From: Laspinema sp. D2d | GTDB taxonomy: Bacteria; Cyanobacteriota; Cyanobacteriia; Cyanobacteriales; Laspinemataceae | Direction of reading: 5' to 3' | Length of the DNA stretch: 35,029 nt | Assembly: GCF_025370755.1 (NCBI RefSeq) | Contig: NZ_JAMXFC010000053.1 | Span: 1 to 35,029 of the forward strand | Shown: positions 1 through 35,029 of the stretch, piece by piece | Layout of the letters: each line of letters begins with the position of its first letter | Position numbering within the stretch: the first letter of the stretch is position 1 | Position numbers and translations under genes: made by a program | Notes under the pieces: generated by a model | Database searches by the model: none | Told to the model about the DNA's origin: nothing | What the model saw: the letters and a program-made list of their open reading frames with translations, nothing else

Positions 1-1010
1 TTTTGGGTGATTTCGACTTGTCCACCATCGACAGGTTCGGCAACAGGTCGAGTCGCAGCTTCCTTGAGTTCGGCTTCGAGTTTGGGAACGAAATCCGCAC
101 CCATCGCGGCTACCATCTCGCGGATGTCGCCTTTATTCGGCAGGTCGGGACAAATTGCTAACGGGTCCAACTGGATACATGGCACTTGCTGGCGGGCCGC
201 TGCTGTTACCACTTTGGCCGCTTTGCTGAGTCCTGCTGCATCGTTATCCGGCAAGATGGCGACTGCTGCATTCTCGTTGACTTCCTGCATCCGCCGTAGG
301 AAACTTTCCAACTCAACCTCAGTCCAGGCGCTTCCTTGAAACGTGACCGCTGCTAGTCCAAGACTCCGGGCAATTTCTACGCAGCCCTCGCCTTCGACTA
401 ATAATAAAACTGGGAATCCTTCGTGGACTGATGCGATCGCCTGGAACGCTTCTTCCTCGCGATAGGCTTTCCAAGATTTTTCCCCTTTGCTCCAGACGGG
501 CAAGCCATCTTCATTGAGGTGGCATTGCCGGAAGGTTTTGCGGGGCTTTTGTTTGCTGTCATCCTGCCACTCGAACCGATAGACCGCTTGGGTGCTGCTG
601 TAGCGGTACACAATTTCAGTGGCGTGGGTTGGCACTCCCTTCGGCACAAAACTTGGCTTTTGCGACTGGGGTGCTTCTCCTACTTCATGGACTCGCACAA
701 GCGCGGGCTCTCCTGCGGGCATCATCACCGGCGCGGGCGCATCTTGACGACGGACAACAGGGGCCAAAATCTTGGTTTGCCAGGGGGCCACTTTCTGCCG
801 GATGTCTCGGCATTCGCAGCCATTCCAACATTGATAAGACCCATTTTTTGGGTCAATGGTCAGATTGTTATTCTCGCAAACCGGGCATTCGTAACGGTTT
901 TTGCCCTTTGCCGGTTTCAGATTGCCGATGAAATTCCGGATATCGAACGAAGAATTTTTCTCAGAGACTGGCGAAACGCGCTGAAAAATGCTACCTTGTT
1001 GGTAAAGCAT
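1..1010 (-). CDS. Zinc-finger/Toprim primase-like protein, 3' part outside the window
   Basis: Read from the reverse complement, this frame is open from an ATG at 1010 to the window edge (at least 336 residues). Two in-frame stops precede the ATG and an AGGAG lies at 1021-1025, so the start is well supported. Residues 42-65 form a four-cysteine zinc finger (CPVC then CWNGC). Residues 205-208 (VEGE) and 253-260 (LPDNDAAG) match the acidic motifs of a Toprim domain. This is the N-terminal plan of plasmid or phage primases that prime replication and often carry a C-terminal helicase, which here would lie beyond the edge. The N-terminal part parallels the complete primase at 23320-26229, including the shared run of a (K)xYREEEA/LYKEEEA-like motif before the Toprim domain. 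Family assignment is firm; whether the missing part encodes a helicase is unknown. Confidence 0.8.
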   Translation of the reverse strand, partial: MLYQQGSIFQRVSPVSEKNSSFDIRNFIGNLKPAKGKNRYECPVCENNNLTIDPKNGSYQCWNGCECRDIRQKVAPWQTKILAPVVRRQDAPAPVMMPAGEPALVRVHEVGEAPQSQKPSFVPKGVPTHATEIVYRYSSTQAVYRFEWQDDSKQKPRKTFRQCHLNEDGLPVWSKGEKSWKAYREEEAFQAIASVHEGFPVLLLVEGEGCVEIARSLGLAAVTFQGSAWTEVELESFLRRMQEVNENAAVAILPDNDAAGLSKAAKVVTAAARQQVPCIQLDPLAICPDLPNKGDIREMVAAMGADFVPKLEAELKEAATRPVAEPVDGGQVEITQ

Positions 1011-1814
1011 ATGTTATTAGCTCCTGGTGATTTCAGGGGTTGACTTCGGGTCGGGGTGTGGCTACCTCGGCCCATTGCTTTTTATTATACAGATTTTTCT
1101 TCGCCGCAACAAAAATTAAGTGCTAAGAATTGCAACGATAGAATCCTTGCCCCTAATGCGTTCCAATTCCTAGCCCGCTTGTAAATCAGCCCCACACTCA
1201 GGCCCTTTATCATTCGTGGGTAATCGGGCTGGAAATTGCTCTAATCCTTGTTATGTCTAGCTTTAATGGATTTTATCGGATTGATAAAAGTGAGATAATT
1301 GAAAATGGGCCACTTTTAATGTGAGAATAAATTGTCACTGAGTTGGGGAATGCTGCTTTTGCAGGTGTTGCCCCCTGGTGGCGATAACTATCAGTCCTAA
1401 CACTTATCTGGAAATGGAGTCAACCGATCGCGAAGCGTCTCCGAAGGAGAATCGCCCCGCCGGAGATAACTCTCAGGTCTGATAGTTATCTGATTGGTCT
1501 GGGACCGATCGCCGCTAAGATAAGCGATCGGCTTAGTTTAGAAAAACATATACCTAGCCATTCTCAAATTCACACCACCTAAAAAATACTCCTCAAGACA
1601 GATGTGAATAGAGATAGAAAAATTTATCACAGAGTCTGAAACAAATTTTCCTAACTCTAGGTTTATTGATAAAGCACCGGATTAAATATAGTATCACCCT
1701 AATTTCCCGATAAATGAATAGCAGAAATACTTAATATTGCCTATATAACTATCAAAATTGAGTCTTTTTGCTAAAGCCAAGCTAAAACTCTAAGTTATTA
1801 AAAAAGGTGGAATC
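1011..1814. other. Intergenic region with dispersed repeats
   Basis: About 800 bases separate the divergent primase and eCIS-core genes. I see no convincing gene. The stretch 1426-1456 is a small palindromic cyanobacterial-style repeat built around CTCCGAAGGAG next to HIP1-like CGATCGC. Around 1383-1410 and 1466-1497 are related elements of the form ATAACT...AGTTATCTG. The part from 1540 to 1800 is AT-rich and probably holds the promoter of the downstream gene, but no box stands out. Confidence 0.6.
1466..1497. repeat. 32-bp dispersed repeat, copy 1
   Basis: These 32 bases are identical to 3761-3792. The unit contains an inverted repeat, ATAACT and AGTTAT, around a 12-base loop, so it can form a hairpin. 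A degenerate relative lies at 1383-1410, and further relatives with the core AACTGTCAG plus CCGAC are near 3703 and 4780. Confidence 0.85.
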
Positions 1815-3380
1815 ATGGCTTACAAAAAGCTCCAAAAGTCTTCAGTTACAACCGCTCCAGTGCAGAAAACATTACAGACCCCTCGTTCTTTCAGCGAACG
1901 AAAGCCCGCAGATGTTGCTAAAGATGCGCCACAACAGGACATCCAACGTTCAGGGTCTGATAGCAACTGCCTGGGACGAATTTCTATCTATCCACCATCC
2001 TTTGAAGCACCTGTTCTGCAACCTAAGCTAACAATTGGTGCAGCGAACGACCAATATGAGAAAGAAGCTGACCAAGTGGCTCATCAAGTCATCACCAAAA
2101 TTCATAGCCCAGCTTTTCGCACTCCCGAGCCTCAAGCAAATGAGTCCATTCAGCGCCAAATTGGGCCACGCATTGGCATCAGGAGAAAACCAGCTAGTCA
2201 AGGTGAAGCCACAGAAGCAACCCCTGATTTAGAAGCCTCGATTCGAGCCGCCCGTAGCAGTGGACATCCCATTAGACCCAGCATTAGAGAGCCGATGGAG
2301 CAAGCGTTTGGGTCAGATTTTAGTCAGGTTAGAATTCATAGCAACGCGCAATCGGACCAGCTAAACCGTTCGATTCAAGCTAGAGCCTTTACCACCGGGC
2401 AAGATATTTTCTTTAGGCAAGGTGAATATAATCCAGATAGTAGAGCTGGGCAAGAATTGATGGCCCATGAGTTGACTCATGTGGTGCAGCAAACAGGCCA
2501 GATCCGCAGACAAGAAGCAGCAGGGGGCGTTGATATGGCTTTCACCCTTGCAGAAGCAGAGGGCGTTGATATGGCTTTCACCCTTGCAGAAACTCTAGGT
2601 CAAGGTTCAGTCATATGGGTTGATAGGGAATCTTCAGTTGAGGAGACAGAAGATAGTGATCAACGTAGCATGAGTTTTACAGAAGAGGAGGTTTTAAGCC
2701 ATATGTTTATTGAAAATTATCAGGAGGATTTGCGAGATCTTATAATTAATGAGTTCGGTAATATAGGTGAGCACGCAAGAGCCGCTGCTAATATAGCAAT
2801 AAGCGCACTCTTTGCTCCATACATTGAACAAATTCAGAATCGCGAGCAGCGCCAGCGTTATGAAAGCATAATATTAAGACGATTAGTTAATTTCTTCCCA
2901 GCTCAAGGTATGGTAGGTAGAATTAGTCAAAATATTGCTTCCTTTGCTGTTGACTTAGCACTAGAATCTTATGCAGAAGATTTACGATCTGAAAGAAGTG
3001 ATGCTGAATTTTCTCGTAGGAGTATTTCTTCAGAAATAGAATTTTATTTGCTAGAAATATTTAATAATCCTGTCACGGAGAATTCTTTACGCCTGCAAAA
3101 TTTCTTTCTTAGTAAATTGAAACAAGCATATATCCGTATGGTTGAAACTTCAAGTCACTCACCATCTGGAGCGGAAACCAGACAAGCACTGCGACAGGTA
3201 GCGCGATATCTGCTTTATCAGGGGGGCGATAGTAGAGCTATTGTTGAATCAATTTCAAGGGACCTTCAAGCAAGGTTTGAACCTCTAGTGCGTCTTGCAT
3301 TTGAAAATCCTGGCGCTAGTGGGGAAGGAGAGAGGCACTCAACAATGATGACTCCTTACCGTTCACGTACAGGAAGGTAG
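1815..3380 (+). CDS. eCIS core domain (DUF4157) protein, possible effector
   Basis: This 521-residue protein starts at an ATG preceded by AGGTGG. Residues 71-93 (KLTIGAANDQYEKEADQVAH onward) and about 139-229 match the DUF4157 or eCIS-core region, which ends in the zinc-protease-like motif HELTHVVQQ at 218-226. In the known family this module sits at the N-terminus of proteins associated with extracellular contractile injection systems and toxin cargoes, and is followed by a variable domain. Here residues 250-521 are mostly helical, charged and unlike any domain I recognise. Two 12-residue copies of GVDMAFTLAE(A/T) occur between the two parts. No signal peptide or membrane segment is evident, and no injection-system structural genes are in the window. 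The domain call is firm; an effector role is inference. Confidence 0.85.
   Translation: MAYKKLQKSSVTTAPVQKTLQTPRSFSERKPADVAKDAPQQDIQRSGSDSNCLGRISIYPPSFEAPVLQPKLTIGAANDQYEKEADQVAHQVITKIHSPAFRTPEPQANESIQRQIGPRIGIRRKPASQGEATEATPDLEASIRAARSSGHPIRPSIREPMEQAFGSDFSQVRIHSNAQSDQLNRSIQARAFTTGQDIFFRQGEYNPDSRAGQELMAHELTHVVQQTGQIRRQEAAGGVDMAFTLAEAEGVDMAFTLAETLGQGSVIWVDRESSVEETEDSDQRSMSFTEEEVLSHMFIENYQEDLRDLIINEFGNIGEHARAAANIAISALFAPYIEQIQNREQRQRYESIILRRLVNFFPAQGMVGRISQNIASFAVDLALESYAEDLRSERSDAEFSRRSISSEIEFYLLEIFNNPVTENSLRLQNFFLSKLKQAYIRMVETSSHSPSGAETRQALRQVARYLLYQGGDSRAIVESISRDLQARFEPLVRLAFENPGASGEGERHSTMMTPYRSRTGR
2526..2591 (+). repeat. Tandem 36-bp repeat inside the eCIS-core gene
   Basis: Thirty identical bases occur at 2526-2555 and 2562-2591, a 36-bp period. 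They encode two consecutive copies of GVDMAFTLAE at the junction between the DUF4157 region and the unknown C-terminal region. The repeat keeps the reading frame. Confidence 0.9.
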
Positions 3381-3760
3381 TACGATCTGCCTCTCTCATC
3401 TTAAGCCAAATTCAAAACGCTAAACATCATCTAAATAGCATCTAAATCACAATTATCTCATAGAAAAACCGGAAAAAATTAATGCAAACTGCTCCCTTGT
3501 AGCCTGACAAAAACAATCTGGGTTGAGGGCGATCATAACTCTCCCATCACCGAATTCCCCGAATAGTCAAAGACGCTTCCAACATTACCCAAGCCCAATT
3601 TGCTCCCTTTGAGTTCTACCAACCTTCTTATTCACTCAGAACCATTACATTGAAGTGGTGGTAAGGTGTTTTAGCTGCTTTGCGTACTTGCGATCGCCAC
3701 TGAGATAACTGTCAGGTCCGACCCTTATAGGGTTGGGTCCCGTGGCGATTCGGTTTTGAA

Positions 3761-3792
3761 ATAACTCTCAGGTCTGATAGTTATCTGATTGG
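3761..3792. repeat. 32-bp dispersed repeat, copy 2
   Basis: Identical over 32 bases to 1466-1497, with the same ATAACT/AGTTAT hairpin arms. Confidence 0.85.
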
Positions 3793-3904
3793 GTTCGGTT
3801 GCGATCGCCTCTCTCCAAACCCGACCCTTTAGGGGGAAACAGATTCGGTTGCGATCGCCTCTCCTCGATGACAGGGGAATTTTGCCAGTGGCGAGGGTCC
3901 AAAG

Positions 3905-3933
3905 AAAAAGGCCCCAGCAAGGGCTGAGGCTCA
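3905..3933 (-). terminator. Minus-strand intrinsic terminator repeat
   Basis: On the minus strand GCCTCAGC, the loop CCTT and GCTGGGGC form an 8-bp stem with one G-U pair, followed by CTTTTT. The same unit recurs at 3984, 4873 and 4922. It lies downstream of the 51-residue membrane protein gene. Confidence 0.7.
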
Positions 3934-3983
3934 GAATATTTCGAGTAGCATTATAAATTTCTAACACCGGGTGCGATCGCCTC

Positions 3984-4019
3984 AAAAAAAGGCCCCAGCA
4001 AGAGATTAGGATATCCTAA
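3984..4019 (-). terminator. Terminator repeat after the 51-residue membrane protein gene
   Basis: On the minus strand CTTGCTGGGGCC runs into seven T residues. The stem is degenerate compared with the 3905 copy. Immediately upstream in that strand is the perfect 14-bp palindrome TTAGGATATCCTAA (4006-4019). Together they end the transcript of the gene at 4070-4225. Confidence 0.6.
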
Positions 4020-4069
4020 AGCCTTATTCCTATCGGCTATTTACTGCCGTTTTGGTCATGGGGCGGCTC

Positions 4070-4225
4070 CTATTTTTTGGGCAGTGTTTGAAAAACGGTG
4101 CAGACCGCTATCACCGCATCAGGGATTACCTGATGCAATTCTTGGGGAGCTTGCCACGCACAGGCAGCCACAATTACGATGCCAACCACTACCGCGATTG
4201 ACAAATTTTTGCTATAATTAGCCAT
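4070..4225 (-). CDS. 51-residue single-pass membrane protein, truncated paralogue
   Basis: A short ORF starts at the ATG at 4225 and ends at TAG (4072-4070). The N-terminal half is one hydrophobic segment (residues 8-24, rich in V, I and A) followed by AWQAPQELHQVIPDAVI. That sequence lines up with AWKAPDELHRAIPDSVI in the gene at 5007-5192, so the two are paralogues. The TAG replaces a CAG in the longer copy, and the frame beyond it still reads EPPHDQNGSK, matching the longer protein's tail. The copy therefore appears shortened by a nonsense change. It has its own leader hairpin and its own terminator. Function unknown; expected in the inner membrane. Confidence 0.6.
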   Translation of the reverse strand: MANYSKNLSIAVVVGIVIVAACAWQAPQELHQVIPDAVIAVCTVFQTLPKK

Positions 4226-4232
4226 GATAACC

Positions 4233-4249
4233 AGGTGATTTAATCACCT
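4233..4249 (-). promoter_or_regulatory. Hairpin just upstream of the 51-residue gene
   Basis: AGGTGAT and ATCACCT form a perfect 7-bp stem with a 3-base loop, 7 bases before the ATG at 4225. It lies where a ribosome binding site would be, so it could affect translation. The paralogue at 5192 has a hairpin in the same position with a different sequence. Confidence 0.55.
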
Positions 4250-4310
4250 TGATAAACAACATAAGAGTCTTTTTCCTCCTGCGTGACCAGGGGTAAAAGC
4301 AATAAAATTA

Positions 4311-4352
4311 GCAATCGGGGGAAGCTGTAACTTCTTCCGATTGTTGCTTTTT
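4311..4352 (+). terminator. Probable intrinsic terminator
   Basis: GCAATCGG pairs with CCGATTG, with further GGAAG/CTTC pairing inside, followed by TTGCTTTTT. It reads as a terminator on the plus strand, though no plus-strand gene precedes it. It may instead be a structured leader of the minus-strand gene at 4225. Confidence 0.5.
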
Positions 4353-4872
4353 GGGGAAATCAACTCCTACTCCTCGAATGGTAGCATAAGAATCGGGTTT
4401 TGTGGGAATCTTTGAAGACTTTTTCTATTTTTTTACCTGTATCGCGTTATAACGCGCAATACACATAAAAATGACAAGCCGGTAGACATATTCTGTTGAG
4501 TAGGTGTTAAACAATTAGCAGCTAAATTTACAATAAAATCTTTAAAACCCCACAGGGCTTGATTTACAGATTTTTATTTTGTTGACTAAGTTCCTATATT
4601 TATAAAAACCTTCTAAAATTTTTGCCGCAAAATCAAAATATTTTTATTCCTATATTGGAAATTTTCAACTATTGGCATTTCCTGCAGGACGCTACTTAAG
4701 AATTATTGAGGAAACGGATTCGGGCTTGGATGCGATCGCCCGTTGAGAAAACTCCCCCCGGTGGCGATCGCTACTTGTCAAACTGTCAGACCCGACACTT
4801 TGGGAATTCGGACTTGGATGTGATCGCGCGTCATCGATGACAGCTATCTGATTCCCGCCAGTGGCGATCTGG

Positions 4873-4905
4873 CAAAAAAAGGCCCCCGCAAGAACTGAGG
4901 CTAAA
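4873..4905 (-). terminator. Terminator repeat, degenerate copy
   Basis: This has the same plan as the 3905 unit on the minus strand: GCCTC, a loop, GGGGGCC, then seven T residues. The stem is weaker. It forms a tandem pair with the copy at 4922-4949. Confidence 0.5.
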
Positions 4906-4921
4906 TTATAGGACGTCCTAT

Positions 4922-4949
4922 AAAAAAGGCCCCAGCAAGGGCTGAGGCT
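4922..4949 (-). terminator. Terminator repeat after the 61-residue membrane protein gene
   Basis: On the minus strand GCCTCAGC, CCTT and GCTGGGGC form a stem followed by CTTTTTT. It is the first strong terminator downstream of the gene at 5007-5192, beyond the hairpin at 4983-5000. Confidence 0.7.
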
Positions 4950-5006
4950 AAATTATAGGGGACTCTATCCTATTAGAGACCTCTTTAGAATCTTCTAAAG
5001 AATCGG

Positions 5007-5192
5007 CTATTTACTGCCGTTTTGGTCATCGGGTGGGTCCTGTTTTTTGTCCAGCATCTGAACCAGGGTGCTGGTCACTATTACCGAGTCAGGAATTGCC
5101 CGGTGCAACTCGTCTGGGGCTTTCCACGCATAGGCGGCGATCGTGATTAGACCAATTCCTAGCGGAATCAGCCATTTCTTGATATGCTGCAT
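5007..5192 (-). CDS. 61-residue single-pass membrane protein
   Basis: The ORF runs from an ATG at 5192 to TAG. Residues 7-23 (WLIPLGIGLITIAAYAW) form a membrane segment, followed by the conserved KAPDELHRAIPDSVI and a polar tail ending DDQNGSK. It is the longer paralogue of the ORF at 4070-4225; the hydrophobic segment, the APxELHxxIPDxVI block and the tail all align. A perfect hairpin (5203-5222) precedes the start and a terminator pair follows. Conservation of the block in two copies with their flanks argues that it is real. Such a small membrane peptide could be a type I toxin, a signalling peptide or a membrane anchor; nothing in the sequence decides. Confidence 0.65.
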   Translation of the reverse strand: MQHIKKWLIPLGIGLITIAAYAWKAPDELHRAIPDSVIVTSTLVQMLDKKQDPPDDQNGSK

Positions 5193-5202
5193 GATGATAG
5201 AA

Positions 5203-5222
5203 AACTCGCATAAATGCGAGTT
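5203..5222 (-). promoter_or_regulatory. Perfect hairpin upstream of the 61-residue gene
   Basis: AACTCGCAT and ATGCGAGTT form a 9-bp stem with a 2-base loop, ending 10 bases before the ATG at 5192. It covers the likely ribosome binding region and could control translation of the small membrane protein. Confidence 0.6.
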
Positions 5223-5286
5223 GTGAAACTACATAAGTCGAACTCCTGTTGGCGCAGGAGATAGAGACATCAAGCATGGGGAGGAG

Positions 5287-5370
5287 TTGGCGCTTCTCCC
5301 GTTTGCTTTTTCAGGAGCCTTTCCGACTCATTCCAAAGCATATCATCTGTTTTTCCGAAATCTAAGGATT
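5287..5370 (+). repeat. 84-bp direct repeat, copy 1
   Basis: Aligns without gaps to 5453-5536, 166 bp away. The last 54 bases (5317-5370 and 5483-5536) are identical. The first 30 bases differ at a few positions. Both copies begin with TTGGCGCTTCTCCC and a T-rich run, the 3' side of a terminator-like hairpin. Confidence 0.9.
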
Positions 5371-5452
5371 CATTGACAATATGGCGCAAGTTAATGGAAA
5401 TTTTTGAGACAAATTTTTCAGAAATAGCAGAATCCCTTTACTGGGTTGACTC

Positions 5453-5536
5453 TTGGCGCTTCTCCCATTTGCGTTTTTAGATGCCTTTCCGACTCATTCC
5501 AAAGCATATCATCTGTTTTTCCGAAATCTAAGGATT
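5453..5536 (+). repeat. 84-bp direct repeat, copy 2
   Basis: Second copy of the unit at 5287-5370, identical over its last 54 bases (5483-5536). Confidence 0.9.
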
Positions 5537-5790
5537 TATTCTCAATATGAGAATAGTTATGTGACATCACCCTATAACCCTGTGGAAAACTTTTCCCAGG
5601 CTTTCTCCAAAATCAATGGGAACTGCTTTTTCAGATAAACGCCTAACGATAAATCAAAGATTGCCGATCGCCATCTGCCACCGCACTCGCCCCAAAAAAA
5701 TGCGGCAGGTTTCGGACACCCACCGCAATAACTGTCGTCCGTAATTCTTATCGCCGCTGCCACTGACTCTGGTGCGATCGCCAGCCCAAA

Positions 5791-6060
5791 CGCAACAATC
5801 CCGCCAGAGCTAGTCTGACGGGATTGCCTGTTATATCGATTTTTAAATAGACCTGTGCGGTCTGTGTTAACCCGGGTTTGTTTTTCTTATGCTCCTAATC
5901 TACCCGAGTCCTCGGGTCTGGGAATCTGCCTGGGGAGGTAACTTCTGCGGATAATCTCTAATCCCAGCAGCGGATTGGCGACGGGTGAAGTTTGGTTCAA
6001 TCGTGCCTGTGGGAACCGATGTCACCCCTGGGGATTGGGAGTTAATCAAGAACAGCAGCG
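5791..6060 (+). repeat. Left copy of a 270-bp inverted element
   Basis: The reverse complement of this stretch aligns over its length with 19021-19289. Similarity is highest around the hairpin AATCCCG/CGGGATT (5797-5825) and the ORF start at 5889, and weaker after 5950. It includes non-coding leader, a short leader ORF and the beginning of a longer ORF. The two copies bracket 13 kb of restriction and partition genes in opposite orientation. Confidence 0.8.
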
Positions 6061-6497
6061 GAGAATTGCGAAAAGCCTTTGGCATAGCTGCGCTTACCGC
6101 CTTCCTCATGAAACCACCCGAGGAAACCTGGGTGAGCGAGGTGTGGCTCAATCTGGCAGTGGAAGGCGAGGGACCGCTCAACGGGTTGCTGATTCTGGAG
6201 GGACTGGCGACGGCGGGCAAGACAGACGATCGCTCGCCTGAAGTCTCCCCAAAGATTGCACCGGCGAGTCAGAACTGGGGCAGTTGGGTTCGACACCGGG
6301 CGATTCTCCCTCCCCAGATACGATCGCCTCTAAGCTCACTGTTCATCCCACAACTCTCAAAGTTGGCTGTTCTCCTAGAAACCGATCGCCTCTCATTCTG
6401 GACCAACCCTAACTTCCCACCAAATTCTTCCCCTGCAACCCCTACAACTCCCCTAACGGTTCCCGATTTAAAATGTCCCGACATTCCCGCCAATTAG
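5889..6497 (+). pseudogene. Conserved ORF interrupted by an in-frame stop (left copy)
   Basis: From ATG 5889 the frame reads 21 codons (MLLIYPSPRVWESAWGGNFC plus G), meets TAA at 5952-5954, then stays open to 6497. The continuation (SLIPAADWRRV..., IVPVGTDVTPGDWELIKNSS, ELRKAFGIAALTAFLMKPPE) looks protein-like for about 110 residues before becoming proline/serine-rich. The inverted copy at 19191-18943 has homologous residues on both sides and a stop (TAG) at the same codon. A GTG at 5985 could restart translation (170 residues). Options are a 21-residue leader peptide plus a second cistron, stop readthrough, or two related decayed genes. The family is not recognised. Confidence 0.45.
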
Positions 6498-7170
6498 GTA
6501 AATATTGATCCATATAGGCTTTAAAGCGTTGATTATGATGGCGCTCTAACAAATGAACCAACTCATGCACCACCACATACTCCAGGCATTCTACCGGCTT
6601 TTTTGCCAACTCTAAATTCACCCAAATCCGATGCTGGTTTATATTACAGCTTCCCCATTTCGTCTTCATTTTCTTGATACCCCACTCCGCCACCTCCTGC
6701 CCGATTATCGGTTGCCAGTGGTCCAACAAATCAGGGATTCTGGCTCTAAGTTGAGAACGATACCATTCGGTTAACACTAAGGCCCGATTTTGAGGGGAAG
6801 TCCCCGGGTTGACGAATAGCTGAAGGGTTTTAGGGGGAATTAAGGCCATTTCATGGCGTCCCCGACGTTCGATGACTTCTAACCGATAGCGACTTCCAAA
6901 TACATAATGACTTTCCCCAGAAACCATTTCTCGCTTGGACTGGCGGGGTTGAGCTTCAAAATTAGCTCGTTGTTTTTTAATCCAGGACAGCCGGGAAATA
7001 ACGGCCAGCCGAATGTTATCCTCGCTGAGGTGCAACGGTGCAGCCACCCGCACATGACCATGAGGGGGATAAACCCCTACATGGAGGTTTTTGATAGGTT
7101 TTCTGACGATTTGGATGGGAATATCCCTGATGATAATCTGGCTTTCAATTTCTAAGTTACTGATACTCAT
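6442..7170 (-). CDS. YgjP/SprT-like M48-type metallopeptidase
   Basis: A 242-residue protein with the zinc-binding motif HELVH at 202-206, a downstream HHNQRF (211-216) able to give the third ligand, and the conserved KWGSCN block at 171-176. Together these define the YgjP-like DUF45 metallopeptidase family. The N-terminal half (VRKPIKNLHVGVYPPHGHVR) also fits. Its start overlaps the end of hsdR by 14 bp, so it is the last gene of the type I restriction operon, a recurrent arrangement for this family. Its job there is not established; a protease acting on the restriction complex is inference. Confidence 0.88.
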   Translation of the reverse strand: MSISNLEIESQIIIRDIPIQIVRKPIKNLHVGVYPPHGHVRVAAPLHLSEDNIRLAVISRLSWIKKQRANFEAQPRQSKREMVSGESHYVFGSRYRLEVIERRGRHEMALIPPKTLQLFVNPGTSPQNRALVLTEWYRSQLRARIPDLLDHWQPIIGQEVAEWGIKKMKTKWGSCNINQHRIWVNLELAKKPVECLEYVVVHELVHLLERHHNQRFKAYMDQYLPNWRECRDILNREPLGEL

Positions 7171-10100
7171 TTTGGTGTTTAATTAGTTCTAAAATATTTC
7201 CCAGATTAATATCGCGATCGCCAATGACTCCCCGAATGGCATTTTTGATTTCTCGTTCTTTCATCGTATTTCCAATCCATCCCTCTTTTTTGGTGGAACG
7301 GACTGCTTTATCGACCGCCAGGGCTAAGGCTTCATCTTGTCCTAGGTTATCGTAGAGGGAGCGCTTGGCGGGGGTATCCAGGGAGTTGGGATAGTTAGCT
7401 TGCGCCTCTCCTGCCGGTTGAATGATTTGTTTTGCCAGTTGTTTGACCTGTTCTAGGTACTCCTGATAACCCATTGCCTGGTTCCGGCGTTGCTCAATTA
7501 AAGCATCCAGTAAGTCGGACATATTCTCATAGTATTTGGGGTTAATGGGACTCTCATCTAAGATGATTTTGCGGATGTTATTCTCAATGGTTTCTGCAAC
7601 GGCTTCCTGGTTGTTTTTTAACCCGGCTGGCAGTTGTTCTAATGTGCTTAACCCCTTTTGGACAATCAGTTGAATCAATCCCAATTCTTCAAAGTCTGAG
7701 ACGATGGTACTGGGTTCGGCGTGGATGTAGCTATCCAGCAGGTGGCGCATGGCGGGTTCGTAGAGTTTCATGTCTAAGTAGTCGCCGCTGGCAATTTTGA
7801 CCTCATCCCGCATTTTGCTGTAATGTTCTACTTCGGCTTTAATGGTTTGGGATTCGTGAGTTGTATAACCAGCTTCTGTCATTTCGTTGGCGAGGTTACT
7901 ATAGGCACGAATTAAGGCGGTGACGGCTTGGTAAAGGGCGACCCGTTTCGGTTCGTTGTTGGTTAAGGCTGTTTTATCGGAGGTGTCGGTGGCGCAGAAG
8001 TAATGGAGGTAGTCGGAGGTGTTGCCGGGACGGGGGACGGGTTCACAGAGGGCTTTGACGGTTTCTAGGGTCTCTTCTAGGCGTTCTTTGGCTTTGTCTA
8101 GGCGATCGCTCAATAATCCCGCTATGTCATCGGCATCATAGCCTTCAAAAGCGCCACTGGTATAGTTATTAACGGCCCCCTCTAGTTGTTGGAAAAGGTC
8201 TTTATAATCGACGACATAGCCATATTCTTTGTCTTCCCCATCCAGGCGGTTGACGCGGCAGATGGCTTGGAATAATCCATGATCTCTCATGGTTTTGTCG
8301 ATGTATAAGTAGGTGGCGGGGGGTGCATCAAAGCCGGTGAGGAGTTTATCCACGACTATCAGCAGGCGCATTTGTCCGGGTTCTTTGATAAAACGGTTTT
8401 TGACTTCCTGCTCAAATTCGTCTACCCGGGACATGGCTTTGTCTTCGGGTTGGTTGAAGTAGTCTGCCAGCATCCGGCGATAAATCTCATATTGATGTAG
8501 TTTCTCGGTGGTTCCCTCTCCGGTTTCTTCTCCTTTGATATCGGCGGGGGAAGGTTTGTAGCTGGTGATGATGGCGCATTTTCCTTTGAGTTGGGTTTGG
8601 TTGAAGAGTTCGTAAGTTTTGCAGGCTTGGTAGATGCAGGCGCAAACGAGCATGGCGTTCCCTCTTCCATCCATGAGGCGGGGTTTGGTTTCCATGTCTA
8701 GCAGGATGTCGTCCACGATTTGTTCGAGGCGAGATTTGCTGGAGAGGAGTTTTTGCATGGTTCCCCATTTCTGTTTGAGTTGGGTTTTGGCTAAGTCGGA
8801 TAATCCGCGCGTTTTGGCTTCAAACCATTGGTCAATTTTGGACTGGGTGGTGATAGTTTGGTCGATATCTCGGGCTTCATAGCGCAAGTCGAGCACGATG
8901 CCATCGGTGACGGCTTCATCAAATTTGTAGGTGTGGATGTAGTTGCCGAAGACTTCGATGCTTTTTTGCTTGTCTTGTTTGAGGAGGGGGGTGCCGGTAA
9001 AGCCGATGAATAAGGCATGGGGGAGGATGCTTTTCATGGCTTGGTGGAGTTTCCCGGACTGGGTACGGTGGCATTCATCGACGAAGACGAAGAGATTGCC
9101 TTTGGGGGTGAAGTTGCTGGGGAGTTGGGTTTGTATCGTTTGTATAAGTTCGTCGGTGGCTTCGTTTTGGCGGTTGCCAAATTTCTGGATGAGGGAGCAA
9201 ATTAGCCAGGGTTCTGAGGTGTTGAGGGTGTGGATGAGGTCCGCGCTGCTTTTGGTTTGGTAGATGTCTTCGTCTATTCCTTTAAAGATGCTTTCGATTT
9301 GTTCGTCGAGTTCGGTGCGATCTGTGAGGATGAGGACCCGCGCCTCGGTGAGGTTTTCTCGGATCCATTTGGCAAGCCATCCCATTGTCAGGCTTTTGCC
9401 GGACCCTTGGGTATGCCAGATGATGCCGCCTTCTCGCTGTAGGATGGCGTTTTGGGCGGCTTTGATGCCGAAATATTGGCTAGGGCGACAGGTCTTTTTG
9501 ATGCCGCTATCGAAAATTATGAAGTTGTGGAGGAGTTCTAAGAATCGGGTTTTGTTACAGAGGCGAATTAGGTCAGAATCTAAGCGAGTTTCGGCTATTT
9601 CTGAGGAAATATTAGGGAGATATTTTTGAGTTTTGGGATGGGTATTAGGGTTATAAAGTGGATTTTCTTCTTTCCATTCGAGATAGTATTTTTCTGAGGT
9701 TTCTATGGTGCCGTAGCGGATTCCTTGGGTATCGTTTCCCGCCATGACAAGCTGGAGGGTGGTGAAGAAGGGGCGGATAAATTCTTTTTTCTGGTTGTCG
9801 AGGTTTTGGCGGATGCCTTCACTAATGGAGACGATGGAACGTTTGAGTTCAAGGATTCCGAGGGCGATGCCGTTGATGTAGAGGACGATATCGGGGCGTT
9901 TGGAATTTTTGCCTTTGATGGTGACTTCTTCGGCTATGGCAAAGTGATTGTTTTCGGGGTGTTCCCAGTCGATTAACCAGATGGTTTGGGTTTGTTCTCC
10001 AGCCCCTTCTTTGACTTTGACGCCATAGCGCAGGAGGCTATAAACGGCTTTGTTGGCATCATAGAGGTTTTGGATGTCTCCGAGGGCGGCTGCTTGGTCA

Positions 10101-10297
10101 AGTTCTCGCAGGGTTTTGCTGATGAGGGTTTTGTTAATGCCTCGGTTGGTTAACCATTGGGTGAGGATTTCGGGTTCTATGTTGCGGTTGTTTTTTCGGT
10201 GATGCCAGTTTCCGAGGTAGGTGTAGTGGAGGTGGTTTTGGAAGAGTTGAATGATTCTGCCTTGAGTGAATAGTTCGAGTTGTCCAACTTTAATCAT
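7157..10297 (-). CDS. hsdR: Type I restriction endonuclease subunit R
   Basis: The 1046-residue motor and nuclease subunit of a type I restriction enzyme, which translocates DNA using ATP and cleaves unmethylated DNA. An HSDR_N nuclease region shows RPDIVLYINGIALGILELK, with the PD-ExK residues at 135-136 and 150-152. The SF2 helicase region has Walker A GSGKS at 298-302, DECH at 407-410, and later FTGTPLL and the RLLIVVDKLLTGFDAP block. Length is normal for the family and no frameshift is evident. The gene sits downstream of hsdS, separated by a small antitoxin gene and a broken toxin gene, and overlaps the metallopeptidase gene that follows. Confidence 0.95.
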   Translation of the reverse strand: MIKVGQLELFTQGRIIQLFQNHLHYTYLGNWHHRKNNRNIEPEILTQWLTNRGINKTLISKTLRELDQAAALGDIQNLYDANKAVYSLLRYGVKVKEGAGEQTQTIWLIDWEHPENNHFAIAEEVTIKGKNSKRPDIVLYINGIALGILELKRSIVSISEGIRQNLDNQKKEFIRPFFTTLQLVMAGNDTQGIRYGTIETSEKYYLEWKEENPLYNPNTHPKTQKYLPNISSEIAETRLDSDLIRLCNKTRFLELLHNFIIFDSGIKKTCRPSQYFGIKAAQNAILQREGGIIWHTQGSGKSLTMGWLAKWIRENLTEARVLILTDRTELDEQIESIFKGIDEDIYQTKSSADLIHTLNTSEPWLICSLIQKFGNRQNEATDELIQTIQTQLPSNFTPKGNLFVFVDECHRTQSGKLHQAMKSILPHALFIGFTGTPLLKQDKQKSIEVFGNYIHTYKFDEAVTDGIVLDLRYEARDIDQTITTQSKIDQWFEAKTRGLSDLAKTQLKQKWGTMQKLLSSKSRLEQIVDDILLDMETKPRLMDGRGNAMLVCACIYQACKTYELFNQTQLKGKCAIITSYKPSPADIKGEETGEGTTEKLHQYEIYRRMLADYFNQPEDKAMSRVDEFEQEVKNRFIKEPGQMRLLIVVDKLLTGFDAPPATYLYIDKTMRDHGLFQAICRVNRLDGEDKEYGYVVDYKDLFQQLEGAVNNYTSGAFEGYDADDIAGLLSDRLDKAKERLEETLETVKALCEPVPRPGNTSDYLHYFCATDTSDKTALTNNEPKRVALYQAVTALIRAYSNLANEMTEAGYTTHESQTIKAEVEHYSKMRDEVKIASGDYLDMKLYEPAMRHLLDSYIHAEPSTIVSDFEELGLIQLIVQKGLSTLEQLPAGLKNNQEAVAETIENNIRKIILDESPINPKYYENMSDLLDALIEQRRNQAMGYQEYLEQVKQLAKQIIQPAGEAQANYPNSLDTPAKRSLYDNLGQDEALALAVDKAVRSTKKEGWIGNTMKEREIKNAIRGVIGDRDINLGNILELIKHQNEYQ

Positions 10298-10347
10298 GGT
10301 GTGTTTTTCTGGAGATAGTTTAATATTTTTTTATCTAATTTAGCCAT

Positions 10348-10479
10348 TTACCAGCAAGAAATGATGCTAATTCCTAAACCGCTGGCTTGATTGGCTTGAG
10401 GGCACTCTCGGTTTTGGCGAGACAGTTTAGTATGCTCATCAACCCACCAGATCCAGATATGCGTATCTAGGATAATCAT
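10348..10479 (-). pseudogene. Decayed VapC-type PIN toxin
   Basis: Translation from the ATG at 10479 gives MIILDTHIWIWWVDEHTKLS, the typical start of a PIN-domain ribonuclease with its first catalytic aspartate (D5). A shortened middle and GLGISIISCW follow, then TAA where the family has glutamate of the SCWEVAK motif. The frame beyond the stop reads MAKL, so the codon appears to have changed from GAA to TAA, and the rest of the gene is missing before hsdR. It overlaps the stop of the antitoxin gene (ATGA at 10479-10476), the usual coupling of a TA pair. The toxin is almost certainly inactive. Confidence 0.75.
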
Positions 10480-10691
10480 GCGAGGGCATCCCAGTCTTCT
10501 AAGGCTACGGGTTCGTAGGGGTTGTCATAGTGAACGACTTTCCCTCGGAGGGGGTGATGTTCAGAGGGCTGCTGTTGGGAGGAGGTTGAGCGCATATCAT
10601 TTTTAACGGTTTGCAGAATTGCTTCAATAATCTGGATGCGCTCCTCTATTGATGTTCCTTGCAGTTTTTCGATAATCTCTGATTCAGTCAT
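10476..10691 (-). CDS. Orphaned VapB-like antitoxin
   Basis: A 71-residue protein. The N-terminus (MTESEIIEKLQGTSIEERIQ) forms the helical LxxxSIEERxxxIEAIL region seen in small cyanobacterial antitoxins of the DUF2281 kind, and the acidic C-terminus (YEPVALEDWDALA) would bind a toxin. Its stop overlaps the start of a dead VapC-type gene, so it has lost its partner. It lies between hsdS and hsdR and is likely transcribed with them. The family assignment rests on general features and context. Confidence 0.65.
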   Translation of the reverse strand: MTESEIIEKLQGTSIEERIQIIEAILQTVKNDMRSTSSQQQPSEHHPLRGKVVHYDNPYEPVALEDWDALA

Positions 10692-10722
10692 TTGTTTGCT
10701 CCGGTATTATTATGGGTTTAAA

Positions 10723-12054
10723 TTAGGCTTTATTAAATGATAGCCTTGTCCTCCCGGTTAACAGTTCTTGCATCATTCCCTGTTTGATGGCTTGGGTTTT
10801 GGTGCGGCGTTTTTCTAAGGCTGTGATTTCGGTGTCTATATCTGAGAGGACTTGGGCGATGGCTTTTTGTTCTTGAGGCAGATCTGGTACTGCGATAAGA
10901 ATTTTTTCTAGTGCAGCATTTCCGATGTTAGGTGGATCGGTTCCAGCCATAGCGATTGTCATAGATATGATAAAATATAAACGCTGCATCACATAATAAA
11001 TAAAGGCAGGCTGAGTATTCTCTCTAGGAAGCAATTTGGCTACTCGCTGATTAAGTAATGCTGGTGTATCTTCTGTTGTCAATTGAGCTATCTTTAATTT
11101 ATTGCCAAGAATAGGGCGAGTTAAAGCTATTACTACATCTTTGGGTTGCAGTATGTAATCTTTAAATATTGTCTGAAAAATTTCTGGTAAATAGGTAATA
11201 TTGTCCCAGTTTATTTTTTCGATTCCTACATTAGAAATCTTTAACCATCTTGTACCAGTATTACTTCCAAATCGGCTACTAAATCCATACCCTCCTAAAA
11301 ATTTGGTTACATTTCCTACTTCGGTACAATCCCAATCTTCAGGAATCACCCCAATGTCAGTTTTCTGGTAACCCTTGCCCTCGCCAAACCCCGGCAGGCG
11401 CGTCTTACCCGTGAGGAGTTGCTGCATGGTGGCGGTTTTGATGTGGCGCTTTTTGGCGATGAGCTTATCCAGGGAGGCAATTAGGGCATCTACGTCCGAT
11501 AGGGCTTGGGCGATCGTCTCTTGTTCTCGAAGTGGTGGTATTGGAATTTTTATAGATTTTATAATTAATCCATTAAGATTTTCTTGATTACCTGTGTTGC
11601 TTAAATCTCTAATGGCTTCATACTGACTACTTAAATAGTGAAAAACATAGGTATGTTTCACAGAATCATTAAGTGATATAGCTGCACAGGCTTGGTTTGT
11701 TGAAGATTCTAAGCCAAGTATTGCAACTTTTCCTCTGGTTTTTCCTTGACCATACATTGCCATGAGTAAAGTACCGGGAGGAAACAGCTTTGCTGCTGAG
11801 TTCTTTAAACCCAATTCAGTAATAAATTGTTCAGACCACTTAATAATATTAAAGTTTATTTGATGGGTTGTTATCCAAGGAATATTTCCTCCCCAGTATA
11901 AAGAATTTGTTCTAAGGGGAGTTCCCCCTGAAGTGACAAAACCAATGTCACTAATAGTTTTTAACTCCCAATCTTTAGGAATCAAACCCACATCAGTCTG
12001 CTTATACCCTGGTGGTAACTGAGGTTTATTAATTGATAATTTATAATTCCTCAT
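10723..12054 (-). CDS. hsdS: Type I restriction enzyme specificity subunit S
   Basis: 443 residues with the usual two target-recognition domains and two conserved spacer helices. Each half opens with a similar motif (YKQTDVGLIPKDWE near residue 18 and YQKTDIGVIPEDWD near 229) and closes with a coiled-coil repeat (PPLREQETIAQALSDVDALI and LPQEQKAIAQVLSDIDTEI), each followed by an MQ(Q/E)LLTG(K/R)TRL motif. This subunit chooses the two half-sites of the bipartite DNA target for both methylation and cleavage. The start ATG directly abuts the stop of the preceding UPF0175 gene (TAAATG), indicating translational coupling. Confidence 0.93.
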   Translation of the reverse strand: MRNYKLSINKPQLPPGYKQTDVGLIPKDWELKTISDIGFVTSGGTPLRTNSLYWGGNIPWITTHQINFNIIKWSEQFITELGLKNSAAKLFPPGTLLMAMYGQGKTRGKVAILGLESSTNQACAAISLNDSVKHTYVFHYLSSQYEAIRDLSNTGNQENLNGLIIKSIKIPIPPLREQETIAQALSDVDALIASLDKLIAKKRHIKTATMQQLLTGKTRLPGFGEGKGYQKTDIGVIPEDWDCTEVGNVTKFLGGYGFSSRFGSNTGTRWLKISNVGIEKINWDNITYLPEIFQTIFKDYILQPKDVVIALTRPILGNKLKIAQLTTEDTPALLNQRVAKLLPRENTQPAFIYYVMQRLYFIISMTIAMAGTDPPNIGNAALEKILIAVPDLPQEQKAIAQVLSDIDTEITALEKRRTKTQAIKQGMMQELLTGRTRLSFNKA

Positions 12055-12300
12055 TTACAGCCACCCCTTTACCGTCAAATGCTCGATATCTTCCCGCAAT
12101 TCAGCCACATCATAATGAACGCAAATGCCTCTATTCGCAATCAAGCGCTGAAAGCGAATCTGAGACATATTTAGCAATTCTGCGGCTTTTCCAAGGCTAA
12201 CCTTGGACTGCTGAAAAAGCAGCAAAACAAGCTCAACCAAAAGCTCATCCTCTGACAACCCACTCGCTTTGACAATTTCATCAGAAATTATTAAATTCAT
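12055..12300 (-). CDS. UPF0175 family antitoxin-like protein
   Basis: 81 residues. SLGKAAELLNMSQIRFQRLI (residues 36-55) is the helix-turn-helix-like core of UPF0175, a family usually encoded beside PIN or other toxins in cyanobacteria. No toxin gene adjoins it; it lies between the HigA-like gene and hsdS, with TAAATG coupling to hsdS. It may be an orphan antitoxin or act as an operon regulator. The family call is good and its role here is open. Confidence 0.78.
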   Translation of the reverse strand: MNLIISDEIVKASGLSEDELLVELVLLLFQQSKVSLGKAAELLNMSQIRFQRLIANRGICVHYDVAELREDIEHLTVKGWL

Positions 12301-12351
12301 TTCTTTACTCCATCCAACTCTTAATTATGATTAGGGATTTAAACCCATTCA

Positions 12352-12657
12352 TTAGCTATTAATTAAAAACGCTTCATTCAGCGCATCTTGAATCACCTGC
12401 TCGCTGACACCGCGACGCTTCAAACCCTCAATAAAACTGGCAACAGGCTGCTGACGACTTTCCAGATGGTATAAAATCGCCTGGTATGGTAACGGTGACT
12501 CAATGGGATGATGTTGTTCTTCATACGCCTCGATTAACGTTGTTAGCACCTCAAGCCTATCCCCCTCTGGAGTATTTAAGGGCGCATCAAATAACCGTTC
12601 TACTTCCACCAACGCTTGCCGATAATCTTCCTCGGTTTTAATGGGCTTCAAACTCAT
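12352..12657 (-). CDS. HigA-like antitoxin with unusual C-terminus
   Basis: 101 residues. The first 45 or so (MSLKPIKTEEDYRQALVEVE, then LNTPEGDRLEVLTTLIEAYE) match the N-terminus of HigA antitoxins that pair with HigB. Normal HigA proteins continue with a Cro-type HTH. Here the rest (AILYHLESRQQPVASFIEGL and on to the end) keeps the first helix but loses the recognisable recognition helix and GSRxxVSEVL motif. It follows the HigB-like gene by 15 bp, the HIG order of toxin first. A related fragment lies at 15986-16072. It may neutralise the toxin without binding DNA; that is inference. Confidence 0.72.
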   Translation of the reverse strand: MSLKPIKTEEDYRQALVEVERLFDAPLNTPEGDRLEVLTTLIEAYEEQHHPIESPLPYQAILYHLESRQQPVASFIEGLKRRGVSEQVIQDALNEAFLINS

Positions 12658-12672
12658 ATTAATTCACCTTTG

Positions 12673-12990
12673 TTAGATAGTTGTTGCATCAACCTTGTCA
12701 TAGTCTGAGTGGGTGCCAACAAAACGAATAAAGACAATCCCCAATTCATAACGAACATGAACAATTAGACGATAATTATTCCCTTTTATATTAAAAACCA
12801 CCCGATTATTGGGGAGAATGCTGGCATTAGCATAAATTGCTTTAATATCTGCTGGACTTGTCCAGTCCATGCAACGGACATCCTGAAACCAAGCCTTTAA
12901 CGGTTGTTCAGCATCCGCGTGTAACTGCCAAAATTCTCGTAATGTACTGCGAGCAATAATCCTCACAACAATATCATCCCTCTCATCCAA
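12673..12990 (-). CDS. higB: HigB-type mRNA interferase toxin
   Basis: 105 residues matching HigB_toxin throughout: IIARSTLREFWQLHADAEQP, LKAWFQDV, NNRVVFNIKGNNYRLIVHV and FIRFVGTHSDYDKVDA. The family cleaves translated mRNAs on the ribosome and is neutralised by HigA. The annotated ATG at 12990 has GAGGAG only 4 bases upstream; most family members begin near residue 9 (VRIIARS), where a GTG is available, so the start is uncertain. It is encoded 22 bp after hsdM, placing a TA pair inside the restriction operon. Confidence 0.88.
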   Translation of the reverse strand: MDERDDIVVRIIARSTLREFWQLHADAEQPLKAWFQDVRCMDWTSPADIKAIYANASILPNNRVVFNIKGNNYRLIVHVRYELGIVFIRFVGTHSDYDKVDATTI

Positions 12991-13012
12991 CTCCTCAATC
13001 TTTAATCATCCA

Positions 13013-15478
13013 TTAATTCCACTCTAACCCCATCCTCCTTAAATGCTCATCTACCCGACTCGACAACGCCTCAACCTCCTCCACCAACTGCGGCAACGGT
13101 TCCGCATAGCGTTCCTCTAAATCCTTCACCCGATTTGCCAATTGCTGCGTCATCCGCTCAATCTCTGCCGAAATTGTCGCCTCTAGGGTAGCTTCCCATT
13201 TATCCTCAACCACCAACACCTTAATCTCATCCTCAGTCAACTTTGGATACTTCGCAAACACCGCCTTATCTAGTGCTTCTTGCGCCTCCTTAACTGCCTT
13301 TTTCTTCTCCGCCTCCAAGTCAAACAACTCCAAACACCGCTCAAGCACAGCCAACTGTTCCCCCTCAACGGATGACTCATCCTCGTCAAAAATGGATAGC
13401 TGCTTCGTCGTTTCTCCGATTAATTTTTTGAGGTTCGTTTTCGTCACCTTTCCCGCATCGGTTTGGGCATCTGTCAAAGCCCCCTCCTCCCCGGTATGCT
13501 CCTCAATCAGTGCCTCCAACTCCTGACTAATGGCATCACAATCTGCCTGCAACTCATCAAGATGCTGCTGCTTATCTGCAAAATATCGCCCCACAATCAG
13601 CCCGGGTGGGATTAAATCCGTCTTATATTTTTTCTTCCCAATGGTTAAATCTGCCGTTTCTTTCAGTTTCTCGCCCTTTTTAACCACCAACTCCCGCAAC
13701 CCTTTCCCCACTTTCCAGCCATCCTGCACCAGCAAATAGACATCATCCTGCATGGTTTCTGCCCAGTAGTCCATCAATAGCTGATAAATGTCATACTTAT
13801 CCAGCAAATCAGCTTGGGCAAACCGCGCCAGCAGGTCCTCCGCTAGGCTTTCAATCAGCACCTTGGGTTTATCGGCGATCTTAATCTCCTTGAGTCTCCC
13901 CTGGTGATGCTTGCGCCAATCCTGATACAGGGCTAAAGTCTTCTGGGTAAAGGCTGTAAATTCTGAGTGGTTGAGAATCGTCCCTTTGACTTGGCTGGCT
14001 TCTACTAAACTCTGACTATATCCGGGGCGCTGACTCGGGGCAAACAAGGCACTCCGCATCTCGGGAAATACCTGCCAGTAATCCTCTAAAGCATCAATAT
14101 CAGCGTTAGGGATGCCCCCATTCAGGTGGGCGCTCAAGTCGTGGATGTCTTCCGGTTCGCTAGAGTCAATATAACGGGGGATGTTGAGGTTGTAGTCGTT
14201 GGCGGCAATTTCATCCAGACTCACCATCCGACTATACCGGGGGCATTCAATTTGATTGTTGAAAACATCCACAATTTTATGGATATCCTGACTCCGCAGG
14301 CGGTTCTTATTCCCATCTTTCATGAACCCCTTGCTGGCATCCACCATGAACAACCCCTGGCGCTGCTGGGCGCTGGCTTTGTCTATGACGATTATACAAG
14401 CGGGGATTCCTGTGCCGTAAAACAGGTTAGGCGGTAACCCGATGATGCCTTTGATATAACCCTGGGTGACCAAATTCTGCCGGATACGCGCCTCGGCATT
14501 CCCCCGAAACAACACGCCATGCGGCAAAATCACGGCAGCTTTCCCGGTACTTTTCAGGGATTTGAGGATGTGCAGCAGAAAGGCATAGTCCCCATTTTTT
14601 CCTGGGGGAACGCCATACTCAAACCGCTGAAATTCGTCGTTGGCAAGGTTGACGCCGTTACTCCAGGATTTATAGGAAAAGGGCGGGTTGGCAACGGCAA
14701 AATCAAAGGTTTTTAGGCTGCCATCCGGGTTTTTCCAGTAGGGGGAGGAGAGGGTGTTGTCTTTGCGAATGTCTGCGGTGGGGTTGTTGTGCATGAACAT
14801 ATTCATGCGCGCTAAGGACCAGGTGGAGTTGTCCATCTCCTGCCCATAAATGGTTAATCCATTGGGCGCTTCATCGGCGACTTTCAAGAGGAGGGAACCG
14901 GATCCACAGGTGGGGTCATAGACGGTAGCATCCTGCCGGGTTTCTGGGGTGATGCCTACAACTTTGGCTAAAATCCGCGAGACTTCTGCGGGGGTGTAGA
15001 ACTGGCCCTTGCTTTTGCCGGAGTCGGTGGCAAAGTGGCGCATCAGGTATTCATAGGCGTCGCCCAGTAAGTCGTCTCCTTCGGCGCGGTTGGCGCTTAA
15101 GTCCAATCCGTCAAAGATTCCGACTAATGTGGAGAGGCGATCTATCATTTCTTTGCCTTTGCCGAGTTTATCTTCGTCGTTGAAGTCGGCAATATCTATG
15201 GCTCCTTTTAAGTCGTTTTCTTCGGCTAGTTTACTAATGACTTTGTTGATTTTATCTCCGATTTCTTTGTCTCCTTTGAGGGCGACTAATTCATCAAAAG
15301 ATGCGCCTTCCGGAACGAAGATGATTCCATTGGGGTCTCCGGCATATTTGTCGGAGATGTATTTTAAAAAGAGTAAGGTGAGGACGTAATCTTTATATTG
15401 GGAGGCATCCATGCCGCCTCGCAGTTCATCACATCCGGCCCATAAGGAGCTATAAAGTTCGGTTTTTTTAATAGCCAT
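13013..15478 (-). CDS. hsdM: Type I DNA methyltransferase subunit M
   Basis: 821 residues. The N-terminal helical domain (ELRGGMDASQYKDYVLTLLF) is followed by an N6-adenine methylase: SKGQFYTPAEVSRIL at 156-170, the AdoMet motif DPTCGSGS at 188-195 and the catalytic NPPF at 264-267. It methylates adenine in the target chosen by HsdS and forms part of the restriction complex. The protein is longer than the usual 500 or so residues because of a charged, coiled-coil C-terminal part (about 600-821). It is the first gene of the minus-strand operon, so its promoter should lie just above 15478. Confidence 0.95.
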   Translation of the reverse strand: MAIKKTELYSSLWAGCDELRGGMDASQYKDYVLTLLFLKYISDKYAGDPNGIIFVPEGASFDELVALKGDKEIGDKINKVISKLAEENDLKGAIDIADFNDEDKLGKGKEMIDRLSTLVGIFDGLDLSANRAEGDDLLGDAYEYLMRHFATDSGKSKGQFYTPAEVSRILAKVVGITPETRQDATVYDPTCGSGSLLLKVADEAPNGLTIYGQEMDNSTWSLARMNMFMHNNPTADIRKDNTLSSPYWKNPDGSLKTFDFAVANPPFSYKSWSNGVNLANDEFQRFEYGVPPGKNGDYAFLLHILKSLKSTGKAAVILPHGVLFRGNAEARIRQNLVTQGYIKGIIGLPPNLFYGTGIPACIIVIDKASAQQRQGLFMVDASKGFMKDGNKNRLRSQDIHKIVDVFNNQIECPRYSRMVSLDEIAANDYNLNIPRYIDSSEPEDIHDLSAHLNGGIPNADIDALEDYWQVFPEMRSALFAPSQRPGYSQSLVEASQVKGTILNHSEFTAFTQKTLALYQDWRKHHQGRLKEIKIADKPKVLIESLAEDLLARFAQADLLDKYDIYQLLMDYWAETMQDDVYLLVQDGWKVGKGLRELVVKKGEKLKETADLTIGKKKYKTDLIPPGLIVGRYFADKQQHLDELQADCDAISQELEALIEEHTGEEGALTDAQTDAGKVTKTNLKKLIGETTKQLSIFDEDESSVEGEQLAVLERCLELFDLEAEKKKAVKEAQEALDKAVFAKYPKLTEDEIKVLVVEDKWEATLEATISAEIERMTQQLANRVKDLEERYAEPLPQLVEEVEALSSRVDEHLRRMGLEWN

Positions 15479-15705
15479 TAGAGATAGTTGTTGTTGTAAT
15501 TAAAGTCGGTTTTAGGGGAGGTTTGGGGAGTGATGAAAATAAAGCGCAATCCTTGAATAGGGCGAGTTTGGGTTGAGGGTTGAGTCTGGGCGGTCTGTAA
15601 GGCCCCTGAGTATTATCGCATCTGGACGGGGAAAAAAGATGGAAGGGGCTATTTTGGGGGGCGGGGAGACTGAGGCAAGAGTGTCTCGCGGTTGGAGAGA
15701 GGGGT
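15479..15705. other. Upstream region of the restriction operon
   Basis: GC-rich spacer expected to contain the hsdM promoter. I see no clear promoter boxes and no ribosome binding site stronger than purine-rich stretches. A minus-strand frame at 15468-15740 is proline/serine-rich and not credible. Confidence 0.45.
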
Positions 15706-15985
15706 CCGGCGCTGGTTGGCTGTGTTAACCCTGGGGGCAAGCGGGTTGAAGGGAGGGGAGGGGAGGCGATCGGGCTAAGGGTTGAAGGGGGTGGTCCTCC
15801 ACCGGATTTCTGTTTTTTCTTGATTCTTGATTCTTGATTCTTGATTCTTTAATCTTGATTCTTTAATCTTGATTCTTTAATCTTGATTCTTTAATCTTGA
15901 TTCTTTAATTACTACAAACGTTTATCCAGCAAGGATTTTGACTTGATTCCATCCCTTTAAGTTTATGCTCAAGAGCCGCAAGAAA
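15706..15985. repeat. Duplicated segment of the partition locus (downstream copy)
   Basis: This stretch aligns with 16867-17063 in the same orientation. Shared parts are the opening CCGGCGCTGGTTG, the GTTAAC and HIP1-like middle, GGTGGTCCTCC, the heptamer array (longer here), CCAGCAA and a segment matching the last codons of the gene at 17033. It looks like a duplicated and partly decayed 3' end of the partition operon. Confidence 0.75.
15818..15908. repeat. Heptamer array, 13 units of TCTTGAT/TCTTTAA
   Basis: Thirteen consecutive 7-bp units: four TCTTGAT, then alternating TCTTTAA and TCTTGAT four times each, then one TCTTTAA. The same heptamers occur at 16963-16997, 17281-17322 and 18220-18275 around parA. 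Arrays with this layout commonly serve as centromeres or operators for plasmid partition proteins. Confidence 0.95.
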
Positions 15986-16075
15986 ACTTGGAACAGGCTG
16001 CTGCCGACTTTCCAGATGGTATAAAATCGCCTCAGAGGGCAGAGGTGACTGGATGGGATGTTGTTGTTGTTCAAA
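15940..16075 (-). pseudogene. Fused remnant: higA-like fragment joined to partition-gene tail
   Basis: On the minus strand from 16072 the frame reads EQQQHPIQSPLPSEAILYHL and ESRQQPVPSFL, matching the middle of the HigA-like protein at 12352-12657. It continues without a stop into AALEHKLKGME, matching the end of the small partition protein (EALDQKLKEME). No start codon belongs to it. It lies 4 bp beyond the vapC stop and appears to be debris joining two duplicated gene pieces. Confidence 0.65.
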
Positions 16076-16078
16076 TGA

Positions 16079-16522
16079 TTAAATCTCTAATTCACTAACC
16101 ACGATAATTTTTAATTCGGTTACTCGCTTCAGTTGCAAATCATTCGTTAAAAATGCCTCACAGCCAGCTACCAAGGCAGTAGCAATTTGTAAGGCATCAA
16201 TTAATGCTAAGTTGTATTTCACGCGGAGTTGGGCTGCTTGATCACCAATTTCAGCCGAAATTTGTACAAAGTTTGTTTTTTCCTGAGTTAAGCAATCGAT
16301 AAAATCAATAACTGCTTGTGTTTGATTCATTCGATAAGCACCCACTAAGCATTCTGCTAGAGTTACAGGTGAAGCGACTACCGTTAGCTGGCCCTCATCC
16401 ACCCGATGAAACACGGCAGACACCTGGTCAAAGAATTGGGGATGGCGTTCCACTAAATAAATGACTGGAGCCGTATCTAAATAAATGCGGCTCACGCTTT
16501 CTAAAGCTGCCTCAATCTTCAT
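16079..16522 (-). CDS. vapC: VapC-type PIN-domain ribonuclease toxin
   Basis: 147 residues of a PIN domain: YLDTAPVIYLVERHP (first catalytic D at 16), the central SPVTLAECL with its glutamate, LALIDALQIATAL with an aspartate, and FLTNDLQLKRV at the end with another. The four acidic positions are intact, so the toxin should be active. The family cuts tRNA or rRNA in the cell. Its ATG lies inside the end of the antitoxin gene (11-bp overlap), the usual TA coupling. Confidence 0.88.
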   Translation of the reverse strand: MKIEAALESVSRIYLDTAPVIYLVERHPQFFDQVSAVFHRVDEGQLTVVASPVTLAECLVGAYRMNQTQAVIDFIDCLTQEKTNFVQISAEIGDQAAQLRVKYNLALIDALQIATALVAGCEAFLTNDLQLKRVTELKIIVVSELEI

Positions 16523-16772
16523 GGTCTATCCTTAACAGGCGATCTCGATGTTCTTGGGATTCCTGTCTCGTGCGCGTCACCCATTCCTGAGCATCTTCTC
16601 CTACCAGAGGATAGGGAGCCGTTCCGGCAAGATCAAGCCACTTTTTCTGAGGCTTTCCCTGGGTCTGTGTTCGGCGTTTCAATTGCTCGGTAGTGTGATT
16701 CAAGACTTCCACTTGTTCCTCTGCGGTCAATTGCTCAATATCTTGTAAGACTTTCTCTAACAATGGACTCAT
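16512..16772 (-). CDS. Antitoxin partner of VapC, DUF2281-like
   Basis: 86 residues from the ATG at 16772. A longer frame starts at 16847, but AGGAGG lies 11 bases before 16772 and the family begins near there (MSPLLEKVLQDIEQLTAEEQ). The N-terminal part is helical and regulatory; the C-terminal region (WVTRTRQESQEHRDRLLRID) is charged and would wrap the toxin. The gene overlaps vapC and precedes it. DUF2281-type proteins paired with PIN toxins are frequent in cyanobacteria; the family assignment is moderate and the TA role is well supported by context. Confidence 0.78.
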   Translation of the reverse strand: MSPLLEKVLQDIEQLTAEEQVEVLNHTTEQLKRRTQTQGKPQKKWLDLAGTAPYPLVGEDAQEWVTRTRQESQEHRDRLLRIDHED

Positions 16773-16866
16773 AGTAGCCCCTACCTCCTGAAATTTTCCC
16801 GAATCGCTGCTTCTAGTTTGGCACTTTTCGACAAACTGCTGTTCCAACGAGACCGGGTAACGACCT

Positions 16867-17063
16867 CCGGCGCTGGTTGTTTCTGTTAACCCGGGGGTAA
16901 GCAGGGTTCTGGCAAGGTAGGCGATCGCCCTAGGGGTTGAAAGAGGTGGTCCTCCCCTGGACTTCTGATTCTTGATTCTTGATTCTTTATTCTTGAATTA
17001 ATGGGAACATACACCCAGCAACGGTTTCCGCTTTATTCCATCTCTTTTAATTTTTGGTCAAGA
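16867..17063. repeat. Duplicated segment of the partition locus (original copy)
   Basis: Counterpart of 15706-15985. It covers the spacer after the partition operon and the last codons of the gene at 17033-17425. This copy is probably the original because it is joined to an intact gene. Confidence 0.7.
16963..16997. repeat. Heptamer array downstream of the partition operon
   Basis: Five consecutive units: TTCTGAT, TCTTGAT twice, TCTTTAT and TCTTGAA. They lie about 35 bp beyond the stop of the small partition gene. Confidence 0.85.
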
Positions 17064-17425
17064 GCCTCAAGAGCCTCCTGCAAGCCCTCAACGGATTCAA
17101 TTTCTGCCCAGTCAACTGGCATTGCTCTAAACAGTTCCAGTGCTGCCTGTACCCAGACTTCTTTGGGAATCTTCTGCCCATGCTTGCGTTTTCCCTGCTT
17201 GAGCAAGTCGTTGAGCCAGTCGTTAATCTCAATGGGCAGCCGCAGGTTCACGGCTTCCCTTTCGGGTTTTTTCAAGAATATTGATTCTTGATTCTTGATT
17301 GTTGAATCTTGATTCTTGATTTCTTCACTCTCCTCTACTGTGTCGGAGGTGGTTTTGCTGAAAATGCCTTGATTGAGGGGGTTGCCGCCCAAAACGGCTC
17401 GTTGCTTTTTCTTACTTACTGCCAT
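17033..17425 (-). CDS. Small DNA-binding partner of ParA (ParB-like, putative)
   Basis: About 130 residues. Residues from EAVNLRLPIEINDWLNDLLK onward, with a helical continuation (EVWVQAALELFRAMPVDWAE), fit a short ribbon-helix-helix or similar DNA-binding fold. The N-terminus is basic (VSKKKQRAV) and the linker reads SEEIKNQDSTIKNQESIF. The ATG at 17425 has GAGGAGG 8 bases upstream within the end of parA and is preferred over a TTG 6 bases earlier. It overlaps parA by 10 bp, the usual operon for a ParA ATPase and its centromere-binding adaptor. The linker is encoded by heptamer repeats (17281-17322), so a DNA-binding site may lie inside its own gene. No recognisable ParB domain; function inferred from context. 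Confidence 0.7.
   Translation of the reverse strand: MAVSKKKQRAVLGGNPLNQGIFSKTTSDTVEESEEIKNQDSTIKNQESIFLKKPEREAVNLRLPIEINDWLNDLLKQGKRKHGQKIPKEVWVQAALELFRAMPVDWAEIESVEGLQEALEALDQKLKEME
17281..17322. repeat. Heptamer array inside the ParA-partner gene
   Basis: Six consecutive units of TTGATTC or close variants, encoding the IKNQDSTIKNQES linker on the minus strand. This is the same 7-bp phase as the flanking arrays. Confidence 0.9.
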
Positions 17426-18177
17426 TGGCAAACCTCCTCTATTAATGCTCGATATGCTTTGGCTCCTGCTCCTTGGGGGTCGTACTCAAATATGGACTGC
17501 CCATGCGAGGGGGCCTCCCGTAGCTTGACGGTTTCAGGGATGACGGTGTTAAACATCTGCTCACCAAAGTGGTCGCCTAAGCATTGAAGGACCTCTTTGC
17601 TGAGGTTGTTGCGTCCATCAAACCGGGTCGCCAAGACGCCTGCAATCCGAATCGGGTGATCCAGGTGTTCTCTGACCAAGGTTAAGGCCCGCTCAATTCC
17701 CTGGATGCCCAGCAACCCCAGATAGCTCATATCTACTGGGATGAGTGCGCCCGAGGCCGCCATGAGCGCATTGATGGAGAAGACGCCAATATTGGGGGGG
17801 CAGTCGATAAGCACCCAGTCATACTGGTCCTGGACGGAAGCTAACACTTTCCGCAGGAGCAGTTCTCGACCGGGGCGGCCTGATATGGGGATTTCTTCTT
17901 CGGCCAGCAGGATGTTGGATGGCACTACGTCCACGCCTTCGGGGGTGGGGATGATGATTTGGGATAGGGGGACTTTATGTTGGAGGGCATCTTTCAACTG
18001 TTTCTCAAGCTGCCATATCGGGATACCCAGGGCGGCTCCTGAGTTGCCTTGGGGGTCGATGTCTACAAGCAGCACTTTGCGATCGCGGAACTGGACGAGT
18101 CCGGCAGCTAGGTTGTAGGCGGTGGTGGATTTGCCGACCCCCCCTTTCATGTTGAATACGGCGAGTTTTTGGGTCAC
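17416..18177 (-). CDS. parA: ParA-family partition ATPase
   Basis: 253 residues of the MinD/ParA class. The deviant Walker A is KGGVGKST at 11-18, the second motif VDIDPQGNSG lies near 38-47, and the Walker B-like LIDCPPNIG is near 125. It lacks the N-terminal HTH of the longer type Ia ParA proteins, so it resembles type Ib or orphan ParA, which rely on a small DNA-binding partner. The partner gene overlaps its end. The start region carries heptamer repeats 43-98 bp upstream (18220-18275), consistent with autoregulation or a centromere there. It should act in plasmid segregation on the nucleoid. Confidence 0.92.
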   Translation of the reverse strand: MTQKLAVFNMKGGVGKSTTAYNLAAGLVQFRDRKVLLVDIDPQGNSGAALGIPIWQLEKQLKDALQHKVPLSQIIIPTPEGVDVVPSNILLAEEEIPISGRPGRELLLRKVLASVQDQYDWVLIDCPPNIGVFSINALMAASGALIPVDMSYLGLLGIQGIERALTLVREHLDHPIRIAGVLATRFDGRNNLSKEVLQCLGDHFGEQMFNTVIPETVKLREAPSHGQSIFEYDPQGAGAKAYRALIEEVCQWQ

Positions 18178-18483
18178 GGTGGTGGTAAGGGATTCAGGGT
18201 GGGAATAGGGAATATAGATTCTTGATTCTTGATTCTTGATTCTTTAATGTAGATTATATATTCTTTAATCAAGAAAGTGGGGGCGCGAGGGTTCGGAAAA
18301 AACTTGGTTGTCTGGGGAGCGTTGGAATAATTGCCGAAACCGCACCCTGGGATTGGCCGTGGCGATAAGGTATCACTTGTCCAAGCCGCTTTTGGATGGG
18401 CAGGTTGTTATCTGGTTCGGTGGCATAAGGGGTAGGGGTGGCGGGGATTGACCAGGCGATCGGCCCAACAAATTCCAGCGCCA
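18178..18483. other. parA upstream region
   Basis: Holds the heptamer array at 18220-18275 and presumably the parA promoter. A minus-strand frame through 18269-18553 overlaps the HNH gene in another frame and is proline-rich; I do not consider it a gene. Confidence 0.5.
18220..18275. repeat. Heptamer array upstream of parA
   Basis: Three TCTTGAT units and one TCTTTAA (18220-18247), then after 14 bases TTCTTTAATCAAGAA (18261-18275), a short inverted repeat made of two opposed half-sites. It lies 43-98 bp before the parA ATG, the position of an operator or centromere. Confidence 0.88.
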
Positions 18484-18771
18484 CTAAAAATCGAAGGATA
18501 GCTGACCAGGCGGGATGTTCGACTGCTTGCGGGTGTGATAGCCCAGGTGACAACTGGTGCAGAGTGCAATCAGATTGTCGGGGCGGTTGTCCTCGGGCAT
18601 CCGGTTATGGTGATGAACGGTCAGAGTGATTTTGGTCCGTTCCGATTTGGTGAGGTGTTTGGTCGGGTCCCCGGGGCGGAGGCACTGGCGGCTACATTTA
18701 GAGCAACGCCATCCGGCTTCTTCTTTGATGGTTAGAGCGATTTGCTGCCAATCTTTGGAGTATCGTGACAT
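18484..18771 (-). CDS. HNH endonuclease
   Basis: 95 residues from the ATG at 18771; a GTG 21 bases upstream is possible but lacks support. The zinc and HNH motifs are visible: CSKCSRQCL, then VHHHNRMPEDNRPDNLIALC and TSCH, giving two CxxC pairs around the histidine-asparagine active site. This compact form is common as a stand-alone nuclease on cyanobacterial plasmids and in mobile elements. Whether it cuts specifically or acts in defence, homing or repair cannot be told. It lies upstream of parA on the same strand, separated by about 300 bp. Confidence 0.8.
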   Translation of the reverse strand: MSRYSKDWQQIALTIKEEAGWRCSKCSRQCLRPGDPTKHLTKSERTKITLTVHHHNRMPEDNRPDNLIALCTSCHLGYHTRKQSNIPPGQLSFDF

Positions 18772-18942
18772 CTTCGATGGTGGGGAAGCCACACGGTTTT
18801 ACCTATTTTATCTGAAGGCTCCATTCTCAGACCGCAGCATAGTGAATGGAGCTATGCCGGAGGCGATCGCCTCCTTCAATCTTGACCCTCCCCGGATCCC
18901 CCAATAAGCACCGGGTTCCAGGCGTTCATCAGCCGCTAACTG

Positions 18943-19191
18943 TCAAAACCGGCACTTATCCAGCAAACATGGACTAGCTGCGATAAGCGCGGAGGCCCGG
19001 GCTGCGCTTACCGCCTCTCCCCGACTGCTGTTCTCCACCAACTCCCAAGCCCCAGGACAACCTCGGTTTCCTACCGGCACAATTTCGGCCAACAACAAGC
19101 GCCACCAATCCGGTGGGAGTAGAGACTATCCTGCCAAGTTACCTCCCGAGGCAGATTCCCAGACCAAAGGACTCGGGTAGATTAGGAACAT
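18943..19191 (-). pseudogene. Conserved ORF interrupted by an in-frame stop (right copy)
   Basis: Inverted counterpart of 5889-6497. From the ATG at 19191 it reads MFLIYPSPLVWESASGGNLA plus G, then TAG at 19128-19126, then SLLPPDWWRLLLAEIVPVGN and WELVENSS, ending at TGA (18945-18943). Both copies share residues on each side of the stop, and the stop is at the same codon though TAG here and TAA there. It is shorter than the left copy and diverges after the ENSS block. Confidence 0.45.
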
Positions 19192-19289
19192 AAGAAAAAC
19201 AAACGCCCGTTAACACAGACCGCGTAGGTCTTTTTAAAAATCGAGATAACAGACAATCCCGCTAGACTAGCTCTGGCGGGATTGTTGCG
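19021..19289 (-). repeat. Right copy of the 270-bp inverted element
   Basis: Reverse-complement match to 5791-6060. The hairpin here has arms CAATCCCGC and GCGGGATTG (19254-19284). Near-identity extends over the leader and the start of the ORF, then fades. Confidence 0.8.
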
Positions 19290-19638
19290 TTGGGGGTCGC
19301 CCGGGATGCTGTGCTGCTGACCCGGTTGGTGAGACTCGCGCAGAAACTGCTATCCCCGAGGAACCCACCCAGAAGCAGCAAAACCTGGAGATGAACCGGG
19401 GCCAGTTTGTCCAGAGGATAAATCTGCCAAGGTTGATTCCTTAGAAAGGATGCAGCATCACTGCTGCTACCGACAGAAGCTCTCTGCTGGGAGGAATCTT
19501 TTTGATTTCCGACCCCGACCCAATTTAGGCAGAAATTAGGATGGGGCGCAATCCTATTCCCAGTGCGCTGCTGGCAAAAAACGGGGCAATTCAGGGGGCC
19601 ATCTGACTAAGCCCATTCCATCTGGCTGAAGGGCTTAG
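19290..19638. other. Intergenic region with a strong hairpin
   Basis: No gene seen. CTGACTAAGCCC (19603-19614) and GGGCTTAGTCAG (19631-19642) form a perfect 12-bp stem with a 16-base loop. It is followed on the plus strand by the A-rich side of the next terminator. It could be part of a small RNA or a protein-binding cruciform. Confidence 0.5.
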
Positions 19639-20016
19639 TCAGAGTGCCATAAAAAAACCCCTCACTGAGGGGGTTTCAATTACTTCACTTTCTCCAGCAA
19701 GCAGTGCCCGGTCCCGGTTGCGCCAGCCTCGGAGAAACACCCGTTGGTCCGGCGCTTCCCTTACGCGAAAATCCCGGAATTCGAGTCGCCATTGAGCGAT
19801 CGCCTTACCGGAGTTGGGTTGCTCACCCCCAGGGGAATCGGTCGCTCCTTCGAGGGCATCGAAGGATTGCTCACCAGCGGAGGCGATCGCCCTGCCTTCT
19901 TCTGGTTGTTCACCGGCGGGGAAATTGATGGGTTTATCACCATCTTCGACGATCGCCTTACCCTCCTGAGGTTGGATCACTGTCGGCCAGAGTGGGCGCA
20001 TCAAGGTTTTCTCCAT
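19639..20016 (-). CDS. Hypothetical repetitive protein, doubtful
   Basis: A 125-residue open frame with four imperfect repeats of the kind GEQPEEGRAIAS, partly created by HIP1 sites translated as AIA. No ribosome binding site is seen, and a strong terminator lies within its last codons (19651-19676), which is unusual for a real gene. No family is recognised. It may be a chance frame over repeated HIP1-containing DNA. Confidence 0.3.
   Translation of the reverse strand: MEKTLMRPLWPTVIQPQEGKAIVEDGDKPINFPAGEQPEEGRAIASAGEQSFDALEGATDSPGGEQPNSGKAIAQWRLEFRDFRVREAPDQRVFLRGWRNRDRALLAGESEVIETPSVRGFFMAL
19651..19676 (-). terminator. Minus-strand intrinsic terminator
   Basis: On the minus strand CCCCCTCA, GT and GAGGGG followed by seven T residues make a strong stem and T-tract. 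It would end transcription coming from the right. Confidence 0.8.
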
Positions 20017-20053
20017 CAGAGGCGATCGCTTTTTTGAAATCTGCCTAGGCGCG

Positions 20054-20218
20054 TTGGGTTACTTATTGGATGAGGAATGTCTGATTTGCTTGCGGGACGG
20101 TGACGAATCCAGGGCCGGTGAATCGGTCGGCTTCTGCCAGCTATGCAAATTGGACATCCCAGTTTGGAACGCACCTGCCACGCTAGAAGCTCATGGATTC
20201 ATCTATTTTTGCATTTAA
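20054..20218 (+). CDS. Possible small CxxC zinc-ribbon protein
   Basis: An open frame without ATG; the best start is TTG at 20054, giving 54 residues. It contains ECLICLRDGDESRAGESVGF then CQLCKLD, two CxxC pairs about 15 residues apart, which is the spacing of a zinc ribbon. The frame stays open upstream to about 19972. No ribosome binding site supports it, and no family is recognised. It could be a fragment of a larger decayed gene. Confidence 0.3.
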   Translation: MGYLLDEECLICLRDGDESRAGESVGFCQLCKLDIPVWNAPATLEAHGFIYFCI

Positions 20219-20363
20219 TACTGCCGCCTAAATTGGGACAATTTTTGGTCGCAGCGCATCATTATTCCTAATACGCCCTGTTTCTATTTGGACATAAATG
20301 AGAGAGGAGTCGCAATTTGGGCAGCGAAACCTGTGAACGAGTGATTTTAGCTGCACTTTTAGC

Positions 20364-20394
20364 CAAAAAAAATCCCCTCAACTAGGAGGGGATG
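20364..20394 (-). terminator. Terminator of the 111-residue gene
   Basis: On the minus strand ATCCCCTCC, a short loop and GAGGGGAT are followed by eight T residues. It lies about 45 bp beyond the stop of the gene at 20438-20773. Confidence 0.85.
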
Positions 20395-20437
20395 GATGAG
20401 ACCTATGCGAAGGGATGGACGAGATTCTCGCTAGAAC

Positions 20438-20773
20438 TCAGAAGCGTTTGCCGATTTTTTGGATTTCCTCGGCATGGAATTGGGCCAGCAACGCCAGAAG
20501 TGCCGTGAATGGGCAAGGAATATTTGAGAAGGTTAGGCCGGGACCCCATTTATCGATACGCGACTCTAAGATGGTCTCGCCGGTTAACTGACTTAAAACT
20601 GCCGCCAAAAATCGGATACACCGCGAACGACGGCCAGACCGAGCATTGAGTTTGTCACCGGGATGACGCAACGGTAAAAATCGGTCACAAAATTCTTCAG
20701 GGCTCATGGTGACCCCGACGGGTTGGGTTGGCTTGTGCAGAGATTGATTGCTCCGGTTGGATATTGCGTACAT
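20438..20773 (-). CDS. Hypothetical 111-residue protein
   Basis: The frame is open to 20986, but the ATG at 20773 has GGAG 8 bases upstream, and the upstream part (rich in S, P and W) looks non-coding, so the shorter start is preferred. The protein has a basic middle (KLNARSGRRSRCIRFLAAVL) and a hydrophobic C-terminal helix (FTALLALLAQFHAEEIQKIG). TMSPEEFCDRFLPLRHPGDK is reminiscent of small cyanobacterial plasmid proteins, but I do not recognise a family. It has its own strong terminator. Function unknown. Confidence 0.6.
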   Translation of the reverse strand: MYAISNRSNQSLHKPTQPVGVTMSPEEFCDRFLPLRHPGDKLNARSGRRSRCIRFLAAVLSQLTGETILESRIDKWGPGLTFSNIPCPFTALLALLAQFHAEEIQKIGKRF

Positions 20774-21297
20774 AGAAAAATCTCCTGATTTGATGGGAAT
20801 GATTAGCGGATATTTTTGGGGGTAGCTTAGGATTAATGACCACCTCCATCCCTCACCGGCAAAACCTTTAGATGGCTTTGGTGTTAGGCAGTTATTGGAG
20901 AGTTGAGAAATTGTTGATGGCTTCTGACTTTTACGTTGGAGGTTGTTGAGTCCAGTTGGACATAAAACACCTCCAAAGGAGACCATTTCCCGACCGCCAA
21001 ACCATCTCGAATCCAGCGACGGGCAAGGCCCAAATAAAATAGCGGGACAAAGTGGCCCTTATCCCGCGCTATAGGTGATCCGATTTTTAGGTGAAGTGCC
21101 TCACCAGGTCTTCTGAGTTCCGGTGAGGCATTTCGGGGTGAATGGTGTTGTTCGTTAGGGTCGGTAAATCAGGGGCCTGGTGTCACTGGGGTGGAGGCGA
21201 TCGCATCGATCTGAGCGACAGTCGAACAGTCTCGAAGTTGAGGTTAGAAATTAGAGATATGCAACTACGAGGGTGAGTAGGACATGAAAAAAAGCAC
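20774..21297. other. Intergenic region with one strong hairpin
   Basis: No gene seen. TGCCTCACC (21097-21105) and GGTGAGGCA (21122-21130) form a perfect 9-bp stem with a 16-base loop, followed by TTTCG, so possibly a weak terminator for either direction. A HIP1-like GCGATCGC lies near 21197. Confidence 0.5.
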
Positions 21298-21696
21298 TCA
21301 TGCGAGGGCCTCCTCAAATGCGGGGGACTGCATTGCCATCTCCCGGACTTTGGCGTTTTCCATGTCTCGCAGTCGGATGGAGGCGAGGGCGGAGGCCCAA
21401 GTACCGAGTCCGATCCACTCTTCTACTGTCATGGAAACTAGCCAAAGGGATTCACCCACTGGGAACCCGTCGAATGGTTCGTTACAACCTTCGAGGTTAG
21501 TCAGCGACATCCCAAAACCACTCATCCCCTCACTCCGACTGGCTTCTAGGGCTGCATACCCGGAAAGGGAGACCAGCCGCAGAGCATCATCCAGGGTAAG
21601 GGATGCGCCGTCTTGGAGGTAGGGATAGAGCTTGTCGGATGCCTGCTGGCAGTAGAAAGACAGGCACTTGGGGACGGAATTTGATAAGTTAGTCAT
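21298..21696 (-). CDS. Hypothetical 132-residue protein
   Basis: The frame starts at a TTG at 21720; the ATG at 21696 (MTNLSNSVPKCLSFYCQQAS) is preferred, though no clear ribosome binding site precedes either. The protein is acidic and probably helical, with SLTLDDALRLVSLSGYAALE and a tryptophan-containing VEEWIGLGTWASALASIRLR. No known family is evident. Codon use and composition are those of a real gene. The candidate structured RNA at 21721-21876 lies directly upstream. Confidence 0.6.
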   Translation of the reverse strand: MTNLSNSVPKCLSFYCQQASDKLYPYLQDGASLTLDDALRLVSLSGYAALEASRSEGMSGFGMSLTNLEGCNEPFDGFPVGESLWLVSMTVEEWIGLGTWASALASIRLRDMENAKVREMAMQSPAFEEALA

Positions 21697-21720
21697 GGTG
21701 ATTTGATTTGAAAAACGCAA

Positions 21721-21876
21721 AACTGAACGTTACGGCCAGGGTGTTGGTAGCACCCCAGCTAGACCGATACGGTCATGAAAATGATTATTCGGTTGTCAAT
21801 GTTCAGTTCGTGGGGGGAGTGATCTCCCCTAAAGGTGGGACCCTGTAGCTTTCGGGCTATGGGGTCTCGTTTTTTT
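21721..21876 (+). ncRNA. Candidate structured RNA with terminator
   Basis: AACTGAAC (21721-21728) can pair with GTTCAGTT (21801-21808), closing a region with two perfect 5-bp hairpins: GGGTG/CACCC (21739-21755) and GACCG/CGGTC (21762-21774). Downstream, GACCC and GGGTC with an inner TAGC/GCTA stem, followed by TCG and seven T residues (21839-21876), read as a plus-strand terminator. No plus-strand coding gene precedes the terminator, which suggests a non-coding transcript. It could also be a leader of the divergent minus-strand gene. Confidence 0.4.
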
Positions 21877-22067
21877 GTGGAATTCCGAGGTGATCTCCGC
21901 AAGATAACTTTGATCAACCGGGTTGCGGGGAGTTTCTGGGGGTACTTTCGGTCCCTTAATGATTACATTTGTAGCAGATATTTTTATGTATGTCAAGATT
22001 TATTTGACATTTATCTTAATTAAGGCGACAATAGACTTGAATCACGCGATAGTGGAGAATAAAGTAG

Positions 22068-22310
22068 ATGATGTCAGCAATAGCTAAAACCTTGATTAGA
22101 TGGCGCTTACGGGAGTTGATGGCTAGGCAAAAGGTCAGCGTGATAGCGATCGCAGGAGCTATGGGGGTCTCCCGTGCTACTGCATCAAAAATCAAAAATG
22201 CAGATCTCATGCCTAGCAACCTTGACCATGACAAACTAAACGCTTTGTGTCGTTACCTGGGAGTCACACCCTCCGATCTTTTGGAGTACGTGCCGGATGA
22301 ATCCGCCTAG
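22068..22310 (+). CDS. XRE (Cro/CI-type) transcriptional regulator
   Basis: 80 residues forming a single HTH domain: LRELMARQKVSVIAIAGAMG, VSRATASKIKNADLMPSNLD, and the closing LNALCRYLGVTPSDLLEYVP typical of the YozG/XRE small-repressor subgroup. GGAG lies about 12 bases upstream of the ATG pair. Such repressors often control plasmid replication or TA functions. The nearest genes are the unknown ORFs and, further right, the primase, so a role in replication control is possible but inferred. Confidence 0.9.
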   Translation: MMSAIAKTLIRWRLRELMARQKVSVIAIAGAMGVSRATASKIKNADLMPSNLDHDKLNALCRYLGVTPSDLLEYVPDESA

Positions 22311-22695
22311 CTAACCTGTGATCGCTTCCGTCGCTGACCCGCGCCAAAAGGTTACTATTCTCCCGATTCGTTGCCCTGATAAATTCAATACACGAGGCTA
22401 TATTATTACCATCAATCAGTAATGTACGGGGGTTACTCAGAGAAAAGAAATAATTTAAGTCATGGAGTGAAATCTATTCGCAGTAAAAGATACAGGAATT
22501 AAATCGAAATAAAATTAACTAAGTTGCTATGAAACAGAAATTAAAGGAATGTTGTTGAAACTAAAGGGTGTAATTAACTCATTGAGTTGGTAAAAAAGAT
22601 GAAACATCCAACTATTCCACTCAAAAAGCACCAGATGGAGACCCGATTCACTCAGATGGACTAAAATTTTCCATAATGAATCCCCAGGGGCGATC
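22311..22695. other. AT-rich spacer
   Basis: No gene, repeat or hairpin of note. The stretch 22380-22600 is distinctly AT-rich compared with its surroundings. Confidence 0.5.
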
Positions 22696-22953
22696 ATGCA
22701 ACTCGACCCATATCGGCTGATTTATGCGAATACAGCCGCGAACCGAGCACCCCTCTGGGCGAAATTCTCCGAAGCTGATCGCGCTCGGTACCTTCTGGCC
22801 CTATTCCGGATGGGGTCCACTCGGGGAATGGGGTCTACTCGGATCGGGTTGAACGGGCTGATGGGGAGTTTGTGGCGAGCGAAAAGCTCAATAAAAACCG
22901 TAAGTTTCACCAGGTCCACCGGGTTTATACGGCAGAGGTTAAAGTTTTTATGA
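22696..22953 (+). CDS. Hypothetical 85-residue protein, doubtful
   Basis: The first 40 residues (MQLDPYRLIYANTAANRAPL, then WAKFSEADRARYLLALFRM) look protein-like. The rest contains a short tandem duplication (MGSTRGMGSTRI) and then turns basic and irregular. No family is recognised and no strong ribosome binding site is seen. It may be the N-terminal remnant of a larger gene. Confidence 0.35.
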   Translation: MQLDPYRLIYANTAANRAPLWAKFSEADRARYLLALFRMGSTRGMGSTRIGLNGLMGSLWRAKSSIKTVSFTRSTGFIRQRLKFL

Positions 22954-23319
22954 GGTTTTAATCCTAATGATTTCTTAATAGGAATCAATTCTCAACCTAA
23001 TAACTGGCAAGGCATACCAACGCCAGCCATCTTGTTCAGGCTATCAGTAGTGAAGCGGTAAAATATAGGTTGGGCTGAACCAAACTAACGGCGAAGCTAT
23101 TAACACCCTTCGCTAATTCAGTGATAGAATCAATCCATACAAAAAAAAGAGGTCCCCTGCGCTTCCGGTTGTTTGCAGCAACCCGCAGAGAACACCCCAC
23201 CAAAAATACCAACAGGTATTAATCTTAATTTCTGAACCTATCTTAACACTAAAAGGTAGCCAGAAATGATTGGGGCAAAATAAAGCGTAGGGGACCCCTT
23301 CCAATACAAAGGAGGCCCC
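22954..23319 (+). promoter_or_regulatory. Leader and control region of the primase gene
   Basis: A 366-base gap with no gene. Within it 23151-23296 is strongly structured (next entry). Further upstream, 23100-23145 is A-rich and could hold the promoter. Confidence 0.5.
23151..23296 (+). promoter_or_regulatory. Structured 5' leader of the primase gene
   Basis: GGTCCCCTGCGC (23151-23162) pairs with GCGTAGGGGACC (23285-23296), 11 of 12 positions, closing about 120 bases. Inside are the hairpins GGTTG/CAACC (23167-23183) and AATACC/GGTATT with loop AACA (23205-23220). The ATG follows 24 bases later with GGAGG at 23311. Long-range closure just before a replication gene suggests translational or attenuation control, possibly by a counter-transcribed RNA. 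Inference from sequence only. Confidence 0.5.
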
Positions 23320-26229
23320 ATGACTAACTCAATCCTAGCGCAATCTACTGCATCTACGTCGGGTTACGAGAGTTCAAGAGATCGCCAATTGGTAGATCTC
23401 AGCCAATACACAGATCGCCTCACGCCTACCTCCAAGGGAAAATATGAATGCCCGGTGTGCGGAGGGAAAAACTTAAGTTACAGCCGGACCGAGCCGACCA
23501 AATTCAAATGCTTTTCAGGGGATTGCGACTCCCTAGAGATCCTCAAGGCGATCGCGCCAGAACGCTTCGAGAAGGGTCAGGCCAACAAAACCAAGACCAT
23601 CAAGCGCTCGCCTGCTAAAAAAGCGAAACCCGCACCTATCCCCGAATCGGGAGAGTTAGCCCGACTCCAGTGCAAGCCGACTCCACCTCAGAAACACCAG
23701 GATAGCAAAGGGACTCATACCACCTACCCTTACAGCAACACCCAGTGGGTGATCCGACTCGACCCCGCGAACGGCAACAAAAAGCGCTTTACCCCTTATC
23801 ACATCAACGAAGCAGGCCAAACTATCGCGAAAAAGGGCGACAAGCCCTGGCCCCTTTATAAGGAAGAGGAAGCAATTGCCGAAGGAGTTGGGAAATGGAT
23901 TCTCTGGGTTGAGGGAGAGAAATGCGCGGATGCTTCTCGTTGGCTTCAGTTTGTGACGGTCACCCCTTCAGGCAGTGCATCTACCGGCGAAACAGAAGCT
24001 GCAATTCTGAGACTCCAAAAGGCCGGGATTGCAGGGATTGCCCTGATCCGGGACATGGATTCCACAGGGGAAAAGAAGGCAGCTCATATTGCCCAAATCT
24101 GCCATCGGTGGGGAATCCCAGTCATAGATCTGGCGGATTATCTTGACATCCCCGACAATCAAGATATCGCAGACTTAGTGAAGGCAGAGATGGAGAACCG
24201 AGAGGAACTAATTAAAAAACTCAACAGGGCATACGGGATCGCCCTGGGAGAGACTCGCCAGCTAATCGAAAACTTGCCAGACAACCACGATGGCAAAAAG
24301 CCTCAAAAGAAAAGCGCCAGCGATTATGCACAAGAATTGTTTGGCGAATGGCGAGATCGCCTAGCATGGGACATCCAGGCGGGCGAGTGGAAGTGGTACG
24401 GAGTCGAGAAGCCCGGATTATGGTCCCGGTGCGATGTGGTGGAGGTCCATGCAGTCATCCAGGCTTGCCTAGATCGTCAAGGGAAAAGCTATGGAGCCGG
24501 ACTGGTAGCATCCATTGAGCGGTTGATGCGGGCCAAATTTAAGGTTAAAACATTCGATGCAGACCCCAAACTCATCCCGTTTGTTGACGGCGTTTTTAAT
24601 CTTCAAAGCAACTCATTTGGCGAACACGCTCCCGGATACCGACTAACTTGGCAGCTACCCCGACGGTATCACTCACCGGAGGCTGGAGACTTTGGTTCGA
24701 TTGCCCAATGGCTTGACTTCGTGACCTATGGCGATCGCAAAAGGCAGCGAATGATTGAGTGTTTCATCGCCGCCGGGATCCGGGGCATGAGCCACCTGCA
24801 CAAATTTTTGTTTCTCATCGGCAAAGGTGGGACGGGGAAATCCACTTTAGTGCGCCTGATTGAGGCGATCGCCGGTGAAGAAAATTGCTGGAATGGCACA
24901 ATCGCCGGACTGTCAGACAAGCATGAAATTATTGACCTGCTAGGGAAACGGTTCGCGATCCATGATGATCAGGATTCGATCCGCTCTTGTGGTCTGTCCG
25001 AGTTCAAGAAAAGCACCGGAGGGATGAAACTCCGAGGACGACACCTCCATCAAAACCCGGTAGAATTCGCTCCCACTGCCTTGCACGTCGTCACCGCCAA
25101 CTACGCGATATTTCACGGTTCGGAGAGCCAGGGAACATGGCTATCTCGGCGGATTATCACAATGGCGTTTGATCGCGAAGGCGGCCCCCAGGTGCAAGCT
25201 CTTGAACGAAAATTCAAAGCTGAATTACCGGCCTTCACCCGCTATCTGCTGTCAATTTCCTCCGAGGAAATTGAGGCGACGTTGCGCGGCGGGGGAAATG
25301 ATATTGCAATGTCCCCAGCCTTTTGGGAGAGCAAGCTCAGGGATTCACTCCCAGCTTGGGTCAATGATCATCTCATCTTAGATCCATTCGCGAAAATCCA
25401 GGTGGGTGCTAATTGTGACGAGTGGAAGTCAGAAGCGTACAACCCAGAAGCATCCACTCTATTTGGCGCTTACAATCACTACTGCCGAGGGGCCGGGGTG
25501 AAGTCAGCGCTGAACCTCACCAATTTCACCCCGACTCTCAAAGAACTTTTCGAGTCACTGGGTTGGAATATCGAGGTGAAACGCTCCTCTAAGGGTCGAT
25601 ATTTTCAGGGCATCCGGTTGAGAAGAGAAGATGAACAGTCCCCGACGGTGCTAGAGACATTGACATCAACAGTGCTGAGTGTCGGGTCTAGTGTTGGGGG
25701 TAGTGTCGGGTTAGTGTCGGGTACAGAATCCTTGCTAGGCAAGGATAGTGTCGGGTATGTCGGGTTAACTTCAACTATAGAGGAGTTGAAAAATGAAGTG
25801 GTTAACTCATCTTCCCCGCAAGATGAAAAAATCAAAAATATAGTGGTATATGAGGATGAACAACCCAACATCCCCGACACTATCTCCACTGGGCAGGGGT
25901 TTCAACCCGACACTCAACCCCATATCCGACCCGACACTCAACCCGACACTCAGCCTGGTGACGAGGAGTTAAGCCCTGAATCAACACCACGTCATTTAGC
26001 AATGGAAGCCCACTCTTTAGTAAAAGAACTGGTTGCTCAAGGGGTAGCAAGCCATCAGCAGTTACGAGAATTTGTCAGCCGCCGCTATGGGAGACTTACT
26101 AAATTCGCAATGACCCGAGAAGAGTTGGAAGATTTGCTCCGGCTGTTAAAGCTGTATGGTCCGGCTATCTGCTCTCGTGTCACCGGCGAGTTCAACCCAC
26201 CGACTCAGATTCCGCTAGACCTCGGGTGA
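23320..26229 (+). CDS. Plasmid primase-helicase (zinc finger, Toprim, D5-type SF3 helicase)
   Basis: 969 residues. A zinc finger at 44-69 (CPVC, then CFSGDC) and a Toprim-like region (WVEGE at 196-200, DMDSTG at 245-250) form the primase part. The SF3 helicase shows Walker A GKGGTGKST at 501-509, Walker B-like FAIHDDQD at 545-552, motif C VVTANYAIF at 590-598 and the arginine-finger region SRRIITMAF at 609-617. This plan matches phage P4 alpha-like and D5-type replication proteins, so it is the likely initiator and primase of the replicon. GGAGG lies 4 bases before the ATG. Residues about 787-878 are low-complexity and encoded by AGTGTCGGG repeats. The C-terminal 90 residues form a small helical domain. 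Confidence 0.93.
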   Translation: MTNSILAQSTASTSGYESSRDRQLVDLSQYTDRLTPTSKGKYECPVCGGKNLSYSRTEPTKFKCFSGDCDSLEILKAIAPERFEKGQANKTKTIKRSPAKKAKPAPIPESGELARLQCKPTPPQKHQDSKGTHTTYPYSNTQWVIRLDPANGNKKRFTPYHINEAGQTIAKKGDKPWPLYKEEEAIAEGVGKWILWVEGEKCADASRWLQFVTVTPSGSASTGETEAAILRLQKAGIAGIALIRDMDSTGEKKAAHIAQICHRWGIPVIDLADYLDIPDNQDIADLVKAEMENREELIKKLNRAYGIALGETRQLIENLPDNHDGKKPQKKSASDYAQELFGEWRDRLAWDIQAGEWKWYGVEKPGLWSRCDVVEVHAVIQACLDRQGKSYGAGLVASIERLMRAKFKVKTFDADPKLIPFVDGVFNLQSNSFGEHAPGYRLTWQLPRRYHSPEAGDFGSIAQWLDFVTYGDRKRQRMIECFIAAGIRGMSHLHKFLFLIGKGGTGKSTLVRLIEAIAGEENCWNGTIAGLSDKHEIIDLLGKRFAIHDDQDSIRSCGLSEFKKSTGGMKLRGRHLHQNPVEFAPTALHVVTANYAIFHGSESQGTWLSRRIITMAFDREGGPQVQALERKFKAELPAFTRYLLSISSEEIEATLRGGGNDIAMSPAFWESKLRDSLPAWVNDHLILDPFAKIQVGANCDEWKSEAYNPEASTLFGAYNHYCRGAGVKSALNLTNFTPTLKELFESLGWNIEVKRSSKGRYFQGIRLRREDEQSPTVLETLTSTVLSVGSSVGGSVGLVSGTESLLGKDSVGYVGLTSTIEELKNEVVNSSSPQDEKIKNIVVYEDEQPNIPDTISTGQGFQPDTQPHIRPDTQPDTQPGDEELSPESTPRHLAMEAHSLVKELVAQGVASHQQLREFVSRRYGRLTKFAMTREELEDLLRLLKLYGPAICSRVTGEFNPPTQIPLDLG
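25678..25950. repeat. Iteron-like nonamers, candidate origin inside the primase gene
   Basis: Four perfect direct copies of AGTGTCGGG (25678, 25702, 25713, 25747) plus near-copies at 25690 and 25757 lie on the left. Four perfect inverted copies, CCCGACACT (25873, 25906, 25930, 25942), lie on the right. Between them about 25765-25860 is AT-rich and holds TTCAACT/AGTTGAA and CATCTT/AAGATG hairpins. This layout resembles an iteron origin within an initiator gene, as in phage lambda O. Confidence 0.85.
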
Positions 26230-26440
26230 TTCTTCTCCGTGGCTGCCACCTCGTTGCGAGGCTCGACCAAAATCGCTGAAATGACTTCAACCCGTTTGGA
26301 GCCTTACCTCCTTACCAGGTAGGGGTTCAGCTTTTGAGTTCTCCCTTTCAGATGGTCGGTCTGGCGACAAAATCTATGAGCATCGCAAATCGCTTCTGGA
26401 CTCTGCTCAACATTAGTAAATGGATGTTTGGAATGGATAA

Positions 26441-26776
26441 TTATCCGACTGAGTATTCAGTGAATTGCCGTTTAAAGGGGGAGTGAAACCCAATGACAAT
26501 ATCAGAATTGGGTACACCCATTTTAACTAATTGTTCAGCCACCGAGTCTTCAGTCCCGTTATACTGAATCCAAATTTTACCCTTTTCAATATCAAAGTGC
26601 ATCACCGGACCAAATACCCGTTTATCTCCCTGCCACCCTACATAATTTAGCTGATAGTGGTCATTTTCACTATCAAAAATAAGCTGGGTTTTTACCGCCT
26701 CTACATTCCTAGAAAATTGAGCGTGTTCCTGCAAAATTTGCTTGACAATTTGTCGATAACGTGCTAACTTATGCAT
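26441..26776 (-). CDS. xisI: XisI-family protein
   Basis: 111 residues from the ATG at 26776 (an upstream GTG adds two). The family pattern is clear: YRQIVKQILQEHAQ, TQLIFDSENDHYQLNYVGWQ, HFDIEKGKIWIQYNGTED and IVIGFHSPFKRQFTEYSVG. XisI was first described as a factor controlling excision of the fdxN element in heterocystous cyanobacteria; homologues are widespread and usually follow xisH. The start lies within the end of a frameshifted upstream frame (26764-26896), so the usual partner appears damaged or replaced. No excision element is identifiable nearby. Confidence 0.92.
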   Translation of the reverse strand: MHKLARYRQIVKQILQEHAQFSRNVEAVKTQLIFDSENDHYQLNYVGWQGDKRVFGPVMHFDIEKGKIWIQYNGTEDSVAEQLVKMGVPNSDIVIGFHSPFKRQFTEYSVG

Positions 26777-26896
26777 GACCAAATTTCCTCTAATTTAGGG
26801 TCATAAACTACCAATTTAACCTGATAGCGAATAGAATTAATTTCGCTTCCCCCTGGGATAACCTTTTTTTATGGTGTAAACTAACTCTTCTTCCAT
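26764..26896 (-). pseudogene. Frameshifted short ORF upstream of xisI
   Basis: From an ATG at 26896 the frame reads MEEELVYTIKK, then meets seven A residues (26870-26864). Removing one A continues as VIPGGSEINSIRYQVKLVVY then DPKLEEIWSCIS, ending at TAG that overlaps the xisI start. Both halves look coding in different frames. The QVKLVVYDPKLEEI end is reminiscent of XisH C-termini, weakly. It is either a genuine frameshift, a sequencing error in the homopolymer, or slippage-dependent. Confidence 0.5.
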
Positions 26897-27006
26897 TGGA
26901 TTAATTTTCCTTTAAATAGATCAAGTCATCGCCGAGGAAACTTCCGGAATGATGGCGAGATATTAGCTAGTTGTTGCCAGACAAGAATTGCCTAAAGTAT
27001 CTCAAA

Positions 27007-27507
27007 TCAGGGCAACTCTAAATTGGCTATCTGCTTTAACCGCTCACTTTCCACTTGAACCTCGGCCATTAAGTCATCCCAGTCATCCGGTGGATAGCCG
27101 CTGTTCAGCATTTTCTGAAAAACTCGGTAAGCATCTCTCTTACTCTGATACGCCCGTTTTGAGTTCTCATCATTGACCCAGACAAAAACCAGGATTTTGC
27201 TGTCTTGGTGATATCGAAAAAATAATCGGTACTGTTGAAAAAACTTAGCTCGAAACCAATGCTTATATTCATCTCCGAGAGTAGACCCTTGGCGATATTC
27301 GTTCCGAGTTGGATCTTGAGGAATGACCTCAAATGCCAACTTAGCAATTGCAGCTAAACGTTTGGTCGCATTTTTGTCTCGATAACCTAGAGGGTCCTTC
27401 TGACGCAAATTTTCAACCTGTGTCAGAAGCTGCTCAATCTGCTCGATAAAAAGAGGATGGGCGAAGATAGTCCATCCATTAATCACTAACGGCCCATCGT
27501 CAGACAA
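27007..27507 (-). CDS. yhaV: YhaV-family RelE-like toxin
   Basis: 166 residues with the YhaV signature: VINGWTIFAHPLFIEQIEQL at the start, then DPTRNEYRQGSTLGDEYKHW, RAKFFQQYRLFFRYH and ILVFVWVNDENSKRAYQSKR. YhaV is a ribosome-dependent mRNA interferase neutralised by PrlF. The start is TTG (27507), two bases after the antitoxin stop; no in-frame ATG lies upstream. The gene is complete and the toxin probably active. Confidence 0.9.
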   Translation of the reverse strand: MSDDGPLVINGWTIFAHPLFIEQIEQLLTQVENLRQKDPLGYRDKNATKRLAAIAKLAFEVIPQDPTRNEYRQGSTLGDEYKHWFRAKFFQQYRLFFRYHQDSKILVFVWVNDENSKRAYQSKRDAYRVFQKMLNSGYPPDDWDDLMAEVQVESERLKQIANLELP

Positions 27508-27509
27508 TC

Positions 27510-27848
27510 TTATTCATCCTCCTCGGGTAGGGAGGCATTCAAATCAATCGCCACATCACCGACCAAAGACTGAACCCGACTAACTAAATCCGAGTTAATG
27601 GTTGTCAAGTGCTGAGGATTATTTTCGAGATCTCGTGCCAAAAAACTCAGAAACTTCTCCAATACCGGATCGGTTTCGCTCTCGTTGGGATCCGCACGAG
27701 AAATCACCACCTGGCCGTTAGAGAGGATATGATAGCTGATTTTATCGAGCTTCTTCAGGCCCAGTACATTACGAACCGACTCGGGGACGGTCGTTTGATA
27801 ACGAGCAGTCAGCTTAGATTCTAAGCGTTGGATAGGTTGGGCAGTCAT
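27510..27848 (-). CDS. prlF: PrlF-type antitoxin
   Basis: 112 residues. The N-terminal swapped-hairpin (AbrB-like) DNA-binding region reads LTARYQTTVPESVRNVLGLK and KISYHILSNGQVVISR, as in PrlF (SohA) antitoxins. The acidic C-terminus (DLNASLPEEDE) would contact the toxin. It is immediately followed by yhaV, giving a standard PrlF-YhaV module. It probably represses its own promoter in the 27849-28040 gap, where no clear operator was picked out. Confidence 0.9.
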   Translation of the reverse strand: MTAQPIQRLESKLTARYQTTVPESVRNVLGLKKLDKISYHILSNGQVVISRADPNESETDPVLEKFLSFLARDLENNPQHLTTINSDLVSRVQSLVGDVAIDLNASLPEEDE

Positions 27849-28040
27849 AGTAAGTTCCTTCGCAGCTTCAGGGCTTGTAACCTGCTCGGATACGCCTTAT
27901 CTTTAGGGTAATGCAATTGCATTGTCTTGTCAAGAAAAGTCCCCTTCACTGCAAGCGGTCTTCATCACGCCTACTGAAGCCAAAGGAGTCTAACGACCCC
28001 GGGGAAGCTATCCGCCGCCTTACCAGGACAGCCCTAGAGG

Positions 28041-28084
28041 TGACAAACTGTCGGTATAATATTAAAACTACCGACAGTTTGTCA
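28041..28084 (+). promoter_or_regulatory. Perfect 16-bp inverted repeat, likely AbiEi operator
   Basis: TGACAAACTGTCGGTA (28041-28056) and TACCGACAGTTTGTCA (28069-28084) are perfect reverse complements around a 12-bp AT-rich centre. The motif TATAAT (28055-28060), a good -10 box, overlaps the left arm. It lies 42 bp before the ATG of the AbiEi-like gene. AbiEi-type antitoxins are known to repress their own promoters through inverted repeats. Confidence 0.85.
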
Positions 28085-28125
28085 TAGGTGTTGGGATATT
28101 AGAGTACGCAGCGGTCAAACTCAAA

Positions 28126-28731
28126 ATGGAAAACCCATCTAGCTCAAAGCAGGTGTTGCAACTGGCCCGAGATAACCCGCTGATTCGCTCCCGCGACCTG
28201 AGAGAGCGCGGGATCCATCCGGAGTCTCTGCGGCGACTTGAACAGCAGGGGATGCTCGTCAGGGCAGGGCGTGGAATTTACACGCTTCCTCAGAATGACC
28301 TAACCGAAAATCAAAGCCAGATTGAAGCCTGTGCGCGGGTTCCTCATGGGATAATTTGTCTGCTTTCTGCACTTCGGTTTCATGGACTCACAACCCAGGC
28401 TCCTTTTGAAGTTTGGATGGCGATCGCCAACAAAGCACGCCCTCCAAAAGACAATATTCTCCCTTTGCGGATTGTTTATATGTCAGGCAAAGCTTTGAGT
28501 GAAGGGATAGAGGAGCATGACTGTGCGGGGCTGCCGGTGAAAGTGTACAGCGTTGCCAAGACAGTCGCGGATTGTTTTAAATACCGTCACAAAATTGGGA
28601 TGGACGTAGCGCTTGAAGCTCTACGTGAATCCTGGAATGGCAATCGCTGCACCATAGATGAACTCTGGCATTATGCTCAAATCTGTCGCGTAGCTCGCGT
28701 TATGTATCCCTACCTAGAATCACTAACATGA
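28126..28731 (+). CDS. AbiEi-family antitoxin/regulator without partner
   Basis: 201 residues. The N-terminal winged-helix domain (NPLIRSRDLRERGIHPESLR, RLEQQGMLVRAGRGIYTLP) is typical of AbiEi_4 proteins. The rest (VPHGIICLLSALRFHGLTTQ, VYSVAKTVADCFKYRHKIGM) matches the family's C-terminal domain. In a type IV AbiE system it is followed by the nucleotidyltransferase toxin AbiEii, but here the next ORF is a small unrelated protein and no AbiEii sequence is seen. It is either an orphan regulator or a remnant of a lost toxin pair. The perfect palindrome upstream is its probable binding site. Confidence 0.88.
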   Translation: MENPSSSKQVLQLARDNPLIRSRDLRERGIHPESLRRLEQQGMLVRAGRGIYTLPQNDLTENQSQIEACARVPHGIICLLSALRFHGLTTQAPFEVWMAIANKARPPKDNILPLRIVYMSGKALSEGIEEHDCAGLPVKVYSVAKTVADCFKYRHKIGMDVALEALRESWNGNRCTIDELWHYAQICRVARVMYPYLESLT

Positions 28732-28913
28732 GGAACCTATCTGCCTCTGTTTGTCAGAAGCTACAAAATTTTTCTAAGCCGTAAAAGATGAGGTCGTTCC
28801 ACCCAACCCTTTTTGAGATTAACATGGAGACAAGAGGCATTCGATTACGAACAGCGAAATCATCAAAATGAACGATGAGGGGGCAGTTTTTAGCGCCCCA
28901 GGAGAAGAGGGAT

Positions 28914-29114
28914 ATGTCTTTAGTTTCTCACGAACAAATGCCCGAGCGTTCTGTCTCGACCTTGAAAGAAGAATGGTCAGCCCAACCCGTGTTGAAACCT
29001 GAGCAGGTTAGAGCCGGAGTTAACACAATAATGACCCATGAGCAGCGGATAAAATTTTGGAAAAATTCCCCATTTGCTGAACGTTTTGGATTTGTTAAAA
29101 AATCCTCACCTTAA
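28914..29114 (+). CDS. Small hypothetical protein
   Basis: 66 residues from the ATG at 28914, preceded by AGGAG and AGAGG; an upstream ATG at 28875 is not supported by a ribosome binding site. The sequence (MSLVSHEQMPERSVSTLKEE, VRAGVNTIMTHEQRIKFWKN, SPFAERFGFVKK) is charged and helical. No family is recognised. A good terminator at 29138 follows, supporting expression. Confidence 0.5.
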   Translation: MSLVSHEQMPERSVSTLKEEWSAQPVLKPEQVRAGVNTIMTHEQRIKFWKNSPFAERFGFVKKSSP

Positions 29115-29518
29115 GAAAATTCAGACCCAACTAACCCAACCCCTCCCCGTGCGAGGGGTTTTCTATGAGGGAAAATTGCCCTCCAATACGCCAGTATCCG
29201 GATAGGCAGCTTCTAATGGATGTCATTTTCTAGGATTGACTTGACTGAGGTATGAATCCATTTTGGGTTGCCCCGCTTTGTTTTGACCTCCATCTTAGTC
29301 AGGATAGCGGATATCGCCCGTAACGATTTCTCCTCGCCCCTGAGTCGTTGATAGAATCAATCAATCTTGTAGTAGATCTAAGCCCAAAGGCTTGCCTCTA
29401 AATCTCACCAATAGATATCAGATTGAAATGGCTTACGATATTTCTGGGATTACCTCCTTGGGCAAGCGTTCCCCGTTTTTTATGTGTTAGTAAAAGTTTA
29501 AATCGTTCATAGTCTTTC
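29115..29518. other. Intergenic region between convergent genes
   Basis: Apart from the terminator at 29138-29162 I see no gene, repeat or structured element in this 400-base gap. Confidence 0.5.
29138..29162 (+). terminator. Plus-strand intrinsic terminator
   Basis: AACCCCTC and GAGGGGTT form an 8-bp stem with a 7-base loop, followed by TT and C. It ends the 28914 transcript; the T-tract is short. Confidence 0.65.
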
Positions 29519-30238
29519 CTAGCCCGAGTGAATATCATTTTCCAGGATGCCTTTAATGGTTGCAGCGTACCACTGTTTACCCCCTCGTTTGGTTTTATAC
29601 CCCAACTCGGTTAATTTGGCCGCGATGGTTCGCAAGCTGGCCCCATCACCCCTCATCTGATGAATCAGTGAAATCGCCTCTTGCTCGTTAGCATCAGGGG
29701 TCATCTTCCCCGTTTCATCTACTTGGTAACCATAAACCGGACGGCTATAAGCCTGTTTATTCGCTTTCTTGTGTTGCAGCGCGTCGCGGGTTCGTTGCTT
29801 ACACAGATTCCGTTCTAGCTCGGCAAAACCCGCGACCATTGTCAGCATCATTCTCCCCATCGGGCTGGAACTATCCAGACTCATCCCATTGAAATCCAGA
29901 AGATGGAGTGATGCCCCCAGCTTGTCCCATTGGTCGAGGGAAGTGAGGGCATCCGCCGCGTTTCTAAAAAGTCTATCCAGTTTGACGGCGACAATATTTC
30001 TGACGGTTTTAGACCGGACTAACTCCACTAATTGGGAACCCCCAGGACGGGTTGATAAAAACTTGCCCGCGCTGACCCCCTCATCAATTAGGGTCTGGAC
30101 CACGGTTAATCCCTGTTGTTGGCAGTAGGCAGTCAACTTTTCAACTTGAGCGGGTATAGATACTCCCTCTTTCGCTTGTTCTTCAGTGGAGACTCTAATG
30201 TAAAGAGCGGTGCTATTGTCAAATCCTTTGGAGGTCAT
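29519..30238 (-). CDS. Serine recombinase (resolvase/invertase type)
   Basis: 239 residues. The catalytic domain begins ALYIRVSTEEQ with the nucleophilic serine at 17, and continues with PAQVEKLTAYCQQQGLTVVQ, the VKLDRLFRNAADAL block and MLTMVAGFAELERNLCKQRT. The C-terminal part (SRPVYGYQVDETGKM, LRTIAAKLTELGYKTKRGGK) contains a Recombinase-like region but is short for a large serine integrase. It could resolve plasmid multimers or drive a small element. No flanking att-like repeats were recognised. Confidence 0.9.
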   Translation of the reverse strand: MTSKGFDNSTALYIRVSTEEQAKEGVSIPAQVEKLTAYCQQQGLTVVQTLIDEGVSAGKFLSTRPGGSQLVELVRSKTVRNIVAVKLDRLFRNAADALTSLDQWDKLGASLHLLDFNGMSLDSSSPMGRMMLTMVAGFAELERNLCKQRTRDALQHKKANKQAYSRPVYGYQVDETGKMTPDANEQEAISLIHQMRGDGASLRTIAAKLTELGYKTKRGGKQWYAATIKGILENDIHSG

Positions 30239-30393
30239 CAGGGGTGGGACTCATCATGAGAGAATTGGGTGGAGCCATCGGGGGGATGGAGTGGAGCCTT
30301 TTTGGGGTCGAATGTAAACAAAGGTTCCCTTATGTACATCAGTTTACCTTAAATTGAGTAGAACCCACCTGCCCTCAAACGAGGGGAATCGCG

Positions 30394-30474
30394 ACTGTAT
30401 CGGCAATTCCCCCTTTTAGTAATACACTTGTATTGGCAACACTGTATTGACACTGTATGCTAACCGTATCGACG
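30394..30474 (+). repeat. TGTAT(T/C)G operator-like repeats upstream of an RHH gene
   Basis: Five related boxes: ACTGTATCGGC (30394), ACTTGTATTGG (30426), ACTGTATTGAC (30441), ACTGTATGCTA (30452) and ACCGTATCGAC (30463). The last three are exactly 11 bp apart, about one helical turn. They end 16 bp before the ATG at 30491, the position for autoregulation by the RHH product. Confidence 0.75.
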
Positions 30475-30490
30475 TGGGGAACGACAAGCA

Positions 30491-30775
30491 ATGACCCGAA
30501 AACCAATTTCACTTCGGATGGAGCCGGAACAGTGGCAATCTTTTGTGGCCCTTTGCCAGGATGAGGGGACCACCGCCACGGAACAGATTTCCATTTTTAT
30601 TCGCCAGTGCCTCGCGATGGGTTTGCCTCTTTGCGATGAGGATTTGGATGTCAGGGAGTCGAACCGGATCAACAACCGCATCAATTCTGTGGAGGAAAAA
30701 ATCGGGTTGGCGCTGGCGGAACTTCGCTTACGGCTGACTGAGTTGGAGGAAGAAAACGAACGTCTACAAAATTAA
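30491..30775 (+). CDS. Ribbon-helix-helix type DNA-binding protein with coiled coil
   Basis: 94 residues. RKPISLRMEPEQWQSFVALC gives the beta strand and first helix of an RHH (CopG/Arc-like) fold, continued by EGTTATEQISIFIRQCLAMG. The C-terminal 40 residues (VEEKIGLALAELRLRLTELE, EENERLQN) form a dimerising coiled coil. The protein probably binds the TGTAT(T/C)G boxes just upstream and represses its own gene. It is followed by a second RHH-type gene and by the relaxase, so it may belong to mobilisation or partition control. Confidence 0.78.
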   Translation: MTRKPISLRMEPEQWQSFVALCQDEGTTATEQISIFIRQCLAMGLPLCDEDLDVRESNRINNRINSVEEKIGLALAELRLRLTELEEENERLQN

Positions 30776-30777
30776 AT

Positions 30778-30813
30778 ATTAGTCTAGGTATTAGTCTAGG
30801 TATTAGTCTACAT
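30778..30813 (+). repeat. Three tandem 12-bp units with AGTCTA
   Basis: ATTAGTCTAGGT occurs twice, then ATTAGTCTACAT, directly after the stop of the 30491 gene. The core TAGTCTA is the reverse complement of the TAGACTA-type core of the GTAGAC array, in opposite orientation. Confidence 0.9.
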
Positions 30814-30828
30814 GCGTGGGAGACTGCT

Positions 30829-30860
30829 GCTGCAACCCCAGCAAAACTAGGGGTTGCAGC
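30829..30860 (+). other. Perfect 11-bp hairpin within the repeat region
   Basis: GCTGCAACCCC (30829-30839) and GGGGTTGCAGC (30850-30860) form a perfect stem with a 10-base loop. No T-tract follows, so it is not an ordinary terminator. It sits between the 12-bp tandem units and the GTAGAC array, where a protein-bound or single-strand structure such as a transfer or replication signal would fit. Confidence 0.6.
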
Positions 30861-30913
30861 CGGAAGAGTTACAATTGCAGGGGGATTCCGTTGGGATGGC
30901 TGTCGGATTGATT

Positions 30914-32320
30914 GTAGACTGATTGTAAATTTACTGTAGACTGATAGTTTTTTCACCCTGTAGACCGATTGTAGATTTACTGTAGACTGATACGGTCTTC
31001 ATACTGTAGTCTAATTATAGACTGACTGTAGACTCTTCAAGGTAGAGGGAAAATCATGACCCAACGTTCCAAAAAGGCCCAGGCGAAGTCATCGAAATCG
31101 GGGCGTGCCCAGGTGAATGTCCGGACCACTCCTGAACTGTTGGCCCGGATTGATGAGGCCCGGATTGATACCAGTCGCAGTGAATTTATCGTCCAAGCGA
31201 TTGAGGCGTACCTGGGAATAGAACCGGCATCCCCTCAGACTTCAGCCTCCCTTCAATCCCTTGTAGACGCTGCGGTTGCTGAGGCGATCCAGGGGATGAC
31301 TCGTACCCTTGAGTCACGGTTGAAAGCATTGGAAAGTCGGTTTTCTGCTCTTGATGTAGACTTTACAGTAGACGCGGCAATAGACGAGATTAGCCTGGGT
31401 GCAGTAGACGCGCCGGTAGACTCGGGTGATGCGCCGGTAGAGGAGGTTGCACAGAGTGATGTAGACCTACCAGTAGACGAGCCGGTAGACTCGGTTGATG
31501 ATGCGGCGGATGATGCGGTTGAGGGGGAGGAATTGGCGACTTCGGGAGAACCTGGGTTAGAGGAAGCAACCGGGGGCGATCGCCACGGCTCCCAAGAATC
31601 TGAACTCGGAGTAGACGAGCCAGTAGACGCGGTTGATGACTCCGTAGACTCGGTGGATGATGCGGTTGAGGACGAGGTTCAGGCAACTGCGGGAGACTCT
31701 GGGTTAGCGGAAGGAACCGGGGACGATCGCAACGTTTCCCAAGAATCTACGCTTGGAGTAGACCAATCGTTCGACTTGGTGGATGATGCGGTTGAGGGCG
31801 AGGTTCAGGCTACTTCGGGAGAGGTGGGTTTAAAAGAGCCAACCGGGGGCGATCGCAACCGTTCCCAGGAATCTGAGGTTGGAGTAGACGCGCCGTTCGA
31901 TTTCACTACTCAAGGACTCAGCGGCAAGGAATTGGCCTCAAGGTTATCGGTAAGCCCGTCTTCTGTCACCTCCAACCGTCAGAAAAAAGGCACGAATGCC
32001 TTTGCCAAATGGACAAGCCAACAGGATCCTGATGGCCTCGCTTGGAACCATAAAAAAGGGCGATATTATCCTGATGAGCCAAAGGGTTGAGGGTTGTTAG
32101 ACAAATTTGTAGACGGAGTGCTAGACCACAGGTGGGGAAGAAATTAGACGGAATGTAGACGGTTGACTAGATAGCCGATGGCCTCGGAGTTAGGCGGGTT
32201 GGTAGGCGTTTGGCTACACCCCAGACTGACCCCAATTCGCCTAATTTGTAGACTGGGAACTGCTGACTATCTCCCTGGCTAACCTTGGGTTTCAACTCAA
32301 CTGTAGACAATTTAGTAGAC
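30914..32320 (+). repeat. GTAGAC array spanning an RHH-type gene
   Basis: I count 23 exact GTAGAC on the plus strand: five before the gene (30914, 30936, 30960, 30982, 31028), thirteen within it (31263, 31356, 31368, 31404, 31416, 31461, 31473, 31485, 31611, 31623, 31644, 31758, 31884) and five after it (32109, 32155, 32248, 32303, 32315). Many neighbours are 12 bp apart. Inside the gene they are always in the Val-Asp frame. By chance fewer than one would be expected on one strand. Confidence 0.9.
31056..32090 (+). CDS. RHH-type protein with acidic repeat region
   Basis: 344 residues in three parts. Residues about 17-55 (RAQVNVRTTPELLARIDEAR, SRSEFIVQAIEAYLGIE) form a ribbon-helix-helix domain. 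Residues about 100-290 are very acidic with repeated AVD, PVD and VEGE motifs and recurring blocks (EPTGGDRNRSQESEVGVD-like). The last 45 residues (LSGKELASRLSVSPSSVTSN, then AWNHKKGRYYP) form a small HTH-like tail seen in cyanobacterial plasmid proteins. Many VD pairs are encoded as GTA GAC, making 13 copies of a hexamer that also flanks the gene. It likely binds that DNA; a role in partition, copy control or mobilisation is inference. Confidence 0.75.
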   Translation: MTQRSKKAQAKSSKSGRAQVNVRTTPELLARIDEARIDTSRSEFIVQAIEAYLGIEPASPQTSASLQSLVDAAVAEAIQGMTRTLESRLKALESRFSALDVDFTVDAAIDEISLGAVDAPVDSGDAPVEEVAQSDVDLPVDEPVDSVDDAADDAVEGEELATSGEPGLEEATGGDRHGSQESELGVDEPVDAVDDSVDSVDDAVEDEVQATAGDSGLAEGTGDDRNVSQESTLGVDQSFDLVDDAVEGEVQATSGEVGLKEPTGGDRNRSQESEVGVDAPFDFTTQGLSGKELASRLSVSPSSVTSNRQKKGTNAFAKWTSQQDPDGLAWNHKKGRYYPDEPKG

Positions 32321-32418
32321 ATGGGATTCATCTAGCGAGTCGCTGTTTCCGATGACCCCTTTGGCGATCGCCGCTATGAGAACTGGAAGGCTCCACAGTA
32401 ACCGGATCTGACAATGCC
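32091..32418. other. Intergenic region between RHH gene and relaxase, possible oriT
   Basis: A 328-base gap between the convergent RHH-type and relaxase genes. It holds five GTAGAC sites, two of them 12 bp apart (32303, 32315), and a HIP1 octamer near 32364. An origin of transfer would be expected near the relaxase, but no nic site can be named from sequence alone. Confidence 0.45.
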
Positions 32419-34338
32419 TCAATCCGAGATATCGAGTTGCCGGGAACGAGAGCGCTTCTTATTCTGAGCGCATTTTTTATCTTGGCTCATCTGACGCTGC
32501 ATGAGTGGGATAGACCGTTCGAGAATGTAGTTGGCATCCTCGCGTTTGACCTTGAAGGGAACCGGATCTGGAGTTTCCCAAGAACCCTTGCCAGTCGGTC
32601 GGCCAAGAATCAGGGTGGAAGAACCATCCAGATATTCCAAAACGAGGTACTGACCCCGCTTGTAAGTCCGGAAGCGATCGCCCTCGACCATCCGCCCACC
32701 TCGGTGCTTGAGGTAGGTATTGAGGAATGGAGCCACGGTATTGACCCACTGTTGGTATTCCTGCTCATTCAGAACATCAGGTGGGAACGGTGTTGGGGAC
32801 GGTGTTGATGCTGGAGACTTAGAGGGTTTTGGTGTGGGTTCTCTGGGGACCGGAGCGACGGTATTGACCCACTGTTGATGTTCCTGCTTATTCAGTACCT
32901 CCGGTGGGGACGGTGGAGGCCCCGAGCCACGCAAATTAAACCACGCATTATAGGGTCTCATAGTTCGTTGCATAGAGGGGACGGACCGCTCCAAAATGTG
33001 TTGGGCAATGCTCCGCTCAACGGGGAAATAGTTGGGAATCTCCCAAGAAGCCTCCTCAGTGTTATGGGCAATCATCAGCGTTCTTGAGTCATCCTGCTGC
33101 TCTAGAACGAGGTGTTGACCGCGCTTGTAAATCCGGAAGCGTTTGCCTTGGATAATCGGAACACCCTGGTGCTGGAGGTAAGCATCGAGGACGGGGGCAA
33201 CCTGGTTTACCCATTGCCGATATTCCTCCTCATCCAAGATGTCGGGTTTGGACCGTGCCGTTGATGCTGATGCTGGGGATAATTCCGGTTCGGTTGACGT
33301 GGGGTTTTGAGCGTCCAGTTGGCGAGCGCTTTGAGTGGGTTCTGAGGACGCTGGGGATAACGGATGTGCGGTTGATCTGCGGTTTTGGGCGTCCAGTTGG
33401 CGAGTGCTTTGAGTCGGTTCTGGTGACGCGGCTTTTTGTCGGGTTCTTCGGCGATCGCTTGGCTTAGAAACATAGCGCCAATCATACCATTCGTCTTTTA
33501 AAAACAGCTTGAGAACCGGGTCGTCATACTCCGGCTTATAAGCGACACCCCGACGCTGCTGTAATCCTTTTACCGTATAGGCTCGACCCAACGAACTTCC
33601 CGCCACGGCAACTGAGCCGAGTTGATAAGAAATTCCTAACCCTCCATTTGAAGCAGGCTGAATCCGAACGTTTACCCCATCCTCTAGCAGAAGTCTCACC
33701 AAATCCTGTAACCTGAGCCGGTTCTGGCAGAACTTATCAATGCGGTCCTGGAGTTCAGTCAGGATAATCGGGTCGGCGCTCTTTGAGCGTTTTCCTTCGG
33801 CGTACTCGCGGTTTTGGCGTCGGACTCTTCTGATTTGGCCGGTGGAGGGATTGCGGCGATCTGTCTCCCAGACTGCGGGGACGTGATGCAAATCGAACTC
33901 TTCACTCAGTTCTCGGTGGGCTGCCTGGGAACGATACCAATCATTGAAGCTGCTGACCGTGCAACCGCCATCTATCGTCACCCGATTCACCACCAAATGA
34001 AAATGGTCCCGGTCTTCGCCGTTTTCGGTTTTGGTGTCGGTATGCCGGACCAACAACCACTGACAATTCTCATGGCCCATGCGCTGGCAGAATTTCTGGG
34101 CATACCGATAGGCCGTTTCATCTGCCATCGGCTGATTGGGAGGGGGGCTAAAGCTGTAGTGGGCCACGGGGTATTCCGTGCGGCGTCGTTTGGCAGCAAC
34201 CCGCATGAATTGAGCCGCCCATTGGCTGGAGTGTTCTCCCCAAAGCTGACTCGCCCCAATATATTTGGCCCCAGGCTTGTCAAGGACATAGCTGAGGATG
34301 CCTGTGAAATCATTTCCTTTAGTAACTTTCCCAATCAT
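32419..34338 (-). CDS. MOBP-like relaxase with duplicated C-terminal domain
   Basis: 639 residues. The relaxase domain (PF03432-like) occupies roughly 1-280: a candidate catalytic tyrosine in LSYVLDKPGAKY (Y17), VAHYSFSPP with H60, and the metal-binding DHFHLVVNRV at 111-120. It would nick one strand at oriT and stay covalently bound. The C-terminal third contains a domain of about 95 residues at 366-460 and again at 520-616 (EEYRQWVNQVAPVLDAYL / QEYQQWVNTVAPFLNTYL, RFRIYKRGQHLVLE / RFRTYKRGQYLVLE), plus a partial third copy at 479-497. A proline-rich linker repeats RQLDAQN. Neither the duplicated domain nor a coupling protein is recognised, so mobilisation would need a helper element. Confidence 0.9.
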   Translation of the reverse strand: MIGKVTKGNDFTGILSYVLDKPGAKYIGASQLWGEHSSQWAAQFMRVAAKRRRTEYPVAHYSFSPPPNQPMADETAYRYAQKFCQRMGHENCQWLLVRHTDTKTENGEDRDHFHLVVNRVTIDGGCTVSSFNDWYRSQAAHRELSEEFDLHHVPAVWETDRRNPSTGQIRRVRRQNREYAEGKRSKSADPIILTELQDRIDKFCQNRLRLQDLVRLLLEDGVNVRIQPASNGGLGISYQLGSVAVAGSSLGRAYTVKGLQQRRGVAYKPEYDDPVLKLFLKDEWYDWRYVSKPSDRRRTRQKAASPEPTQSTRQLDAQNRRSTAHPLSPASSEPTQSARQLDAQNPTSTEPELSPASASTARSKPDILDEEEYRQWVNQVAPVLDAYLQHQGVPIIQGKRFRIYKRGQHLVLEQQDDSRTLMIAHNTEEASWEIPNYFPVERSIAQHILERSVPSMQRTMRPYNAWFNLRGSGPPPSPPEVLNKQEHQQWVNTVAPVPREPTPKPSKSPASTPSPTPFPPDVLNEQEYQQWVNTVAPFLNTYLKHRGGRMVEGDRFRTYKRGQYLVLEYLDGSSTLILGRPTGKGSWETPDPVPFKVKREDANYILERSIPLMQRQMSQDKKCAQNKKRSRSRQLDISD

Positions 34339-35029
34339 GATGCTTAGGATTGTTGACCCTGTTTTTCAGTTTAAAAATTGGCAGGGCTTGAGCACTCTAA
34401 CTTGGGAAAGATTTTCAGGACTTTTTATGGAGGTGCAGAACTTCCTTGATAACCCATATCACTACAATTGTTCCGACGCACCTTCCAAAAAACCTCTGCC
34501 TAATTGTAGGAACATGGCTAAAAATGGGTTGATGATTTAATCCAGGAATAGTGGGAAATTGAGGCGTAGCATTTCTGAGAAAAATCGTCAAATCAGCCGA
34601 GAATTGCTGCTATAGGGTTGGTCAAGGTGCGGGGGGAATCGATAACCGCCTAAAAAAACTGTAGACACAATGACATACCATTGCTCTGCCGAGGGATAGT
34701 AAGAAAACCGTGGGGCAATTGTCGGCCAACAGGGGATAACTGGGCTAGGGCGGGATAAACCAGATTTAGCCTAAAAAATCCCTCCCCCCCGAGGAATTTT
34801 TTGGGGTGATAGCAACATCTGTAAGCTGGTTTGTATCGACGGCAATTGTAACAATATGTAATAATTGTGCCTACGCTGTCGGAACAATGGGGATGACAGC
34901 GACAGGGAAAATCACAAAAATCCCTCCCTACCGAGGAAAAACTAATCATCCATATTAGGGGTCGATGGGGAAATCACTTTCCCCACCTCCCATTCAGAAC
35001 CCAGCGTGCCACTTTCACGGCACTAGGCT
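34339..35029. other. Upstream region of the relaxase gene, no gene seen
   Basis: 690 bases without a convincing gene. ATTGTTCCGAC (34467-34477) and GTCGGAACAAT (34878-34888) are perfect 11-bp inverse copies 400 bp apart. An AAAATCCCTCCC...CCGAGGAA motif occurs twice, near 34775 and 34916. A single GTAGAC lies at 34661. The minus-strand frame at 34650-34949 is cysteine-rich with no supported start and is not credible. A 37-codon frame from ATG 34431 has no support. Confidence 0.5.

Follow-up and report, generated by a model that had tools for sequence, protein, structure and literature searches.

The window analysed here (the whole stretch of 35,029 bp) raises the question of why one short DNA word should be repeated before, inside and after a single gene, coding for a putative RHH protein (RHH2), and what such an array may do for the element that carries it. 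An earlier note on this DNA had counted 23 plus-strand copies of GTAGAC, with exact 12-bp pairs and a triplet among them; listing both strands confirmed the count and found pairs and triplet where they had been placed. The 23 copies extend from 30914 to 32320 (five before the RHH2 gene, 13 inside it and five after it), and two further copies, at 30762 and 30806, are inverted. Over both strands of the window the hexamer occurred 31 times, compared to a mean of 7.44 and a largest value of 15 in 100 dinucleotide shuffles. The locus is organized as follows:

29519..30238, minus strand: serine recombinase, divergent from RHH1-RHH2
30397..30473, plus strand: four GTATYGRC sites upstream of RHH1, in or near a promoter-like match (30433-30461)
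30491..30775, plus strand: RHH1 gene, 94 aa, coding for a probable second RHH protein (strand I-S-L-R) without a Pfam match
30762..30811, minus strand: four inverted TAGAC clustered at the RHH1 3' end, two of them full GTAGAC
30914..31034, plus strand: part of the array preceding RHH2, with TAGAC/TAGAT mostly 11 bp apart
31056..32090, plus strand: RHH2 gene (ORF), 344 aa, the array running through its acidic linker
31110..31124, plus strand: codes for Q19-V20-N21-V22-R23, predicted to be the DNA-reading strand, with Q19, N21 and R23 invariant in seven aligned sequences
31263..31889, plus strand: in-gene array, 13 in-frame GTAGAC with 12-bp pairs and a triplet
31905..32078, plus strand: RHH2 C-terminal module (residues ~284-341), also C-terminal in other kinds of cyanobacterial proteins
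32098..32320, plus strand: array after the RHH2 gene, TAGAC at 11-12-bp steps
32419..34338, minus strand: MobA/VirD2-type relaxase, convergent, a neighbour thought to lie outside the system

Inside the gene, each of the 13 copies is in frame and codes for Val-Asp. The same dipeptide is also written GTTGAT (twice) and GTGGAT (twice), GTA-GAC thus representing 13 of its 17 occurrences, as opposed to GTA in two of 16 Val codons without a following Asp and GAC in six of 23 Asp codons without a preceding Val. Synonymous-codon shuffling within the gene (5000 shuffles) yielded 3.69 copies on average and at most 10, which bears out the view of the earlier note that amino-acid need alone is insufficient to account for the hexamer. 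The repeat unit itself is better described as the pentamer TAGAC, which adds plus-strand sites at 31018, 31381, 32098, 32122 and 32145 and inverted sites at 30782, 30794 and 31009.

Conservation of the array and change of its word

Homologues were searched in 39 genomes including the window's own; 16 displayed matches, many of them to the C-terminal module alone. The full RHH part was recovered at seven loci in six genomes, i.e. the window, G002, G004 (two copies, one of them truncated), G005 (Oscillatoria acuminata PCC 6304, where the RHH2-type gene sits on plasmid pOSCIL6304.02), G007 and G009; these loci are few and related and do not represent seven independent cases. GTAGAC was present at all seven, with 1-11 forward and 2-3 inverted copies before the gene, 7-13 in it and 3-10 after it, and inverted copies were likewise found in the six homologous loci. 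The in-gene count was reached by none of 5000 synonymous shuffles in six genes and by three of 5000 in the truncated one. The DNA-level array in and around the RHH gene is hence kept in six homologous loci above synonymous expectation, and the same protein architecture devoid of hexamer enrichment, the case that would have spoken against the earlier note, was encountered at none of the seven loci, window included. Contig C59 of G002 appears to be a relic that lost most of the RHH2 gene and kept RHH1 and some downstream TAGAC sites.

Spacing between neighbouring TAGAC/TAGAT sites (pairs less than 20 bp apart) was narrowly distributed. Upstream pairs were separated by 11 bp (n=45; 13 bp, n=1) and downstream pairs by 12 bp (n=52) or 11 bp (n=18), with a super-period of 46-47 bp that was clear in the homologues. 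In-gene pairs carried the 12-bp period sought in homologues (n=35), other distances being rare (9 bp, n=2; 6 bp, n=1; 18 bp, n=1). The flanks of 106 downstream TAGAC sites carried at most 0.58 bit at every position, the most ordered flanks being those of the sites before the gene. A G preceded the pentamer in 70 of 76 sites in the gene, 35 of 45 upstream and 50 of 106 downstream; in the gene, this G is demanded by the Val codon. Flank information, G counts and spacing together indicate a TAGAC core repeated about one helical turn apart, for which only 12 bp fits in frame, since it is the sole multiple of three compatible with 11-12-bp spacing. Codon conservation among the close homologues was weakly higher at the sites (11 of 12 invariant columns vs 9 of 14).

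More diverged members of the RHH2 type were also found. L065 (214 aa), the RHH part of which is 39% identical to that of the window's RHH2, had forward as well as reverse GTAGAC inside its gene and on either side of it, the in-frame copies being read as VD (four) and ST (two). L074 (295 aa, 33% identical to the window's RHH part) displayed CTAGAC in both orientations, read as LD (five) and, in reverse, mainly as SS (seven of eight). In-gene counts of either were reached by 0 of 10000 synonymous shuffles. Since both orientations occur in frame, with VD/ST in L065 and LD/SS in L074, it is the DNA word that is kept and not a peptide. L073, from plasmid NC_019700.1 of PCC 6304 (30% identical to the window's RHH part), is less marked, with two in-frame TAGAC, a count reached by 222 of 10000 shuffles, and three more upstream that follow one another every 11 bp. 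A seven-sequence alignment of TAGAC members, taking in these three, contained 11 invariant positions including R17, Q19, N21, R23, L29, D33 and R41.

L154 (contig C96 of G004, 276 aa) shared the same layout, with strand R-S-I-R and another word, GTCGATAC. Six copies occur in the gene on both strands (1.13 expected; none of 5000 synonymous shuffles reached this count), of which the five forward ones read VDT and include two 12-bp pairs; three more lie within 300 bp upstream and none within 300 bp downstream. A different reading strand thus seems to accompany a different word, both here and in RHH1 (see below). Array, phasing, conservation, codon bias and change of word in relatives can all be read directly from the sequences compared.

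More distant relatives, with an R/K-V/I-D-x-R strand, were found on plasmids of Cyanobacterium, Geminocystis and Microcystis. Dongsha4 proteins retain the C-terminal W-DP-W module, the others having different tails or none. The 8-mer ATCTGATA had 35 copies in pDongsha4a (L179; 26.7 kb, 1.66 expected), a plasmid with a pair of similar replication modules, and 21 in pAL20115a (L178; 12.2 kb, 0.80 expected). Copies were scattered plasmid-wide, also inside annotated helicase and polymerase genes, rather than in the protein's own gene. This would make ATCTGATA a plasmid-wide site set; the distant relatives are treated as a lead only. No in-gene enrichment was found in two genes of Cyanobacterium sp. 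Dongsha4 (counts reached by 1315 and 4486 of 5000 shuffles for CTGATA and by 635 and 5000 of 5000 for TCTGATA). It was marginal in C. aponinum (90 and 1690 of 5000 for CTGATA and TCTGATA, respectively) and in Geminocystis NIES-3708 (93 and 28 of 5000), and weak in Geminocystis NIES-3709 (612 and 384 of 5000). The Microcystis relative displayed its word upstream, and no array was evident in relatives from Stanieria and Planktothrix.

Three TAGAC at 11-12-bp spacing occurred four times in the window's genome, always at the RHH2 locus; the bare pattern is not rare, since a backwards control matched three times. Among 14 family genomes it was present in all six carriers, at the RHH2-type gene or another member except for one match in G009. 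Of the eight non-carriers, G001, G003, G006 and G008 lacked it, and G010-G013 contained 2, 2, 3 and 8 matches, with the control also common there. Class-wide, it was found in 78 of 388 genomes, many times in visibly simple tandem repeats and again with a common control, so that a match by itself is not diagnostic; the case draws its strength from clustering at one locus. A class-wide profile search matched 28 of 388 genomes, the window's included. The 29 other loci contained 0-7 TAGAC per ~2-3 kb, and no RHH ORF with Q-x-N-x-R was found in 28 of them (all save L103). A search of viral contigs yielded no relative. In 121 viral loci, a script looking for a Q-x-N-x-R-like strand close to the start of an ORF picked out five, by eye not RHH, and none of five GTCGATAC loci gave an ORF with an S-I-R-like strand. 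In a genome of another genus, L066 displayed four and three TAGAC at exact 11-bp steps (6754-6787 and 7111-7133; G306:C1, ~5716753-5717136), directly upstream of two small ORFs and near an integrase-like ORF, with no RHH partner identified.

The putative binder and its neighbour

RHH2 consists of an RHH domain, a predicted long helix, an acidic repeat linker and a C-terminal W-DPDG-W module. Profile similarity to RHH families is present, weakly. Pfam RHH_1 matched at E=0.0081, under its gathering score, the best PHROG match was a transcriptional repressor (E=0.0012), and a PDB chain search with the seven-member RHH-part profile retrieved CopG-, DUF1778- and MazE-type proteins, best a CopG-type one (E=0.0079). 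NCBIfam matches were all below cut-off and PADLOC gave none. Among the diverged members, the best PHROG matches were again repressors for L074 (transcriptional repressor, E=0.00011) and L154 (Arc-like repressor, E=0.00075), and L065 matched a HicB-like antitoxin in Pfam (E=0.00077) and, more weakly, a NikA-like family (E=0.0086). AlphaFold2 modelling of residues 1-101 (four sequences; mean pLDDT 70.5, pTM 0.31) predicted helices at 26-37, 39-53 and 60-99; the first two fall where RHH helices would be expected, and the presumed strand (~18-24) is unformed in the monomer, with low pLDDT there. A Foldseek comparison with the PDB returned one meaningless match.

The RHH2-type strand Q-x-N-x-R carries the same residues with which Arc repressor contacts its TAGA box, i.e. 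Gln9, Asn11 and Arg13 of both strands (PMC12645479). This is a resemblance of contact residues rather than demonstrated homology to Arc, and the motif is not unique to TAGA binders: in the PDB it recurs, as Q-L-N-L-R, in a DUF1778 antitoxin. Taken together, RHH2 is strongly indicated as the best candidate binder of the TAGAC array. Its C-terminal module was matched at ten loci elsewhere, six of which code by eye for membrane-like proteins; no array comparable to TAGAC was found at these ten, the ORF printed for L007 and L008 not being the matching one. One of the ten, L014, contains a GGAAGA-rich stretch. A PDB profile search with the module was uninformative.

RHH1, to which the earlier note made no reference, was found upstream of RHH2 in the homologous loci and shares 38% identity with the N-terminal portion of L154. 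GTATYGRC occurred upstream of it in two to four copies at all seven loci, and zero or one time in the RHH2 array region. This degenerate pattern resembles the L154 word GTCGATAC on the opposite strand, a post hoc match, as the pattern was composed after both site sets had been seen. The two adjacent probable RHH genes would thus seem to have each its own DNA word. In G009 (L026, contig C1), RHH1 is split into two pieces ~3.9 kb apart, RHH2 is intact and so is the upstream array, composed of eleven GTAGAC at 22-bp steps; RHH1 is therefore probably not the array's binder. The upstream repeats of G009 look freshly duplicated.

Genetic setting and possible functions

A divergent site-specific recombinase, of serine or tyrosine type, adjoined the representative of all five subtypes (window, L065, L073, L074 and L154). 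A relaxase adjoins the array in the window, where its gene faces the array with the 3' end, and on pOSCIL6304.02 (typed MOBP); NC_019700.1 was typed non-mobilizable. Contigs L183 (8,445 bp) and L184 (14,651 bp) have identical 77-bp ends, as expected of circular contigs. L183, which carries L065, codes for a serine recombinase, a 1204-aa DUF3854 protein, the RHH/array gene and small ORFs, and L184 for an integrase, an AAA_25 protein, a HerA-like ATPase and others. Among their non-overlapping ORFs of at least 90 aa, Pfam detected no ParA or relaxase in 15 of 20 (all six of L183 and nine of 14 of L184; the five outside the scan are of 91-160 aa). The annotations of pGM04 and pAL20115a list neither. 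With these elements and the recombinase neighbours, the array gene looks backbone-like rather than like a transfer gene. L184 and L185 are related elements with an integrase and may be phage-plasmids; in L184, the array gene has as neighbours the HerA-like ATPase and an ORF that weakly matches M23 peptidases (below cut-off).

The window contains a ParA gene (17416-18177) with a small partner gene, ~13 kb from RHH2, and no NTPase adjacent to RHH2. pOSCIL6304.02 has its own ParA as well as a ParM/StbA-family gene, and the ParA of NC_019700.1 is coded on the other strand, no more than ~1.5 kb away from the L073 gene and its tail ORF. Of the traits of type Ib/II partition, a repeat array upstream of the binder gene was present, and a partner NTPase in the same operon was found at none of the window, L183 and L184 (for these two, among the ORFs scanned) and NC_019700.1. 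Further features of the window include an AbiEi-type antitoxin gene (28126-28731, PADLOC E=4.3e-88) and, at 7157-15478, ORFs whose translations by eye resemble those of a type I restriction-modification system (R, S, M). Rfam found no RNA family covering the array in 30200-35029, its sole match being a group II intron end at the contig edge (34954-35029, minus strand).

The reading that we favour, with a probability of roughly 0.55, is that RHH2 binds to the array, acts as its own repressor and forms a centromere-like complex. The centromere put forward in the earlier note is accordingly a reasonable candidate reading. RHH2 dimers would read TAGAC through the strand Q-x-N-x-R and, the sites being tiled 11-12 bp (about one helical turn) apart, would line up over ~1.4 kb. 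Binding to the part before the gene would ensure autorepression; coating of promoter, gene and the region behind would produce a large nucleoprotein complex, and the array as a whole would serve the element much as a centromere does, in partition or incompatibility, with no need of the relaxase. The acidic linker would then be the place where the array crosses the reading frame, its dipeptide following the DNA word. Autoregulation is suggested by the arrangement of the sites, a partition role more weakly so. Segregation or incompatibility would be the likeliest function, at about even odds, given the backbone position, the recombinase neighbour and the elements on which no ParA was found. On the carriers with a ParA (window, pOSCIL6304.02 and NC_019700.1), partition may be performed by those ParA.

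The main rival, possible though rather unlikely, is that RHH2 is a regulator only, the array forming an extensive set of operators through which it represses its own gene and perhaps silences neighbours, with no role in segregation. The ordered flanks of the sites before the gene would fit such a role, as would the location of the RHH1 words at a promoter-like match, the PHROG repressor matches of RHH2, L074 and L154, the scattering of a related protein's upstream word across a Cyanobacterium plasmid (the 35 copies of pDongsha4a) and the ParA owned by several elements. Yet a simple operator needs neither the 7-13 in-gene copies of GTAGAC nor the 3-10 downstream ones with their 47-bp period. 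Alternatively, the array could be an architectural site for the neighbouring site-specific recombinase, e.g. in multimer resolution, as the presence of such a gene beside the RHH gene or pair in all five subtype representatives might suggest. We consider this improbable, since the enzyme is serine in some cases and tyrosine in others while the array is constant, the array crosses the RHH gene and continues on the side away from the recombinase, and no 239-aa recombinase ORF was listed beside the truncated locus L032.

The tie to the relaxase, which the earlier note had put forward as a possible oriT enhancer, was not supported. RHH2 would here be a MobC/NikA-like accessory aiding the neighbouring MOBP relaxase, in keeping with the position of the array on the window and pOSCIL6304.02 and with the NikA-like match of L065, itself surpassed by the HicB-like one. 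However, the constant relaxase association of an oriT or relaxosome was not observed: no relaxase was found on L183 with its TAGAC-array member L065, NC_019700.1 is typed non-mobilizable, and it is the relaxase gene's 3' end that adjoins the array. An oriT role is thus unlikely, as two diverged members reside on small circular contigs where neither ParA nor relaxase was found among the ORFs scanned, and this candidate, of very low probability, was rejected on account of the members on such elements. Least probable of all is a repeat at the protein level, i.e. a VD-x-P tetrapeptide linker grown by slippage with the DNA words as by-product. The linker does consist of repeats, and the fresh look of those upstream in G009 is compatible with duplication, but copies are present in non-coding DNA on both sides, synonymous codons are biased, both strands are used in coding (LD/SS, VD/ST) and downstream spacers are not conserved; the codon and both-strand tests led to its rejection as a pure protein repeat.

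If the self-repressing, centromere-like complex is correct, it suggests that one gene supplies both anchor protein and anchor site on plasmids and related elements of some cyanobacteria. Small cyanobacterial elements in which ParA was not detected would thereby gain a candidate means of segregation. Protein sequence would be subordinate to a DNA code, with member, strand and neighbouring base deciding whether TAGAC is read as Val-Asp, Ile-Asp, Leu-Asp, Ser-Thr or Ser-Ser, and repetitive acidic linkers may need reading as DNA. The subtypes would also form a compact natural data set in which RHH recognition strand and DNA word vary together. More tentatively, they could constitute a one-gene, NTPase-free maintenance family with the centromere inside the binder's frame and a disordered linker that largely holds sites, where a change of strand leads to a new word, other linker residues and new incompatibility groups; this we regard as possible, without favouring it.

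Comparison with known systems

RHH proteins on iterons are already known. The repeats of pSM19035 are not known to extend into the coding sequence of their binder, the motor protein of R1 and pSK41 is ParM, and no array is known in the coding sequence of the latter two. A limited search of the literature listed no paper on an array within its own binder's coding sequence, or on the repeats of these plasmids; an in-frame iteron array running through the binder gene, with a word that changes with the reading strand, thus appears to be new as far as this search extends.

According to the passages of PMC5016525 used here, the RHH protein ParR of the type II systems of R1 and pSK41 binds iterons of about one turn in parC, as proposed for RHH2; unlike the present array, that centromere lies upstream of the operon and works with a motor protein, and in R1 the promoter is situated mid-way in a split centromere. 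Arc of phage P22 binds as two dimers in adjacent major grooves and reads its TAGA box through the three residues given above (passages of PMC12645479); it differs in having one 21-bp operator and no array. Closer likenesses are provided by omega/parS of pSM19035, where an RHH protein on short tandem repeats overlapping promoters forms a centromere (excerpts of PMC5016525 and PMC9499535). Those repeats are contiguous, at least four are needed and a ParA takes part (PMC9499535), in contrast to the pentamer on an 11-12-bp grid through the binder's own frame. StbA of R388 likewise acts on stbDRs, 9-bp direct repeats with two-nucleotide spacers (11-bp period) round its own promoter, which adjoin the transfer region; the ATPase-like StbB is dispensable for stability, and the passages used make no mention of an array inside stbA (PMC3098194). 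Word and protein differ from those of RHH2. By analogy, omega/parS and StbA/stbDRs would be the closest counterparts of the RHH2 array.
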